From positions 381,290 through 445,289 of the forward strand of contig NZ_JAQSCU010000010.1 in the NCBI RefSeq assembly GCF_029945535.1: 64,000 nucleotides of DNA, given 5' to 3'. Shown here in pieces: positions 1 through 64,000 of the stretch. Position 1 is the stretch's first letter, and the number at the start of each line of letters is the position of its first letter. Made by a program: the position numbers and the translations under genes. The notes under the pieces are model-generated. The model ran no database searches and was not told the DNA's origin. It saw nothing but the letters and a program-made list of their open reading frames with translations. The stretch is from Methylotenera sp. (lineage in GTDB: Bacteria; Pseudomonadota; Gammaproteobacteria; Burkholderiales; Methylophilaceae).

Positions 1-185
1 GAAACAGCAACAACTTCTGTAGCGACACCTTTTTCTTTTAAGCGTAAAGCTTCTTCAAGTGCATTCTCATCAAAAGGGTTAATGCCCATTTTGACGCCCT
101 CGATATCCACATCAGAACCATCTGGTTTGATGCGTACTTTAATGTTGTAATCTACTACTCGTTTGACTGCGACTAATATTTTCAT
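1..185 (-). CDS. etfB: Electron transfer flavoprotein beta subunit (partial)
   Basis: Only the first 61 codons are in the window; the gene runs off the left edge. The N-terminus begins [14 protein letters not shown] and continues with [17 protein letters not shown], the AMP-binding N-terminal signature of EtfB. EtfB pairs with EtfA to form the soluble flavoprotein that carries electrons from acyl-CoA and amine dehydrogenases to ETF:ubiquinone oxidoreductase, which is encoded nearby at 1279-2943. The start ATG is at 183-185 on the minus strand, with an AGGAAA ribosome-binding site just upstream. It is divergent from a LysR gene across a 114-bp AT-rich spacer. etfA is expected beyond the edge (inference). 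Confidence 0.93.
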
Positions 186-258
186 GACAGTTTCCTTTGC
201 AATTGCTGTGCATTCTACACTAGCGTATAATATATACTAAATGGATTATAATGATTAT

Positions 259-281
259 ATATATCTATTGTATAGATATAT
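259..281. promoter_or_regulatory. Candidate LysR-type operator in etfB/lysR spacer
   Basis: A near-perfect dyad with arms ATATATCTA and TAGATATAT around TTGTA. Its core reads ATC-N9-GAT, which is the T-N11-A form of LysR-family operators. It lies between divergent etfB and the lysR gene, 18 bp before the lysR start, so it could serve autoregulation and control of etfB. The sequence is all A/T apart from three bases, so chance symmetry is a risk. Confidence 0.45.
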
Positions 282-299
282 CAATTTGGTATTAAGCAC

Positions 300-1166
300 A
301 TGAAATATAGCTTACGACAACTTGAGATTTTTGTTGCAATTAGCCGTACAGAGAGCGTGTCGCGTGCGTCTGAGGCATTGTCACTTTCACAGTCTGCAAC
401 GAGTACTGCGCTCAGCGAACTTGAGCGGCAATTCGATTTGCAGCTTTTCGATCGCGTCGGTAAATCTTTACGCATTAATGAAACAGGGCAGCAATTGTTG
501 CCAAGAGCCGTTGAGTTACTTGATAGAGCCAAAGAAATAGAGAACCTGTTGCAAGGACATGCTGGTTTTGGGCATATGAGAATTGGTGCAACACTTACTG
601 TCGGCAATTACCTAGCGACGATTCTGGTTGCCAGATTTTTACAGGAGCACCCTGAGAGCCGCATACAATTAAAGGTGCATAATACCAGTACGATAGTGCA
701 GCAGATAGCCAATCATGAATTAGACTTAGGTTTAATCGAGGGTGATTGCAATCACCCTGATATTGAGGTTCAGCCATGGATAGCTGATGAGCTTGTTGTG
801 TTTAGTGCACCAAATCATTCATTGGCTGGCCAGCGTAAAGTTTCTATGGAGCAACTACTTCAAGAAGACTGGATTTTGCGTGAAAAGGGTTCCGGTACGC
901 GCGAAACGTTTGACCGAGCATTTCATAGTCATCACTCTGAGCTTAAAATCAGGTTAGAGTTAGAGCATACCGAAGCGATTAAACGTGCCGTAGAATCTGG
1001 GCTTGGCATTGGGTGTATTTCACGCTTAGCGCTAAAAGATGCTTTTCGCCGCGGCAGCTTGGTCGCTATTTCCACGCCTAATTTGGACTTGAGTCGTTTC
1101 TTTTATTTTCTGTGGCATAAGCAGAAAATCATAAATATCAAACGACTGGGGTTCGGGAATTTTTAA
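300..1166 (+). CDS. LysR-family transcriptional regulator (YeiE/CysB-like)
   Basis: A 288-residue LysR-type regulator. The N-terminal winged helix-turn-helix (about residues 1-60) contains SASEALSLSQSATSTALSELE, and a LysR substrate-binding domain follows from about residue 90 to the end. Motifs such as LFDRVGKSLRINE, WILREKGSGTRE and ESGLGIGCISRLAL closely recall E. coli YeiE. The length is slightly short but within family range. It is divergent from etfB and followed by ETF-QO in the same direction (113-bp gap), so it may regulate the electron-transfer flavoprotein genes; that target is inferred from position only. The inducer is unknown. Confidence 0.85.
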   Translation: MKYSLRQLEIFVAISRTESVSRASEALSLSQSATSTALSELERQFDLQLFDRVGKSLRINETGQQLLPRAVELLDRAKEIENLLQGHAGFGHMRIGATLTVGNYLATILVARFLQEHPESRIQLKVHNTSTIVQQIANHELDLGLIEGDCNHPDIEVQPWIADELVVFSAPNHSLAGQRKVSMEQLLQEDWILREKGSGTRETFDRAFHSHHSELKIRLELEHTEAIKRAVESGLGIGCISRLALKDAFRRGSLVAISTPNLDLSRFFYFLWHKQKIINIKRLGFGNF

Positions 1167-1278
1167 ATTTATGCAAGCGTTTGACTGTAGGTGTTGAGCG
1201 AAGTGACTTGGTTAATCTGCCAGAAATTGCTTAGCCAGAAATAGACTACCAGAATAGACTGAAGAATACAGAAGGATA

Positions 1279-2943
1279 ATGATGCAACGTGACGTGATGA
1301 ATTATGATGTTTTGATTGTAGGTGCTGGCCCGTCCGGGCTTGCTGCGGCAATTAGACTTAAGCAACTTGCCAATGAAACTGGCAAAGAGTTAAGTGTATG
1401 CGTCCTTGAAAAAGGCGCAGAAGTTGGCGCACATATACTCTCAGGCGCGGTGATAGACCCCATTGCATTAAACGAACTCATCCCAGATTGGGAGGAGCAG
1501 GGTGCGCCTCTCAATACTCCAGTTCAAGATGATGAGTTTCTGATACTAAGTGAAACAAAATCTTGGTCAATCCCGCACCGCTTAATGCCACCTTTGATGA
1601 ACAATCAAGGTAATTACATTGCCAGCTTAGGCGATGTATGTCGATGGCTGGGCGAGCAAGCTGAAGCCTTGGGTGTTGAAATTTACGCGGGCTTTTCTGC
1701 ACAAGAAATGCTTTATGACGAACAGGATAAAGTCGTCGGCATCATTACTGGTGATATGGGACGAGATGCTACTGGTCAGCCAACTGCACAATTCACAGCG
1801 GGTATTGAAATCAGAGCGCCCTATACCTTAATCGCAGAAGGCACTCGCGGCTCACTTACGCGCGAGCTAGAAAGTCATTTTGATTTACGCAAAAATTCAT
1901 CTCCACAGAAGTATGGTTTAGGTTTTAAAGAGGTTTGGCGTATTCCTGCTGAGCAGCATAGTAAAGGCTTGGTTCAGCATAGCCTAGGATGGCCGCTAAA
2001 TAAAGATACGGGCGGCGGATCTTTTATCTATCACTATGGCGAACAGTTGGTTTCAGTTGGCTTTGTCGTGCATCTGGATTATGCCAATCCGCATTTATCA
2101 CTTTATGATGAATTTCAGCGCTTTAAGACTCACCCTAAAATGCAAGCGCTACTTAAAGGCGGTAAGCGTTTAAGCTATGGCGCAAGAGCTATTAGCGAAG
2201 GTGGTTTGCAATCTTGGCCTGAACTGGTATTCCCTGGCGGCGCGCTGATTGGTTGCAGTGCAGGTATGGTGAATGTGCCACGTATTAAAGGCAGTCATAA
2301 CGCAATGAAATCAGGCATGCTGGCAGCTGAAGCGGTATTCGAGGCGCTAAATAATCCAGTGGATAATCACTCAGCAACGCCTTTGTTGCTTAACTACACT
2401 AAAGCGTTACAGGATTCATGGGTTTGGCAAGACCTCAACGCTGTACGCAATGTAAAGCCGTTATTATCAAAATTTGGTAGTTGGGTAGGGATGTTGCTAG
2501 GTGGATTTGAAATGTGGTTGGCGGCATTTAAGCTACATTTACCATGGACACTTCAGCATGATAAAGCTGACCATAATTGCACTAAACCAGCGGCTGATAT
2601 GCCTAAAATTAACTATCCTAAACCTGATGGAATTTACAGCTTCGATAAATTAAATTCAATTAGTCTGAGCAATATTGCGCATGATGCTAATCAACCATGT
2701 CATCTACATTTACTAGATAACACTGTGCCAATCAGTATCAATCTCGCAATATATGATGCGCCCGAACAGCGTTATTGCCCAGCTGGCGTGTATGAGATAG
2801 TCGTTAAGAATGAGGCAAAGCATTTGCAGATTAATGCGCAAAACTGCATACATTGCAAAACCTGCGATATTAAAGACCCTACGCAGAATATTGTGTGGGT
2901 TCCGCCTGAGGGTGGAAGCGGTCCCGTTTATTCTGGCATGTAA
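1279..2943 (+). CDS. Electron transfer flavoprotein-ubiquinone oxidoreductase
   Basis: A 554-residue membrane-associated FAD/4Fe-4S protein that passes electrons from reduced ETF to the quinone pool. The N-terminal FAD-binding motif is GAGPSG (residues 15-20). GGSFIYHYGEQLVSVGFVV and GCSAGMVNVPRIKGSHNAMKSG are ETF-QO hallmarks. Four cysteines near the C-terminus (about 500, 523, 526, 529; the last three as CIHCKTC) match the 4Fe-4S ligands, and the protein ends in the expected PEGGSGPVYSGM. The start has AAGGA 2 bases before the ATG at 1279; a second ATG follows directly at 1282 and a third at residue 7, so the exact start is uncertain. With etfB at the left edge it completes the ETF electron branch. 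Confidence 0.96.
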   Translation: MMQRDVMNYDVLIVGAGPSGLAAAIRLKQLANETGKELSVCVLEKGAEVGAHILSGAVIDPIALNELIPDWEEQGAPLNTPVQDDEFLILSETKSWSIPHRLMPPLMNNQGNYIASLGDVCRWLGEQAEALGVEIYAGFSAQEMLYDEQDKVVGIITGDMGRDATGQPTAQFTAGIEIRAPYTLIAEGTRGSLTRELESHFDLRKNSSPQKYGLGFKEVWRIPAEQHSKGLVQHSLGWPLNKDTGGGSFIYHYGEQLVSVGFVVHLDYANPHLSLYDEFQRFKTHPKMQALLKGGKRLSYGARAISEGGLQSWPELVFPGGALIGCSAGMVNVPRIKGSHNAMKSGMLAAEAVFEALNNPVDNHSATPLLLNYTKALQDSWVWQDLNAVRNVKPLLSKFGSWVGMLLGGFEMWLAAFKLHLPWTLQHDKADHNCTKPAADMPKINYPKPDGIYSFDKLNSISLSNIAHDANQPCHLHLLDNTVPISINLAIYDAPEQRYCPAGVYEIVVKNEAKHLQINAQNCIHCKTCDIKDPTQNIVWVPPEGGSGPVYSGM

Positions 2944-2972
2944 TGATTCGCAGGCGTTCTGCACATGTGATA

Positions 2973-2997
2973 GCAAACCTCAGCTAGTGAGGTTTGC
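2973..2997. terminator. Hairpin between convergent genes
   Basis: A perfect 10-bp inverted repeat, GCAAACCTCA and TGAGGTTTGC, around GCTAG. It lies 29 bp after the ETF-QO stop and 15 bp before the stop of the convergent Ser-rich gene. It is a likely bidirectional terminator, although neither side has a long T tract. Confidence 0.6.
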
Positions 2998-3012
2998 ACA
3001 CGTAATGGCTAT

Positions 3013-3678
3013 TTAAACCTTAGTACTGACCACATTACCTGACGCGCCATGACCTTCTAAACTGCTAGACAATGACTGTAAGAAAGTCTCTAGGCTACTT
3101 CCGCCAGAAGAGGATTTTCCCAAAGCGCTCAACAAATCATTAAAGCTGGATTGTAATGAAGAGCTTGAACTATCACTGGAGCTAGAGCTATCAGATGAAG
3201 ACGAGCTACTAGTATTACTGAGTTGTGAAATTAAACTTTGCATTTTGCTATCCATATCACTGCTTCCCATGCCCATTGGTGGTGGGGGAGGTAGCATAGA
3301 ATCCTGTTCTGATGACGATGAGTCATTTGAAGTATTGGAGCCACTTTGAGATTGCAGTGCCGCCATTAGGTTTTGCATAAAAGTACTTAAAGCAGATGTA
3401 GCATCTGTGCTTGAGGCCGTTGTGTCTGAGCTTGTAGTATCGCTACTTGAGCTTGTACTTGAAGTGCTTGACGCACTGGGGTCGCCAAAGATGGAAGAAA
3501 GACCGCCTGATATTCCAGCAGATTTAAGCGCAGTGTCTATTGCACCCATTAGTCCACCATCATCTTTACCCTGACGTTGGTCATTGTCAGGCTTCATGCG
3601 ATGTGCGCTATGTCCAGCGCTGGTTTGCGATGTTTGATAAATACTATTGGTTGATGACACACTACTGATACTCGTCAT
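3013..3678 (-). CDS. Ser-rich low-complexity protein of unknown function
   Basis: 221 residues with no family I can name. The N-terminus is MTSISSVSSTNSIYQTSQTS with no obvious signal peptide. Residues about 70-190 are dominated by Ser, with Thr, Asp and Ala runs, and are split by a proline patch LPPPPPMGMG. Short amphipathic stretches (STFMQNLMAALQSQ, MQSLISQLSN, SSFNDLLSALGK, LETFLQSLSSSL) recur between the Ser runs and look like a degenerate helical repeat. The start has a good GGAG-type ribosome-binding site (AAGGAGTAATCATT before the ATG). It is a single-gene unit with a 397-bp gap behind it. Possible roles (secreted or surface-associated) are speculation. Confidence 0.75.
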   Translation of the reverse strand: MTSISSVSSTNSIYQTSQTSAGHSAHRMKPDNDQRQGKDDGGLMGAIDTALKSAGISGGLSSIFGDPSASSTSSTSSSSDTTSSDTTASSTDATSALSTFMQNLMAALQSQSGSNTSNDSSSSEQDSMLPPPPPMGMGSSDMDSKMQSLISQLSNTSSSSSSDSSSSSDSSSSSLQSSFNDLLSALGKSSSGGSSLETFLQSLSSSLEGHGASGNVVSTKV

Positions 3679-3746
3679 AATGATTACTCCTTAGTGAGTT
3701 TAATTTACAAAATATTCCTCTATTTATAAAGTGTTAATCAGTCATC

Positions 3747-3774
3747 CTTTGATATATAAGCTTTGATATATAAG
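3747..3774. repeat. Exact 14-bp tandem repeat in a 397-bp intergenic gap
   Basis: CTTTGATATATAAG occurs twice head to tail. It sits in the gap at 3679-4075 between the starts of the Ser-rich gene and the end of the MFS gene. The rest of that gap is AT-rich. It holds one weak hairpin (ATTCTT/AAGAAT at 3999-4015) and I see no gene in it. The repeat may mark a promoter or operator of the Ser-rich gene, which would read leftward from here. Confidence 0.8.
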
Positions 3775-4075
3775 TCGTGAGGGATGCGAATCTAACTAAA
3801 TAAAATAGTGGTAGATTTATGGATATCTTCGAGAAGTGATCAGCAAAAAAGCGATTTCATCTTCTGAATATTCCAAGCGATGATTTAATCACTGTCGGGC
3901 GTAATCAATATGTGTGATTAGATGCAGTTAAACGCTCTAACTTATTGAATTAATTGTAAATTTTTGTAAGTTTATGTAAAGATAATGATTGTTTGGGGAT
4001 TCTTTATTCAAGAATATGAACTCTGATTAAGAGCGTGGAGGGTATATTTTTTACAAAGTATTCAATAACATAGTA

Positions 4076-5296
4076 TCAATCGACTGTATTTTTATGTGAC
4101 TGCCAAAATAGTACGATTGCGATCACCAATATTATCGCCAATTGCTGCCAAAATAAGCTTCTGCTGCCAGCATGACTCACGACAAAGCCCGCTACAAATG
4201 GTCCTGCAGCGGACAAAATTGTGTAAACGATGGACACTTGTCTGACGCGATTACTTAAGTTTACTTCTGAATGGCTTGCCTTTGTAACCGTTGTATCAGT
4301 CAGTGTTGCCCAAAAGATGCCTAGTGTAAGCAAACCGCCGCCTACACCGCCTAATATGAACATGGTCACTGCTAAATTTAAGAAGTTCTTTTCGAAAATG
4401 ATAGCAATTAGTACCGCTAAGAATGCGGCAAAAGTGCATAGTTTGGCTGTCCATAATAAGCCTTTGTTGTCCGCTAACCAACCTATCGCAAACTGACAAG
4501 TCGTCGCACCAATGCCTAGAATGGTGAGTAACCAGGCTACATTACTGCTGGCTAAGCCAATGTCAGCGCTGTATACGGGTAGAAACGCTAAGATACTGCC
4601 TTCCATCCAGCCGCCTAAACCTGAGATTAGCGCACCAAATCCCATCAAAAATGCGATGGTTTGTTTGATAGGTTTGCTTAAATTTAAATGACTGTCTTTG
4701 AAATTATTTTCTTGTGAGCTATCTGTCACGGATAAAGTGACCGCGATGAATAGCGGCATGATTGCCAGCATGATGATGGTTGCCGCCATCAAAAACGCAG
4801 TTGGTTTGATTGCACCCACACTCACAATAATCAGTGGCGCTAAGATGGCAGCAATGCTAATCAGGGTTTCGTGTATGCCGATAATTCTGCCGCGTGCATG
4901 TGCAGGCGCGAGTCGGTATAGCCAAGTTTCGTTGGCTATCCACCGCAAACCTAAGCCAAAACCGATAGCCGCTGCGGGAATAAGCCACCATTGCCAATCC
5001 AGCCAGGGCATTACAGCAAAGCTTAATGCGCTAATGACTAAGCCTAAAATCACCGTGATGCGATAGCCCAAAGCGCGTATGAGTTGACCTGTGACTAAAA
5101 GCCCAGCCAACATGCCTAGCCACAGTGCGGAGCTAGTGATACCAATTTGCTCTGGCGTTGCGCCTTTAGCGACTAATGCGATGGGCAGCAAGGTTGTGCC
5201 TAGCCCATACTGACCAATCTGCGAAAGCGTAGAAACAGCATTGAGCGCAACTATGCTTAAGTTGCGGCGTTTATCGGATAGTTGTGCAGTGAGCAT
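4076..5296 (-). CDS. Major facilitator superfamily transporter
   Basis: A 406-residue inner-membrane protein with about twelve hydrophobic segments in two halves separated by a polar loop near residues 190-215 (SVTDSSQENNFKDSHLNLSK). The first half has the sequence LALRYG-type loop GQLIRALGYRITVILG between segments 2 and 3, typical of the MFS, and the protein recalls the YcaD branch. It is the last gene of the minus-strand operon: its ATG lies 5 bp after the stop of the PuuA-like gene. An amine, amino acid or glutamylated intermediate is therefore a likely cargo, but the substrate cannot be read from the sequence. Confidence 0.85.
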   Translation of the reverse strand: MLTAQLSDKRRNLSIVALNAVSTLSQIGQYGLGTTLLPIALVAKGATPEQIGITSSALWLGMLAGLLVTGQLIRALGYRITVILGLVISALSFAVMPWLDWQWWLIPAAAIGFGLGLRWIANETWLYRLAPAHARGRIIGIHETLISIAAILAPLIIVSVGAIKPTAFLMAATIIMLAIMPLFIAVTLSVTDSSQENNFKDSHLNLSKPIKQTIAFLMGFGALISGLGGWMEGSILAFLPVYSADIGLASSNVAWLLTILGIGATTCQFAIGWLADNKGLLWTAKLCTFAAFLAVLIAIIFEKNFLNLAVTMFILGGVGGGLLTLGIFWATLTDTTVTKASHSEVNLSNRVRQVSIVYTILSAAGPFVAGFVVSHAGSRSLFWQQLAIILVIAIVLFWQSHKNTVD

Positions 5297-5301
5297 GCAA
5301 C

Positions 5302-6642
5302 TTATACTTGCAAAGCCAAATAGCGTCTATCCCAGCTACTCACTTCGTACATAAAGTGCGCTAGCTCAATCTCTTTAACGTTGCAAAATGCATCTATAAA
5401 TTCGTTGCCAAACATTTCACGCGCAGATTTGCTTTGCTTAAGCTGCGTGATGGCGCTTTCTAAGCCGATGGCAATTTCGCGTGGGAATTCATAACCATCT
5501 TTATCATCCACAGGTGCGGTAGACTTCAGTTTTTCTTGCATACCACGTAAGCCGCAAGCAAGCGAGGCAGCCATTGCCAAATAAGGGTTGGCATCGCTGC
5601 CAGCAAAGCGATTTTCAACGCGACGCGCTGCAGCCACAGAGTGTGGTACGCGTAGGCCAATAGTGCGGTTATCGTGCCCCCATTGCAGGTTAACCGGTGC
5701 TTGCGTGCCAAGCGCATAGCGGCGCCACGAATTAAAATAAGGTGCCATCCATGGCATTAAATCTGCCATGTAGTTTTGCAGGCCGGCAATATAGGCGTAA
5801 AACTCTGGTGTGGCGTTTCCTTTGTTATCGCTAAAAATATTGTTACCTTTAGCGTCAATAATACTTTGGTGTAAATGCATAGAGCTGCCGTCGTAATCAG
5901 CTAAAGGTTTCGCCATGAACACCGCATTTAAGCCATGTTGAGCGGCAATCTCGCGCAAGGTATGTTTAAATAGCACCACATCATCGGCAAGTTTAAGCGC
6001 ATTACCATGCAGCAGATTAATTTCAAACTGATTGGGTGCCATTTCATGCAGCCAAGTATCGGTACGAATTTCCAGTGCATCAAAAGCGGCTTGTAGTGCC
6101 TGCCAAAAGTCGCGCATTTCAGCAGTAGAGTTTAGGCTATAGCCCATTTGACGCTCTAGTTCTATGCTGCCGCCACGCATGGTAGGTGGCGTGAAACCTG
6201 TTGCTTCTTGACCGTCACGTTTAAATAGATAAAACTCAATTTCTGGCGCGACTACAGGCTGTAAACCAAGTGCTTGATATTGCGCTAAAACTTTTCTAAG
6301 CACATTGCGCGGTGCGTGTTCTGACGGACTACCATCAAAATTCATGCAGTCATGCAGCACCCAAGCACGCTGTGGCTGCCATGGCAGTATTTTAAATGTA
6401 CTGTAATCTGGCTTAAGTATGGTGTCGTTATCTGTCGCACCAATCACATGGTCATCGCAATACTCGCCATTAATAGTTTGTAAAATCACCGCTCTGGCGA
6501 TGCGTAATTCTTTGCCTTTTGCAAAGTCATGAGCGCGCATCACCTTGCCACGTAGTGTGGCGTTGATCGTAGGGAACAGGCACTCTACTTCGGTGATTTT
6601 ATTTTTCTTAATTAATTCAGCAACGTGCTTTAACGATGACAT
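5302..6642 (-). CDS. Glutamine synthetase-like gamma-glutamylpolyamine synthetase (second copy)
   Basis: A 446-residue member of the glutamine synthetase superfamily, PuuA/PauA branch, which ligates glutamate to an amine using ATP. Family motifs are VAPEIEFYLF, NQFEINLLHGN (metal-binding glutamate), GSSMHLHQS (ATP/metal histidine) and WGHDNRTIGLRVP. The N-terminal beta-grasp part is present (ITEVECLFPTINATLRGKV). A second, 456-residue homologue is at 47498-48868, and the two differ strongly, so they probably act on different amines. This one sits with a BauA-type transaminase and a malonate-semialdehyde-type dehydrogenase, which suggests 1,3-diaminopropane or a related C3 amine (inference). 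It starts 43 bp after the preceding stop. Confidence 0.88.
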   Translation of the reverse strand: MSSLKHVAELIKKNKITEVECLFPTINATLRGKVMRAHDFAKGKELRIARAVILQTINGEYCDDHVIGATDNDTILKPDYSTFKILPWQPQRAWVLHDCMNFDGSPSEHAPRNVLRKVLAQYQALGLQPVVAPEIEFYLFKRDGQEATGFTPPTMRGGSIELERQMGYSLNSTAEMRDFWQALQAAFDALEIRTDTWLHEMAPNQFEINLLHGNALKLADDVVLFKHTLREIAAQHGLNAVFMAKPLADYDGSSMHLHQSIIDAKGNNIFSDNKGNATPEFYAYIAGLQNYMADLMPWMAPYFNSWRRYALGTQAPVNLQWGHDNRTIGLRVPHSVAAARRVENRFAGSDANPYLAMAASLACGLRGMQEKLKSTAPVDDKDGYEFPREIAIGLESAITQLKQSKSAREMFGNEFIDAFCNVKEIELAHFMYEVSSWDRRYLALQV

Positions 6643-6685
6643 ATTTTTATCTTATGAATTTATCTTGTGAATTGATTGGGTGTTT

Positions 6686-8188
6686 TTACTTCATGGTCGG
6701 CATAACAAATTCAGAGCCCGTACTTTTAGCGGCAGAAGGCCAGCGAGAAGTGGTGGTTTTTAAGCGTGTGTAAAAGCGCATACCTTCAGTACCATAGATG
6801 TGATGGTCACCAAATAATGAGCGTTTCCAGCCACCAAAGCTATGGAAAGCAATTGGCACAGGAATCGCCACATTCACGCCAACCATGCCCGCTTGTACGC
6901 GACTAGTGAACTCACGTGCGACTTCACCGTCATGTGTGAAAATTGCCGTGCCGTTGCCAAACTCATGGTCGTTGACTAATTGCAATGCTTCTTCAAACGT
7001 TTCTGCACGCACTACACATAATACTGGACCAAAAATTTCCTCTTTATAAATGCGCATGTCTTTGGTGACATTATCGAATAAGCATGGTGCCAAAAAGAAG
7101 CCTTGTTCATGACCTGCATGGCTATAGCCGCGACCATCGATGACTAGATTTGCACCTTCTGACACACCTAAATCAACATATTCTTTCACCTTGGCAAAGT
7201 GCTGTGGTGTTACTAATGGACCCATATCTGCTTTTTCATTCAAGCCTTGGTCTATCACGATGGTTTTCACTTTTTCTTTTAGTTTAGCCACTAATTTATC
7301 AGCAATATCACCTACTGTTACAGCTACTGAAATCGCCATGCAACGCTCACCAGCAGAGCCGTAACCTGCGCCAATCAGTGCATCAGCCACTTGGTCTAAA
7401 TCCGCGTCTGGCATCACCACTAAGTGGTTTTTGGCACCACCTAAAGCTTGCACGCGTTTGCCATTTTTAGTGCCAGTGCTGTAAATATATTCAGCAATCG
7501 GTGTTGAACCTACAAAGCTAATAGCTTGAATGCGCTTATCTGTGAGTAATACATCAACCGCTTCTTTATCGCCATTCACTAAGTTAAATACTCCTGCCGG
7601 CAAACCGGCTTCAGAAAGTAAATCCGCAATCATCAAGCTTGCACTTGGCGTTTTTTCTGATGGTTTTAGTACAAATGTATTGCCGGTCGCTAATGCCATG
7701 GGAATCATCCATAGCGGTACCATAATAGGGAAGTTAAATGGAGTAATGCCAGCAACAACGCCCAGTGGCTGATGCATGCTGTAAGTATCTATGCCCATGC
7801 CAACTTGCTCGTTAAAATCACCTTTGAGTAAATGTGGCATGCCGCAGGAAAACTCCACCACTTCGATTCCGCGCGTCACTTCACCGCGTGCATCACTAAT
7901 CGTTTTTCCATGTTCAAGTGAAATCGCTTTAGCTAAATCGTTGGCATGTTCATCAAGTAAGGCTTTGAACTTAAACATGATGCGTGCGCGTCTGAGTGCT
8001 GGCATGGCAGCCCAAGCTGGGAATGCGGCCTGTGCTGCAGTAATCGCGGCTTCAGTTTCCGCTACGCTTGCGTTACTTAATTTTGCTTGGACTTCACCTG
8101 TTGCTGGGTTGTAAACGTCACTTAATCTGCCGCTAGCACCAGCGATGTGCTGACCGTTGATATAGTGTCCGATAGTTTTTATACTCAT
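6686..8188 (-). CDS. mmsA: CoA-acylating (methyl)malonate-semialdehyde dehydrogenase
   Basis: A 500-residue aldehyde dehydrogenase of the MmsA/IolA/BauC class, which oxidises malonate or methylmalonate semialdehyde to acetyl- or propionyl-CoA with NAD and CoA. It has class-specific motifs: [35 protein letters not shown], the catalytic cysteine in [11 protein letters not shown] (near residue 285), and [11 protein letters not shown]. The glutamate general base found in ordinary ALDHs is replaced by the GGAKNH sequence, as is typical for the CoA-dependent class. It lies directly downstream of a beta-alanine:pyruvate-type aminotransferase, the same pairing as bauA/bauC in Pseudomonas, so malonate semialdehyde is the more likely substrate here. 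Confidence 0.93.
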
Positions 8189-8222
8189 TTTTGTGATTCC
8201 ATTTTATATATTGTATTTACTA

Positions 8223-8246
8223 GTAAGTCGGTCTTAATCGACCTAC
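8223..8246. repeat. Short palindrome, GTAAGTCGG family, copy 1
   Basis: GTAAGTCGG-N6-TCGACCTAC forms an imperfect hairpin in the 62-bp gap between the aminotransferase stop and the mmsA start. A related element with the same ends (GTAAGTCGGG...CCGGCCTAC) lies at 48889-48914. It is probably a dispersed REP-like sequence that may also attenuate or stabilise the transcript. Confidence 0.55.
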
Positions 8247-8250
8247 AGCT

Positions 8251-9663
8251 TTAGAGCGACTGCTGCATCGCCCAAGCTTGTTCATTTTTAAGATAGTTGC
8301 TGGCATCTAGGCCAACTTCACCAGCGGCGGCTACGCTTTTGATTGCATCTGCAAGCGTGTTGAAAATGCGATCGATTTCATTCTTCTCTATGGTTAAAGG
8401 CGGTGAAATTGCGATGATGTCACCTGTAAAACGCACATGTATGCCCATTTCAAAACACTTTAAATAAGTAGCAAAAGCCATGGCACCTGCTTTACCTGCG
8501 ATTACCTCGAATTCAATCCCTGCGACTAACCCAATATTGCGAATATCTTTCACCATCGGCAAGCCTTTTAGGCTGTGTGCAGCTTGTTCAAAATAGGCGC
8601 TTAAACCTGCTGCGCGGTCTTCTAACTTTTCAGCTGCAAAAATATCCAATGTAGCAATGGCAGCGGCGCAAGCAATTGGAATCGCGCTATAAGTATAACC
8701 ATGTGGTAATTCGATTGCGCCTGCTGGCGATTTTTCCATAAATGCATCGTAAATCTCACGTTTTACCGCGACTGCACCCATAGGTACAACGCCATTGGTG
8801 AGGCCTTTCGCGCAGGTGATGATGTCTGGAATCACGTTAAAATAATCGGCGCCGAATTTAGTGCCAAGTCGCCCGAAGCCTGTAATCACTTCATCAAAAA
8901 TGAGCAAAATACCGTATTGAGTACATATTTCACGTAAACGTTTTAAGTAGCCTGCTGGCGGCACTACTACACCAGCCGAGCCTTGCATGGGTTCTACAAT
9001 TAGCGCGGCAATCGTCGATGGATCATGCAGCGTGAGTATGCGTTGCTCAAATTCATTCGCCAGCGCCACACCGCCATCGGCAGGCACGCCTTTGGTGAAT
9101 GCATTTTTTGCAATATCTAATGGATTGCGAATATGGTCAACCCCAGCTAAGCCATTGCCAAAAGCTTTACGATTACCAGCAATGCCGCCCACTGCGATGC
9201 CACCAAAATTCACACCGTGATAACCACGCTCACGACCAATTAGTTTGTTGCGCAAAGGGTTACCGCATACACGGTGGTAAGCGAGTGCGATTTTAAGGGC
9301 TGTATCAGCCGATTCTGAACCTGAATTCGTAAAGAATATACGGTCTAAGCCTTCTGGCATATAGGCTGCAACACGCTCTGCAGCTTCAAAAGCCAATGGG
9401 TGGCTGGATTGAAACGCAGGTGCGTAATCCAATGTTAATAACTGGTTGCCTACTGCTGTGGCAATTTCAGTACGGCCATGCCCAGCTGGTACGCACCACA
9501 AACCTGCGGTGCCATCAAGAATTTGCCTATCGTCTATGGAAGTGAAGTAATTGCCTTTAGCCGCTTTAAAGAGTCGCGGCATGCTTCTAAATTGCCGATT
9601 TGCAGTGAATGGCATCCAATAGTTAGACATATTAGGCAGTTTGATTGAGTTACTTTGAGACAT
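8251..9663 (-). CDS. Omega-amino acid:pyruvate aminotransferase (BauA-like)
   Basis: A 470-residue class III PLP aminotransferase. Motifs include MSNYWMPFTANRQFRSMPRLF at the N-terminus (typical of beta-alanine:pyruvate transaminases), FFTNSGSESADTALKIAL, the aspartate in LLIFDEVITGFGRLG, and the PLP lysine in ITCAKGLTNG (near residue 285). It transfers the amino group of beta-alanine or a similar omega-amino acid to pyruvate. It is the first gene of the minus-strand operon with mmsA, a PuuA-like ligase and an MFS transporter, and is divergent from puuR, so PuuR is a plausible repressor. Putrescine or 4-aminobutyrate are alternative substrates. Confidence 0.9.
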   Translation of the reverse strand: MSQSNSIKLPNMSNYWMPFTANRQFRSMPRLFKAAKGNYFTSIDDRQILDGTAGLWCVPAGHGRTEIATAVGNQLLTLDYAPAFQSSHPLAFEAAERVAAYMPEGLDRIFFTNSGSESADTALKIALAYHRVCGNPLRNKLIGRERGYHGVNFGGIAVGGIAGNRKAFGNGLAGVDHIRNPLDIAKNAFTKGVPADGGVALANEFEQRILTLHDPSTIAALIVEPMQGSAGVVVPPAGYLKRLREICTQYGILLIFDEVITGFGRLGTKFGADYFNVIPDIITCAKGLTNGVVPMGAVAVKREIYDAFMEKSPAGAIELPHGYTYSAIPIACAAAIATLDIFAAEKLEDRAAGLSAYFEQAAHSLKGLPMVKDIRNIGLVAGIEFEVIAGKAGAMAFATYLKCFEMGIHVRFTGDIIAISPPLTIEKNEIDRIFNTLADAIKSVAAAGEVGLDASNYLKNEQAWAMQQSL

Positions 9664-9790
9664 GATTGTTTTCTAAAAACTTAAATATGGTGAGTATATT
9701 CAGATGTTTAGTAAACTGTGTCAATGATGGTTTTTAATAAAATTAAGCAATTGATTTTATTGGTTTTAATTATTCGAGTGATATTGTATA

Positions 9791-9813
9791 TTTAACACTT
9801 TAAACACGTTAAA
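9791..9813. promoter_or_regulatory. Candidate PuuR-region dyad in the puuR/aminotransferase spacer
   Basis: TTTAAC-N11-GTTAAA lies 17 bp upstream of the puuR start in the 167-bp divergent spacer. The spacer is AT-rich and the dyad is short, so it is only a candidate operator. I could not recognise the E. coli PuuR box here. Confidence 0.28.
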
Positions 9814-9830
9814 ATTTAAGAGGTCAGTAT

Positions 9831-10385
9831 ATGGAGTTAGATTTAGGCGCAAGGCTAAAAATTGTTCGTTTGCGGCATCAACTCTCGCAGCGTGCTTTGG
9901 CGAAAAAAGCTGGGGTAGCCAACGCGACAATCTCATTGATTGAATCTGGTAATACTAGTCCATCAGTGAGCGCGCTAAAGCGCATACTTGCAGGCATTCC
10001 AATGACGTTAGCTGAGTTCTTTTCTGATGAACTGCCAAATATGCAAAGTGATGTGTTTTACCGCGCTGAATCACTGACAGAAATTAGTGGTGGCGAAGGC
10101 ATTTCATATCGACAAATTGGTTCAGCAAAAGCGGGTCATATGTTGCAAATTCTTTATGAAACCTATGAAGTGGGCGCGGATACTGGCTTAAATATGCTGC
10201 AACATGAAGGTGAAGAGGGTGGAGTGATATTATCAGGTCGACTGGAGGTCACCGTGGGTGAATCCACGCGGGTGTTAGGCGTTGGCGATGCTTATTATTT
10301 TAATAGCAATATGCCGCATCGCTTTAGAAATGCAGGATCTCAGCCATGTACTTTAGTGAGTTCTTGTAGTCCACCGACCTTTTAG
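9831..10385 (+). CDS. puuR: PuuR-like HTH-cupin transcriptional regulator
   Basis: 184 residues, the same length as E. coli PuuR (185). An N-terminal XRE-type helix-turn-helix (about residues 8-62, LSQRALAKKAGVANATISLIESGNTSPSVSALKRIL) is followed by LAEFFSDE. A C-terminal cupin covers about residues 105-182 (HEGEEGGVILSGRLEVTVG, YYFNSNMPHRFRN) and ends in PPTF like PuuR. PuuR represses putrescine utilisation genes and is released by putrescine. The gene is divergent from the aminotransferase-mmsA-puuA-like operon, its probable target. The start has an AGAGG ribosome-binding site. Confidence 0.9.
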   Translation: MELDLGARLKIVRLRHQLSQRALAKKAGVANATISLIESGNTSPSVSALKRILAGIPMTLAEFFSDELPNMQSDVFYRAESLTEISGGEGISYRQIGSAKAGHMLQILYETYEVGADTGLNMLQHEGEEGGVILSGRLEVTVGESTRVLGVGDAYYFNSNMPHRFRNAGSQPCTLVSSCSPPTF

Positions 10386-10501
10386 TCTGAAGATTTAACA
10401 TGAATTTACATAAAAAATCGTAGCTAAGTTTTTGCTTGATAAGCACAATGGGCTAGAATGAATCTAATGCTGATTGAGTTTGGAAGAATGAGTATAAGTA
10501 C

Positions 10502-12712
10502 ATGGAATTTAAAGTAAGTATTCCTACTATTGAGCAAGCAAAGTCTTTTCTAGCAGACGCTGGCGTCATCGGACTCGTCTACTTTATCATTGCCTATTTG
10601 GGCACGTTTATCACCCCTTATATTGATGCAATCTCATTTTTTGAGTTGCCTGCTATCGCGCTAGCTGCTGCACTTAGCGTAAGGTACGGCTGGGCTGGTA
10701 TTTTAGGTTGCGTCATAGGATCATTGCTGTTTCATTTGCTCAAAATGCCTTGGCAACTCGCTGCCACCTTGGCTATTGGTAGTGGCATTGCGGCATTTCT
10801 ATTCTGCTACCTTTTAAGGCTCTTTCATCCAACAGTAGTGACTATTAATCAAGTGTCCACTGTGGCGACCTTTGCTTTTATTGCCGCGCCAATTGCGAGT
10901 GCCGCGCATACTCTTATTACAATATTGAGTATGCAGTGGCTGGGCTTTGCCTCTTGGGATTCGATTGTTCAGACGACGATGTCATGGTGGTTTAGTGAGT
11001 TACTGCTTGCTTATCTCACTGTACCTTTATTACTTTCAATATTTGCATATCAAAATACTTATTTCCAAACACAAGAAAAACTTGAAATTGGCACGGCATT
11101 TATCGCTATGGTCATCGTTTCTTGGCTAACTTTGGAGTATGGCCAGATGTTGGCATCATCAGAAGTTATCATTTTTGTGTTGTTAGCCTTTGTGTTATTG
11201 GCTGCACTTAGGTTTCAAACAATTGTTACGCATGCCGCTATTTTTATTGCGGCGCTCATTGCTTTTGCTTCGCTTATTTTTAACGTTGAGCAGATCCATT
11301 CTGAATTGTACTCGCAGGCAGTGTTCACCCTTAAAGTTGGACTTATTCCTATGGCTTTGGGTGGCTTGTTTGTGGCCTCAGCCTTCTCTGAACGCCATAA
11401 TGCAGAAGCTGAACTTAATAAGTTAGCGAACCATGATCCGCTTACTTCATTACCAAATCGTACTTATTTTCAACACTTTTTAACGCATAGCCTCGCGCAA
11501 GCTTATCGGCAAAAGCAACAGGTTTACTTATTATTTATTGATTTAGATCGCTTTAAGAAAATTAACGATTCAGAAGGGCATGAGCTAGGCGATGCGGTGC
11601 TTAGAATCATAGCTACGCGTCTGAATGAAATTTTGCGAGCTGATGATTTTGTTGCGCGCTTAGGTGGCGATGAGTTTGCTGTCGTGTATACACATCCTCC
11701 CGTGAACAATGCTGCTAGCAATTTAGCTAGAAAAATCATTGGTATAGTATCAGAGCCATTTGAGCTGCAAGGGCGACGTTACAGCGTAGGTGCAAGTATC
11801 GGCATTAGTGTTTACCCTAATGATGCGACTGATGCACATGCATTGCTTAGACATGCTGATTTAGCCATGTACCAAGCAAAAAGCAAACGTAGCGGTTTTG
11901 AGTACTTCAGCGAAGAGATGAACGTATTCGCGCATGAGCAACTACAAATTGAAAACGGTTTGCAGCAAGCCCTAGAGAAGGGTGAGTTGCTATTGATGTA
12001 TCAGCCTAAAGTGGATTTACGCACCAATCAAGTGGTGGGTTTAGAGGCACTAGTGCGTTGGTTAACTAATGCTGGCGTGCTGACTAGCCCAGATAAGTTT
12101 ATTCCGATTGCTGAAGAAACTGGCCTCATTGTGCCAATTGGGCGTTTTGTCATCCGTGAAGCTTGCGAGCAGTGGGTGAGATGGTATGAGGCAGGACTTA
12201 ACCCGCCGCCTGTCGCGGTGAACATCTCGCCACGACAATTTAGTGATTTGTCGTTAATTGCGGATATCTTGGAAATCATCAAAACTACAGGTATGAATCC
12301 TGCTATGCTCAACGTAGAGATTACCGAAAGCGCAACGATGGATGATCCTGAAATGACCATGGAGATTTTGGCGGAAATGCGCGCGCTTCATCTGCATCTG
12401 TATATTGATGATTTTGGTACAGGGCATTCGAATTTAGGTCAGCTAAGGCGTTTGCCGATTGATGCGGTTAAAATCGACAAGAGTTTTATTAACGACGTAT
12501 TAACCAATAATGACGATGCGGAAATCGTGACTGCGATTATTAATTTGGCACATGCCTTAAAAATTCGTGTGGTGAGTGAAGGCATAGAAACAAAAGCTCA
12601 ATTAGAGTTTTTGCGAGAATTGGGTTGTGATGAAATACAAGGTTTCCTCGTGAGTAAGCCAGTTTCGCATAGCCAAGTGGAGGCATTTTTTAATAAGACG
12701 ATTAAGCTTTGA
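10502..12712 (+). CDS. Membrane c-di-GMP enzyme with MASE1, GGDEF and EAL domains
   Basis: 736 residues. The first ~300 residues hold about eight hydrophobic segments of MASE1 type. The diguanylate cyclase domain (about 310-470) has an intact active site, ARLGGDEFAVVY, preceded by an RADD inhibitory I-site. The phosphodiesterase domain (about 480-730) has LEALVRW, VNISPRQFSD, VEITESA, DDFGTGHSNL, KIDKSFI and SEGIE, so its catalytic residues look complete. The protein could therefore both make and degrade c-di-GMP. The ribosome-binding site is poor (GGAAG lies about 16 bp upstream). It ends 71 bp before tpiA, so the two may be co-transcribed; no functional link is evident. Confidence 0.92.
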   Translation: MEFKVSIPTIEQAKSFLADAGVIGLVYFIIAYLGTFITPYIDAISFFELPAIALAAALSVRYGWAGILGCVIGSLLFHLLKMPWQLAATLAIGSGIAAFLFCYLLRLFHPTVVTINQVSTVATFAFIAAPIASAAHTLITILSMQWLGFASWDSIVQTTMSWWFSELLLAYLTVPLLLSIFAYQNTYFQTQEKLEIGTAFIAMVIVSWLTLEYGQMLASSEVIIFVLLAFVLLAALRFQTIVTHAAIFIAALIAFASLIFNVEQIHSELYSQAVFTLKVGLIPMALGGLFVASAFSERHNAEAELNKLANHDPLTSLPNRTYFQHFLTHSLAQAYRQKQQVYLLFIDLDRFKKINDSEGHELGDAVLRIIATRLNEILRADDFVARLGGDEFAVVYTHPPVNNAASNLARKIIGIVSEPFELQGRRYSVGASIGISVYPNDATDAHALLRHADLAMYQAKSKRSGFEYFSEEMNVFAHEQLQIENGLQQALEKGELLLMYQPKVDLRTNQVVGLEALVRWLTNAGVLTSPDKFIPIAEETGLIVPIGRFVIREACEQWVRWYEAGLNPPPVAVNISPRQFSDLSLIADILEIIKTTGMNPAMLNVEITESATMDDPEMTMEILAEMRALHLHLYIDDFGTGHSNLGQLRRLPIDAVKIDKSFINDVLTNNDDAEIVTAIINLAHALKIRVVSEGIETKAQLEFLRELGCDEIQGFLVSKPVSHSQVEAFFNKTIKL

Positions 12713-12760
12713 TATGACTTGGATATTACTTGCGCATCGGCCAGAAATTTTTTTGAGAAC

Positions 12761-12795
12761 TTAAATGAAACGTAAGACTTTAAATGAGACGTAAG
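12761..12795 (+). repeat. Duplicated start region of tpiA with a 9-codon upstream ORF
   Basis: TTAAATGAAACGTAAG (12761-12776) is repeated 19 bp later as TTAAATGAGACGTAAG (12780-12795, 15 of 16 bases equal). The second copy contains the tpiA start. The first copy's ATG (12765) is in another frame and encodes MKRKTLNET, stopping at 12792-12794, so it overlaps the tpiA start by 11 bp. A GAGA sequence precedes the first ATG. Confidence 0.75.
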
Positions 12796-13551
12796 CTGGT
12801 TGTTGCAAACCGAAAAATGAATGGTTCTTTATCCAGTAACAAAGCCTTTTTAGAGGGCTTATTGGCTGGTACTCGTGATTATCCGGATGCAGATTACTCG
12901 GTATGCATGCCGCATCCCTATTTATTTCAAGCTGAAGCATTGTTAAAAGGCAGCGCTATTACTTGGGGTGGGCAGAATATGAGCCGTTATGAATCGGGTG
13001 CTTATACTGGCTCGGTGTCGCCAGGCATGATAAAAGAGTTTGGCTGCGAATACGTGATTATCGGTCATTCAGAACGCCGTCAGCGCGGTCATGATACTGA
13101 CCATTCTATTGGGGAGCGCTTTGAAGTGGCGACTAAGGTAGGTTTGAAGCCTATTTTCTGTATGGGTGAAACCTTAGAGGAGTATGAAGAGGGCATTACA
13201 GACGTCGTGACTATACGACAACTCAATGCGGTGATAGCTGAGATTGGCGTCAAAGGCTTAGCGAATGGGGTGCTCGCTTATGAGCCTGTATGGGCGATTG
13301 GTACTGGTAAAGCCGCATCGCCAGAACACGCGCAAAATATTCTAAGTTTTTTGCGTGGGCATATCGAGTTGTTAGATGCTGACATCGCAGAAAATATTCG
13401 CATCCTCTATGGAGGAAGCGTGAAAGCTGATAATGCTACCAAGTTGTTCTCCATGCCTGATATCGATGGCGGCTTGGTAGGCGGCGCCTCGCTCAATACC
13501 GATGAGTTTGTCGCAATATGCCAAGCTGCAAGCAATGCTTATAAAAACTAG
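12784..13551 (+). CDS. tpiA: Triosephosphate isomerase
   Basis: 255 residues, full length for the family. It interconverts dihydroxyacetone phosphate and glyceraldehyde 3-phosphate. Catalytic residues are present: Asn9 and Lys11 in NRKMN, His95 in IIGHSERR, and Glu167 in AYEPVWAIGTGK. The phosphate-binding loops GGSVKADN and GGLVGGASL are also present. The usual NWKMN motif reads NRKMN, so the conserved Trp is replaced by Arg. The start region is duplicated (12761-12795) and its own ribosome-binding site is weak. The gene lies outside the common secG/nuo neighbourhood and may be a second copy in the genome (inference). Confidence 0.92.
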   Translation: MRRKLVVANRKMNGSLSSNKAFLEGLLAGTRDYPDADYSVCMPHPYLFQAEALLKGSAITWGGQNMSRYESGAYTGSVSPGMIKEFGCEYVIIGHSERRQRGHDTDHSIGERFEVATKVGLKPIFCMGETLEEYEEGITDVVTIRQLNAVIAEIGVKGLANGVLAYEPVWAIGTGKAASPEHAQNILSFLRGHIELLDADIAENIRILYGGSVKADNATKLFSMPDIDGGLVGGASLNTDEFVAICQAASNAYKN

Positions 13552-13584
13552 TGTTTAATATAGTTTTGATAAGCATTGCTTGCA
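13527..13584. terminator. 16-bp perfect inverted repeat spanning the tpiA stop
   Basis: TGCAAGCAATGCTTAT (13527-13542, inside the last tpiA codons) is exactly complementary to ATAAGCATTGCTTGCA (13569-13584), with a 26-nt loop that contains the stop codon. Six T residues follow at 13592-13597. It lies between the convergent tpiA and patD genes and probably acts as a terminator. Confidence 0.6.
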
Positions 13585-13609
13585 AGTTAGCTTTTTTAAC
13601 TTAAATTAT

Positions 13610-15043
13610 TTATAGCTTAACCATGACATGTCGCACGCTGCTGTAATCTTCAATCGCGTACATTGACATATCTTTACCATACCCTGATTTTTTCATACCA
13701 CCATGTGGCATTTCAGAAACCAGCATGAAATGTGTGTTAACCCAAGTGCAGCCGTACTGTAATTCAGCCGAAACGCGCATGGCACGTGAAATATCACTAG
13801 TCCATACAGAGCTTGCTAGCCCGTATTCTGAATCATTTGCCCAGCCTACAACTTGCTCTTCATCATCAAAACGAGTCACTGAAACTACGGGGCCAAATAC
13901 CTCTTTGCAGACGATTTCATCGGTTTGCAAAGCGCCAGCCACAATGGTGGGTTGGTAAAAAAAGCCACGACCGTCACGCGCTGCGCCACCTGTCGTAATT
14001 TCAATATGTTTTTGTGCGGCAGCGCGCTTCACAAAATCTGCCACACGGTCGCGCTGTCTGGCAGAAATCAATGGACCCATCTCAACGCCAGACTCTTTCT
14101 GCTCGCCCACTTTGATACTTGCAGCGGCTGAAGATAAATCGGCGACTAATTTATCGTAGATTTTTTTGCCTGCATAAATACGGCAAGCGGCGGTGCAGTC
14201 TTGCCCCGCGTTGTAAAAGCCGAAGGTACGCACGCCTTCTACTACTGCGGCGATGTCTGCATCATCAAATACAATCACAGGTGCTTTTCCGCCCAACTCT
14301 AGGTGAGTACGTTTCACGCTTTTTGCAGCCATTTCCATAATTTTTTGACCAGTTGAAATGTCACCAGTAATTGAGATCATTTGCACTTGCGGCTGAGAAA
14401 TCATAGGCGCACCAACAGACTCACCACGACCATTTAAAATATTCACCACACCTGCAGGAAAAATATCAGCGATTAACTCAGCAAGTTTTAATGTGGTCAA
14501 TGGCGTCATTTCTGATGGTTTGAGAATCACAGTATTGCCAGCGGCTAATGCAGGACCTAGTTTCCATGCTGCCATCATCAGTGGATAATTCCACGGCGCG
14601 ATTGAAGCCACTACGCCAATAGGATCGCGGCGTATCATGCTGGTATGGCCAGCTAAATATTCGCCAGCTAATGAGCCCGTCATGTTGCGTACAGCACCTG
14701 CAAAGAAGCGGAACACGTCAGCAACGGCAGGCATCTCATCATTCAAAGCCGCCAAATAAGGCTTACCACAATTCATCGATTCAAGTTCAGCAAAAATTTC
14801 TGCGTTAGATTCAATGGCGTCTGCAAGTTTAAGTAGCATGGTTGCGCGATCGCGCGGCGTGGTTTTTTTCCAGCTAGAAAAGGCGCTGGCAGCGGCAGAA
14901 ACCGCTTGTTGAATTTGTGCCAAAGATGCTTCTGCAACTTGAGTTATCTCTGCTTCAGTCGCAGGGTTCAGCACACTGATTAATGCACCTTCACCTATAA
15001 CAAACTTGCCGTTGATGAGTAGTTGAGTCTGAAAGTTCTGCAT
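13610..15043 (-). CDS. patD: Gamma-aminobutyraldehyde dehydrogenase
   Basis: 477 residues, very close to E. coli PatD (YdcW, 474). It oxidises 4-aminobutanal, the product of putrescine transamination, to GABA with NAD. Tell-tale stretches shared with PatD are [34 protein letters not shown], the catalytic cysteine in [14 protein letters not shown] (near residue 280), [19 protein letters not shown], and the C-terminus [18 protein letters not shown] to VRHVMVKL. It is the last gene of a ydcSTUV-patD operon, 36 bp after the ydcV stop, the same order as in E. coli. Confidence 0.95.
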
Positions 15044-15079
15044 TTTTGTATCCTCTTTAAAAATTATATTTTATTGATT

Positions 15080-15892
15080 TTAACGACTACTGCCTGCGAT
15101 GCTTTCTGTGCCACGTGTTAAATAATATGCAGCAATAATAGGTATTGCTGTCACGAGCATGACCATCATTGCTACAACGTTGGTAATAGCCGAATCACGC
15201 GGTCTAGACAGTTGGTTGAGTAGCCAAATAGGTAGTGTTACTTCGTGACCCGCGGTGAAAATGGTCACAATCAGCTCATCAAATGAAAGCGCAAACGCCA
15301 GCAAAGCACCAGCTAATAAGGCGGTAGCAAGTTGCGGTAAGATGATGAATCTAAATGTGGTGAACCCATCTGCTCCTAAATCCATAGAAGCTTCAATCAA
15401 GTTATGCGGCATGCGCCTAAAACGTGCTACCACATTGTTATAAATCATCACTACACAAAATGTTGCATGACTGACGACGATAGTTAAAAAGCCTGGTGTA
15501 ATGTCTAGGATATTCATTGCAGAGAGTAATGCGATACCAGTAATAATGCCAGGAAGTGCGATAGGTAAAATCAGCATGGTTGTAATAGCTTCTTTGCCAA
15601 AAAAATTACGCCTGTATAGAGCAGCAGCGGTCATGGTGCCCATAATGATTGCCAGTGAAGTTGCGAATGCCGCCACTTTGAGCGATAAAGCAATCGCAGA
15701 CATAACATCTTCACGTGCAAAAGCAGCATGAAACCAATGCAAGGTAAAGTGTGTATGACTGCCATCGCTTACTAGAAAGGCATTAATCACGATGACAGCA
15801 ATTGGGACGTGTAAAAATACCAAGCCGCCATAAGCTAGTGTTTTTAGCCAAATGGGTGCGCTTGGTTGGTTTTTTTTCGTTTTAAAGAGCAT
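15080..15892 (-). CDS. ydcV: Polyamine ABC transporter permease (YdcV-like)
   Basis: A 270-residue inner-membrane permease with six predicted segments and the EAA loop near residues 165-185 ([24 protein letters not shown]), which docks on the ATPase. I prefer the ATG at 15892 (MLFKTKKNQ): GGAG lies 6 nt upstream, and the result matches the length of E. coli YdcV (264). A start 24 bp further up at 15916 would add MPNVPEHL. With the chosen start the gene overlaps ydcU by 11 bp, which implies translational coupling. It is the PotC/PotI-type partner of YdcU. Confidence 0.9.
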
Positions 15893-16826
15893 CAAATGCT
15901 CCGGTACGTTTGGCAAGTGATAAGTAAATAAAAATGAGCGTAATGGGTACCACTGTAAATGCTGCAGCCAGCGGCATATTGCCTACCGAGCCTTGCATTG
16001 TGTACACCATGGTGCCGATATATAAACCGCTTGGGCCAATAAGCTGCGGAATAATGTAATCGCCCAATGTAAGTGAGAAAGTAAAAATTGAGCCTGCCAC
16101 AACCCCAGGAAAGACCAGCGGCAGCAATACGCGACGAAAGGTTTGTGCAGGCTTTGCGCCTAAGTCGGCAGAGGCTTGCAGCAAATTGGTAGGCACGCGC
16201 TCAAGTGCGGCTTGTATAGGCAAAATCATAAAAGGCAGCCAAATATAGGTGAAAACGATAAAGCGCCCAAGATTAGAAGTTGCTAGCGTGTTGCCGCCAA
16301 TGGCTGGTATTTGTAGCACATGGTTAAGCGCACCGGATAAACCTAAATGATTGATGCACCAGTACAAAATTCCTTGTTGAGATAAAATCACCGTCCAAGC
16401 ATAGGTTTTAACGATGTAGCTTGCCCACATCGGCAACATTACTGCAATATAGAAAAAACCTTTTTCAGCTCGGCTACCGTAGCGCGTCATGTAGTAAGCA
16501 ATGGGGAAGCCAATCAATGCAGTTGCGAGCGTCACCGCAACTGCCATAGTGAGTGTACGCAGAATAATGTCAAAGTTAGTGGCATCGAAAAGACTGCGAT
16601 AGTTTTCAAGTGTTAAATCATTTGAAACAGCCATGCTGAAACTATCAAACGTATAAAAACTTTGCCACAATAAAGCGAATAACGAACCTAAGTAAACCAC
16701 TCCAAACCATAGTAGTGGCGGGGTGAGTAGCAAAAATAGGAAGAGATTGTTTTTACGGTAAAGCGTGTTACTGAACTTCCGTCCAAATGGCTTTGAAGTA
16801 TCTGCATTGATGATAGACGATTGCAT
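15882..16826 (-). CDS. ydcU: Polyamine ABC transporter permease (YdcU-like)
   Basis: A 314-residue permease of the PotB/PotH type. A cytoplasmic N-terminus of about 30 residues is followed by six hydrophobic segments. The EAA loop is near residues 210-235 ([24 protein letters not shown]). The central loop has [25 protein letters not shown], conserved in polyamine permeases. It starts 15 bp after the ydcT stop and overlaps ydcV at its 3' end. Confidence 0.93.
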
Positions 16827-16841
16827 GATGGCGGTGCGACA

Positions 16842-17891
16842 CTAGCTAGCTTGATTTTCCAGCATGACCATGCGGCTTTTTGACCAGCATAGGTTCAACC
16901 TCTGGCTGATTTTAGGTAGCTCAGCCTCAGAGAGCTCAGTGTTGGAAAGTACCATGAACAACATTTGGTTGCCAACGCTTACCTCGACCTTACTGGTAGC
17001 GCCATGGTATTGAATATCAACCACTTCACCCGCTACTTTGATGATGTCATTTTGCTTATCATTGAACTCATTAGTACCTAGCTTGATGTGCTCAGGACGT
17101 ATCGAAAATGGCTGATTTTGACCTGTAAGTTGTTGAGCCATAGCACTATTAATCACATTTGAAGTACCTACAAAATCTGCGACGAAGCTGGTTTTAGGGT
17201 GCATATACAGATTGCGTGGAGTATCAACTTGCTCGATTTTTCCACGATTAAATACTGCGACGCGATCAGACATGGATAAGGCCTCACTTTGGTCATGAGT
17301 GACATAAATGAAGGTAATGCCAAGTTTCTTATGTAGTGTTTTGAGTTCCAACTGCATTTGCTCGCGCAGCTTTAAATCCAACGCACCTAGCGGTTCATCC
17401 AGCAATAAAACGCGAGGTTTATTCACCAATGCCCGCGCCAATGCGACACGCTGACGCTGACCGCCTGATAACTCACCAGGTTTACGTTTGCCATATTCAG
17501 CCAAAGCGACTTGCTCTAGTGCTTGCTCTGCGCGCTTATAGCATTCTGGCTTGGCGATGCCTTTCACGCGAAGACCATAAGCAACGTTATCTAGCACATT
17601 CATATGTGGAAACAGCGCGTAATCCTGAAAAACTGTATTTACTTCTCGTTCATATGGTGGTGTTCCTGCTGCTTCTTTGCCGAAAATTTTAATGCTACCA
17701 ATGCTTGGCTGCTCAAAGCCAGCAATGAGTCGCAAGCAAGTGGTTTTGCCAGAACCACTTGGGCCAAGCATAGAAAAGAACTCGCCCTCTGCGACAGCAA
17801 TTGAAACGTTATCCACCGCACGAACATCGCCATAGTGTTTGCTGACGATAGAAAACTCTACGGCCGTAAACACATCTGGAATAGCAGTCAT
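16842..17891 (-). CDS. ydcT: Polyamine ABC transporter ATPase (YdcT-like)
   Basis: 349 residues. The nucleotide-binding domain has Walker A GPSGSGKT (about residues 43-50), the Q-loop FQDYALFPHM, the signature LSGGQRQRVALARAL, Walker B VLLLDEPLGALD and the H-loop VTHDQ. A C-terminal TOBE regulatory domain covers about 240-345 (SIRPEHIKLG). It powers the YdcU/YdcV permease pair. It starts 9 bp after the ydcS stop. Confidence 0.94.
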   Translation of the reverse strand: MTAIPDVFTAVEFSIVSKHYGDVRAVDNVSIAVAEGEFFSMLGPSGSGKTTCLRLIAGFEQPSIGSIKIFGKEAAGTPPYEREVNTVFQDYALFPHMNVLDNVAYGLRVKGIAKPECYKRAEQALEQVALAEYGKRKPGELSGGQRQRVALARALVNKPRVLLLDEPLGALDLKLREQMQLELKTLHKKLGITFIYVTHDQSEALSMSDRVAVFNRGKIEQVDTPRNLYMHPKTSFVADFVGTSNVINSAMAQQLTGQNQPFSIRPEHIKLGTNEFNDKQNDIIKVAGEVVDIQYHGATSKVEVSVGNQMLFMVLSNTELSEAELPKISQRLNLCWSKSRMVMLENQAS

Positions 17892-17900
17892 AAGCTAAAA

Positions 17901-19064
17901 CTATCTGCCGCCCATGATGGCAATATAGTCCGAAGTCCAACGGCTATAGGGCACACAGCCTTCTTTGAGTGAGCATTTGGCTTGTGGCGTTCTCCAGAAT
18001 TTAATTTCCGCATAACGACTAAAGCCATTATCTCCGCAGAAGTCGCTGCCGCCCGGTGCCTTGGTTTTACATGCCGTTGGCACCACAGGGTTAGAGCCAA
18101 ACCATTCAGCCACGCCCACTTGGGTTGCTGGTGCCAGTGAGTGTTCTAGCCATTTGTAAGCACAGTTCGGGTGTTTTGCTTTAGTGGCTAACATCGTTGT
18201 ATCTGCCCAGCCAGTAGCGCCTTCAGTTGGAATCACCGAGGCAATAGGCTGTTTTTCTGTTTTTAACGCATTCACCTGATATGGCCATGCGCCAGAGGCG
18301 ACTACACCTTCTTTTTTGAAGTCGGTCATTTGCACCGTCACATCATGCCAATATCGATGTGTAAGGGTCTTTTGCTGGCGCAGCAGCTTTAATACTGCGG
18401 CATATTGTTTTTCGTTCAATTCGTATGGATCTTTAATACCAAGAGAGGGGTCTTTTTTCATCAAATATAGCGCTGCATCAGCAATATAAATTGGCCCATC
18501 ATAGGCTTGAATACGACCTTTATTTGGTTTGCCGTCTGGTAGATTTTGTGGCTCGAATACCGTACCCCAAGAGGTAGGGGCTGTTTTGAAAGTGGTTGTG
18601 TTATACATCAATACATTTGGACCCCATTGATAAGGAACGCCGTAATGTTTACCACCTACAGTGTGCCATGGGGCATTCTGTAATCGACTATCAACAGTAG
18701 ACCAAGAGGGCACTAAGGCAGTGTTGATGGGTTGTACTTTTTTACCAGCCACTAACCTTAAACTAGCATCACCAGAAGCGGTAACTAAGTCATAGCCGCC
18801 TTTATTCATCAGTGAAACCATTTCATCCGAAGTACCGGCGGTTTTCACATTGACCTTGCAACCAGTTTCTTTCTCAAAACCTGTTACCCAGTCGTAATTT
18901 TTGTCAGATTCTCCACGCTCTAAGTATCCCGGCCAAGCAATGACATCTAATTGACCTTCACCTTGTCCAATTTTCGTAGTGTCAGCCTGAACGGTGTAAA
19001 TCCCAGCGATCAAACTGGTTGAAAAGGCAATGATTAAGGATTTTTTAACGAGTGTAGATGTCAT
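17901..19064 (-). CDS. ydcS: Polyamine ABC transporter periplasmic binding protein (YdcS-like)
   Basis: 387 residues with an N-terminal signal peptide (KKSLIIAFSTSLIAGIYTVQA, probable cleavage before DTT). The mature protein follows E. coli YdcS through LDVIAWPGYLERG, YDLVTASGDASLRL, YGVPYQWGPNVLMYN and the C-terminal WTSDYIAIMGGR. It delivers putrescine or related amines to YdcTUV. It is the first gene of the five-gene operon, with an AGGAGC ribosome-binding site. A MocR-type element lies about 107 bp upstream at 19171-19216. In E. coli YdcS has an additional reported activity unrelated to import, which is not testable here. Confidence 0.94.
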   Translation of the reverse strand: MTSTLVKKSLIIAFSTSLIAGIYTVQADTTKIGQGEGQLDVIAWPGYLERGESDKNYDWVTGFEKETGCKVNVKTAGTSDEMVSLMNKGGYDLVTASGDASLRLVAGKKVQPINTALVPSWSTVDSRLQNAPWHTVGGKHYGVPYQWGPNVLMYNTTTFKTAPTSWGTVFEPQNLPDGKPNKGRIQAYDGPIYIADAALYLMKKDPSLGIKDPYELNEKQYAAVLKLLRQQKTLTHRYWHDVTVQMTDFKKEGVVASGAWPYQVNALKTEKQPIASVIPTEGATGWADTTMLATKAKHPNCAYKWLEHSLAPATQVGVAEWFGSNPVVPTACKTKAPGGSDFCGDNGFSRYAEIKFWRTPQAKCSLKEGCVPYSRWTSDYIAIMGGR

Positions 19065-19170
19065 TTCTAAGCTCCTAATAATGTTGAAATTTCGAAAAAA
19101 TTAAAACGTATTATTTTTACTTGAATGAATGCAGATTTCTAACAATACAATAACATTGTTTTCTTATATT

Positions 19171-19216
19171 GGACATGCGGCAAGAGCCATTTAGGTTATT
19201 AGTCTAGAACCACTTT
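19171..19216 (-). promoter_or_regulatory. MocR-type operator upstream of ydcS
   Basis: Read on the minus strand, AAAGTGGTTCTA (19216 to 19205) is followed by TGGCTCT starting 27 bases from the first A (19189 to 19183), then GCATGTCC. The same two blocks at identical spacing occur at 27288 and 46550. The first block matches the motif I remember for the MocR regulator PdxR. The lrp-like dadR gene ends just beyond it at 19242. Confidence 0.75.
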
Positions 19217-19241
19217 TATAGAGGAAAGTTATTAATCTGCA

Positions 19242-19739
19242 TTAATCTTTAGTTTCCACCAACTGTAATGCAAAGCTTTCCTTAACTTCTTCCATCACAA
19301 TATAACTTCTAGACTCCTGTGCGCCTGGCAGCGTGAGTAATATGTCACCTAGCAAGGTTCGATAATCAGCCATTTGTGCAATACGTGCTTTGATGAGATA
19401 GTCAAAATCTCCGGATACCAAGTGACACTCTAGTACGCTGGGCAGCTTGAGTATTTCTTGTTTAAACTTACCGAAAATTGTCCCGGATTTGGTTGATAGC
19501 TTTAATTCGACAAATACCAGTAAGCCTAACCCGAGCGAGTGAGGGTCTAGGCGGGCGTGGTAGCCTAAAATCACACCTTCTTTCTCTAAAGTTTTGACAC
19601 GTTCGCCACAAGGCGTTACTGAAAGTCCGACGCGTTCTGCAAGTTCTGTAATTGGGATGCGAGCATTTTCCTGCAACACCGACAGTATTTTTAAGTCTAT
19701 ACGATCAAGTTCACGAACAGCATGGGTACGAATTCGCAT
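19242..19739 (-). CDS. dadR: Lrp/AsnC-family regulator, DadR-like
   Basis: A 165-residue Lrp-family protein. The N-terminal helix-turn-helix (about residues 10-65) reads LDRIDLKILSVLQENARIPITELAERVGLSVTPCGERVKTLEKEGVI. A C-terminal RAM ligand-binding domain follows (GDFDYLIKARIAQMADYRTLLGDILLTLPG). It is divergent from dadA-alr-ridA across a 224-bp AT-rich spacer. In Pseudomonas the DadR Lrp-type protein activates D-alanine dehydrogenase and the catabolic racemase in response to alanine, so that role is likely here. Confidence 0.88.
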   Translation of the reverse strand: MRIRTHAVRELDRIDLKILSVLQENARIPITELAERVGLSVTPCGERVKTLEKEGVILGYHARLDPHSLGLGLLVFVELKLSTKSGTIFGKFKQEILKLPSVLECHLVSGDFDYLIKARIAQMADYRTLLGDILLTLPGAQESRSYIVMEEVKESFALQLVETKD

Positions 19740-19963
19740 GATGCATTCCTTACTATTTTATATAAAAACTATGATAAGTCATAAATTTAGAGATTAATAT
19801 TATTTAAATCACTAAATTAAGTTAAATTAACTTTTTATTTACTATTATTTAGATAAGTTATGTTGATATTACTCAATAAACTAACATATATGGGCTTTGA
19901 TTAACTGAACGTTAGTTAATGGTTTATGAGAATATATTCTTAATAATGTAGTGGAGAGTCATC

Positions 19964-21289
19964 ATGCGGGTGCTGGTATTGGGTTCTGGCGTAGTTGGCG
20001 TAACAAGCGCATATTATTTGGCAAAAAAAGGGTTTGATGTCACGGTGATAGACCGGCAACCAGCGGTAGGTTTAGAAACCAGTTATGCCAATGCTGGGCA
20101 AATATCCCCAGGCTACTCTGCACCTTGGGCAGCTCCGGGCGTGCCAATGAAAGCGCTAAAGTGGATATTTCAACGTCACTCACCGCTGGCATTGAAGCCA
20201 GACTGGTCATTATGGCAACTTGAATGGACGCTAAAGTTATTGCAAAACTGCAATGCTAAAAGCTACGACCTTAACAAAGAGCGCATGGTGCGTTTGGCTG
20301 AATATAGCCGTGATTGCTTGAGTGAGCTTCGTGCTGACGCAGGCATTGCTTATGAAGCTCGTACACAAGGTACTTTGCAGGTATTTCGCACACAAAAGCA
20401 ATTAGATGCTGAGGCCAAAGATATCGCCGTATTAAGCCGCATGGGCGTGCCGTTTGAGCATTTAGATCCGGCAGGTTGTGTTGCAGTTGAGCCAGGTTTG
20501 GCCTCGGTAAAAGATAATCTGTTAGGTGGTTTGCGCTTAGCCCATGATGAAACTGGTGATTGCCAGATATTTACCACTAACTTGGCGAAAGAAGCTCAAA
20601 AGCTTGGTGTTAAATTTAGGCAAGATGTCACCATTAATTGCTTGCTAACACACCATGGGAAGCTTACTGGCGTGGAAATCAGCACTCAAAACGGCGCTGA
20701 AGTATTAGAGGCAGATCAATATGTGGTTGCACTTGGTAGTTACTCGCGCGAGTTGATGCAGGGCTTGGGTTTGGATATTCCAGTCTATCCAGTTAAAGGC
20801 TATTCGCTTACCGTGCCCATTATTAACAGCGATGTAGCGCCTATTTCTACCGTTATGGATGAAACTTACAAAGTGGCCATTACCCGCTTCGATAATCGTA
20901 TTCGTGTGGGTGGTATGGCTGAGTTAGCAGGTTTTGATTTAAGTCTGAATCCACGCAGACGTGAAACTTTAGAGATGGTGCTAAACGGCTTATTTCCTAA
21001 TGCTGGCGATACTTCGCAAGCGCTGTTTTGGACAGGATTACGTCCGATGACGCCTGATGGCACACCTATCATAGGTAAAGCCTCTGCTATATATAATAAC
21101 GTATGGCTCAATACAGGCCATGGCACGTTGGGCTGGACGATGGCGTGTGGTTCTGGGCAAGTGTTGGCTGATTTACTTGCAAATCACCAACCAGCGATTC
21201 AGACCGACGATTTGTCACTTGGTCGATATGCGGGAAGTCGCTACAATAAAAGCGCTGACACAACCCCAGCGTTCAATAACCGAGCTTAA
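19964..21289 (+). CDS. dadA: D-amino acid dehydrogenase small subunit-type protein
   Basis: A 441-residue FAD-dependent oxidoreductase that deaminates D-alanine and other D-amino acids and feeds electrons to the respiratory chain. The FAD motif [26 protein letters not shown] is at residues 4-29. DadA hallmarks are [36 protein letters not shown] and [17 protein letters not shown]. The length is close to E. coli DadA (432). The start has GGAGAG 6 bases upstream of the ATG. It forms an operon with alr and ridA. D-amino acids from peptidoglycan turnover are the usual substrate. Confidence 0.95.
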
Positions 21290-21322
21290 TAAAAAACCAA
21301 TAACTCAAAAGTAAAAATATTC

Positions 21323-22399
21323 ATGTCACGTCCAGCAATCGCTCATATTCGTTTAGATGCATTTAGGCACAATTATCGTGTTGCCAAGCAATCGCATGGT
21401 GGCAAAGCGTTGGCCGTGATTAAAGCGAATGCTTATGGGCATGGCGCGGTGCATTGCGCTAAAGCCATAGAAGGTGAAGCGGATGGTTTTGCTGTCGCTT
21501 GTTTAGAAGAAGCACTGCAACTACGCGAAGCTGGATTACCCGAACCAATTTTGTTGCTAGAAGGGTTTTTTGAGGCAATAGAGTTGCCCGAAATAGTCGC
21601 AAATAATTTATGGATTGTTGTGCACGCACAATGGCAAGTAGAGGTTCTGTTAGCAACCAAACTCGCAAAACCTTTGCATGTGTGGCTAAAAATGGATAGT
21701 GGTATGCATCGAGTTGGTTTGTCGCCAAACGATTATGTACAAGCTTATGAGCGGCTTAAGAGTCATAAAAACGTGGCAAAAATAGTGCTGATGACGCATT
21801 TCGCAAATGCGGATAATCTAAGCTCGAACCATACTTTGCAACAAATTGAGACTTTTAAAAATACGACCCAAGGGTTAAACGCAGAGCTAAGTTTAGCTAA
21901 CTCAGCAGCAATTGTAGGTTGGAAGCAAGCCAAGTTTGACTGGACGCGACCTGGCATCATGCTCTATGGCGCCGATCCATTAATGAACGCTGATACCAAG
22001 TTAAAGCCTGTGATGCAGCTTACTTCAAAAATCATCTCGATTCGCAGTATCAAGCAGGGCGAATCTATAGGCTACGGCAGTATATTCAGTGCCGAGCGTG
22101 ACACAGTGGTTGGCGTAGTTGCTTGTGGTTATGCGGATGGCTATCCACGGTCAGCAGTAACAGGAACACCCATGGCCGTAGATGGCAAAATGACGCGATT
22201 AATCGGTCGCGTTTCTATGGATATGCTGTTTGTAGATTTAACTGATATTCCCAACGCAATCATTGGCAGCCAAGTAGAGTTATGGGGCAATCAAGTGTCT
22301 GCCAATGCGGTGGCTACAAGTGCTGGTACTATTGCTTATGAGCTATTTTGCAATGTAAAACGTGCACATTTTCAATACTTTGATGCCGCCAATATATAA
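21323..22399 (+). CDS. dadX: Alanine racemase (catabolic DadX type)
   Basis: A 358-residue PLP enzyme with an N-terminal TIM barrel and C-terminal beta domain. The PLP lysine is Lys34 in AVIKANAYGHG. The second catalytic base is the tyrosine in SIGYGSIF, near residue 250. The signature RVSMDMLFVDLTD is present. It interconverts L- and D-alanine. Lying directly after dadA and under DadR-like control, it is more likely the catabolic racemase (DadX) than the biosynthetic Alr, but the sequence alone does not separate the two. A small hairpin (TATATAA/TTATATA) overlaps its stop codon. Confidence 0.93.
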   Translation: MSRPAIAHIRLDAFRHNYRVAKQSHGGKALAVIKANAYGHGAVHCAKAIEGEADGFAVACLEEALQLREAGLPEPILLLEGFFEAIELPEIVANNLWIVVHAQWQVEVLLATKLAKPLHVWLKMDSGMHRVGLSPNDYVQAYERLKSHKNVAKIVLMTHFANADNLSSNHTLQQIETFKNTTQGLNAELSLANSAAIVGWKQAKFDWTRPGIMLYGADPLMNADTKLKPVMQLTSKIISIRSIKQGESIGYGSIFSAERDTVVGVVACGYADGYPRSAVTGTPMAVDGKMTRLIGRVSMDMLFVDLTDIPNAIIGSQVELWGNQVSANAVATSAGTIAYELFCNVKRAHFQYFDAANI

Positions 22400-22447
22400 G
22401 CGCATTATATAATCTAACTACATTCACTTTTTTAAAAAGGATTTCAT

Positions 22448-22825
22448 ATGCACGTTATTCAAACGCCAAACGCACCTGCCGCAATCGGCCCATATTCACA
22501 AGCTATGGTGGTAGGTGATTTGCTATTCACTTCAGGTCAAATTCCGTTACGTCCGGACGGCACCTTAAACGAAGGCAATATTACGGTACAAACTACGCAA
22601 GTATTAGCTAACTTAAAAGCAGTGATTGAAGCTGCAGGTTCAAGCTTGGATAAAGTAGTTAAAACGACTGTGTTTTTAAAAAACTTGGATGATTTTGTCG
22701 CGATGAATAAAGTATATGCTGAAACTTTTGGCTCACACACGCCAGCGCGTTCAACCGTACAGGTGGCTAAATTACCACGTGATGTATTAGTGGAAATTGA
22801 AGCTATTGTTTCCTTAGCTAAGTAA
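22448..22825 (+). CDS. ridA: RidA-family enamine/imine deaminase
   Basis: A 125-residue Rid protein that hydrolyses reactive 2-aminoacrylate-type imines formed by PLP enzymes and amino acid oxidases. The substrate-binding Arg101 sits in TPARSTVQVAKLP, and the family motifs AIGPYSQAM, FTSGQIPL and VEIEAIV are intact. It has a strong ribosome-binding site (AAAAAGGATTTCAT before the ATG). Its position after dadA and dadX fits removal of the imine products of DadA; Pseudomonas has the same grouping. Confidence 0.95.
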   Translation: MHVIQTPNAPAAIGPYSQAMVVGDLLFTSGQIPLRPDGTLNEGNITVQTTQVLANLKAVIEAAGSSLDKVVKTTVFLKNLDDFVAMNKVYAETFGSHTPARSTVQVAKLPRDVLVEIEAIVSLAK

Positions 22826-22831
22826 ATCACA

Positions 22832-23413
22832 ATGGAAAAGAACCGTCTGGAAGCCTTTAGTGATGGCGTGATTGCCATCATCATTACCATTATGGTGCTA
22901 GAGTTAAAAGTGCCACATGGCAGTGATTTTGCCTCTCTAACACCATTGCTGCCCGTATTTTTAAGTTATGTGTTGAGCTTTATATATGTAGGTATTTACT
23001 GGAACAATCATCATCACATGCTGCAGACGGTTCAGCATGTGAAAGGGAATATCTTGTGGGCGAACTTACACTTGCTGTTTTGGCTATCACTATTTCCATT
23101 TGTTTCTGGTTGGATGGGCGAGAATCACTTTGCAGCGATGCCATCAGCCCTTTACGGACTAGTATTGTTGATGGCCGCCATTGCCTATTCAATATTGCAA
23201 CGCACTATTATTGTCAGCCAAGGTGAAAACTCTTTGCTAGCCAAAGTTGTTGGGCGTGATGTTAAAGGTAAATTGTCAGCCTCACTTTATGTTGCAGGCA
23301 TCATCGCGGCGTTTTTCTCGCCAATCCTGTCAGGCTTGATTTATGCCGCAGTTGCTTGTATCTGGTTTGTTCCAGATAGCCGCATTGAGCGGCTAATGGG
23401 TCAAAGTTCTTAA
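22832..23413 (+). CDS. TMEM175-family potassium channel (DUF1211)
   Basis: A 193-residue membrane protein with about six hydrophobic segments. The diagnostic first helix is RLEAFSDGVIAIIITIMVLELKVP (residues 5-28), carrying the RxxxFSD motif of bacterial TMEM175 channels. Family members form tetrameric K+-permeable channels in the inner membrane. The ATG is 6 bp after the ridA stop with no clear ribosome-binding site, so it is probably coupled to the dad operon. A role for K+ flux in D-amino acid use is not established. Confidence 0.85.
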   Translation: MEKNRLEAFSDGVIAIIITIMVLELKVPHGSDFASLTPLLPVFLSYVLSFIYVGIYWNNHHHMLQTVQHVKGNILWANLHLLFWLSLFPFVSGWMGENHFAAMPSALYGLVLLMAAIAYSILQRTIIVSQGENSLLAKVVGRDVKGKLSASLYVAGIIAAFFSPILSGLIYAAVACIWFVPDSRIERLMGQSS

Positions 23414-23448
23414 ATAGAGTGTTATAAAGCCGAATTTCCAATCCACTT

Positions 23449-23475
23449 AATCTGCCTATACTGCATAGGTAGATT
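23449..23475. terminator. Hairpin after the dad-TMEM175 unit
   Basis: AATCTGCCTAT and ATAGGTAGATT pair over 11 bp with one G-U, around a 5-nt loop, 36 bp after the TMEM175 stop. No T tract follows, so termination strength is doubtful. Confidence 0.4.
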
Positions 23476-23557
23476 GAGTAGTTACGGATTCACTGACATG
23501 TAATAAATCCCCATAAGCACTGTGCTAGTATTGTGCTACTAATCAATGGGGAATTGT

Positions 23558-24229
23558 ATGTCTCGACTTTTGTGTGTTTTGTGCCTCTTAACGCTTTTCC
23601 CTTTTGCTGCCAACGCAACTTCAATTTCATCATCAAGTATAGTAAACACCAGTTGTTCGGGTGCTTTAACGACATCATTATTAGATGGCGCATCATTTGC
23701 TTGTGCAGGTAACTTTACATTAGACGGCGGTTCTATTACGTCAGATTCAGTGATTAACATTTCAGCTGATGGAGATTTGTTTCTTGATAATTTAACTTTT
23801 ACTGCACCTAATATCTCGGTTTCAGGGCTAACCGGCGTGACGATGGGCAATAATGTAGTCTTAAATGGAAGCTCAGCTATTACTGTAGCTAGCGGAAAAA
23901 CTTCCGTGCCTACAGTAATTATTCAGGCTCGCACACAGCCAACAGTAAAGTGGCCTTATCTAGATATTTTACAAGGAGGTGGTGGGGCGGTTGTAATTAT
24001 TGGTGATGGTAGGGACTTGAATATAAGTGCTGTAAGTGGATATGTCTTAAAACCAAGCAGCAATATACCAGTTGTAGGTGGTGCGTTAATCATAGGTTCT
24101 GGTGGAATTATTACTACTGGCTCAGCTAGTATTGACTCAGTGGTGAATGTTACATCAGTCCCTGAGCCAAGTACTTACGCCATGGTACTTTTGGGTTTAG
24201 GTTTAATTGCATTTAGACGCAGAACTTAA
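23558..24229 (+). CDS. PEP-CTERM sorting-domain exported protein
   Basis: 223 residues. I chose the ATG at 23558 (MSRLLCVLCLLTLFPFAANA) because GGGGA lies 5 bases upstream and the signal peptide then begins normally; an in-frame ATG 12 bp earlier overlaps that ribosome-binding site. After the signal peptide the protein is a Ser/Thr/Gly-rich, beta-strand-like chain with no catalytic family I recognise. It ends in the PEP-CTERM tripartite signal: VPEPSTYAM, a hydrophobic helix VLLGLGLIAF and RRRT. Such proteins are processed by an exosortase (EpsH/XrtA) and often associate with exopolysaccharide or the surface. It is a monocistronic gene. Confidence 0.85.
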   Translation: MSRLLCVLCLLTLFPFAANATSISSSSIVNTSCSGALTTSLLDGASFACAGNFTLDGGSITSDSVINISADGDLFLDNLTFTAPNISVSGLTGVTMGNNVVLNGSSAITVASGKTSVPTVIIQARTQPTVKWPYLDILQGGGGAVVIIGDGRDLNISAVSGYVLKPSSNIPVVGGALIIGSGGIITTGSASIDSVVNVTSVPEPSTYAMVLLGLGLIAFRRRT

Positions 24230-24307
24230 TCCGTTAAATACGATACTCTTCAAGGAAAAAAATATTGATGTGGCTTGTAGAGCATTTTTTTAGGTTTGAC
24301 TATTGTA

Positions 24308-25423
24308 TTAAATCCCAGATTTCAACTTAGTAAATGCTCTAGTCATCACCTTGCGCGTAGCATTGCTGCGCACTTGGTAAAACTGCGCTTTGTTTGTTAA
24401 GTAGTTGTCTGGTGGGAATGCGATTTTGTTGGCTAGTACGTCTGGGTCTATATATTTACGTGCTGCTAAGTTGGGGCTGGTAAACATAGTGTAGTTGGTA
24501 ATTTCTGCTTGTACTTGTGGACGCAGAATGTAATTCATCCAAAGTAAAGCATTTTCAGGATGCGGGGCATCCGCTGGAATCATCATCGATTCAAAGCCAA
24601 ATTGCATGCCGTTTGGCGGTAGTGGTGCTTCAATATGGATGCCATTTTTAGCTTCTTTAGCCTTCAGTGCTGCATTGTTAAAGTCACTGCCATAACCTAG
24701 TGCTACACAAATATTACCTGCTGCTAAATCTGTAATGTGCCCGTTATTTGTGAAAAGCTTAATATCTTTACGCACTTTTTGCAGCATGGTTGCAGCCACT
24801 TTATAATCAGCAGAGTTGTTACTAAAGGCTGGCTTGCCTACGTAAATCAACGCAGAAGGAAACACATCGCTGGCGCTGTCGAGCATGGAAATTCCGCATT
24901 TTTTAAGCTTAGACGTGTATTTTGGATTAAACATCAGTTCAAAAGGGTCGGCTGGAATTGGCTCAGTGCCGAGAGCTGCTTTTACTTTATCTACGTTATA
25001 ACCCACACTCACTGAGCCCCCTAGCCATGGCACCATGTATTGGTTATTTGGGTCTAGCTTAGCCATTTGTTGCATAACAGCTGGGTTTAAATTACTCCAG
25101 TTTGTGAGTTTCTTGCGGTCTAGTTTTTGTACTTTACCGTCATCTATCATCATGCGGCCGAAGTCGGAAGATGGCACGATGATATCGTAGCCAGTTTTGC
25201 CGATGAGCATTTTAGCGAGCAACACTTCGTTGGAATCAAAGTTGTCATAGCGTACCTTAATGCCAGTTTCTTTCTCAAAGTTCTTCACGGTATTTTCACT
25301 GATGTATTCCGCCCAGTTGTTAATATTTAATACTTTTTCCGTAGCTGCAATAGCGGCTGAAGGTGCTAGTGAAAATAAAACTAGCGCTGGAATTAAACGT
25401 TGGCGCCATTGATGCAAGCTCAT
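24308..25423 (-). CDS. Polyamine-type periplasmic binding protein without its own transporter genes
   Basis: A 371-residue PotF/SpuD-like solute-binding protein. I take the ATG at 25423 (MSLHQWRQRL) because AAGGA lies 7 bases upstream and a clean signal peptide follows (LIPALVLFSLAPSAAIA). The ORF could extend 23 codons upstream. The mature part starts LNINNWAEYISENTVKNFEKETGIKVRYDNFDSNE, very similar to SpuD at 50488. Differences at the pocket include a LGGSVSVGYNVDKV stretch where SpuD has MWSYNTVGINVDKV. No permease or ATPase is adjacent; it is the third gene after an aminotransferase and a cupin. It may share one of the two ABC systems in this window or act as a sensor (inference). Confidence 0.9.
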   Translation of the reverse strand: MSLHQWRQRLIPALVLFSLAPSAAIAATEKVLNINNWAEYISENTVKNFEKETGIKVRYDNFDSNEVLLAKMLIGKTGYDIIVPSSDFGRMMIDDGKVQKLDRKKLTNWSNLNPAVMQQMAKLDPNNQYMVPWLGGSVSVGYNVDKVKAALGTEPIPADPFELMFNPKYTSKLKKCGISMLDSASDVFPSALIYVGKPAFSNNSADYKVAATMLQKVRKDIKLFTNNGHITDLAAGNICVALGYGSDFNNAALKAKEAKNGIHIEAPLPPNGMQFGFESMMIPADAPHPENALLWMNYILRPQVQAEITNYTMFTSPNLAARKYIDPDVLANKIAFPPDNYLTNKAQFYQVRSNATRKVMTRAFTKLKSGI

Positions 25424-25495
25424 GTGAGGTTCCTTCTTATGGTGAAAATGTGAGTAAATTAAACTTTTTGAATGGCGCGTTTTTTCTAACACAAC

Positions 25496-25879
25496 TTAGT
25501 TATTCCAAATCACATACACTTTCTTAATAGCCTCTACAGTTTCCCATGTGCCTTTAAATCCAGCTGGCAGCGCAAAAATACTGCCAGCACCAAACTCTTT
25601 AGCATTTCCATTAATATCGGTTAAGCGCACGCGGCCTTCTAAAATAACGCAAACTTCCTCCTCGGTATAATTGACAGTTTTAGCACCTACACTTGAGTGC
25701 CAAATGCCCGCAAAAAAATGTTCAGTAGGATCTGTGTAGTGGTTGTATGTTTCCATGGTGATTTTGGTCTTGGCATCGCTAGCAACGCCTGCTACTACTC
25801 GTTCTTGCGGCACTGTGCTAAGTTCAACTTCTACTTTATTGGTGGCAAAGTCAATCACATCATTTATTGTTTTATTCAT
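25496..25879 (-). CDS. Cupin-domain protein
   Basis: A 127-residue single cupin fold (about residues 60-125), recalling the EutQ/ureidoglycine-aminohydrolase-like group (formerly DUF861). Stretches are EHFFAGIWHSSVGAKTVNYTEEEVCVILEGRVRLTD and FGAGSIFALPAGFKGTWETVEAIKKVYVIW. The classical cupin histidines are mostly missing (EEE and one His), so a metal-dependent activity is uncertain. Its ATG overlaps the aminotransferase stop by 4 bp (ATGA), and the PotF-like binding protein follows, so it belongs to the same operon. Function unknown. Confidence 0.82.
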   Translation of the reverse strand: MNKTINDVIDFATNKVEVELSTVPQERVVAGVASDAKTKITMETYNHYTDPTEHFFAGIWHSSVGAKTVNYTEEEVCVILEGRVRLTDINGNAKEFGAGSIFALPAGFKGTWETVEAIKKVYVIWNN

Positions 25880-27243
25880 TGCTCAATCCCTTTTAAAAGA
25901 TCTTTTAAAAATTCATTAAATATCCGTACTAATTTTGCAATATCAGCTTCTGTTGTTACGGGGCAAATCAACATCATATTGTGAAATGGTGTGAGTAGAA
26001 CGCCGCGGTTGAGCAAATATAAATGTATGGCAGATTCTATGGTGTCGTTTTGTGCAGCGCGTGCTTCTGCAGCATTGCTGGGCGGGTTTGCACAAAATTG
26101 CAACTCAAGCCGCGCCCCCATGCGGCTAATACTCCATGGCAAGCCATAAGTTTTAATGACCTGATTAAATTGAATTTCTAGCTTGGTTGCCAAACCAAGC
26201 ATGTGTTGGTATGCGGCCTCCGTAGCGGTATCGCGCAATGTCGCGTTGATAGCCGCTAGTGTCATCATATTGCCAGATAAAGTCGTACCTATGCCAGAAT
26301 GCCCAGCAGGTGCTTCGTCTTTGGCTGCTTTCATACGGGCTGCCATCGCCTCGCTAAAACCATAGGCCGCTGCGGGTAAGCCCCCTGCGATGGGTTTGCC
26401 TACTACTAAGAAGTCCGGTGTGACGCTATTGGCTTTAGCCCAGCCGCCGCGTGCTGTTGATATTGTGTGGGTTTCATCAAGCGTTAATAATGTCCCGTAT
26501 TTTGAGGTGAGTGCGCGTAAACTTTCAATAAAACCTGCGTGCGGTAACACCATGCCACAGTTAGTGAGAGCTGGTTCAGTGAGTAGCACTGCGACATCGC
26601 CCTTGGCTAATTCATGTTCAACGGCGGCTAAATCGTTAAATGGCACTGCCACTGTGTGTAAGCCTAAATCGTACACTTGGCCTAATAAACTGGCGCGGTT
26701 AACAGTTTTGCCATTAACAATATCTATTTCAGTGTCATCTATTGTTCCATGATAGCAACCATCAAACACTAATAGCTTGCTGCGACCAGTCACCGCTCGT
26801 GCCCAGCGCAATACAAAGCGATTCGCATCTGTCGCGGTGGTGGCAAGCTGCCAATAATCTAAGCCAAAGAAGTCGCTTAAAGTCTCACCAACATCAGGCG
26901 CGAGTGTTGACGGCAACATTGCAGTGTAGCCACGACCAGCTTGTGCGGCGATTGCCTTAGCCACTGGCGCAGAACTATGCCCAAACATGGCGCCCGTGTC
27001 GCCTAAACAGAAGTCGGTGTAATCAATACCGTCTGCGCAGGTAAAGTGTGCGCCTTCGGCATGATTGATAAATAGCGGAACAGGTGTGCCCCAATCGTTC
27101 ATCCAATGCATAGGCACACCATACAGAAAGTGTTGGTTAGCCTTAACTGATAATTCGGCGGACTTAGGGTGCAGCTTCATGTAGCTGGCGCGCTCACTTG
27201 CTAGCAGGGCTTGAGCGTTAGTGATTAAGTTGGGATTTAACAT
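25876..27243 (-). CDS. Class III aminotransferase, GSA-aminotransferase-like
   Basis: 455 residues. The fold resembles glutamate-1-semialdehyde 2,1-aminomutase-type transaminases: YTDFCLGDTGAMFGHSSAPVAKAI, a catalytic lysine in FLVVGKPIAGGLPAAAYG (near residue 285), the aspartate in LLTLDETHTIS, and SGNMMTLAAINATL. It is not hemL: the N-terminus is longer, and the context is amine catabolism. It heads the operon with a cupin and a PotF-like binding protein and is divergent from an agmatinase-family gene and puuB. The likely substrate is an amine or amino acid derived from polyamines or guanidino compounds, but the sequence does not decide which. Confidence 0.87.
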   Translation of the reverse strand: MLNPNLITNAQALLASERASYMKLHPKSAELSVKANQHFLYGVPMHWMNDWGTPVPLFINHAEGAHFTCADGIDYTDFCLGDTGAMFGHSSAPVAKAIAAQAGRGYTAMLPSTLAPDVGETLSDFFGLDYWQLATTATDANRFVLRWARAVTGRSKLLVFDGCYHGTIDDTEIDIVNGKTVNRASLLGQVYDLGLHTVAVPFNDLAAVEHELAKGDVAVLLTEPALTNCGMVLPHAGFIESLRALTSKYGTLLTLDETHTISTARGGWAKANSVTPDFLVVGKPIAGGLPAAAYGFSEAMAARMKAAKDEAPAGHSGIGTTLSGNMMTLAAINATLRDTATEAAYQHMLGLATKLEIQFNQVIKTYGLPWSISRMGARLELQFCANPPSNAAEARAAQNDTIESAIHLYLLNRGVLLTPFHNMMLICPVTTEADIAKLVRIFNEFLKDLLKGIEQ

Positions 27244-27287
27244 GGTAAGTAACTTTAAATTTAAAATTTTGAGCTTTAAAAATTAAG

Positions 27288-27333
27288 AAAGTGGTTCTAA
27301 CTAAAATGCTAAATTGGCTCTATTTGTTAAACC
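27288..27333 (+). promoter_or_regulatory. MocR-type operator between aminotransferase and agmatinase genes
   Basis: AAAGTGGTTCTA (27288-27299) is followed by TGGCTCT at 27315-27321, a 27-base offset identical to those at 19216 (minus) and 46550. It lies in the 197-bp divergent spacer, 45 bp from the aminotransferase start and about 120 bp from the agmatinase start. A further dyad, TGTTAAAC-N10-GTTTAACA, overlaps its right end (27325-27350). Confidence 0.75.
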
Positions 27334-27350
27334 AAAGATTTAGTTTAACA
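27325..27350. promoter_or_regulatory. Perfect 8-bp dyad in the agmatinase promoter region
   Basis: TGTTAAAC, a 10-bp spacer, and GTTTAACA form an exact inverted repeat about 90 bp upstream of the agmatinase-family start. It could be an operator for a second regulator such as PuuR or LysR, but I do not recognise the motif. Confidence 0.4.
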
Positions 27351-27440
27351 TTTAATGAATCTTATGCATAAAAAATGCGTACAAATATTTTGTATAACTG
27401 TATGCTAATGGTAAATTAATTGAATTGATGGGGGAGGCTT

Positions 27441-28403
27441 ATGGATCACGGTTTTGCATTTAGCGCTACAGGAGGTTTTCTTGGCCTGCCAATTACAGAT
27501 TTGTTTACCTCAGAAAATGCGTCTCGGCAAGAAAGTCACGTTAGCACTTTTGCCGTAGCAGGTATTACGTGGGATGGCTGCGTGACCAATCGACCTGGTG
27601 CGCGCTTTGGACCCAATGCTATACGCCAAGCCAGTCATATGCTATGCGGAGATGAACATCCATTATTTGATGTTACCCCTGTCGACAATACCTTGGATTT
27701 AGGGAATTTATTGCTACCCAATACCAGTCTTGAAAGCATGCGCGCTGCGCTGATGCCACAAGCTAGTGCGTTAATTGGTCAATACGAAATGGTTTGGTTG
27801 GGTGGCGACCACTCAATTACTTTGCCTTTGTTACGTGCTTACTTCGCACATTACCAACAGCCACTCGCGTGCATTCATTTTGATGCCCACTGTGATACTT
27901 GGGAAAGTCATTTTGGCGAACCCTCTGGACATGGCACTTGGGTGTATGAAGCGATTACCGAAGGTTTGGTTGATCCTAAATGCTTTATACAAATTGGCAT
28001 ACGTTCATCCGGCGAGCGTGCGGCGCGTGAATTTGTAAATGATCAAGGAGGCAGAATCTTCACCGCACGTGAACTACGTGGCAAAGATGGCGCAGGCTTG
28101 CAAAGTGTCATTGATGAAGTGCGCGAACGCATGGCAAAAGCCGGTAATCCGCCTTTATATTTAAGCTTCGACATTGATGCATTAGACCCAGCATTTGCAC
28201 CAGGTACAGGCACGCCAGAAGTTGGCGGATTAACCACTGCGCAAGCCATGACATTGCTAGAAGCTTGGCACGATTTGAACTGGGTAGGCATGGATTTATG
28301 TGAAGTATCTCCGCCTTATGATCACGCTGAATTAACTTCAAATGCTGCCGCAACTTTGATATGGACGTGGCTGTGCGGGCGTATTGTTGCAAAAAGAACT
28401 TAG
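27441..28403 (+). CDS. speB: Agmatinase-family ureohydrolase
   Basis: 320 residues of the arginase/agmatinase superfamily, which hydrolyses a guanidino group to urea. The binuclear Mn ligands are all visible: GGDHS, HFDAHCDTW and SFDIDALDP, plus the family signature LDPAFAPGTGTPEVGGL. The C-terminus VGMDLCEVSPPYDHAELTSNAAATLIW follows E. coli SpeB. Agmatine to putrescine is the likely reaction; guanidinobutyrate or guanidinopropionate hydrolysis by the same family cannot be excluded. A very strong ribosome-binding site (GGGGGAGG) precedes the ATG. puuB follows 64 bp downstream. Confidence 0.9.
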   Translation: MDHGFAFSATGGFLGLPITDLFTSENASRQESHVSTFAVAGITWDGCVTNRPGARFGPNAIRQASHMLCGDEHPLFDVTPVDNTLDLGNLLLPNTSLESMRAALMPQASALIGQYEMVWLGGDHSITLPLLRAYFAHYQQPLACIHFDAHCDTWESHFGEPSGHGTWVYEAITEGLVDPKCFIQIGIRSSGERAAREFVNDQGGRIFTARELRGKDGAGLQSVIDEVRERMAKAGNPPLYLSFDIDALDPAFAPGTGTPEVGGLTTAQAMTLLEAWHDLNWVGMDLCEVSPPYDHAELTSNAAATLIWTWLCGRIVAKRT

Positions 28404-28467
28404 TTGAAAATTGGTTTGTCGACCATACGACTTGTATTCAAGATCGTTAGTAGAAGGGTAAAAGGGA

Positions 28468-29808
28468 ATGTCTGCCGCTACAGAATTAAAGCTTACACAA
28501 AACTCATATTACGCGGCGAGTGCGAACGAACAGCCTATTTATTCTAAACTTGAGTCAAATATCGAAGCTGATGTTTGCGTGGTTGGGGGTGGCTTTGCCG
28601 GACTATCTGCCGCGATAGAGCTAGCAGATCGTGGTTACTCAGTCGTTGTGCTGGAAGCTAAGCATATAGGTTGGGGCGCTAGTGGTCGCAATGGTGGGCA
28701 AATTATTGCAGGCCTTGCATGCGAGCAAGATGTCATTGAAAAAGCATTGGGTTTTGACGCAGCCAAAAAAGTGTGGGGCATGTCGCTAGAAGCCCTAGAT
28801 TTGGTGAGAGAGCGCATTAAACGCTTTGACATAGACTGCGACTTAAGCGATGGCTTTCTTGGCGTTTCGGTCAATGCAAAAAAAGGCGCTTATCTACGTA
28901 GTTGGTATGAAGATATGGCAAAGCGCTATCATTATGATACCGATACGCAATGGATAGAGCCTAAAGACCTGCGTAGTTGGATAGATAGCCCGCGCTATTT
29001 CAACGGCTATTTTGATAAGCGCTCAGGGCATTTGCATCCGCTTAATTATTGTCTAGGCTTGGCGAAAGGCGCAAGCCGTATTGGCGTGCGTGTTTTCCAA
29101 AATTCAGCTGTTACTGCAATGCAGCATGCAAATGTTAGCAATAATGAATCTGCTTATTTGCAAACTGCTACTGGCAGCGTTAAGGCAAAGTTCGTTGTAC
29201 TGGCAGGTAATATGTATTTACCTGAAATTTCACCTAAACTTGCGCCAAGTTTAGCTAAGCGCATTATGCCTGTTGGTACTTATATCATTGCAACTGAGCC
29301 GATTGCGCCCAGTTTAGCTAGCAAGTTAATCCCCACTAATTCAGCTGTTTGCGATACTAATTTTGTACTCGATTACTTTAGGTTTTCTGCCAACACCAAA
29401 GCAAGCGGACCACGTATGATTTATGGCGGGCGTGTGAGTTATAGTGCATTAACGCCGCCTAATCTTACGCAAAATATGCAAGCACGTATGGCCGAGACTT
29501 TCCCCCAACTTAAAAACACCAAAGTGGATTTCACTTGGGGTGGCTTCGTCGATATTACGATGAATCGCGCACCAGATTTTGGGCGGATCTCGCCTAACGT
29601 CTATTATTTACAGGGTTTTTCAGGGCATGGGGTGGCGCTAACTGGTTTGGCGGGAAAGCTAGTTGCAGAAGCCATAGCAGGGCAGGCTGAGCGCTTAGAT
29701 TTGTTAGCAAGTATTAAGCATCATGACTTTCCTGGTGGAAAGTTATTGCGTACGCCCGCATTGGTACTAGGTATGTTGTGGTATCAATTGCGAGATAAAT
29801 TGGGTTAA
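28468..29808 (+). CDS. puuB: Gamma-glutamylputrescine oxidoreductase
   Basis: 446 residues, close to E. coli PuuB (426). The FAD-binding motif VCVVGGGFAGLSAAIELADRG is near residues 36-56. Shared landmarks are NSYYAASANE, IGWGASGRNGGQI, ERIKRFDIDCDL, SGHLHPLNYCLGLAKGA, YLQGFSGHGVALTGLAGKL and the end DFPGGKLLRTP to LRDKLG. It oxidises gamma-glutamylputrescine to the aldehyde with release of ammonia and hydrogen peroxide. Its partner ligase PuuA and aldehyde dehydrogenase PuuC are about 20-30 kb away at 47498 and 56419. Confidence 0.94.
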   Translation: MSAATELKLTQNSYYAASANEQPIYSKLESNIEADVCVVGGGFAGLSAAIELADRGYSVVVLEAKHIGWGASGRNGGQIIAGLACEQDVIEKALGFDAAKKVWGMSLEALDLVRERIKRFDIDCDLSDGFLGVSVNAKKGAYLRSWYEDMAKRYHYDTDTQWIEPKDLRSWIDSPRYFNGYFDKRSGHLHPLNYCLGLAKGASRIGVRVFQNSAVTAMQHANVSNNESAYLQTATGSVKAKFVVLAGNMYLPEISPKLAPSLAKRIMPVGTYIIATEPIAPSLASKLIPTNSAVCDTNFVLDYFRFSANTKASGPRMIYGGRVSYSALTPPNLTQNMQARMAETFPQLKNTKVDFTWGGFVDITMNRAPDFGRISPNVYYLQGFSGHGVALTGLAGKLVAEAIAGQAERLDLLASIKHHDFPGGKLLRTPALVLGMLWYQLRDKLG

Positions 29809-29863
29809 TAACTTGTGATTGATGCAATAAGTGTTAATTTGCTGAACAAGCTTAAAAAAAGTC

Positions 29864-29891
29864 CGTCATACCCGCCTACGCGGGTATGACG
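29864..29891. repeat. Palindromic REP-like element, GTCAT(A/T)CCCGC family
   Basis: A perfect 12-bp stem, CGTCATACCCGC and GCGGGTATGACG, around CTAC, between the puuB stop and the nrdB stop. Related hairpins lie at 31124-31153, 34525-34544 and 34690-34709. It could also terminate both converging transcripts. Confidence 0.75.
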
Positions 29892-29943
29892 AATAACTGA
29901 ATTGACTAATAGAACATCGTAGCCAATAAATAGTGAGTCTTAG

Positions 29944-31074
29944 CTAGTCCCAGCTTAAAGCACCGCCAGTTTGGTACTCAGTCACGCGAGTTTCAAAGAA
30001 GTTTTTCTCTTTTTTAAGATCCATCATTTCACTCATCCATGGGAATGGGTTTGTTGCGCCAGGATACAACACATCCAAACCAATTTGCGTACAGCGGCGG
30101 TTGGCAATAAAACGTAAATACTCTTTAAACATGGTGGCATTTAAACCCAGCACGCCGCGCGGCATGGTGGCTTCAGCGTATTGATATTCAAGCTCTACGC
30201 CGCGTTGCATGAGCGTTTTTATCTCTTCACGGAACTCGGCCGTCCATAAATGTGGATTCTCAAGTTTTATCGTGTTAATGACATCAATGCCAAAATTACA
30301 GTGCATCGATTCGTCACGCAGAATATATTGATATTGCTCTGCCGCGCCTTGCATTTTGTTTTGGCGCCCAAGTGCTAAAATCTGCACAAAACCTACATAG
30401 AAAAATAGGCCTTCCATAATGCAAGCAAATACGATGAGTGAGCGCAGTAATTGTTGATCCGCCTCTGGTGTACCCGTTTTAAACTCAGGGTCAGTTAAAA
30501 TATTAATAAATGGAATTAAAAAATCATCTTTAGCTTTAATGCTAGCTACTTCTTGGTAGGCATTAAACACTTCACTTTCATCTAAGCCCAAGCTCTCAAC
30601 AATATATTGGTAAGCATGTGTATGAATCGCCTCTTCAAAGCCTTGGCGTAGAAGATATTGGCGACATTCTGGCGCGGTAATATGGCGGTAGGTACCGAGT
30701 ACGATATTATTCGCAGCGAGTGAGTCTGCGGTGGTGAAGAAGCCTAAGTTACGCTTCACGATTAAACGCTCGTCATCACTCAACGCGGTGCTATCTTTCC
30801 ACTGTGCAATGTCGCGGCTCATGCTCACTTCTTGCGGCATCCAGTGGTTTGCGCAACCTGCTAAATACTTGTCCCATGCCCAATGATATTTAAACGGCAC
30901 AAGTTGGTTCACGTCGGTTTGGCCATTAATCATGCGTTTGTCAGAAGCGTTTACGCGACCTGAGTGTGATGGTTGATTGGCTGCAATAGTTGCAGGTTTT
31001 ACTTCTGCTAGCGGTACAACTATTAAACTTGGCTTGGTTTGTTCTACGGCTATGTCATCTTCAAATGAAAGCAT
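29944..31074 (-). CDS. nrdB: Ribonucleotide reductase class Ia, beta subunit
   Basis: A 376-residue R2 protein that houses the diiron-tyrosyl radical cofactor. Predicted iron ligands are Asp117, Glu148, His151, Glu221, Glu255 and His258, with the radical tyrosine Tyr155 in [10 protein letters not shown]. The C-terminal tail ends TGGALSWD, the part that docks on NrdA. The ATG has AAGGA 7 bases upstream. It lies 92 bp after nrdA, and the gap contains a palindromic repeat. It uses oxygen and needs no B12. Confidence 0.95.
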
Positions 31075-31123
31075 ATTTTTTCCTTATTCTTAAGTACTTT
31101 ATTTTCAATATTCTTACTTATTC

Positions 31124-31153
31124 CCGTCATTCCCGCTTTCGCGGGAATGACGG
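31124..31153. repeat. Palindromic REP-like element between nrdA and nrdB
   Basis: A perfect 13-bp stem, CCGTCATTCCCGC and GCGGGAATGACGG, around TTTC. It sits inside the nrdAB transcript, so it may also stabilise the upstream nrdA message or reduce read-through into nrdB. Confidence 0.75.
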
Positions 31154-31166
31154 TGGGAGGTTTTTT

Positions 31167-33968
31167 CTATTGGCAAGATTCGCACTCGGGGTTATCAATC
31201 GAGCACATTTTCGGCGCTTCTTCTAAACCAGCAGAAACTGCATTCAACTCACCACCTGAACCTGTCGATTTCTCTGCTGCGGTTGCACCCAATGAGCGTA
31301 AGTAATACGTGGTTTTTAAACCGCGTTGCCAAGCCAATAGATAAGTGTCATTGAGTTTTTTCCCTGATGGCACAGCAAAATACAGGTTCAGCGATTGCGC
31401 TTGGTCTATCCATTTTTGGCGACGCGCTGCGGCTTCAATTAACCAAGTTGGGTCTACATCAAACGCAGTTGCGTATAACTGTTTTAAATCTGCTGGTACG
31501 CGGTCGATTTTTTGTAATGAGCCATCAAAGTATTTTAAATCAGACACCATGACCGCATCCCAAAGTCCACGTGCTTTCAAATCAATCACTAATTGCTCAT
31601 TCACAATGGTGAACTCGCCAGATAGATTAGATTTCACGTATAAGTTTTGGTATTCAGGCTCAATACTCGCAGACACGCCAACAATGTTAGAAATGGTTGC
31701 CGTTGGTGCAATTGCAACGCAGTTAGAGTTGCGCATGCCAACTTTTTGAATACGGTTGCGCAAAGCATCCCAATCTAGCGTTTTGCTTCTATCGACTTCT
31801 ACATTACCGCCACGCTCACTCAGTAATAAGTCTAATGTGTCGAGCGGCAAAATGCCTTGATCCCACAAGCTGCCTTTAAAGCTTGAATACGCGCCGCGCT
31901 CTTCAGCCAACACTGTCGAAGCGTAATAGGCGTTGTAGCAGACCATTTCCATTGCTCGGTCGGCAAACTCTACGGCTTCCATACTGGCGTAAGGAATACG
32001 CATGGCGTGTAAGCAGTTTTGAAAGCCCATGATGCCCATGCCTACTGGTCTGTGGCGAGTATTCGCATTACGTGCTTTGCCAACTGGGTAAAAGTTAATA
32101 TCCACCACGTTGTCCAACATGCGCATACCTATTTTAATCGTAGCTTGCAGCTTGTTGTTATCTAGCACCAACTTGCCGTTAACTTCGGTTAAGTGCTGTA
32201 ATAAGTTCACAGAACCTAAGTTACATACGGCAATTTCAGTCTCTGATGTATTCAGTGTGATTTCTGTACATAGATTTGAACTATGTACCACGCCCACATG
32301 TTGTTGTGGTGAACGAATATTGCATGGATCTTTGAAGGTAATCCAAGGATGGCCTGTTTCAAACAGCATGGAAAGCATCTTGCGCCACATTTGCAGGGCT
32401 GGGATTTTCTTAAATAGTTTGATTTCACCATTTTCGGCACGGCGCTCATATTCCACATAAGCGGTTTCAAAGGCTTTGCCGTATTTATCATGCAAATCTG
32501 GCACATCTGATGGTGAAAATAATGTCCAATCGCCGGCTTCAGTCACGCGACGCATGAATAAATCTGGAATCCAATGCGCTGTGTTCATGTCATGCGTACG
32601 ACGACGGTCATCACCTGTGTTTTTGCGTAAATCTAAAAACTCTTCAATGTCTAAGTGCCAAGTTTCTAAATAGCCGCATACCGCACCTTTACGTTTACCG
32701 CCTTGGTTCACTGCAACAGCCGTATCGTTCACTACTTTTAAGAATGGAATCACGCCCTGACTTTTGCCGTTCGTACCTTTGATGCGGGCACCTAGTGAAC
32801 GCACTGGCGTCCAGTCGTTGCCCAAACCGCCTGCGTATTTTTGCAGCATAGCATTTTCTTTAATTCCCTGATAAATGCCGTCTAAATCATCGCTGACGGT
32901 CGTTAAGTAGCAGGAAGAAAGCTGAGAGTGCAGGGTGCCAGCGTTAAATAAAGTTGGCGTTGAGCTCATAAAGTCAAAACTAGAAAGCACGTTGTAAAAT
33001 TCAATCGCACGACTTTCACGGTCAATCTCGTTAATCGCTAAGCCCATCGCTACACGCATGAAGAAAATCTGCGGCAACTCAATGCGACGCTCTTCAATAT
33101 GTAGAAAATAACGGTCATACAAAGTTTGTATGCCTAAATAACCAAATTGGAAATCGCGGTCTTTGTTCAGCGCTGCCGCTAATTTAGTTAAATCAAATTG
33201 AGCTAGGCGTTGGTCTAGCAACTCTGCAGCTATGCCAATTTTGATATAACGCGGAAAATACTCTGCGTAATGCTCATCCATTTGCGCATGGCTCACGCGC
33301 TCACCTAGGACTTCTGCACGTACCAAATCCAACTGCAAGCGGGCAGTTACATAATTGTAGGCAGGCTCAGTTTCAATCAAGCTACGGGCAGACAAAATCA
33401 GTGCTTTGTATACCTCCGTAAATGGAATGCCATCATACAAATCACGCACGGCTTGCTCAACCACTAAGTTTGGATTCACTACATCACCCAAGTTTAGGCA
33501 GGCTTCGCCGACCATCTCACCCAATTGTTTAATATCGAGTGGAATCAACTTACCATCAATATTCACATTAAGCGTATGGCTAGGCTCTGTAGTTGGATGG
33601 CTCGCTTTTTCAGCAGCACGCTCAGCATTGCGTTTTTCACGGTAAAGCACATAAGCACGTGCTACATCGTGGTTGCCATTGCGCATCAGAGCCAATTCTA
33701 CTTGGTCTTGAATATCTTCAATATGAATGGAGCCGCCAGCAGGCAAGCGACGCATCAGCGCATTATTGACCAGTTGGCTTAATGTAGCGACTTGGTCGCG
33801 CACGCGTTGCGAGGCGCCACTTTGGTTACCTTCAACTGCTAAGAATGCTTTGGTGATGGCGATAGAAATTTTATCGAGTGTAAATTGAACTGCGACGCCA
33901 TTGCGACGAATGACTTGCAATGTAGGTAAAGATAAATCTGTGTTAACAGAAGGTCTGACATCATCCAT
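31167..33968 (-). CDS. nrdA: Ribonucleotide reductase class Ia, alpha subunit with two ATP-cone regions
   Basis: A 933-residue catalytic subunit that reduces ribonucleoside diphosphates. It is longer than E. coli NrdA (761) because an ATP cone at about residues 18-115 (VIRRNGVAVQFTLDKISIAI) is followed by a second, more degenerate cone-like region at about 130-220. Two-cone NrdA proteins are known, for example in Pseudomonas. The catalytic barrel includes SSCYLTTVSDDLDGI, NLCTEI and ATISNIVGVSASIEPEYQN. The C-terminal redox pair is Cys929 and Cys932 in CESCQ. The start has an AGGGA site located in a hairpin at 33978-33994. A cobalamin riboswitch lies 213 bp upstream. Confidence 0.96.
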   Translation of the reverse strand: MDDVRPSVNTDLSLPTLQVIRRNGVAVQFTLDKISIAITKAFLAVEGNQSGASQRVRDQVATLSQLVNNALMRRLPAGGSIHIEDIQDQVELALMRNGNHDVARAYVLYREKRNAERAAEKASHPTTEPSHTLNVNIDGKLIPLDIKQLGEMVGEACLNLGDVVNPNLVVEQAVRDLYDGIPFTEVYKALILSARSLIETEPAYNYVTARLQLDLVRAEVLGERVSHAQMDEHYAEYFPRYIKIGIAAELLDQRLAQFDLTKLAAALNKDRDFQFGYLGIQTLYDRYFLHIEERRIELPQIFFMRVAMGLAINEIDRESRAIEFYNVLSSFDFMSSTPTLFNAGTLHSQLSSCYLTTVSDDLDGIYQGIKENAMLQKYAGGLGNDWTPVRSLGARIKGTNGKSQGVIPFLKVVNDTAVAVNQGGKRKGAVCGYLETWHLDIEEFLDLRKNTGDDRRRTHDMNTAHWIPDLFMRRVTEAGDWTLFSPSDVPDLHDKYGKAFETAYVEYERRAENGEIKLFKKIPALQMWRKMLSMLFETGHPWITFKDPCNIRSPQQHVGVVHSSNLCTEITLNTSETEIAVCNLGSVNLLQHLTEVNGKLVLDNNKLQATIKIGMRMLDNVVDINFYPVGKARNANTRHRPVGMGIMGFQNCLHAMRIPYASMEAVEFADRAMEMVCYNAYYASTVLAEERGAYSSFKGSLWDQGILPLDTLDLLLSERGGNVEVDRSKTLDWDALRNRIQKVGMRNSNCVAIAPTATISNIVGVSASIEPEYQNLYVKSNLSGEFTIVNEQLVIDLKARGLWDAVMVSDLKYFDGSLQKIDRVPADLKQLYATAFDVDPTWLIEAAARRQKWIDQAQSLNLYFAVPSGKKLNDTYLLAWQRGLKTTYYLRSLGATAAEKSTGSGGELNAVSAGLEEAPKMCSIDNPECESCQ

Positions 33969-33977
33969 TTGGTTATT

Positions 33978-33994
33978 CCCTTTTTCAAAAAGGG
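33978..33994 (-). promoter_or_regulatory. Hairpin masking the nrdA ribosome-binding site
   Basis: CCCTTTTT and AAAAAGGG flank one base. On the minus strand the 3' arm supplies the AAGGGA ribosome-binding site 9 bases before the nrdA ATG. The structure could limit initiation and may be part of the riboswitch output; that link is inferred. Confidence 0.45.
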
Positions 33995-34053
33995 CAGGTA
34001 CGCTTTGCTCGCAACAATATCGTGCTTATTGCTTGAACAAAAAACAGCATGGC

Positions 34054-34076
34054 GGAATGATGCAAAACATCATTCC
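34054..34076 (-). terminator. Hairpin in the nrdA leader
   Basis: A perfect 9-bp stem, GGAATGATG and CATCATTCC, around a 5-nt loop. Read on the minus strand it is followed after 9 bases by TTTTTTG. It lies between the cobalamin aptamer and nrdA and could be the terminator half of the expression platform, although the T tract is not immediately adjacent. Confidence 0.42.
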
Positions 34077-34181
34077 ATCTGCCGAGGACACCCCGCCTCA
34101 AACGTTATAAAAGTACTTTTGCGCTTGCTTTAGATTGCTTAAATTGATGGTTTTAAACTCTAAAAGTAAGTGCAAAAAATG

Positions 34182-34403
34182 TACACGGCAGGTCTCCTGG
34201 CTCTCAGGTCATCGTTATTTGTTGGCCTTCCCAAATTGACAATATCCAATTCAGTGGCAAGTGCTTTTTAAACAAGCGTAACAAATAACTCGCTGATTAC
34301 AGTTGCGGGGGCAGCTATGGCATAAGCGTTTGAAAAGAAGGCTCAAACACCGCACCGTATTCCCTTTTATCTTACATTTTGACTAAAACGTAAGAACCGT
34401 GTA
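34182..34403 (-). ncRNA. Cobalamin riboswitch controlling nrdAB
   Basis: Read on the minus strand the leader shows the conserved blocks of the class I cobalamin riboswitch in order: GGGAATACGGTG, then GCTGCCCCCGCAACTGTAA, GCCACTG, GGGAAGGC, and the B12 box AGCCAGGAGACCTGCC near its 3' end. TACACGG (34403 to 34397) and CCGTGTA (34188 to 34182) close the outer P1 helix. The orientation points to nrdA and not to metE, whose start is 2.6 kb away on the far side. Such riboswitches repress B12-independent enzymes when cobalamin is plentiful, which implies that another, B12-dependent reductase exists in the genome (inference). Confidence 0.95.
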
Positions 34404-34408
34404 ACAAC

Positions 34409-34438
34409 ACTATAACGCAATATAGCGGATTTGTTAAA
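34409..34438 (-). promoter_or_regulatory. Predicted sigma70 promoter of nrdA
   Basis: On the minus strand TTTAAC (34438 to 34433) and TATAGT (34414 to 34409) are 18 bp apart. Transcription would begin around 34402, right at the start of the riboswitch P1 helix, which supports the assignment. Confidence 0.55.
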
Positions 34439-34445
34439 CATAAAA

Positions 34446-34491
34446 ACACTATATATAGATAATATTTTAAATTATTTTCTATATATCTGTT
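34446..34491 (-). promoter_or_regulatory. Candidate tandem NrdR boxes upstream of nrdA
   Basis: ACACTATATATAGATA (34446-34461) fits the NrdR-box consensus acaCwATATaTwGtgt at most positions. A weaker copy centred 30 bp away contains CTATATATCT (34479-34488). Two boxes about three helical turns apart just upstream of the promoter are typical for nrd operons. nrdR itself starts at 63910. Confidence 0.6.
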
Positions 34492-34520
34492 TTATATGGA
34501 ATTTTTAATTGTTTTATTTT

Positions 34521-34709
34521 CGTCATTCCCGCGTAGGCGGGAATCTAGGCAGCGTACATATGTAGCTTGTAATTTTTAGTATTTGTATGGTGGGTCACTT
34601 GTGACCCACGTTTAGCCGTGCTTTAAATTGCTTAAATCGCGTGGGTTCAAGAACCCACGCTACTCAGACTGAGATTGTGGTTTTCCTGGATTCCCGCCTG
34701 CGCGGGAAT
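34521..34709. repeat. Group of four palindromic repeats in the metE-nrdA gap
   Basis: Four short hairpins lie in the 618-bp stretch from 34141 to 34758. Two belong to the ATTCCCGC/GCGGGAAT family (34525-34544 with loop GTAG; 34690-34709 with loop CTGC). The other two are GTGGGTCAC-TT-GTGACCCAC (34590-34609) and GCGTGGGTTC-AA-GAACCCACGC (34639-34660). The last three can serve as terminators for metE, which ends at 34759. No gene is seen in this stretch besides the nrdA leader. Confidence 0.75.
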
Positions 34710-34758
34710 GACGACCTAAGTTAATAAAATATAGGGAAATAAATGGAGATGAGTAAAG

Positions 34759-37047
34759 TTATGCCAATTGCTCGCGCAAACTTTTAGCCACCGACACCAT
34801 GTTTTCTAATGCAGTTTTAGTTTCTGGCCAGCCACGCGTTTTTAGGCCGCAATCTGGGTTAATCCATAAGCGTTCTACAGGCACGACATCGAACGCACGC
34901 TTCATGAGTTTTTCCATCGCCTCAACACTTGGTACGCGAGGTGAGTGAATATCATAAACACCCGGACCAATGTCATTAGGGTATGAGAATTCGCCAAATG
35001 CATCTAATAGTTCCATGGCTGAGCGCGAAGTTTCAATGGTAATGACATCCGCATCCATCGCTGCGATTGCAGGCAAAATATCATTGAATTCTGCATAACA
35101 CATGTGAGTGTGAATTTGCGTATCGTCACGTGCAATACTGGCTGACAACTTAAATGCTTTTACCGCCCATGCTAAATATTGCGCCCAAGCAGCTTTCTGT
35201 AATGGCAAGCCTTCACGTAGAGCAGGTTCATCAATTTGAATAATCGCAATGCCTGCTTTTTGCAAATCCTCAACTTCATCACGTATTGCCAACGCTAGTT
35301 GCATGGCAGTGGTTTCTCTTGGTTGATCATCACGAACAAAAGACCATTGCAATATGGTGATTGGTCCCGTGAGCATGCCTTTTACTGGGCGACTTGAAAG
35401 TGATTGTGCAAAACTTGCTGTGTCTACAGTCATTGGTTTTGGTCTATGCACATCTCCATAAATAACAGGTGGTTTTACGCAGCGCGAGCCATAACTCTGT
35501 ACCCAGCCATTTTGCGTGAAGGCATAGCCAGCTAACTGCTCGCCAAAAAACTCCACCATGTCGTTGCGTTCTGCTTCACCGTGTACCAGCACATCTAAGC
35601 CAATTTCCTCTTGTTGGGCAATGGCATAGGCAATATGCGCCTCCATCTCAGCATCATATTTAGCTTGGCTAATATCACCTTTTTTAAATGCGGCGCGTGC
35701 AGCACGAATGTCAGGAGTTTGGGGAAATGAGCCTATCGTCGTGGTTGGTAAAAGTGGTAAATTCAAGCGCACTTTTTGGGCTTTAGCACGCAGCTCAAAA
35801 GTACTTACACGATTTTCATTTAATGTACTTAGCGCTGCAATACGTGCTTTTACATTGGTGTCATGTACTCGGTTTGATTGATTGCGTGAAGCAATCGCCG
35901 CACGTGAAATAGCCAATTCTTGCGCGACAGAATCCACGCCATTATTCAATGCTTTGGCAATAATACTAAGCTCAATGATCTTTTCATCGGCAAAGGCTAA
36001 CCATGATTTAATCTCAGCGTCTAATTTCACTTCATGCGCAAGCGTCACTGGCGTATGCAGCAGTGAGCAGCTTGGTGCAATCCATAAGCGATCGCCTAAT
36101 CTTTTTACCCATGGGTCTAACAATGCTAATGTTTTATCTAAATCATTACGCCAAATATTGCGGCCATCAATCACGCCAGCAGACAATACCCAATGACTTG
36201 GGATCGCATTTACCCAAGGACCTAACTGCTCTGGCGCGCGTACCAAGTCAATGTGGATGCCATCCACAGGCAAGCTAGTAATAAACGCCTGATAGCGCGA
36301 CACATTGGCAAAGTAAGTGGTAAGTAATAATTTCGGGCGTGATGTTCTAAACCAAGAGTAGGCGCGGTCAAAGGCTTTCAGCCAAGCATCATCTAAATCT
36401 AGGGCGAAAATAGGCTCGTCAATTTGCAGCCATTCTATTTTACGCAACTGCAACTCTTGCAACAAATACACATATTGTTGCGCCAGGCCATCTAGCAAAT
36501 CTAGCTTATTAATACCGCGAGCTTTACTTAAGTATAAAAAGCTCACTGGACCAAGCAATACAGGCTTCACATTTTTGCTGATTTTTTGCGCCTCATCTAA
36601 CTGGCTTAAATAATCATGCACGTTAATTGAAAACTGCGTATCGTTTGCCAGCTCTGGCACAATATAGTGGTAATTCGTATCAAACCACTTAGTCATTTCC
36701 ATAGCGGGTTGCTCTAAATTGCCACGTGCTAGTGCAAAATATGCATTCTCTGGGGCTGGGTTCGCTTCACCAAAAGGTTTTTTATTAAAGCGCTTTGGTT
36801 GCGCGCCAAACAATACAGAATGATCCAACACATGGTCATATAATGAAAAGTCATTACTGGTGATAAAAGCCAAACCAGCTTCTTGTTGTTTTTGCCAATG
36901 TTCAGCACGTAAGTTTTTGGCGGTATTTTGCAAATCGTCTGACGGCACTTCTTTACGCCAAAAAGATTCCAGTGCAAATTTAAGTTCACGCTTTGCGCCT
37001 ACGCGTGGGTAGCCCAAGATATGCGCTTTAATGTTATTTTTAGTCAT
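34759..37047 (-). CDS. metE: Cobalamin-independent methionine synthase
   Basis: 762 residues, full length for MetE, with two related barrels. The N-terminal half begins AHILGYPRVGAKRELKFALE. The catalytic half (from about residue 430) starts TTTIGSFPQT and contains the zinc ligands in HMCYAEF, a Glu-containing ITIETSRS and the final Cys in NPDCGLKTRGW. It transfers the methyl group of methyltetrahydrofolate to homocysteine. It is divergent from metR, with a MetR-type site in the spacer. It does not carry the B12 riboswitch found next door, so here B12 control is applied to nrdA and not to metE. Confidence 0.96.
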   Translation of the reverse strand: MTKNNIKAHILGYPRVGAKRELKFALESFWRKEVPSDDLQNTAKNLRAEHWQKQQEAGLAFITSNDFSLYDHVLDHSVLFGAQPKRFNKKPFGEANPAPENAYFALARGNLEQPAMEMTKWFDTNYHYIVPELANDTQFSINVHDYLSQLDEAQKISKNVKPVLLGPVSFLYLSKARGINKLDLLDGLAQQYVYLLQELQLRKIEWLQIDEPIFALDLDDAWLKAFDRAYSWFRTSRPKLLLTTYFANVSRYQAFITSLPVDGIHIDLVRAPEQLGPWVNAIPSHWVLSAGVIDGRNIWRNDLDKTLALLDPWVKRLGDRLWIAPSCSLLHTPVTLAHEVKLDAEIKSWLAFADEKIIELSIIAKALNNGVDSVAQELAISRAAIASRNQSNRVHDTNVKARIAALSTLNENRVSTFELRAKAQKVRLNLPLLPTTTIGSFPQTPDIRAARAAFKKGDISQAKYDAEMEAHIAYAIAQQEEIGLDVLVHGEAERNDMVEFFGEQLAGYAFTQNGWVQSYGSRCVKPPVIYGDVHRPKPMTVDTASFAQSLSSRPVKGMLTGPITILQWSFVRDDQPRETTAMQLALAIRDEVEDLQKAGIAIIQIDEPALREGLPLQKAAWAQYLAWAVKAFKLSASIARDDTQIHTHMCYAEFNDILPAIAAMDADVITIETSRSAMELLDAFGEFSYPNDIGPGVYDIHSPRVPSVEAMEKLMKRAFDVVPVERLWINPDCGLKTRGWPETKTALENMVSVAKSLREQLA

Positions 37048-37128
37048 GTGTTAAGCCTTATTCAATGTAAGGCATGCATTTTCTAACTTGCAAATATTTT
37101 AATAAAGCGAAAGTTTTTGTGATAAATT

Positions 37129-37141
37129 TGAATTAAATTCA
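37129..37141. promoter_or_regulatory. MetR-binding site in the metE/metR spacer
   Basis: TGAATTAAATTCA fits the known MetR consensus TGAA-N5-TTCA exactly. It lies 15 bp upstream of the metR start and 81 bp from the metE start, in the 109-bp divergent spacer. Confidence 0.75.
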
Positions 37142-37156
37142 TACCTAAAATTTATT

Positions 37157-38068
37157 ATGATAGAAATTCGCCACCTAAAATCACTAAAAGCCATCGCCGA
37201 AACTGGCAAATTAGGGCTAGCAGCCGAGCGTGTATTTTTAACGCAATCTGCGCTTTCGCATCAAATACGTGCGCTAGAAACACATTATGAAATCACCTTG
37301 TTTCAGCGCACCCCGCAAGGCTTGCGCTTCACGCCGGCAGGTCAGCGATTACTAGACTTAGCCAATGAGTTACTGCCGCTTATTGAAAAATCAGAGCGTG
37401 ATTTAATTCGATTGAAAAGTGATCAGTCTGGCGAATTGCGCATCGTACTGGAGTGCCACACCTGCTTTGATTGGCTCACACCAGTGATGGATGCGTTTAG
37501 ACGCGCATGGCCAGAAGTTGAGCTTGATTTAGTGGCAGGATTTCATAGCGACCCGTGGCAGTTGCTACGTGAAGGTAAAGCCGACATCGTGATAGGAGGC
37601 TTACCAGAGAAAATGCGTGATTTGCGCCATGCACCGCTATTCAAATTTGAGATTATGGCGGTATTGCCGTTAGATAGCAGCAAGGGTAATAAATCGCGAT
37701 TGCTTGCAGAAGACTTTAGCAATGAAACCTTGATTACTTATCCGGTTCCTGAAGAGCGCATTGATATTATTCGGAATGTGCTAAAGCCAGCCAATATTGT
37801 ATTTAACAGACGTACGGCAGAACTGACGGTAGCCATTATGCAGCTTGTAGCAAGTCGCAGAGGTCTAGCGGCATTGCCTAGTTGGGGCATCAAAAGCTAT
37901 ATTGACCACGAATATGTTCTGTCTAAGTCGATAGGTAAAAATGGTTTATGGTCTGAGTTGCATGCGACTTGTACCGCAGACACCATGTCGCGCCCTTACA
38001 CTTTAGACCTGGTGAATATTATCAAGCAAACGTGTGCCGAGAATCTGAGCGGTATCAAGCTGCTATGA
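37157..38068 (+). CDS. metR: LysR-family regulator MetR
   Basis: 303 residues. The helix-turn-helix region (residues 1-60) reads MIEIRHLKSLKAIAETGKLGLAAERVFLTQSALSHQIRALE. The effector domain has IVLECHTCFDWLTPVMDAF, close to the ECHSC region of E. coli MetR, and LVASRRGLAALPSWGI. MetR activates metE using homocysteine as co-inducer. Its divergent position next to metE and the consensus site between them support the assignment. Confidence 0.94.
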   Translation: MIEIRHLKSLKAIAETGKLGLAAERVFLTQSALSHQIRALETHYEITLFQRTPQGLRFTPAGQRLLDLANELLPLIEKSERDLIRLKSDQSGELRIVLECHTCFDWLTPVMDAFRRAWPEVELDLVAGFHSDPWQLLREGKADIVIGGLPEKMRDLRHAPLFKFEIMAVLPLDSSKGNKSRLLAEDFSNETLITYPVPEERIDIIRNVLKPANIVFNRRTAELTVAIMQLVASRRGLAALPSWGIKSYIDHEYVLSKSIGKNGLWSELHATCTADTMSRPYTLDLVNIIKQTCAENLSGIKLL

Positions 38069-38103
38069 GCCAGTAGCTTTTGCTCTTCAATTATTAAGAA
38101 ATG

Positions 38104-38433
38104 TTAGCTATTGATAAACGATGCCGTGGGATGTGAAATCGCACCATCACCGTAAGTGCGCAACACTTGAGAGATAATGACCTGATAGCCATTCAGCCAA
38201 TTAGATTGCGCTGCTTTGGCTTCAAGATGTTTTGGATGCTTCATTAACTCATGTAGGCCGTCCATGGTTTGCCAGTAATACACATTGGACACACGACCAG
38301 TTTCAGGATGTTCCCATGCTTCCTCGCCCAAGTAACCCGAAGTTAGCTTGGCGATTTCTGCTATGGCTTGGTCAAGTCGATAAAACGCTTCATCGAATTG
38401 TTTTTTATCAAAAATAAAAGTTGCTGAGTACAT
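38104..38433 (-). CDS. Antibiotic-biosynthesis-monooxygenase-type small protein
   Basis: A 109-residue dimeric alpha/beta-barrel (ABM-like) protein. MYSATFIFDKKQFDEAFYRLDQAIAEIAKLTSGYLGEEAWEHPETGRVSNVYYWQTMDGL shows the typical strand-helix-strand pattern, with a Trp-containing core and a helix HPKHLEAK. Family members include heme-degrading and quinol-type monooxygenases and proteins of unknown role. It starts 3 bp after the stop of the upstream GNAT gene, so the two form an operon. Function unknown. Confidence 0.75.
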   Translation of the reverse strand: MYSATFIFDKKQFDEAFYRLDQAIAEIAKLTSGYLGEEAWEHPETGRVSNVYYWQTMDGLHELMKHPKHLEAKAAQSNWLNGYQVIISQVLRTYGDGAISHPTASFINS

Positions 38434-38436
38434 TTA

Positions 38437-38919
38437 TTATCCTAATTTAGCTGGTGTAATTGTTTTGTTGTAGGTGTAAAAAACATCATCTCGCACCCAG
38501 CCTAAAGACTCATACAGCGATTGAGCTGTCAGGTTAGTTTTTGCGGTGGTTAAATCTAGTCGCACATATCCATTGTTAGCTGCATATTCATGCGCGGTCA
38601 GCATCAACGCTTTGCCAGCACCAGATTTTCTGATATTTACATCTACAAATAAATCATAAAGTACGCAGATAGGCGCAGCGAGAACTGAGCAAAATGTCGG
38701 GTAAAGCTGACAAAAGCCAATCAGCTTTTGTGCTTGGTTTTCATTACTCGCAGTTTCAGCAACAAAAATGATGGAATCTTTGTTGTTGAGTCTATCTTGC
38801 AGAAAGCGCCTTGCCAGACCGATGTCTGATGTCTCTTCATAAAATTCACGGTATGCGTTAAATAGCTCCGCGAGCGGCTCAAGGTCTTCTAATTGGGCGA
38901 TTCGAATTTTTATAGTCAT
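38437..38919 (-). CDS. GNAT-family N-acetyltransferase
   Basis: A 160-residue single GNAT domain. The acetyl-CoA-binding segment is LFVDVNIRKSGAGKALMLTAHEYA (near residues 85-110), with a typical preceding beta bulge and the C-terminal LDLTTAKTNLTAQSLYESLGW. The substrate is unknown. In an amine-rich neighbourhood polyamine acetylation is possible, but nothing in the sequence singles it out. It is first in a two-gene operon with the ABM-like protein. Confidence 0.85.
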   Translation of the reverse strand: MTIKIRIAQLEDLEPLAELFNAYREFYEETSDIGLARRFLQDRLNNKDSIIFVAETASNENQAQKLIGFCQLYPTFCSVLAAPICVLYDLFVDVNIRKSGAGKALMLTAHEYAANNGYVRLDLTTAKTNLTAQSLYESLGWVRDDVFYTYNKTITPAKLG

Positions 38920-39053
38920 ATTATTTTCAATTTAAATGAATACCAAGGGAATCAGTCATTGTAAGAAATCAAGTCAGAGTAATCTATAAGAATATTAGAT
39001 AACCATGAAGTTGAATGGCTGATGTAAATTTGTCCAGAAGCGAACTTACTTCG

Positions 39054-39120
39054 ATTTAGCCTATCAATCCTAGTTAATATGGATTTACCCAGATTTACAC
39101 GGATTTACTATTTAGCCTAT
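39054..39120. repeat. Short direct repeats upstream of the efflux operon
   Basis: Three consecutive 10-bp units, GGATTTACCC, AGATTTACAC and GGATTTACTA, lie at 39081-39110. They are bracketed by two copies of ATTTAGCCTAT (39054-39064 and 39110-39120). They sit in the 344-bp gap at 38920-39263, about 150 bp before the efflux operon. The helical spacing would suit cooperative binding of a regulator. I see no gene in this gap. Confidence 0.6.
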
Positions 39121-39263
39121 TCTATTTTTTCTGCATATGGTCATAATGGGTTCAACGTTTTTAATGTCCTAAGAACCACAATCGATTTAAGTTAAGAGTA
39201 TCAAATTTAACCAAACTTCAAACTTAACAAAACCTAAAGTAAAACCATGAATGTTTTAAGCCT

Positions 39264-40730
39264 ATGAATGTTCCACTAGACAATCACAAAAAATCTTACC
39301 AAAACTATAAGCTGAGCTTGCTATGTCTGACTAGTCTATTGCTGACACTCAACGGCTGTGCTTTGCTTAACCCGAGCCATCCTGAATTAGCTAAAGTGGA
39401 AGTGCCTGCCAAGTGGTCGGCTGATGAGGCGGTTGCGGCTTCTAGTTCAACCTCGCTCAATAACTGGTGGCAGCGATTTAATGATCCGCTTCTGGTGAAC
39501 CTTGTACAGCAGTCTTTGCAGAGCAATACGAGTGTCAATAGTGCAAAGTCAGCATTGCAAGAAGCCCGTGCTTTGCGCGATGTAGCTGCGGCTACTTTGT
39601 TGCCAACACTTGATACTTCGGCATCTGCAGGACGAAGTAAATCTGGTAACAATAGCGCGGTGAATAATTTCTCTGCTGGCTTAGATGCAAGTTGGGAGCT
39701 GGATATTTTTGGCGCCAATCGTAGCGGGCTAAACGCGAGTGAGGCGACGGCTCAGGCAAGCGAAGCGAGTTTAGGTGATGTTCAGGTGTCCATTGCCGCT
39801 GAAGTGGCGCTGGATTATATTTCGCTGCGCAATGCTCAGGCGCGCTTGGCGATTGCTAATAGCAATTTAACCAGCCAGCTGGAAACGCTGCAAATAACCG
39901 AATGGCGGACTCAAGCGGGCTTGGTTTCATCATTAGATTCAGAGCAGGCGAGGGTTTCAGCAGAGCAAACGCGCGCCATTATTCCGCCTCTACAAACATC
40001 TATTGCGCAGATAAGCCACGCGCTCGCTGTGCTCACAGGTCAGCCGCCTGCTGCCTTGTTGCAGCAATTATCGATAGTTAACCCAGTGCCGCAGGCTGCG
40101 AATGATTTGGCTTTGAATTTTCCTGCTGAAACTTTGCGTCAACGTGCCGATGTGCGCGCTGCTGAATATCGAGTCACTGCTGACTTTGCAAAACTGGCGC
40201 AAGCTGATGCAGCGCGGTTGCCAAATTTCTCGTTGAGCGGTTCACTTGGTTTAAGCGCGCTGACTTTGGGTTCCTTAACTAGCGGTTCTTCAGTGGTCAG
40301 TTCATTGTTAGCGAATGTTGCCATGCCATTGTTCGACGGTGGTTCTAGGCGAGCTAAAGTGCGCGCTCAAGAAGCGGTGTTGGAGCAAACACGGCTAAGT
40401 TATAAAGCCACAGTGCTTACTGCATTGCAGGAAGTTGAAGATGCCTTAGTTGCGCTGCGTGGTGATATTCAGCGCGTATCTCGATTAAAACTTGCCTCTG
40501 AATCCGCTAGTAATGCGGCACTGATGGCACGTCAACGTTATGACAGTGGCTTATCAGATTTCCAAACAGTGCTTGAAACGCAACGCTCTTTATTAAGTAC
40601 GCAAGACAGTGTTGCAAGTGCAAATGCCGATGTCAGTTCAGATCATGTGCGCCTCTATAAGGCTTTAGGTGGCGGCTGGCAAGCAGGCGAAGCTGAAATA
40701 ACAACATCACTTACTGAAAAAACGAAATGA
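39264..40730 (+). CDS. Outer-membrane efflux lipoprotein, TolC/NodT family
   Basis: 488 residues. The signal peptide ends in a lipobox, LTLNGC, so it is lipid-anchored, as usual for NodT-type outer-membrane factors. Two repeats of the efflux protein family follow: about 60-260 (NNWWQRFNDPLLVNLVQQSL; ASWELDIFGANRSGLNASEA) and 270-470 (LRQRADVRAAEYRVTADFAKLAQADAARLPNFSLSGSLG; VAMPLFDGGSRRAKVRAQEA). It forms the exit duct for the MacAB-like pump encoded immediately downstream. Its stop overlaps the next start by 4 bp (ATGA). Confidence 0.93.
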   Translation: MNVPLDNHKKSYQNYKLSLLCLTSLLLTLNGCALLNPSHPELAKVEVPAKWSADEAVAASSSTSLNNWWQRFNDPLLVNLVQQSLQSNTSVNSAKSALQEARALRDVAAATLLPTLDTSASAGRSKSGNNSAVNNFSAGLDASWELDIFGANRSGLNASEATAQASEASLGDVQVSIAAEVALDYISLRNAQARLAIANSNLTSQLETLQITEWRTQAGLVSSLDSEQARVSAEQTRAIIPPLQTSIAQISHALAVLTGQPPAALLQQLSIVNPVPQAANDLALNFPAETLRQRADVRAAEYRVTADFAKLAQADAARLPNFSLSGSLGLSALTLGSLTSGSSVVSSLLANVAMPLFDGGSRRAKVRAQEAVLEQTRLSYKATVLTALQEVEDALVALRGDIQRVSRLKLASESASNAALMARQRYDSGLSDFQTVLETQRSLLSTQDSVASANADVSSDHVRLYKALGGGWQAGEAEITTSLTEKTK

Positions 40731-42088
40731 ATCTACCTCCTATGAACACTAATAATTCTTCAACTAAAACACCTTCAGCTAGTACTTCTACAGCAGCTAT
40801 TGATATTGCGACTTTGTTAGATGAGCCAGCAAAAGTCGCATGGTATCGCCGCTCAAGCTTATGGGTAGGGTTGGCGATACTCATTATGATAGTCGCAGGG
40901 TTTTTATATTGGCAAGCTAAGCGTGCGGCAGAAGCGTTACCAAGTTATACAACGCAAGAAGTGACGCGCGGTAACTTGACCTTAACCGTCACTGCCAACG
41001 GCACTATTCAGCCGACACGTTCTATCAATATTGGTAGTGAACTTTCAGGCACGGTGCGCAAGGTCAATGTTGACGTAAACGATGTAGTTAAAAAAGGTCA
41101 GGTGTTGGTGGAGCTTGATACTTCAAAATTGAGTGACCAGGTGTTGCGTTCAAAAGCGACTTTGGCATCAGCCATTGCAAAGGTTGCGCAGACCGAAGCG
41201 ACAATAAAAGAAACATCATCTGCCTTACAAAGATTGGAAGAAGTGTCTCGACTATCAGGCGGTAAAGTACCATCTAAATCTGAGCTAGATACGGGTCGTG
41301 CTGCGTATGACAGAGCTGTGGCTGATGACTTAAGCGCAAAAGCTGGTGTGAATGATGCACGCGCTGCGCTATCAACCGACCAAATTAATTTATCCAAAGC
41401 CTCTATTGTTGCGCCGTCTGATGGTGTGATACTTACTCGTGCAGTGGATCCAGGTAATGCTGTAGCGGCTTCGTTACAAGCAGTGACTTTGTTTACGATG
41501 GCGGAAGATTTAACTAAATTACGCCTTTGGGTGTATGTGGATGAAGCCGATGTTGGTTCTGTTAAGTTAGATCAGGATGCTACTTTTACCGTGAGTGCTT
41601 ATCCAACACGTAAGTTTCCAGCACGTATTACGCGGGTAGGTTTTGGTTCTACCATTACTGATAACGTAGTGACTTACCTGACTTATTTAGATGTGGATAA
41701 TACAGACCTTAGTCTACGCCCGGGTATGACAGCGACAGCCACTATCAAAGCTAAACAAGTGAAAGATGCGTTATTAGTGCCTAACACCGCACTGCGTTTT
41801 ACGCCTACATCTGCCGACTCTGATAAGTCACAATCAGCCAATAAAAAAGGACTTGCTACGAGCTTAATGCCAAGCATGCCGCGCAGTAGCAAAAATCGTA
41901 AATCTGCTGCCGACAGAGCCAATGTGGCGTTAGCTAAGCAAGTGTGGGTGTTGCCTAAAGATGGTGGCGCGGCTATTGCCGTTGCTGTAAAACCTGGCAT
42001 TAGCGACGGTCATATGACGGAGATTATCGGTGGCGACCTACAAGTTGGCATGCAAGTCATTACTGATCAGAAAGTGGTGGCACAGTGA
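40727..42088 (+). CDS. Periplasmic adaptor of a MacAB-type exporter
   Basis: 453 residues. One transmembrane segment near residues 45-62 (SLWVGLAILIMIVAGFLYW) is followed by the barrel-sandwich hybrid, split by a coiled coil (about 125-215, QVLRSKATLASAIAKVAQTEATIKET), and beta domains. The lipoyl-like motif INIGSELSGTVRKVNVDVNDVVKKGQVLVELD is typical of MacA. A basic, Ser-rich insertion (about 365-400, SADSDKSQSANKKGLATSLMPS) near the membrane-proximal domain is unusual. It is coupled to the preceding and following genes by 4-bp overlaps. Confidence 0.92.
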   Translation: MNLPPMNTNNSSTKTPSASTSTAAIDIATLLDEPAKVAWYRRSSLWVGLAILIMIVAGFLYWQAKRAAEALPSYTTQEVTRGNLTLTVTANGTIQPTRSINIGSELSGTVRKVNVDVNDVVKKGQVLVELDTSKLSDQVLRSKATLASAIAKVAQTEATIKETSSALQRLEEVSRLSGGKVPSKSELDTGRAAYDRAVADDLSAKAGVNDARAALSTDQINLSKASIVAPSDGVILTRAVDPGNAVAASLQAVTLFTMAEDLTKLRLWVYVDEADVGSVKLDQDATFTVSAYPTRKFPARITRVGFGSTITDNVVTYLTYLDVDNTDLSLRPGMTATATIKAKQVKDALLVPNTALRFTPTSADSDKSQSANKKGLATSLMPSMPRSSKNRKSAADRANVALAKQVWVLPKDGGAAIAVAVKPGISDGHMTEIIGGDLQVGMQVITDQKVVAQ

Positions 42089-42870
42089 GTGAGTCATTAA
42101 CCCAGCAATCCATAGTACGGCAGCCACTTATACAATTAATAGATGTTAAGAAAACCTATGGGTCAGGCTCAACCGAATTTCTTGCTTTAAAAGGTATAGA
42201 TTTAAGTATCTACGCAGGTGAGTTTGTCGCCATTATGGGGCCAAGTGGTTCGGGAAAATCCACCGCTATGAATATTCTTGGCTGCTTAGATAGCCCTAAA
42301 TATGGCCAGTATCTTTTCAAAGGTGCCCATGTAGAAGACTTAACTCGAGACCAGCACGCGCGGCTGCGCAGACGTTTTCTTGGTTTTGTGTTTCAAGGCT
42401 TTAACTTACTCGCACGTACTACCGCGCAAGAAAATGTAGAGCTGCCATTACTTTATCGCGGTGATAATGCTGAAAAACGTCAAGCAGCGGCTAGCAAAGC
42501 GTTAGCCTCAGTAGGTTTGGCGGGTTGGGAGCATCATACGCCTGCAGAACTTTCAGGCGGTCAACAGCAACGTGTTGCCATTGCACGCGCCATTGTGACT
42601 GAGCCTGCGGTGTTGCTCGCCGATGAACCCACTGGAAACTTAGACACGCAACGCAGCCATGAAATTATGGCGCTTTTAGTAGCACTCAATAGAGACCATG
42701 GCATTACGGTGTTAATGGTGACGCATGAATTAGACATGGCTGCATACGCGCATCGAATAGTGACATTTGTCGATGGAAAAATTGCAAAAGATGAAATGAA
42801 TGAGCATCCTACGATGCCCAGCTCAGCTGATTTAAACATGTCAGATACTAATTTGACTGAGGTTATTTAA
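42085..42870 (+). CDS. MacB-type ABC transporter ATPase subunit
   Basis: 261 residues with a GTG start (MSESLTQQ) that overlaps the adaptor stop. Walker A is GPSGSGKST, the Q-loop VFQGFNLLART, the signature LSGGQQQRVAIARAI, Walker B VLLADEPTGNLD and the H-loop VTHELD, all of the LolD/MacB subfamily. Unlike E. coli MacB, where ATPase and membrane domain are fused, this ATPase is a separate protein. It belongs with the permease that starts on its stop codon (TAATG). Confidence 0.94.
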   Translation: MSESLTQQSIVRQPLIQLIDVKKTYGSGSTEFLALKGIDLSIYAGEFVAIMGPSGSGKSTAMNILGCLDSPKYGQYLFKGAHVEDLTRDQHARLRRRFLGFVFQGFNLLARTTAQENVELPLLYRGDNAEKRQAAASKALASVGLAGWEHHTPAELSGGQQQRVAIARAIVTEPAVLLADEPTGNLDTQRSHEIMALLVALNRDHGITVLMVTHELDMAAYAHRIVTFVDGKIAKDEMNEHPTMPSSADLNMSDTNLTEVI

Positions 42871-44087
42871 TGTTATTAAGTGTATTCATGTTGGCGTTGC
42901 GCTCAGTCAGGCGCAACTTATTACGGTCTTTCTTGACCATACTTGGCATTGTGATTGGCGTTGCCGCCGTGATTACGATGGTGACATTAGGTAACGGCGC
43001 CACCCAAGCCATCAAAACGCAAATTTCTAGCCTAGGCACTAATTTGTTAATGGTCAATCCGGGTCAGCGTCAACCCGGTGGCGGTGGAGGTGGAGGCGGC
43101 GTACCGCAATTCACAGAGGCAGATGCTGTCGCCATACAGTCAGAAATTGGTGGCGTTGCTGCGGTTGCGCCACAAGGCCGCAGTAGTGTTACGGTGATTG
43201 CCAATGGGCGAAATTGGTCTAGCACTGTTTACGGCAGTACTAACGCATGGTTTCTTACGGGCAACTGGAAATTAGCAAGCGGCCGAATTTTTGATCCAGA
43301 TGAACAAACGGCTGGCGCAGCGGTTTGCGTGATTGGTGAAACGGTTCGCCGAGAACTATATGCGGGAAAAGTAGGGCAAACTGGCCTTGGAGAACAATTG
43401 CGTATAAAGCAGTTTTCATGCACTGTCGTTGGTATTCTGAACGCTAAAGGTCAAGGTGGTATGGGCGACCAAGACGATGTAGTGCTTGTGCCGCTACATA
43501 CCCTTCAGCGCCGTGTGACGGGTAGTTTGAAAGTCAGTACGCTTCTGGTTTCAATGGAGGACGGCAGAGATAGCGGCCCATTAAAAGCCAGCCTGCGTGA
43601 TTTGCTCCGCGAACGTCGCAAACTTGCCGAGAATGATGACGATAATTTCAACATTTTTGACACACAACAGCTCGCCGAAACACTCTCAAGCACTACCAAA
43701 GTGATGACTACATTACTCGGTGCGGTGGCTGCGGTAAGCTTGCTAGTAGGCGGAATTGGCATCATGAATATCATGCTAGTAAGCGTCACAGAACGCACTC
43801 GAGAGATTGGTCTGCGCCTTGCAATTGGCGCGCTGGAGCGAGAAGTCTTGTTACAATTTTTGATTGAAGCAGTAGTGCTGTCGGCTTTAGGCGGGCTGAT
43901 AGGCATAATTATTGCCGCCATTGCCTCTTACGGGCTTTCTATCGTCATGAGTGTGCCGTTTATTTTTGATGTGACAACTAACGCGATGTCATTTCTATTT
44001 TCTGCGGGTATAGGCGTGTTGTTTGGTTATTTTCCAGCAAGACGCGCGGCGCAAATGGATCCGATTGAGGCGTTAAGGCATGAGTAA
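42870..44087 (+). CDS. MacB-type ABC transporter permease subunit
   Basis: 405 residues. A transmembrane helix at about 18-40 is followed by a large periplasmic MacB-PCD domain (about 40-270), then three transmembrane helices ending with a FtsX-like domain (GGIGIMNIMLVSVTERTREIGLRLAIGA). Near residue 70 a run of nine glycines interrupts QPGGGG and VPQF. Together with the split ATPase, adaptor and lipoprotein duct it makes a complete tripartite exporter. The cargo is unknown; macrolides, lipopeptides or siderophores are possibilities for this class. Confidence 0.93.
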   Translation: MLLSVFMLALRSVRRNLLRSFLTILGIVIGVAAVITMVTLGNGATQAIKTQISSLGTNLLMVNPGQRQPGGGGGGGGVPQFTEADAVAIQSEIGGVAAVAPQGRSSVTVIANGRNWSSTVYGSTNAWFLTGNWKLASGRIFDPDEQTAGAAVCVIGETVRRELYAGKVGQTGLGEQLRIKQFSCTVVGILNAKGQGGMGDQDDVVLVPLHTLQRRVTGSLKVSTLLVSMEDGRDSGPLKASLRDLLRERRKLAENDDDNFNIFDTQQLAETLSSTTKVMTTLLGAVAAVSLLVGGIGIMNIMLVSVTERTREIGLRLAIGALEREVLLQFLIEAVVLSALGGLIGIIIAAIASYGLSIVMSVPFIFDVTTNAMSFLFSAGIGVLFGYFPARRAAQMDPIEALRHE

Positions 44088-44280
44088 CCTTAAGTCAATT
44101 TATGTGCTTTAGCGCATCCAGATTGGGCTTTGGGTTGGGGTCATAAAAACATCAGTGGCACAGTTCGTCTTGGAAGCCCTATGAGCTGCCAATAAAGTAA
44201 GTAAGATTGTAGCCGAACTAGATAGCATATTAAGTAAGCCAAACATATGAAGCAGTTTGTTCGAACTCGACTTTGAGTGC

Positions 44281-44826
44281 TTAACTGCTCGAAGATGTCG
44301 AAATGGATGCTGTTGAATTACCATTATTTTGGAGGTCGGTGAGCTCGGAGGCTTCAACTCTATGCTCGTGATGCCGCAAAATTCTTATTGAAGAGGAGGA
44401 TAAAAATTCTGATTCTGCCTGTATGTTATCAAGACCAGTCCAATATTGAGCGGCAAGATTGTAGAGATGCGGAATGGCGGGGATATGTTCGTTTGGGAAT
44501 CCTTCATGAACTAAGCCCATATTGCCGTGAAAGAGATTCTGACTAGGGTTTGTTAACTCCACCTCATATATTAAGGAGCTGATGTCGAACCTGAACAGCT
44601 GCGCTTGGGCGTGTTGCAAAGTTGGGAAAAGGAAAATAGAGTTAAATCGACTAGGCTTATCTGGGAAATTTTTCAATCTCGCAACTTCAAAAGTCAGCTC
44701 TCTTACCGCAAGAGGGCCAATGCTGTTAGGGCGATATGTTTCTATCACCCTACCAAAATTACCAGGCTCTATAATTGAGCCAGAGGTAAGCATGATGGGA
44801 CATAAATGAAAATAGCTAGTTGCCAC
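44281..44826 (-). CDS. Hypothetical protein, GTG start
   Basis: 181 residues; I do not recognise the family with confidence (the YFHLCP and GSIIEPGNFGRVIETY start recalls DUF2441-type proteins). The GTG start is supported by GGAGG 4 bases upstream, and a TATAAT-like box lies about 17 bp further up. No signal peptide or membrane segment is visible. The C-terminus ends in a Ser/Thr run (STASISTSSSS). It stands alone between the exporter operon and the mocR gene, with about 190 non-coding bases after it in which I see nothing clear. It may be an accessory gene. Confidence 0.65.
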   Translation of the reverse strand: MATSYFHLCPIMLTSGSIIEPGNFGRVIETYRPNSIGPLAVRELTFEVARLKNFPDKPSRFNSIFLFPTLQHAQAQLFRFDISSLIYEVELTNPSQNLFHGNMGLVHEGFPNEHIPAIPHLYNLAAQYWTGLDNIQAESEFLSSSSIRILRHHEHRVEASELTDLQNNGNSTASISTSSSS

Positions 44827-44931
44827 AAGACCTCCAAAAGTTATTATACTGATGCGCGTGTTCGTATAATAGTTAATAGCAAGTACGGATGCAATTTAAA
44901 ACACCAAATACGTTTAAGCTTCTAAATATTA

Positions 44932-46506
44932 TCATTGTCTCAATGCTGTCTGTATCACCTCTGCCAATTTACTTCCATATTCCGTAATGTGCTCTGTAGC
45001 GGAATACGCATAGCCAATAATCAAACCTTTTTCGGTGGTTTCACCCATGCAATAGTGCGATAGCGGGTAAACGCGTAAACCTTGAGCTGAGGCTAGTTCG
45101 GCCACTTGCACGTCGTCGCATATTGAGTCAAATTCAACTACTAAATGCAGGCCAGAATCTACCGTGGACAGCCTTGCGCCTACCGTGGCGATTGGGGCTA
45201 ATGCTGCTTGTAGTAACCGTCTGCGTTCACCATATATTTGTCGCAATCTTCTGATGTGGCTGGCGAAATGACCTTCTTCAATGAAGTCTGCCAGTGCGGC
45301 TTGAATGACTACTTGTCCGGGCCGTTGTAGTTCATATAAGCCACTTTTAAAGCTTTCTACTAAATTGGGAGGCACCACTAAATAGCCTAAACGAATACCT
45401 GGGTACATCACTTTTGAAAACGTGCCTAAATAAAGCACGCGACCGTTTTGATCCATGCCTTGTAATGATGAGATTGGGCGACCTTCAAAGCGAAACTCGC
45501 TGTCGTAATCGTCTTCAATAATCCATCCTTTGCAGTTTTGCGCATAATCCAATAACAAGCGGCGGCGGCCATAGCTCATGACCATGCCTTTGGGGTATTG
45601 GTGCGATGGTGTGGTGTAAATCAGGCGCGGCGTAGTGCGATAATCTTTAGTGCTCGGTGCCATGCCTTCTTTGTCTACGTTGACAGGGTGTAGTTGCAAG
45701 CCATTCACTTCTAATACACGTCGAGCAGCCCAATAACCCGGGTTTTCTACCCATGCACAATCGCCGTGGTCTGTGAGTAAGCGTGCACATAAATCAATGG
45801 ATTGTTGCGTTCCTGAGGTAATCAGCACTTGGTCAAATGTGAGGTTAACCGCACGCGATACTCTTAAATAATCGGCAATAGCTTTTCGTAATGGTAAATA
45901 GCCGCCGTCATGGCTGGAGTCTAGCAAGGCGGGATTTGGCGTGCGCCATTGCCGATTGAGTAATCGACGCCATAGCGCATAAGGAAAGCCTGCGTAATCA
46001 TCTTCACCAGGTGTGAAAGGCTGTACCTCGTTATGAATTCTAGTGTTATTAACTTTTGCTTGCGATTGATGTTCTTTTATAGCGCCACATGCCGCTAATC
46101 CACGTTTAGATAACCCAATGGAATCTTCAAGTTTTACATAGGTATTTTCTGCGTTGGGTTCAGTACTAGATTCAGCTAATTGTTCTTCTACAATACTGTT
46201 ATTAGCAATGCTTTTTGAAAATCCATCGTGCTTATTGTAAGTAACGTAGGTGCCGCTACCCGTTTGCGATGCAACATAACCTTCATCCAATAGTTGTTCA
46301 AAAGCCGCTAGTATGGTGTTACGTGATACGGTTAAATCTTCTGCCAAACTCCTTGTGGAAGGTAAACGCTCTCCGGCTGATAAAATTTGCGTGGTAATAG
46401 CGCGGCGAATCACTTCGTAGATGCGCCTGTGGTTAGGCATCCGCACTGGAAAGTCTGAGTGGTTAAGCTGCGTTAATAGCCATTCTGAAAGCACAAGTTG
46501 TTTCAT
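44932..46506 (-). CDS. MocR-family regulator (GntR-aminotransferase fusion, GabR/PdxR-like)
   Basis: 524 residues. The N-terminal GntR winged helix is at about residues 12-85 (RIYEVIRRAITTQILSAGERLPSTRSLAEDLTVSRNTILAAFEQLLDEGYV). A type I aminotransferase-like domain follows from about 165, with the PLP lysine in LGTFSKVMYPGIRLGYLV and ESPGYW-like ENPGYWAARR. A long, low-complexity linker (about 90-160) joins them. MocR proteins bind PLP and an amine ligand to control nearby genes; GabR controls gabTD. This one is divergent from puuD at the head of the polyamine cluster, with an operator in the spacer that is repeated at two other polyamine loci. Confidence 0.92.
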   Translation of the reverse strand: MKQLVLSEWLLTQLNHSDFPVRMPNHRRIYEVIRRAITTQILSAGERLPSTRSLAEDLTVSRNTILAAFEQLLDEGYVASQTGSGTYVTYNKHDGFSKSIANNSIVEEQLAESSTEPNAENTYVKLEDSIGLSKRGLAACGAIKEHQSQAKVNNTRIHNEVQPFTPGEDDYAGFPYALWRRLLNRQWRTPNPALLDSSHDGGYLPLRKAIADYLRVSRAVNLTFDQVLITSGTQQSIDLCARLLTDHGDCAWVENPGYWAARRVLEVNGLQLHPVNVDKEGMAPSTKDYRTTPRLIYTTPSHQYPKGMVMSYGRRRLLLDYAQNCKGWIIEDDYDSEFRFEGRPISSLQGMDQNGRVLYLGTFSKVMYPGIRLGYLVVPPNLVESFKSGLYELQRPGQVVIQAALADFIEEGHFASHIRRLRQIYGERRRLLQAALAPIATVGARLSTVDSGLHLVVEFDSICDDVQVAELASAQGLRVYPLSHYCMGETTEKGLIIGYAYSATEHITEYGSKLAEVIQTALRQ

Positions 46507-46549
46507 GAAGTTGAGTATTCCAAGTGTGTGTAGTCGTGCTAAGTGTGAT

Positions 46550-46595
46550 AAAGTGGTTCTATCTAAATAATCTAAATGGCTCTTGTTGCATTACC
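46550..46595 (+). promoter_or_regulatory. MocR-type operator between mocR and puuD
   Basis: AAAGTGGTTCTA (46550-46561) and TGGCTCT (46577-46583) are direct repeats of a TGG(T/C)TCT core 23 bp apart. GCATTACC follows. It lies between divergent mocR and puuD. The same arrangement is present at 19171-19216 (minus) and 27288-27333. Confidence 0.8.
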
Positions 46596-46615
46596 AATTT
46601 TAGGAATAGTATACT
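46586..46615 (+). promoter_or_regulatory. Predicted promoter of the puuD operon
   Basis: TTGCAT (46586-46591) and TATACT (46610-46615) are 18 bp apart. The MocR element ends on the -35 box, the expected place for an activator. A start near 46622 would give a 21-nt leader before the puuD ATG. Confidence 0.5.
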
Positions 46616-46642
46616 TAGCAATGAGGCAATGCAAATCTGCAA

Positions 46643-47416
46643 ATGATGACAACAAAACGTAAACCTATAGTTTTAATCCCTGCGGATGTTAAGCCGCTAG
46701 GCGAGCATCCATTTCATGTGGTGGGTCATAAGTATTTAGTGGCGGTTGCAGAAGCCGCTGGTGCATTGCCTTTAGTGGTGCCTGCCATTGGTGATTTATT
46801 AGAGATTGACGCTTTGCTAGCCATTGCCGATGGCATATTGCTAACAGGCTCGGTTTCCAATGTGCATCCTTCACACTTCGACCAAGAAGTACACAATCCC
46901 GCATTACCATTAGACCCCGCGCGTGATGCGCTTACCTTAAAACTCGTGCAAGCAGCCATTAAAGCCGAAGTGCCTTTATTGGCTATTTGCCGCGGTTTTC
47001 AAGAGGTGAATGTAGCGTTTGGCGGCAGTTTGCATCAGGCGGTACATGAAATATCTGGCTTGAATGATCATAGAGAAACTAAGGATGTTCCCATCGATAT
47101 TCAATATGCACAGGCACATTTGATTGACTTAGTGCCTGATGGCAAGCTAGCTAAAATCGTTGGTGCGCAACAGATGATGGTGAACTCCTTACATGGCCAA
47201 GGTATAGATAGACTTGGCGATGGCTTAGTAGCAGAAGCCTTCGCGCCAGACGGTTTAGTGGAAGCCATACGTGTAGAAAAAGCCAAAGCCTTTACTTTAG
47301 CTGTGCAATGGCACCCAGAGTGGAGAGTCATGGAAAATCCACAGTATTTGGCTATTTTCAAGGCATTTGGTGATGCCTGCAGATTCAGACTGAGAAGGCA
47401 CGAGCCACCAGATTAA
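46643..47416 (+). CDS. puuD: Gamma-glutamyl-GABA hydrolase
   Basis: 257 residues, class I glutamine amidotransferase-like (peptidase C26). The nucleophile is Cys116 in LAICRGFQE, with His224 and Glu226 in VQWHPEW. Length and sequence follow E. coli PuuD (254) and Pseudomonas SpuA. It releases GABA and glutamate from gamma-glutamyl-GABA, the last step of the glutamylated putrescine route. It is the first gene after the MocR operator. Two ATGs occur in tandem at 46643 and 46646 and the ribosome-binding site is weak, so the start is uncertain by one codon. Confidence 0.94.
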   Translation: MMTTKRKPIVLIPADVKPLGEHPFHVVGHKYLVAVAEAAGALPLVVPAIGDLLEIDALLAIADGILLTGSVSNVHPSHFDQEVHNPALPLDPARDALTLKLVQAAIKAEVPLLAICRGFQEVNVAFGGSLHQAVHEISGLNDHRETKDVPIDIQYAQAHLIDLVPDGKLAKIVGAQQMMVNSLHGQGIDRLGDGLVAEAFAPDGLVEAIRVEKAKAFTLAVQWHPEWRVMENPQYLAIFKAFGDACRFRLRRHEPPD

Positions 47417-47497
47417 CGCTTAAAAGATGCAAAAAGAAAAATACATGAATAAAAATACATCAATAAGTAGTTAATAAAGCAGTACAGGAGAATAAAA

Positions 47498-48868
47498 ATG
47501 TCAGAACATGTAGCAATGAACCACGTTGATATGGATAAGTGGTTGACGGAAAACAACATTACCGAGATTGAATGTTTGGTGCCAGATTTAACAGGTGTAG
47601 CACGCGGTAAGATTTTACCTCGTGAGAAATTTTCAACAGACCGTGCTATGCGCCTGCCAGAAGCGGTGTTTGGTATGACGGTGACGGGCGAATCGCCTGA
47701 TGGTAATGAAGGCTATGACCGCGTGTTTGGTGTGACCGATAAGGACATGGTGCTTATTCCAGACCCAACCACCCTTAGATTGGTGCCTTGGGCGGTAGAC
47801 CCGACGGCACAGGTGATTATGGATTGCGTAGACCATAACGGTAAATCAATTGATTTTGCGCCTAGAAACGTACTTCGCCGCGTGACTAATTTATACAAAG
47901 ACTTAGGCTGGACGCCAATTGTGGCGCCAGAGCTGGAGTTTTATTTGCTAGAGCGTAATCCGGATCCTGATATTGCATTAAGCCCACCAGTAGGTCGTAG
48001 TGGTCGTAAAGAAACCAGCCGCCAGTTATACAGTATTGATGCGGTGAATGAGTTCGATCCATTATTCGAAGATATTTACGACTATTCAGCTTTGATGGGT
48101 TTGGAGCTTGATACGCTGATTCATGAGTTTGGTGCAGGGCAAATGGAGATTAACTTTTTGCATGATGAGCCAATGATTCTGGCGGATAAATCATTCTTCT
48201 TTAAACGTTTATTGCGTGAAGCGGCAATGCGTCACGGCATGTACGCTACTTTTATGGCTAAGCCTATGCAACATGAGCCGGGTTCGGCGATGCATATTCA
48301 CCAAAGCGTGATTGATACTCAAACTCAAAAAAATATCTTTAGTAACGCTGATGGCACCGCTTCACCAATATTTTTCCATTACATTGCAGGTTTGCAAAAA
48401 TACTTACCTGCCGCCATGGTACTGCTAGCGCCTTATGTAAATTCATATCGCCGAATCGTACGAAATGGTGCCGCGCCGATTAACATTGAATGGGGCTACG
48501 ATAACCGCACGGTGGGCATTCGTGTGCCGATTTCTGAGCCAGCAGGTCGCCGCATAGAAAACCGTGTGGTGGGCGCCGATGCGAACCCTTACCTAGCCAT
48601 GGCTGTTACCTTGGCTTGTGGTTACTTGGGCATCAAAGAAAAACTTAAACCAACTGAGGTTACTACAGGCAGTGCTTACGCCTCTGACTATCAATTGCCA
48701 CGCGGTTTGTCTGAAGCGATTCGCGAGCTAGAAAACTCACAAGCTTTACATGAGGTGTTAGGCAAAGATTTTGTCGATGTGTATTTGGCAGTGAAGGATG
48801 CCGAGCATGACGAGTTTATGCGCGTGATTAGCCCATGGGAGCGTGAGCATCTTTTAATGCATGTTTAA
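47498..48868 (+). CDS. puuA: Gamma-glutamylputrescine synthetase
   Basis: A 456-residue glutamine synthetase superfamily enzyme that joins glutamate to putrescine using ATP. Motifs: NNITEIECLVPDLTGVARGKILPREKF, VAPELEFYLLERN, GAGQMEINFLH, GSAMHIHQS and EWGYDNRTVGIRVP. It has a good ribosome-binding site (CAGGAGAATAAAA before the ATG). It is the closer of the two homologues here to PuuA and SpuB/PauA, and sits between puuD and spuC in the order seen in Pseudomonas spuABC. The other homologue is at 5302-6642. Confidence 0.94.
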   Translation: MSEHVAMNHVDMDKWLTENNITEIECLVPDLTGVARGKILPREKFSTDRAMRLPEAVFGMTVTGESPDGNEGYDRVFGVTDKDMVLIPDPTTLRLVPWAVDPTAQVIMDCVDHNGKSIDFAPRNVLRRVTNLYKDLGWTPIVAPELEFYLLERNPDPDIALSPPVGRSGRKETSRQLYSIDAVNEFDPLFEDIYDYSALMGLELDTLIHEFGAGQMEINFLHDEPMILADKSFFFKRLLREAAMRHGMYATFMAKPMQHEPGSAMHIHQSVIDTQTQKNIFSNADGTASPIFFHYIAGLQKYLPAAMVLLAPYVNSYRRIVRNGAAPINIEWGYDNRTVGIRVPISEPAGRRIENRVVGADANPYLAMAVTLACGYLGIKEKLKPTEVTTGSAYASDYQLPRGLSEAIRELENSQALHEVLGKDFVDVYLAVKDAEHDEFMRVISPWEREHLLMHV

Positions 48869-48888
48869 AAGCATTTAGTAGTTAAAAA

Positions 48889-48914
48889 GTAAGTCGGGTT
48901 AAAACCCGGCCTAC
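48889..48914. repeat. Short palindrome, GTAAGTCGG family, copy 2
   Basis: GTAAGTCGGGTT and AAACCCGGCCTAC form a hairpin in the 90-bp gap between puuA and spuC. It has the same ends as the element at 8223-8246. Confidence 0.6.
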
Positions 48915-48958
48915 ATGTGCTGTGATTGAAAAATCTAAATATCTGAATTGAGAAAGTC

Positions 48959-50326
48959 ATGATCAATACTAAAGAAATCCAAGCAATAGATTCAGCGCAT
49001 TACATGCATCCTTTTACCGATCATAAAAGCTTGTCGGATAAAGGCTCACGTATTATTGCTAAGGCAGGTGGCATCTATATTTGGGATTCCACTGGTGAAA
49101 AAATCTTAGATGCGATGTCTGGTTTATGGTGTGTGAATGTCGGCTATGGGCGTAAAGAGCTGGTAGATGCAGCCGCTAAACAGATGCTAGAACTGCCTTA
49201 CTACAATAGTTTTTTTCAAACGACCAACGTTCCGGCAGTGAAGCTGGCAGAAAAAATCATCAAGCTGGCAGGTGATGATTATAGCCATGTATTTTTTAGT
49301 AGCTCTGGTTCTGAGTCGAATGATACCAACGTACGTATGGTGCGCCATTATTGGGCAACGCTTGGTCAGCCAGAACGCACGGTGATTATCAGCCGTAATA
49401 ACGCCTATCACGGCTCAACGCTAGTGGGTTCATCTTTAGGTGGCATGGAAGGTATGCATGCGCAAGGCGGCATGATTTCAGGCATAGAACACATAGAGCA
49501 GCCATACCATTACGGCATGGCGCCAAATCAGGATAGTGATGCCTTTGGCATTGAAGCGGCGGGTTGGTTAGAGAAAAAGATTCTGGAAGTTGGCGCAGAT
49601 AAAGTCGCTGCATTTATAGGGGAACCTGTGCAAGGCGCTGGCGGTGTGATTATTCCACCTAAAACTTACTGGCCAGAGATTCAACGTATCTGCGATAAAT
49701 ACGGCATTTTGCTGATTTGCGACGAAGTGATTTGCGGCTTTGGCCGTCTTGGTAAATGGTTTGGCTCGCAACTATTAGGTTGCAAACCCGACTTAATGAC
49801 GTTTGCTAAAGGCGTGACTTCTGGCTACATTCCTTTAGGAGGCGTTGTTGTGGGCAAACGTGTAGCTAAAGTATTGATTGAACAAGGTGGTGAATTCAAT
49901 CATGGCTATACTTATTCAGGACACCCAACCGCCTGCGCTGTGGCATTAGCCAATATTGAAATTATGGAGCGCGAAGGTTTACCCGACAAAGTGCTTAATG
50001 AAACAGGCCCATATTTAGCGCAGAAATATGCCGAGCTAGCCAAACACCCATTGGTTGGTGGTGCGGAAACATTAGGATTAGTCGCAGGCTTCGTGCTGAT
50101 GAAAGACAAAGCAAACCACGTACATTTTGATGAAGAGGTCGGTGTAGGCATGATTTGCCGAGGCCATTGTTTTGCCAATGGCTTGATTATGCGAGCGGTA
50201 GGTGACCGCATGATTATTGCGCCACCGCTAGTGATTACTAAAGCGCAAATTGATGAAATGGTCGCGTTGATTCTGAAATGTCTAGATGCGACATTGGCTG
50301 ATTTGAAAAAGCAGGGAATGATGTAA
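48959..50326 (+). CDS. spuC: Putrescine:pyruvate aminotransferase (SpuC-like)
   Basis: A 455-residue class III PLP aminotransferase. Motifs: AHYMHPFTDHKSLSDKGSRIIAKAGG at the N-terminus (typical of SpuC), FFSSSGSESNDTNVRMVRHYW, LLICDEVICGFGRLG, and the PLP lysine in LMTFAKGVTSGYIPLGG (near residue 285). It converts putrescine to 4-aminobutanal with pyruvate as acceptor, giving a route that bypasses glutamylation; PatD or PuuC can then oxidise the aldehyde. It lies in the spuABC-type order puuD-puuA-spuC. Confidence 0.92.
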   Translation: MINTKEIQAIDSAHYMHPFTDHKSLSDKGSRIIAKAGGIYIWDSTGEKILDAMSGLWCVNVGYGRKELVDAAAKQMLELPYYNSFFQTTNVPAVKLAEKIIKLAGDDYSHVFFSSSGSESNDTNVRMVRHYWATLGQPERTVIISRNNAYHGSTLVGSSLGGMEGMHAQGGMISGIEHIEQPYHYGMAPNQDSDAFGIEAAGWLEKKILEVGADKVAAFIGEPVQGAGGVIIPPKTYWPEIQRICDKYGILLICDEVICGFGRLGKWFGSQLLGCKPDLMTFAKGVTSGYIPLGGVVVGKRVAKVLIEQGGEFNHGYTYSGHPTACAVALANIEIMEREGLPDKVLNETGPYLAQKYAELAKHPLVGGAETLGLVAGFVLMKDKANHVHFDEEVGVGMICRGHCFANGLIMRAVGDRMIIAPPLVITKAQIDEMVALILKCLDATLADLKKQGMM

Positions 50327-50331
50327 TTAAG

Positions 50332-50359
50332 CCACAATTAAATATGGTTTTAAATGTGG
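50332..50359. terminator. Hairpin between spuC and the binding-protein gene
   Basis: CCACAATTAAA and TTTAAATGTGG pair with one mismatch, 5 bp after the spuC stop, around a 6-nt loop. GTTGTAATTG follows. It may partially terminate the enzyme-gene transcript ahead of the transporter genes. Confidence 0.4.
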
Positions 50360-50487
50360 TTGTAATTGAATACATATTGTAAGATTACTTTGAATCTATT
50401 TGGTCAGCATAAGGGGTTATATAGCGCAAAAGATGGTACCAATTTTTAGCAAAACTTTCTCAGTCACTCACTAATTTAAAGGGGTTA

Positions 50488-51663
50488 ATGAATATGAATT
50501 TATCTTATAGTAAATACTTGCTAGGTATGGCGATAATTACCGGTCTAGCTACGGTTTCTTGTAGCAAATCGGACAACAATACCGCTACTACTGAAGCAGC
50601 CAAACCAGCAGTTGCAGCGGCTAGCGAGCCAGAAGAAAAAATCCTCAATATTTACAACTGGTCAGACTATATTGCACCAGATACGATAGCCAACTTCGAG
50701 AAAGAAACAGGCATTAAAGTACGTTATGATGTGTTTGACAGTAACGAAATTCTGCATGCAAAACTGATTGCTAAAAATACCGGTTACGATATCGTGGTGC
50801 CAGGTTCAAACTGGGCAAAACTGCAAATAGATGGCGGTTTATTTCAAAAGTTAGATAAATCTAAATTACCTAATTGGAAAAACCTAGATCCAGGCATCTT
50901 GAAACAGATGGCAGAGTTAGACCCAGGTAACACTTATTTAATTGACTGGATGTGGAGCTATAACACAGTTGGTATTAACGTAGATAAGGTTAAAGCTGCC
51001 CTTGGCGATACGCCTATGCCAGACAACGCTTGGGATTTAGTGTTTAACCCAACTTACACCAGCAAACTAAAATCATGTGGCATCACATTTTTAGATACAC
51101 CAGCCGATGTGTTTCAAGCCGCCTTGCATTACTTAGGTAAACCAGTTTACACGGGTACGCCAGAAGATTACCAAGCCGCTTTTGATATGTTGATGAAAGT
51201 GCGCCCAGACATTAAGAAATTTAACTCTGGTGGTCAGATAGATGATTTAGCTAGTGGAAATACCTGCGTAGCTTACGGTTGGGCAGGTGATTTTAACTTA
51301 GCGCATAAACGCTCAATTGAAAATAAAGCTGAGCAACATATCGAAGCGCTAGTGCCAAAAACAGGTGGCTTAATGTTTATGGACACAATGGCGATTCCTG
51401 CTGATGCAAAACATCCTAACAATGCACACCTCTGGATGAACTACATCATGCAGCCAAAAGTGACTGCAGCAATTACGAACACAGTGACCTATGCTAACCC
51501 TAACAAAGCCGCAACTGAGTTTGTTGATGAAGACATTAAAAACAACAAATCGATTTTCTTATCTGATGAAGATATTGCTAAGTTAGTGCCACCAGGTGTT
51601 GAAGATGCAAAAACTAAACGCAACATGACACGTTTGTATACTAAGTTTAAATCTGGTGTTTAG
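50488..51663 (+). CDS. potF: Putrescine-type ABC transporter binding protein (PotF/SpuD), probable lipoprotein
   Basis: 391 residues. The signal sequence YLLGMAIITGLATVSC ends in a possible lipobox (TVSC), followed by a Ser/Thr/Ala linker of about 20 residues, so it may be lipid-anchored. The mature domain is PotF-like: LNIYNWSDYIAPDTIANFEKETGIKVRYDVFDSNEILHAK, YDIVVPGSNWAKLQIDGG, DWMWSYNTVGINVDKV, and ends NMTRLYTKFKSGV. It binds putrescine or spermidine for PotGHI. A second in-frame ATG at 50494 is better spaced from AAGGGG, so the start may be two codons later. Confidence 0.94.
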   Translation: MNMNLSYSKYLLGMAIITGLATVSCSKSDNNTATTEAAKPAVAAASEPEEKILNIYNWSDYIAPDTIANFEKETGIKVRYDVFDSNEILHAKLIAKNTGYDIVVPGSNWAKLQIDGGLFQKLDKSKLPNWKNLDPGILKQMAELDPGNTYLIDWMWSYNTVGINVDKVKAALGDTPMPDNAWDLVFNPTYTSKLKSCGITFLDTPADVFQAALHYLGKPVYTGTPEDYQAAFDMLMKVRPDIKKFNSGGQIDDLASGNTCVAYGWAGDFNLAHKRSIENKAEQHIEALVPKTGGLMFMDTMAIPADAKHPNNAHLWMNYIMQPKVTAAITNTVTYANPNKAATEFVDEDIKNNKSIFLSDEDIAKLVPPGVEDAKTKRNMTRLYTKFKSGV

Positions 51664-51689
51664 TGTGGTTAATTGGTGATTGATTAATA

Positions 51690-51711
51690 GGTGCGTAGTT
51701 TAATGCGCACC
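51690..51711 (+). terminator. Attenuator-like hairpin between potF and potG
   Basis: GGTGCGT and GCGCACC form a 7-bp stem (one G-U) around 8 bases in the 99-bp gap. Such a structure after a binding-protein gene usually lowers expression of the downstream ATPase and permeases. No T tract is present. Confidence 0.45.
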
Positions 51712-51762
51712 GACAATCATTAATCTATCAAGTTTTTCAATATCTCTTAGATAAGGGTTTTT

Positions 51763-52884
51763 ATGGCAACCGCACCTAAAGAAACGAACAAAGCTGCGCA
51801 AGAAGTGTTACTGCGTGTTGAAAATGTCACCAAAATTTACGATGGTACGGTCAAAGCCGTCGATGATGTTTCGCTCACAGTGATGAAAGGTGAAATCTTC
51901 GCGCTACTTGGCGGTTCAGGGTGCGGAAAGTCTACGCTACTGCGCATGATGGCTGGCTTTGAAACTCCCACAAAAGGCAAGATTTTTCTAGCAAATCAAG
52001 ATATTACTAATCTGCCACCGTTTCAACGTCCAATTAACATGATGTTTCAATCGTATGCCTTATTTCCGCATTTAAGCGTTTGGGAGAATGTAGCTTTTGG
52101 TTTGAAACGTGATGGTATGCCTAAAGATGAAATTGCCGACCGCGTTGAAAAAATGCTGAGTTTGGCGCAACTGAATAAATATGCAAAACGTAAACCGCAT
52201 CAACTCTCAGGTGGTCAGCAACAGCGTGTAGCATTAGTGCGTAGCTTGGCAAAACGTCCTCAATTATTGTTATTAGATGAACCTCTTGGTGCTTTAGATA
52301 AAAAGTTACGAGAAACCACGCAGCTTGAACTGGTGAATATTATTGAAGAAGTTGGCGTAACTTGTGTGCTAGTGACGCATGATCAAGAGGAAGCCATGAC
52401 TATGGCATCACGTATTGCCGTGATGAGCGAAGGTTACTTCTTGCAAGTGGGCGCGCCTGATGCCGTGTATGAAATGCCAAACAGTCGCAAAGTAGCTGAC
52501 TTCATTGGTAATGTGAATATATTCGAAGGTAAGATTGAAGAAGATGAACCTGACCATGTGACTGTGCGTTGCCCAGAGTGCGTGCATTATGTCGGGCATG
52601 GTGTTAGCGGGCATCCAGGTATGGATGTAGGTGTGGCTTTACGGCCTGAAAAAATTATGTTGTCTAAAGATAAACCGAATGGCGACTACAACTGGTGTGC
52701 TGGTGAAGTCATCGAGATTGTTTACTTTGGTGCCCACACCACTTATCACCTTAAACTTGATAGTGGCAAAGTAATCAAGGCGCAAGAGCTTAACAATACG
52801 CGTGACTTAAGTTGTGGTTTAACTTGGGGCGATCGTGCTTATGCAAGCTGGAATAATTTAGCAATGGTAGTGTTAACGCAATAA
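51763..52884 (+). CDS. potG: Putrescine ABC transporter ATPase
   Basis: 373 residues, close to PotG/SpuF. Walker A GGSGCGKST, Q-loop MFQSYALFPHL, signature LSGGQQQRVALVRSL, Walker B LLLLDEPLGALD and H-loop VTHDQEEAMTM. A C-terminal TOBE domain (about 275-370) includes VALRPEKIMLSKD. The short sequence VRCPECVHYVGHG contains two cysteines in the regulatory domain. It works with the permeases PotH and PotI, which follow after a 195-bp gap that contains a MITE-like element. Confidence 0.95.
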   Translation: MATAPKETNKAAQEVLLRVENVTKIYDGTVKAVDDVSLTVMKGEIFALLGGSGCGKSTLLRMMAGFETPTKGKIFLANQDITNLPPFQRPINMMFQSYALFPHLSVWENVAFGLKRDGMPKDEIADRVEKMLSLAQLNKYAKRKPHQLSGGQQQRVALVRSLAKRPQLLLLDEPLGALDKKLRETTQLELVNIIEEVGVTCVLVTHDQEEAMTMASRIAVMSEGYFLQVGAPDAVYEMPNSRKVADFIGNVNIFEGKIEEDEPDHVTVRCPECVHYVGHGVSGHPGMDVGVALRPEKIMLSKDKPNGDYNWCAGEVIEIVYFGAHTTYHLKLDSGKVIKAQELNNTRDLSCGLTWGDRAYASWNNLAMVVLTQ

Positions 52885-52898
52885 AAGGTTAACTAAAT

Positions 52899-53037
52899 GG
52901 CACCTCTATTAATTAAATTTTCGTCGTTATGCAGTGTTGCTCAAAAAAAATTATTCCTTATATATCAAATATATACTGCGTCATAATTTTTTATTCGCGC
53001 CTTGTCTAACTTAGAAACTTGAATAAATAGAGATGCC
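52899..53037. mobile_element. MITE-like palindromic element between potG and potH
   Basis: A 139-bp sequence whose ends are inverted repeats: GGCACCTCTATTAATTAAAT at the left and the complement of GGCATCTCTATTTATTCAAG at the right, with 20 of the outermost 24 bases matching. The centre is also symmetric (AAAAAATTAT ... ATAATTTTTT around TATATATCAAATATATA). There is no coding capacity and no obvious target-site duplication. It lies inside the potGHI operon and 42 bp before the potH start. Confidence 0.6.
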
Positions 53038-53079
53038 AAAAACTTTAATTTCATTAAGAGTTTATTAAGGAAAATTGCT

Positions 53080-53982
53080 ATGGCTAAAACATCGAGTTTC
53101 TTTACCAGTCTTTCAGCTGGGCGCCTTGCGGTTATTGGTGTTCCGTATTTCTGGTTTTTATTGCTTGCGGCTATCCCACTACTCATTGTGCTTAAAATTA
53201 GCCTGTCTGAAATGGAGTCAACTAGCATTTCAAACATGATAGATTGGAGCCATGGTTGGCCTAGGCTGACTTTAAATTTTGCCAGTTATCAGTTTCTTGC
53301 TACTGACTCGCTTTACATCAAAACATATATATCCTCCATTAAATATGCCCTGATTACCACTTTGTTATGTTTAGCCATTGGCTATCCATTTGCCTACTAC
53401 ATGGCGCGCTCACCTAAACATATGCAACCGACCTTGTTGATGCTGATTATGTTGCCGTTTTGGACATCATTTTTACTCCGTATCTATGCTTGGAAAACTT
53501 TATTGGTGAGTAACGGCGTCATCAATAACATACTTATCAGCATGCATATTATTGACACTCCAATTGAGATGATGAACAACTCATTTTCCTTGTTGTTAGG
53601 TATGGTGTATTCGTACTTACCGTTTATGATTTTGCCGCTATACGCTAATTTATCTAAGATGGATATGCGCTATCTAGAAGCCGCGTCTGACCTTGGCACC
53701 AGCCCATTTAAAGCGTTTTGGCTGATTACCGTACCGCTTTCAAAAGCGGGCATTATTGCAGGTTCAATGTTGGTATTTATTCCGGCAGTGGGTGAATATG
53801 TGATTCCTGAATTACTAGGCGGCTCAAGCACCTTAATGATAGGTCGCGTGCTATGGGATGAGTTCTTTAGTAATAATGACTGGCCAATGGCATCAGCCGT
53901 GGCGGTAGTGATGATATTGCTAATATTAGTGCCAATGGGTATTTACAATAAAGCGCAAGCTGAGCAAATGGAGGGTAAATAA
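53080..53982 (+). CDS. potH: Putrescine ABC transporter permease
   Basis: A 300-residue inner-membrane permease with six segments and the EAA loop near residues 195-220 (YLEAASDLGTSPFKAFWLITVPLSKAG). The central region MLPFWTSFLLRIYAWKTLLVSNGVIN is conserved in PotB/PotH. It has a good ribosome-binding site (AAGGAAAATTGCT before the ATG). Its stop overlaps the potI start (TAATG). E. coli PotH is 317 residues. Confidence 0.95.
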   Translation: MAKTSSFFTSLSAGRLAVIGVPYFWFLLLAAIPLLIVLKISLSEMESTSISNMIDWSHGWPRLTLNFASYQFLATDSLYIKTYISSIKYALITTLLCLAIGYPFAYYMARSPKHMQPTLLMLIMLPFWTSFLLRIYAWKTLLVSNGVINNILISMHIIDTPIEMMNNSFSLLLGMVYSYLPFMILPLYANLSKMDMRYLEAASDLGTSPFKAFWLITVPLSKAGIIAGSMLVFIPAVGEYVIPELLGGSSTLMIGRVLWDEFFSNNDWPMASAVAVVMILLILVPMGIYNKAQAEQMEGK

Positions 53983-54827
53983 TGAGCCAGGCATCTAATA
54001 AAGTATTTGCTAAAGGTTGGATGATTGCGGTCTATTTGTTCTTATATTTACCCATCATCACGCTGGTCGTATTTTCATTTAATGATTCAAAACTTGTGAC
54101 CGTTTGGTCGCACGCGAGCTTTCGCTGGTATGAGGCGCTTGCACAAGATTCTGACTTGATTTCAGCAGTGCTGCTATCGCTAGAAATTGCAGGCTTGTCT
54201 GCGTTAATGTCAGTGTTTTTCGGTACGTTTACCGCGTTTTCTTTAAATCGTTATAAGCGTTTTCAAGGACGTACACTGCTGACTTCTATGTCCAGCATGC
54301 CTTTGGTCATGCCAGATGTGATTGTGGGTTTGTCCTTGTTATTAATGATTGTTTCTGTGCAAAATTGGCTGGGTTTTCCAGAACGTGGATTGTTCACCAT
54401 TTTGCTAGGTCATGCATTATTAGGCACGGCTTATGCCGCGGTAGTAGTCACCTCACGTTTACGTGAAATGGACAGTAAATTAGATGAAGCAGCAATGGAC
54501 TTAGGTTGTAAGCCTTTGCAGGTGTTTACTTTAGTCACTTTCCCTTTGTTAGTACCTGCGTTAGTTTCTGCATTTTTACTGACATTTACACTGTCGTTTG
54601 ATGATGTGGTGTTGTCTTCATTCTTGTCTGGCCCTGGCTATTCAACTATGCCGATGGTGATTTTCTCACGCGCCAGATTAGGCTTGAACCCAACCATTAA
54701 CGCCGTTGCAACTGTGACGATTGTCGTGGTCACTATTGCGGTGATTGCCTCAAGCTTTTATACCTCGCACCAAGAGCGCAAACGTAAACGTGAAGAGGCG
54801 GAAGCCTACAGTGATAGCAATAAATAA
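53982..54827 (+). CDS. potI: Putrescine ABC transporter permease
   Basis: A 281-residue permease, the same length as E. coli PotI, with six hydrophobic segments and the EAA loop LDEAAMDLGCKPLQVFTLVTFPLL (near 165-190). TFTLSFDDVVLSSFLSGPGYSTMPMVIFSRARLGLNP is characteristic of PotI/PotC. The C-terminus is a basic and acidic tail (HQERKRKREEAEAYSDSNK). It is translationally coupled to potH by a shared base. Confidence 0.95.
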   Translation: MSQASNKVFAKGWMIAVYLFLYLPIITLVVFSFNDSKLVTVWSHASFRWYEALAQDSDLISAVLLSLEIAGLSALMSVFFGTFTAFSLNRYKRFQGRTLLTSMSSMPLVMPDVIVGLSLLLMIVSVQNWLGFPERGLFTILLGHALLGTAYAAVVVTSRLREMDSKLDEAAMDLGCKPLQVFTLVTFPLLVPALVSAFLLTFTLSFDDVVLSSFLSGPGYSTMPMVIFSRARLGLNPTINAVATVTIVVVTIAVIASSFYTSHQERKRKREEAEAYSDSNK

Positions 54828-54833
54828 AACCTC

Positions 54834-54905
54834 TAGGAGGGGCTTGTAACCCCGAAACTATGGTGCAATTATTGCCATCGTTTTCGCGGTCACAGACCGC
54901 TCCTA
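54834..54905. repeat. Composite palindrome of two inverted TAGGAG units
   Basis: Unit 1 is TAGGAGGGGCTTGTAACCCC (54834-54853) followed by GAAAC. Unit 2, inverted at 54881-54905, is related to it and reads TAGGAGCGGTCTGTGACCGC on the minus strand. The centre (ATGG-T-GCAATTATTGC-CAT) is symmetric as well. It occupies most of the 129-bp gap between potI and gabD. A single related hairpin with TAGGAGCG ends lies at 61054-61078. Confidence 0.7.
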
Positions 54906-54956
54906 CCAAACGAAACCAAACAAAAAATCAAACCAAGCCAAGCTAAGCAGAAAATC

Positions 54957-56417
54957 ATGTCAATTCAATTAAAGCATTCCGTATTACTCAAAAATAATCT
55001 TACCTTGCTCGCTGGGCAATGGGAGAGTGCAGATTCAGGTGAAACGATAAGTGTCACTAATCCTGCTACAGGCTTAGAGGTGGCTAAAGTGCCGCTTATG
55101 GGTCGCGCCGAAGCTGAGCGCGCGATTGTGGCTGCTGAAGCTGCTCAAAAGTCATGGAAAACGCTCACAGCGGCCGCACGTGCTGCCATACTCAAGCGCT
55201 GGTTTGATTTGATTATTCTGCACAAAGAAGATTTGGCGCAATTACTAACTGCTGAGCAAGGTAAGCCGCTAGCCGAAGCGCGCGGAGAGGTGAATTACGG
55301 CGCAAGCTTTATTGAATGGTTTGCCGAAGAAGCTAAACGTGTCTATGGTGAGACAATCCCTGCGCCTATGGGCGACCGTCGTTTATTGGTACTAAAACAA
55401 CCAATTGGTGTAACAGCCGCCATTACGCCATGGAATTTCCCCATTGCAATGATTACCCGTAAAGCGGGACCTGCGCTTGCTGCTGGTTGCAGCATGATAA
55501 TTAAACCTGCTGAACAGACACCTTTATGCGCCATTGCTTTAGCCGTATTGGCTGAAGAGGCTGGCGTGCCTAGCGGCGTGTTGCAAGTGATTACAGGCGA
55601 TGCACGCCAAATCGGCGCAGCCTTTTGTGAAAGCCCAGTAGTCGCCAAGCTTTCGTTCACAGGGTCAACGGAAGTCGGACGTATCTTAATGCGTCAATGC
55701 GCTGATACCATTAAAAAGCTATCTCTTGAATTGGGTGGTAATGCGCCATTCATCGTGTTTAACGATGCTGATTTAGATGCGGCAGTTGAAGGTGCCATGA
55801 TTAGTAAATACCGCAATGCTGGGCAGACTTGTGTTTGTTCAAACCGCTTGTTTGTGCAAGAGGGCGTGTACGATGCGTTCGCCAAAAAACTTGCAGTCAA
55901 AGTGGCTCAGCTCAAAGTGGGTGCGGGTACTGAAGAGGACGTAACCCAAGGCCCATTGATTGATGATGCAGCTATTGAGAAAGTCGAAAGCCATGTGGCA
56001 GATGCCGTTGCCAAAGGCGCAACGGTGATACAAGGTGGCAAGCGCCATACTTTAGGCGGTACATTCTTTGAGCCTACCGTGCTAGCAAATGTAAGCGATG
56101 ATGCTCTAATTTTTAGCGAAGAAACCTTTGGTCCTGTGGCGCCATTATTCCGCTTTAAGACAGATGCAGAAGTCATTGAATTAGCAAATCGCACTGAGTT
56201 TGGTTTAGCCTCTTATTTCTACAGCCGAGATATTGGCCGAATCTGGCGCGTAGCAGAGGCGCTTGAATATGGCATGGTAGGCGTAAACACTGGCATGATT
56301 TCCAATGAAGTTGCACCTTTTGGGGGCATTAAGCAATCAGGTCTGGGTCGCGAAGGTTCGCATCACGGCATTGATGAATATCTAGAACTGAAATATGTAT
56401 GTATGGCGGGGCTATAA
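54957..56417 (+). CDS. gabD: Succinate-semialdehyde dehydrogenase
   Basis: 486 residues, typical GabD length. It oxidises succinate semialdehyde (from GABA) to succinate with NAD(P). The catalytic cysteine is in YRNAGQTCVCSNRLFV (near residue 290), the general base glutamate in LELGGNAPFIVFNDADLD, and the substrate region AITPWNFPIAMITRKAGPALAAGC. The C-terminus PFGGIKQSGLGREGSHHGIDEYLELKYVC is diagnostic. puuC follows immediately (1 bp gap), so the genes are coupled. Confidence 0.95.
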   Translation: MSIQLKHSVLLKNNLTLLAGQWESADSGETISVTNPATGLEVAKVPLMGRAEAERAIVAAEAAQKSWKTLTAAARAAILKRWFDLIILHKEDLAQLLTAEQGKPLAEARGEVNYGASFIEWFAEEAKRVYGETIPAPMGDRRLLVLKQPIGVTAAITPWNFPIAMITRKAGPALAAGCSMIIKPAEQTPLCAIALAVLAEEAGVPSGVLQVITGDARQIGAAFCESPVVAKLSFTGSTEVGRILMRQCADTIKKLSLELGGNAPFIVFNDADLDAAVEGAMISKYRNAGQTCVCSNRLFVQEGVYDAFAKKLAVKVAQLKVGAGTEEDVTQGPLIDDAAIEKVESHVADAVAKGATVIQGGKRHTLGGTFFEPTVLANVSDDALIFSEETFGPVAPLFRFKTDAEVIELANRTEFGLASYFYSRDIGRIWRVAEALEYGMVGVNTGMISNEVAPFGGIKQSGLGREGSHHGIDEYLELKYVCMAGL

Positions 56418-56418
56418 C

Positions 56419-57912
56419 ATGACAGAGATTAAAATTGATTGGCATGAAAGAGCGAAAGATTTAAGAATTGACGGACGTGCTTTCATTGATGGCGAACGTG
56501 TGGATGCACTTGATGGCAGTACCTTTGAATGTTTCTCACCGATTGACGGTCGCAAATTAGCCGATGTTGCCAGCAGTAAAGCGACAGATGTAGATCGTGC
56601 CGTTGTTGCAGCACGTGCTGCTTTTAAAGATAGACGTTGGGCTGGCTTATCTCCTCGCGAACGCAAGCAAACGATGATACGCTTTGCTGACTTGGTATTA
56701 GCACACAAAGCGGAGTTGGCCTTATTAGAAACGCTGGACATGGGCAAACCTATTTCTGCAAGCTTGAGTGTAGATGTTAATTCCGCTGCAAATAGTTTGC
56801 GCTGGTTTGGTGAGGCGATTGACAAAGTCTACGATGAAATTGCACCAACGGCAGACCATACACTAGCCATGATTACGCGCGAGCCAATTGGCGTAGTTGG
56901 CGCAATCGTGCCATGGAATTACCCGATTTTAATGGCTTGCTGGAAGATTGCACCCGCCTTGGCTTCAGGCAATAGCATCGTGCTTAAGCCTTCTGAAAAG
57001 TCGCCACTTACGGCGCTAAGACTTGGTGATTTGGCGATAGAAGCTGGTATACCCAAAGGAGTGCTGAATGTAGTACCAGGCTTTGGCCCAGAGGCAGGAA
57101 CGCCGTTAGCGATGCATATGGATGTTGACTGCATCGCCTTTACAGGCTCAACAGGCGTGGGTAAGAAAATCCAAATCATGGCAGGGCAAAGCAACCTCAA
57201 GCGTGCATGGTGCGAACTAGGTGGTAAATCACCCAATATCGTATTTGCAGATTGCAAGGATTTGGATAAAGCTGCTGCGGCTTCCATAGGTTCTATTTTT
57301 TACAATCAGGGCGAAAGCTGTAATGCGCCTTCGCGTTTGCTGATTGAGCGTTCAATTAAAGATGAGTTTGTTAAAAAGCTACTGAATAATTTGCCTGATT
57401 ATCAACCAGGTGATCCGTTAGATGCCAATACCACCATGGGTGCGATCGTGGATTGTGGACAAATGGAAAATGTACTGAAATACATAGAAAGTGGTAAAGC
57501 CCAAGGTGCCAAGCTTCGCGCTGGCGGTGAACGTGTATTAAGTGAAACGGGTGGTTTTTACATTAGCCCGACCGTGTTTGATGATGTGACTAATGACATG
57601 AAAATCGCCGCTGAAGAGATTTTTGGCCCAGTGCTTTCAATCATTGTTTTTGATACAGAAGAAGAGGCGATTGCTATCGCCAATGACACAGAATATGGTC
57701 TTGCTGCAGCTGTTTGGACACAAGACCTGACGCGCGCGCACATGGTGTCACGCGCCCTGCGCGCAGGTACGGTGCATGTGAATAGTTATGACGAAGACGA
57801 TATTACTGTGCCTTTTGGTGGTTATAAACAATCTGGTAATGGTCGTGATAAATCTCTACATGCATTGGAAAAATATACTGAGCTTAAAACGACTTGGATA
57901 CGATTAATTTAA
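56419..57912 (+). CDS. puuC: Gamma-glutamyl-gamma-aminobutyraldehyde dehydrogenase
   Basis: 497 residues from the ATG at 56419 (MTEIKIDWHERAKDLR), which has GGCGGGG 7 bases upstream and lies 1 bp after the gabD stop. A start 8 codons earlier inside gabD is less likely. It is close to E. coli PuuC (495): LLETLDMGKPISASLSVDV, AIVPWNYPILMACWKIAPALA, catalytic Cys in FYNQGESCNAPSRLL, and the end GGYKQSGNGRDKSLHALEKYTELKTTWI. It oxidises the gamma-glutamylated aldehyde to gamma-glutamyl-GABA for PuuD. Confidence 0.94.
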   Translation: MTEIKIDWHERAKDLRIDGRAFIDGERVDALDGSTFECFSPIDGRKLADVASSKATDVDRAVVAARAAFKDRRWAGLSPRERKQTMIRFADLVLAHKAELALLETLDMGKPISASLSVDVNSAANSLRWFGEAIDKVYDEIAPTADHTLAMITREPIGVVGAIVPWNYPILMACWKIAPALASGNSIVLKPSEKSPLTALRLGDLAIEAGIPKGVLNVVPGFGPEAGTPLAMHMDVDCIAFTGSTGVGKKIQIMAGQSNLKRAWCELGGKSPNIVFADCKDLDKAAAASIGSIFYNQGESCNAPSRLLIERSIKDEFVKKLLNNLPDYQPGDPLDANTTMGAIVDCGQMENVLKYIESGKAQGAKLRAGGERVLSETGGFYISPTVFDDVTNDMKIAAEEIFGPVLSIIVFDTEEEAIAIANDTEYGLAAAVWTQDLTRAHMVSRALRAGTVHVNSYDEDDITVPFGGYKQSGNGRDKSLHALEKYTELKTTWIRLI

Positions 57913-57974
57913 TACGATAAAACTATAGTTATAAAAACCTACAGTTACAAAAAACTAGATGTAAGGACGAGAAC

Positions 57975-59258
57975 ATGAGCAACACAACAATCACCAATCA
58001 AGATCTACACAACAGACGTTTGGTCGCCACGCCACGCGGCATAGGCGTGATGGCCAACTTCTTTATTGAGCGTGCGCTTAACTCTGAGGTATGGGATGTT
58101 GAAGGTAAGCGTTATATCGACTTTGCAGGTGGTATTGCTGTATTAAATACTGGGCACAGACACCCAAAGATAGTGGCTGCTATTGAAGCGCAACTAAAAC
58201 AGTTTACCCATACTTGCTACCAAGTGCTGCCGTATGAAAGCTATGTCACATTGGCTGAGCGTATTAATGCGTTAACACCAGGCAAACACGCTAAGAAAAC
58301 CTGTTTTTTCTCAAGTGGTGCAGAAGCCCTAGAAAACGCTATTAAAATTGCACGTGCAAGTACTGGACGCCCAGGCATTGTTGCCTTTGCTGGCGCATTT
58401 CATGGCCGCACGATTATGACCAGCGCGATGACAGGCAAGGTTTCACCTTATAAAATCGGTTTTGGGCCATTCCCCGCTGAGATATATCACATACCATTTC
58501 CAATTGATTTGCATGGTGTCAGCGTTGAAGATTCTATCAATGCGTTGCACTTGCTATTCAAGGCTGATATTGATCCTAAGCGCGTTGCCGCAATTGTGAT
58601 TGAGCCCGTGCAAGGTGAGGGTGGCTTTTATGCCGCGCCACCAGCTTTAATGCAAGCGTTACGCAAAGAGTGCGATGAGCATGGCATTTTGCTGATTTAT
58701 GATGAAGTGCAAACTGGTTTTGGTCGTACTGGTAAGTTATTTGCGGCAGAACATTATGACGTGATACCAGACATCATTACGATGGCAAAAAGCTTAGCCG
58801 GTGGTACTACTTTATCTGCGGTTTGCGGTAAAGCTGAAGTGATGGATGGTCCTGCACCGGGTGGTTTAGGTGGAACTTACGCAGGCAACCCATTAGCCAT
58901 TGCAGCCTCTCACGCAGTACTGGATATTATTGAAGAAGAAAAGTTAGTTGAGCGTGCGAATGTGTTGGGCTCGAAACTCACTGCACGTCTTAAAGCCGCG
59001 CAAGCTAAAGTGCCTGCAATTAAAGATGTACGCGGCTTGGGCTCTATGATTGCCGCTGAGTTTTTTGATCCAATTACCAATGAGCCGTCTATGGATGCAG
59101 TAAAACGTGTGCAGCAAGCGGCGTTAGCTGAAGGCTTGATACTGCTGACTTGCGGCGTTTATGGTAATGCCATTCGCTTTCTGTATCCATTGACAATTCA
59201 AGACGAAATATTTGATGAGGCGCTTGATATTATTGATAGAGCATTGGCTAAAGCTTGA
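57975..59258 (+). CDS. gabT: 4-aminobutyrate aminotransferase
   Basis: 427 residues, like E. coli GabT (426). A class III PLP enzyme that moves the amino group of GABA to 2-oxoglutarate, yielding succinate semialdehyde for GabD. Motifs: FFSSGAEALENAIKIARASTGRPGI, FHGRTIMTSAMTGK, LLIYDEVQTGFGRTG, and the PLP lysine in IITMAKSLAGGTTLSAV (near residue 268). The GGTYAGNPLA sequence is typical of GabT and PuuE. It is the last gene of the polyamine cluster, 62 bp after puuC. PuuE is an alternative name, since the two are close paralogues in E. coli. Confidence 0.94.
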   Translation: MSNTTITNQDLHNRRLVATPRGIGVMANFFIERALNSEVWDVEGKRYIDFAGGIAVLNTGHRHPKIVAAIEAQLKQFTHTCYQVLPYESYVTLAERINALTPGKHAKKTCFFSSGAEALENAIKIARASTGRPGIVAFAGAFHGRTIMTSAMTGKVSPYKIGFGPFPAEIYHIPFPIDLHGVSVEDSINALHLLFKADIDPKRVAAIVIEPVQGEGGFYAAPPALMQALRKECDEHGILLIYDEVQTGFGRTGKLFAAEHYDVIPDIITMAKSLAGGTTLSAVCGKAEVMDGPAPGGLGGTYAGNPLAIAASHAVLDIIEEEKLVERANVLGSKLTARLKAAQAKVPAIKDVRGLGSMIAAEFFDPITNEPSMDAVKRVQQAALAEGLILLTCGVYGNAIRFLYPLTIQDEIFDEALDIIDRALAKA

Positions 59259-59340
59259 TTTCAGCAAGCTAATTCTGTGAATTAGTGGGTACGCTACTCC
59301 AAAGAAGCAACGTACTCGCTATAATAGAATTCAAATCAGC

Positions 59341-59385
59341 GTCAATTTTTACTGAGTTAATTTTTACCGTATTAACTTTTACTAA
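59341..59385 (+). repeat. Three tandem 15-bp repeats upstream of pgm
   Basis: GTCAATTTTTACTGA, GTTAATTTTTACCGT and ATTAACTTTTACTAA are three consecutive units that agree at most positions. They end 19 bp before the pgm start. They may be regulatory or a slippage product. Confidence 0.75.
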
Positions 59386-59395
59386 AGTATTCTAG

Positions 59396-61045
<1,650 letters not shown>

Positions 61046-61053
61046 TTTTACTC

Positions 61054-61078
61054 TAGGAGCGGCGATGCGTCGCTCCTA
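61054..61078. terminator. Hairpin between convergent pgm and protease genes
   Basis: TAGGAGCGGCG and CGTCGCTCCTA pair over 11 bp (one G-U) around ATG, 8 bp after the pgm stop and 5 bp before the stop of the minus-strand gene. Its ends match the TAGGAGCG units at 54834-54905, so it is likely both a dispersed repeat and a terminator. Confidence 0.65.
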
Positions 61079-61083
61079 AAAAG

Positions 61084-61557
61084 TTAATCTACCTGCTTAA
61101 TCGTCATCTCGCCTTTATAAAGCCTAACATCCATACGGTTTAGAAACGACATGCCGAGTAGCACGTCGCCATCAAGCCCAGGTGCAATCATTGCTGATAC
61201 ATCCTTGGCGTCCACGCCGCCTAGTTTGACGGAATGCAAACGCACCATATAGCCAACGCTATCGCCATTAGCCGTATTGGTGCGGATGGCGTCTATGCTG
61301 CTCAATTTAAGTTTGTCTGCAATATTCTGTGAAATTGCAACACCAGTGGCGCCAGTATCAACCAGCACATTGACTTTTTCACCGTTGATAAGTGCTTCCG
61401 CTCGATAATGGCCATCTAGACCACGCTTTAATACGACCGTGCTATTCTCACCTAAGCGGTTAATTTTATTAGGATTTTGAATGTTATCCGACAAGTAATA
61501 GATAGTGCTTGCTAGCGCTATCCAAATGGCGGCTATAAGAATAGTATTTTTAGACAT
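61084..61557 (-). CDS. Membrane-anchored retropepsin-like aspartic protease (clan AA)
   Basis: 157 residues. One N-terminal transmembrane segment (ILIAAIWIALASTIYYL) is followed by a periplasmic retropepsin-like domain with the active-site motif VDTGATGVAIS (Asp near residue 67) and the second flap region DVLLGMSFLNRMDV. This is the TIGR02281-type family found widely in proteobacteria; the substrate is unknown. It starts 20 bp after the DUF3307 gene and ends the three-gene iscX-DUF3307-protease unit. Confidence 0.9.
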   Translation of the reverse strand: MSKNTILIAAIWIALASTIYYLSDNIQNPNKINRLGENSTVVLKRGLDGHYRAEALINGEKVNVLVDTGATGVAISQNIADKLKLSSIDAIRTNTANGDSVGYMVRLHSVKLGGVDAKDVSAMIAPGLDGDVLLGMSFLNRMDVRLYKGEMTIKQVD

Positions 61558-61577
61558 ACTATTCTTATTGGGGCTAA

Positions 61578-61952
61578 TTAAGCCGTTGCAATAGGCTTAA
61601 ATGCAATCGCGACTAATGCAAAGTAAGTAAGATGGTGCAGAAGTTGATCGAAACCCAATAAAATCCAAAACCACTCGCTATTATCAGGCTTAAGGTCGTA
61701 GCGTTTACCCGCATTCATTTTTGCCCAATCAATATGGTAATGAATTGCGGCATCTGCTAGTGCGTATACCCACGCACCTGCGCCTAGCCAAAAGGCAAAG
61801 ATGATGAATGTACCAGCACCATGCAATGCTGCATGCGCTAAGCCGCCAGCATGACCGTAAGTGCCTTTATTGCGATACATCCACGGGTTAGCTTGCAATG
61901 GAAAGTCGCAGATAAAGTGTTTTACAAACAAGAATATTAAGGCCTCGAGCAT
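61578..61952 (-). CDS. DUF3307 membrane protein
   Basis: 124 residues with three or four hydrophobic segments and DUF3307 landmarks: FVKHFICDFPLQ, the histidine-rich GHAGGLAHAALHGAG, ADAAIHYHIDWAKMN and GFDQLLHHLTYFALV. Conserved histidines suggest a metal-dependent membrane hydrolase, but no activity is established. It sits between iscX and the retropepsin-like gene on the minus strand, 17 bp after iscX. Confidence 0.88.
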   Translation of the reverse strand: MLEALIFLFVKHFICDFPLQANPWMYRNKGTYGHAGGLAHAALHGAGTFIIFAFWLGAGAWVYALADAAIHYHIDWAKMNAGKRYDLKPDNSEWFWILLGFDQLLHHLTYFALVAIAFKPIATA

Positions 61953-61969
61953 ATGAATTAAGCTGAAAA

Positions 61970-62164
61970 TTATTCAGCTTCGTCAATCCAAGCCAGTTGT
62001 ATGGCTTCTAATATTTTTTCACCGCAATGCTCTGGTAAGTCATTAAAGCCATCAAGCGCCATTACCCATTCCATTAAATCGGTAAAACGTACTGTTTTCG
62101 GATCAATATCTGGATGTGTATCGTAAAGCGACTCGGCGATTCTTAAGCTGTCGGTCCATTTCAT
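61970..62164 (-). CDS. iscX: Iron-sulfur assembly protein IscX
   Basis: 64 residues, near the length of E. coli IscX (66), and almost alignable throughout: [34 protein letters not shown] and [15 protein letters not shown]. It is an acidic helical protein that binds IscS and iron and tunes Fe-S assembly. Here it is separate from any isc operon visible in the window. Confidence 0.95.
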
Positions 62165-62269
62165 GTGCGTTATTCCAAAGATGATTAAGTTAATTTATAG
62201 CTTATTTATATTATAGCTTGCTACAAGTAAGCAACTAAATCTTTTGCCTTTAATCTTATTGCTTGCGCG

Positions 62270-62278
62270 TGTTAAAAT
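62270..62278 (+). promoter_or_regulatory. Extended -10 promoter candidate for glyA
   Basis: TGTTAAAAT lies 51 bp upstream of the glyA ATG and fits an extended -10 (TG-N-TAAAAT). No good -35 was found at 17 bp. Confidence 0.35.
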
Positions 62279-62329
62279 GCGCAAACATTTTTTTCATTAA
62301 AATAATCTAGCATTTGGAAAACTAAAACC

Positions 62330-63589
62330 ATGTCGCAAGCACCATTTAACTATACAAATACCCTAAACAAAGCTGATCCAGCCTTAGATGCCATGATTAA
62401 TAGCGAAGTTGTTCGCCAACATGAGCATATCGAGTTGATTGCTTCTGAAAACTACACCAGCCCAGCAGTGATGCAGGCGCAAGGTTCACAGTTAACTAAC
62501 AAGTACGCAGAAGGTTACCCAGGCAAACGTTTTTATGGTGGTTGCGAGTATGTAGACCAAGTTGAACAATTGGCTATTGACCGCTTGAAAGCTCTGTACG
62601 GCGCAGAATATGCCAACGTGCAGCCACATTCAGGCTCACAAGCTAACCAAGCGGTTTATTTCTCTATTCTAAAACCAGGCGATACCGTGATGGGTATGAA
62701 CCTTGGCCATGGCGGTCACTTAACCCATGGTTCACCGGCTAACTTATCAGGCAAACTTTTTAACATTGTGCCTTACGGCTTAAATGATAAAGAGGAAATT
62801 GATTACGATGAAATGGAGCGCATTGCAATTGAATGCAAACCAAAATTGTTAATCGGTGGCGCATCTGCTTACGCGTTGCGTTTTGACTGGACACGCATGG
62901 CTGAAATCGCTAAAAAAGTGGGCGCTTATTTTATGGTAGATATGGCGCATTATTCAGGTTTGATTGCTGCTGGCGTATATCCAAACCCAGTGCCACATGC
63001 AGATTTTGTGACTTCAACAACACACAAAACTTTACGTGGCCCACGCGGCGGGATTATTTTGGCTAAAGCTGAGTTTGAAAAATCATTGAATTCAAGCGTA
63101 TTCCCAGCTTTGCAAGGTGGTCCATTAATGCACGTGATTGCGGCTAAAGCGACAGCATTCTTAGAAGCCTCTCAGCCGGAATTCAAAACTTATCAAGCGC
63201 AAGTAATTAAAAATGCTCAAGCAATGGCTGAGGCCTTAGCTGCGCGTGGTTTACGTATTATTTCAGGCCGCACAGAATCACATATGTTCTTGGTAGATTT
63301 GCGTACAAAAGGCTTAACAGGCAAAGCTGCAGATGCTGCACTTGGTTTAGCACATATCACTGTGAACAAAAATGCGATTCCTAACGACCCAGAAAGCCCA
63401 TTTGTGACTTCTGGTATTCGTATCGGCGCACCAGCGATTACTACACGCGGTTTTAAAGAAGATGAAGCGCGTCAAGTGGCGAACTTGATTGCGGACGTGT
63501 TGGATAATCCGGCGGATGAAGCAGTGATTGCGGCGACTAAAGCTAAAGTACATGCTTTAACTGCTCGTTTCCCTGTTTACGCAGCTTAA
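62330..63589 (+). CDS. glyA: Serine hydroxymethyltransferase
   Basis: 419 residues, full length. A PLP enzyme that interconverts serine and glycine with tetrahydrofolate one-carbon transfer. Motifs: [41 protein letters not shown], and the PLP lysine in [15 protein letters not shown] (near residue 230). In serine- and RuMP-type methylotrophs it also links one-carbon units to biosynthesis. It is followed by a small membrane protein and nrdR; the glyA-nrdR neighbourhood is common in proteobacteria. Confidence 0.96.
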
Positions 63590-63605
63590 ATATTGGCCAT
63601 ATTGA

Positions 63606-63902
63606 ATGCGGTTAAATAAAGTAAAACAGTCTAACTTTTCTAATAAGAAGGTATTTATTGGTGGCCTGTTTTTCTTTATTTTGGGTTTTGGACTTTTAAC
63701 TTATGACGTTTATGGCCTTATCAATAAGTCTAATGTGCTTTTTGCATACCCTAAAGGTAATGTTAGTTACTCACTAAATCCAGTGATATTCTGGATTAGC
63801 GGTGTTTTTTGGCTCTTTGTAAGCTTGGCTATTACTTTTGCGGGAGCAAAAATAATTTGGTTGGTTGGCACTAGGCAATTACCTGCCAATAATGGAAATT
63901 AA
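63606..63902 (+). CDS. Small two-helix membrane protein of unknown function
   Basis: 98 residues with a basic N-terminus (RLNKVKQSNFSNKK) and two hydrophobic segments (VFIGGLFFFILGFGLLTYDVY and IFWISGVFWLFVSLAITFAG). No family is recognised. It starts 16 bp after the glyA stop with no clear ribosome-binding site and ends 7 bp before nrdR, so it is probably translated as part of a glyA-nrdR transcript. Function unknown. Confidence 0.65.
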   Translation: MRLNKVKQSNFSNKKVFIGGLFFFILGFGLLTYDVYGLINKSNVLFAYPKGNVSYSLNPVIFWISGVFWLFVSLAITFAGAKIIWLVGTRQLPANNGN

Positions 63903-63909
63903 ACCAATA

Positions 63910-64000
63910 TGAAATGTCCTTTTTGCGGTGATGCAGATACACAGGTAATCGATTCGCGCGTCAATGACGAAGGCGACTCTATACGCCGTCGCCGCAAATG
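63910..64000 (+). CDS. nrdR: Transcriptional repressor NrdR (partial)
   Basis: The first 30 codons are visible: [20 protein letters not shown] and then [14 protein letters not shown] is the first half of the N-terminal zinc ribbon, and RRRRK is the conserved basic stretch. NrdR represses ribonucleotide reductase operons through paired NrdR boxes and an ATP cone that reads ATP/dATP. Candidate boxes lie upstream of nrdA at 34446-34491. The gene continues past the right edge. Confidence 0.95.

Follow-up and report, generated by a model that had tools for sequence, protein, structure and literature searches.

A three-box operator predicted to link a MocR-type regulator with three polyamine gene units in Methylotenera

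Background

The spacer between a MocR-type regulator gene and a puuD-like gene of Methylotenera sp. contains a 12-base block, AAAGTGGTTCTA, that recurs upstream of two further polyamine-related gene units on the same contig. This raises the question of whether a single regulator reads a common operator at all three places. Below, the window is the whole stretch of 64,000 nucleotides that was analysed. Comparison of sequences within and beyond the genome indicates that the element very probably serves as operator for the MocR protein whose gene lies at 44932-46506; it is a three-box site oriented toward puuD, agmatinase and ydcS, and predicted binding of the regulator there would coordinate the three units.

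The regulator and the three gene units

The genes under consideration are:

44932..46506, minus strand: MocR-type regulator gene, encoding a GntR winged helix and an aminotransferase-like domain in 524 amino acids (NCBIfam, PDB sequence matches, tree)
46643..47416, plus strand: puuD-like gene, heading a same-strand run that extends to 59258 (PuuD model 178 bits, cut-off 266)
48959-50326: aminotransferase (NCBIfam, over curated cut-off)
54957-56417: succinate-semialdehyde dehydrogenase (NCBIfam, over curated cut-off)
57975-59258: GABA transaminase (NCBIfam, over curated cut-off)
27441..28403, plus strand: agmatinase gene, predicted target of operator 2 (TIGR01230 183.3 bits, cut-off 174.3)
28468-29808: FAD oxidoreductase, after the agmatinase
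25876..27243, minus strand: PRK07046-type aminotransferase, divergent from the agmatinase across operator 2 (718 bits, cut-off 425)
17901..19064, minus strand: ydcS-like gene, heading the ydcSTUV-patD run at 13610-19064 (YdcS model 647.6 bits, under the cut-off of 725)
13610-15043: aminobutyraldehyde dehydrogenase subfamily (PRK13473 804.5 bits, over the cut-off of 615)
19242-19739: gene for an Lrp-like protein, neighbour of the ydcS unit

The regulator combines an N-terminal GntR winged helix (PF00392, 57.7 bits, cut-off 27) with a C-terminal fold-type-I aminotransferase-like domain, in which alignment to the GabR structure sequence places the PLP lysine at Lys365. This lysine is kept in 18 of 18 Methylophilaceae rows (13 distinct) and in ten of ten further orthologs. 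The best PDB sequence match is 7pq9, which we take to be a PdxR, and GabR (4n0b/4mgr) is also matched. Among the NCBIfam models, that for PdxR scores over its cut-off (431.9 bits, cut-off 320), while those for rhizopine MocR (461 bits, cut-off 650) and GabR (308.9 bits, cut-off 600) fall under theirs; the PdxR name does not fit the target genes. Among the best 80 of at least 592 matches, the named records closest to the regulator come from Methylotenera and other Methylophilaceae.

The run headed by puuD comprises puuA-like, aminotransferase, potFGHI-like, gabD-like, puuC-like and gabT-like genes, and probably constitutes one operon extending to 59258. Several names are the best or plausible ones under the NCBIfam cut-off: gamma-glutamylputrescine synthetase (194 of 650 bits), PotF (409 of 636) and PuuC (682 of 850). 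The divergent layout of the PRK07046-type aminotransferase and the agmatinase across the operator is kept in several relatives.

Anatomy of the operator and its uniqueness in the genome

The three sites are made up of the following boxes:

46550..46561, plus strand: operator 3, box 1 (direct), AAAGTGGTTCTA (pattern search, alignment)
46574..46583, plus strand: operator 3, box 2 (direct), AAATGGCTCT, with its TGG core 23 bases after the TGG core of box 1
46593..46598, minus strand: operator 3, box 3 (inverted), ACCAAT on the plus strand, found at the same offset in 22 of 22 mocR/puuD sites
27288..27299, plus strand: operator 2, box 1, AAAGTGGTTCTA (pattern search in window and genome)
27312..27321, plus strand: operator 2, box 2, AATTGGCTCT (pattern search, alignment)
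27331..27336, minus strand: operator 2, box 3 (inverted), ACCAAA on the plus strand (three-box pattern)
19205..19216, minus strand: operator 1, box 1, AAAGTGGTTCTA (pattern search)
19183..19192, minus strand: operator 1, box 2, AAATGGCTCT (pattern search, alignment)
19168..19173, plus strand: operator 1, box 3, in inverted sense to the other two boxes and reading TCCAAT on the minus strand (three-box pattern)

At each of the three sites TGGCTCT begins 27 bases after the first A of AAAGTGGTTCTA, and the identical 12 bases at a fixed offset that were reported in the preliminary description are indeed exact, with 0 mismatches. When the two-block pattern AAAGTGGTTCTA-N15-TGGCTCT is allowed up to three mismatches, the window yields three matches, all of them exact, against 0.01 expected from shuffles, which bears out the earlier view that the three-locus recurrence is unlikely by chance. 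The 12-mer alone, with up to two mismatches, gives 12 matches against 5.4 expected, or about twice chance; on its own it is weak evidence, and it is the two-block combination that counts. A scan of the whole genome (3,006,219 bases in 19 contigs), as the preliminary description had suggested, recovers only the same three two-block sites at up to three mismatches, all at polyamine units and not at many unrelated loci, with 0 matches to the reversed-pattern control.

The site had been described as a direct repeat. This holds for its two direct boxes, but a third box was overlooked: a CCAA core, in inverted sense to the TGG cores, lies 10 bases after TGGCTCT at all three sites. The full puuD-side operator thus reads AAAGTGGTTCTA-N12-AAATGGCTCT-N9-ACCAAT. 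With a looser three-box pattern, the genome again yields these three sites at 0 mismatches, along with one match at three mismatches, and the reversed control yields two. An operator with repeated TGG/TGT boxes beside the regulator's own gene, a feature of MocR-type systems, is therefore present, and two direct boxes plus one inverted box are the commonest MocR layout in Table 2 of Suvorova & Rodionov 2016 (PMC5320631). Box 1 fits the PdxR motif as printed, AAAGTGGW(-/T)CTA (PMC4494728), so that the likeness to PdxR noted previously finds its counterpart in the literature.

Recognition by independent matrices and the question of the cognate regulator

When the boxes alone of 12 mocR/puuD operators from other genomes are made into a matrix, the three window sites come out on top, at 48.0, 40.8 and 39.3, against 6.0 for the next match and 14.2 for the best of five Markov sequences; since two of these 12 operators are letter-identical to the puuD site of the window, the agmatinase and ydcS sites are the fair tests. 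A second matrix, drawn from 17 operators that belong to MocR genes with an identity of 51% or less, again places the window sites first (32.8, 31.5 and 28.5; next match 15.2, Markov best 17.2), these 17 being mostly from Burkholderiales and chosen by eye for diversity and fit from 73 distant named loci. At 72 of the 73 distant loci the best match is oriented away from mocR.

These distant loci also bear on whether the site might be read by another regulator and lie beside mocR by chance. The Lrp-like protein (19242-19739) is one candidate, as its gene adjoins the ydcS unit both in the window and in relatives, and another is offered by the three further MocR-type genes of the genome. Of the 73 distant mocR homologues, however, 51 have the two-block site with up to five mismatches upstream, as against 1 of 73 shuffled stretches, whereas the Lrp query finds no match within about 3 kb at any of 80 named loci. 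Moreover, the site tracks the presence of mocR (see below), and no three-box operator is found near the other three MocR-type genes, where the best match has six mismatches. We accordingly regard a different cognate regulator as highly improbable, and favour the MocR protein of 44932-46506; the other three MocR-type proteins could bind the operator too. These three genes lie on other contigs, two of them in tandem, and two of the three are alike by eye.

Operator and regulator in the Methylophilaceae

Among 187 Methylophilaceae genomes, 21 have a mocR ortholog at an E-value of 1e-100 or better, and a 22nd (G200) bears a partial mocR at a contig end. One cultured strain of the family with the regulon is Methylovorus sp. 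MM2, which has mocR, puuD and agmatinase. The three-box site, at 0-1 mismatch, is present in 22 of 22 genomes with mocR and in 2 of the 165 others (G192 and G205); the co-occurrence value of 1e-26 is inflated by relatedness and by the pattern having been written from the positives. The 44 sites at this stringency in mocR-bearing genomes all fall upstream of mocR/puuD (22), agmatinase (11) or ydcS (11), with none elsewhere, and a 12th agmatinase site, in G203, has two mismatches. Twelve genomes without mocR contain 13 further matches at two mismatches, which look fortuitous.

The two exceptional genomes differ in context. In G192, which is 87% complete and in which no mocR was found, the site (L300, 3001-3047) lies directly before patD, with no ydcS match within the 6 kb stretch; it may be a real operator. 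Around the G205 site, none of the queried genes occurs within 5 kb.

A stricter comparison is provided by a genus set of 49 genomes. Here all 11 genomes with mocR have an intact site before puuD, as against none of the 7 without it (Fisher 3e-5); for agmatinase the figures are 6 of 6 and 0 of 5, respectively (Fisher 0.002). We use these genus-only values because G200 and six of the agmatinase genomes, which were found through the site itself, enter into the wider counts (22/22 against 0/7, and 12/12 against 0/5); the genomes are also related, and the counts are not independent. G038 was left out, as the regions upstream of its puuD and agmatinase are cut off by a contig end. Close ydcS orthologs (87-100%) occur in four of the 49 genus genomes, all with mocR and all with the site. 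Three ydcS rows from other families (G061, G064 and G076) have no site, nor do the other-family puuD rows (G061, G069, G079 and G074) and agmatinase row (G079) that were kept out of the counts.

The seven puuD genomes lacking mocR are G015, G020, G042, G022, G035, G010 and G034; the stretches examined contain no mocR match of at least 60 bits, several of the assemblies being incomplete (G022 77%, G020 85%). Among them, G015 has no mocR in its assembly, yet keeps a three-mismatch site, G042 has all three box cores changed, and G020 has boxes 1 and 3 changed. On the puuD tree, the mocR-less rows call for two or more separate changes, and the loss pattern is therefore not one event.

The same comparison speaks to the notion that the three sites arose by recent duplication of a single intergenic stretch and were not selected for binding. 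Similar sequence within one genome is what such copying would leave. Among the operators of relatives, however, the spacers vary more than the boxes, and they differ between site classes while the boxes agree; each site class recurs in several genera, and the boxes change where mocR is absent. We attach almost no credence to duplication. A shared operator joining three polyamine units in one regulon is, in contrast, strongly supported by these comparisons: the proposal of the preliminary description, one MocR, one operator and three polyamine units, stands as a prediction backed by uniqueness in the genome, the same targets in relatives, co-occurrence with mocR, loss or decay of the site where mocR is missing, and recognition by matrices.

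Several features of gene order were also observed. In G007, G001 and G203 the piece carrying agmatinase and the FAD oxidoreductase adjoins the mocR-puuD piece, and because these pieces adjoin in several relatives, the separation of the units in the window may reflect local rearrangement of one cluster. In the mocR-less G020 (L306) and G010 (L308), the puuD run follows agmatinase and the FAD oxidoreductase in the same orientation without an intervening mocR, an arrangement suggestive of a deletion of mocR that joined the units. G025, which has mocR and in which no agmatinase was found, bears a three-mismatch operator before the FAD oxidoreductase (L319, 164-210), with the third box core lost. 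The closely related mocR-less G035 (L138) and G034 (L140) have in common a stretch situated about 50 bases ahead of puuD, which might hold a different regulatory site.

Promoters and proposed mode of control

Two candidate promoter elements lie next to the operator at puuD:

46610..46615, plus strand: candidate -10 of puuD, TATACT, part of the self-complementary AGTATACT (position conserved)
46635 to 46608, minus strand: candidate mocR promoter, TTTGCA from 46635, N16 and TATACT to 46608, sharing AGTATACT with the puuD -10 (promoter scan)

TATAC or AATAC is found 11-12 bases after CCAA at puuD in 22 of 22 genomes. The minus-strand mocR match is weak, with one found against 0.7 expected, and its partner motif occurs in 19 of 22 genomes under a loose pattern; overall, the promoter scans gave nothing above chance at any of the three sites, and neither the agmatinase nor the ydcS site yielded a match. 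Relative to the candidate core promoter of puuD, the two direct boxes stand just upstream and the inverted box falls inside, between the TTG after box 2 and the -10.

Two other promoter assignments were set aside. Sigma-54 promoters require 10 bases from GG to GC; a TGG...TTGC element at the puuD site of the window has a GG-to-GC distance of 8, and its TTGC is not conserved. For mocR, a -35 TTGGTA (in box 3) with a -10 TAGATT between boxes 1 and 2 was seen by eye and was not chosen over the minus-strand match from the scan, both being candidates.

We propose that MocR with PLP would bind all three sites and thereby coordinate the uptake and breakdown of putrescine and agmatine. At puuD, binding to boxes 1 and 2 could help the polymerase, while binding to box 3 could block it, and a ligand, probably some amine or amino acid from the polyamine pathway, would shift this balance. 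As transcription from the candidate mocR promoter would pass through the operator, bound MocR would also repress its own gene. This model of target control with self-repression follows the behaviour of published PdxR regulators, which activate their targets and repress their own gene (PMC5320631).

Alternatively, MocR might act at the predicted operators as a repressor only, with box 3 blocking the polymerase until ligand releases the protein and with no activation. The position of box 3 within the candidate core promoter would suit this, as would the mocR-less G015, G042 and G020, in which the puuD core promoter is largely kept (most of its bases in G042 and G020) while the boxes change, as if the promoter works without MocR. 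Retention of the core promoter is equally compatible with loss of a repressor and loss of an activator. Against pure repression, boxes 1 and 2 stand at a fixed distance upstream of the candidate puuD promoter, and PdxR, GabR and TauR are published as activators (PMC5320631). We therefore consider pure repression somewhat unlikely and prefer the dual mode of control.

The putative ligand pocket

A quick tree with flagged long branches groups the MocR protein with Derxia and one proteobacterial bin in a puuD-linked clade, apart from a gab-linked group (SH-aLRT 99), the label gab-linked resting on weak neighbour matches to the spuC or patD proteins of the window. Residue 480 is arginine in 48 of 48 gab-linked rows, in both other puuD-linked rows (Derxia and the bin) and in 26 of the 31 rows that lack all of these neighbours. 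Among 20 readable Methylophilaceae orthologs, a count that leaves out G009 and the part gene of G200, it is instead tyrosine (18), serine (1) or asparagine (1), and never arginine (0/20). The presumed PdxR 7pq9 also has tyrosine here. Loss of Arg480 is a weak hint that leans away from GABA being held as it may be in the gab-linked proteins.

The arginines that contact the GABA carboxylate in GabR, Arg207 and Arg430 (PMC6917764), align with Ala260 and His484 of the present protein (HMMER alignment, by eye). Their loss was dropped as the main argument against GABA, given that the gab-linked rows have glycine at 260 in 47 of 48 cases and arginine at 484 in only 12 of 48. Because Arg207 is variable among MocR proteins (PMC6677901) and the gab-linked relatives mostly lack both arginines, Ala260 and His484 say little on the ligand.

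A more specific scenario would have a polyamine-dedicated MocR in the puuD-linked clade, whose Methylophilaceae branch lost Arg480 and recognizes a diamine (putrescine or agmatine) in the form of an adduct with PLP, instead of an amino acid, and whose operators decayed after loss of the regulator while the promoter stayed. We hold this to be unlikely as a whole; the diamine-sensing reading is marked down because the gab-linked relatives are without Arg207 too, and because Derxia and the bin keep Arg480.

Relationship to known MocR regulons and implications

The kind of system is known. The proteobacterial GabR and GabR2 regulons (Suvorova & Rodionov 2016, PMC5320631) likewise have a MocR protein with two direct boxes and one inverted box; among their predicted members, those of GabR in some Comamonadaceae include puuA, puuD and a putrescine transporter, and those of GabR2 include the speB agmatinase. 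The present MocR differs from proteobacterial GabR in lying outside the gab-linked clade, in the puuD-linked one, and in being without Arg480, and its predicted regulon adds ydcSTUV-patD to what is predicted for GabR and GabR2. With PdxR of Corynebacterium glutamicum and others it shares the box 1 motif, a score over the NCBIfam PdxR cut-off and the divergent layout of regulator and target, for which activation and autorepression are reported in PdxR (PMC5320631). In contrast to PdxR, its predicted targets are polyamine genes and its operator has a third, inverted box; the control of PLP synthesis or salvage genes that defines PdxR by function is not seen, as all three genomic sites lie at polyamine units and no pdx genes occur in the three units. 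Bacillus subtilis GabR has the same domain plan, and its PLP lysine, Lys312, aligns with Lys365, whereas Ala260 and His484 replace Arg207 and Arg430 and the score is under the GabR cut-off.

MocR regulons with puuA, puuD or speB have thus already been predicted in other Betaproteobacteria, and this member was not found described. The main text of PMC5320631 has no word beginning "Methylo", and the titles and abstract openings of the listed papers on MocR, putrescine and Methylophilaceae, or on Methylotenera and putrescine, likewise gave no such regulon. In the literature searched, MocR appears together with puuD only in PMC5320631, and together with agmatinase there and in one E. coli/colon study. 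Methylotenera versatilis 301 is reported to encode putrescine transporters and a degradation pathway (PMC6794327).

The predicted system would be a small regulon of three sites and one regulator in a methylotroph family. Its mocR-less relatives with changed operators make the contribution of each MocR box testable, and the changed residue of the putative pocket does the same for sensing by a MocR protein without Arg480.
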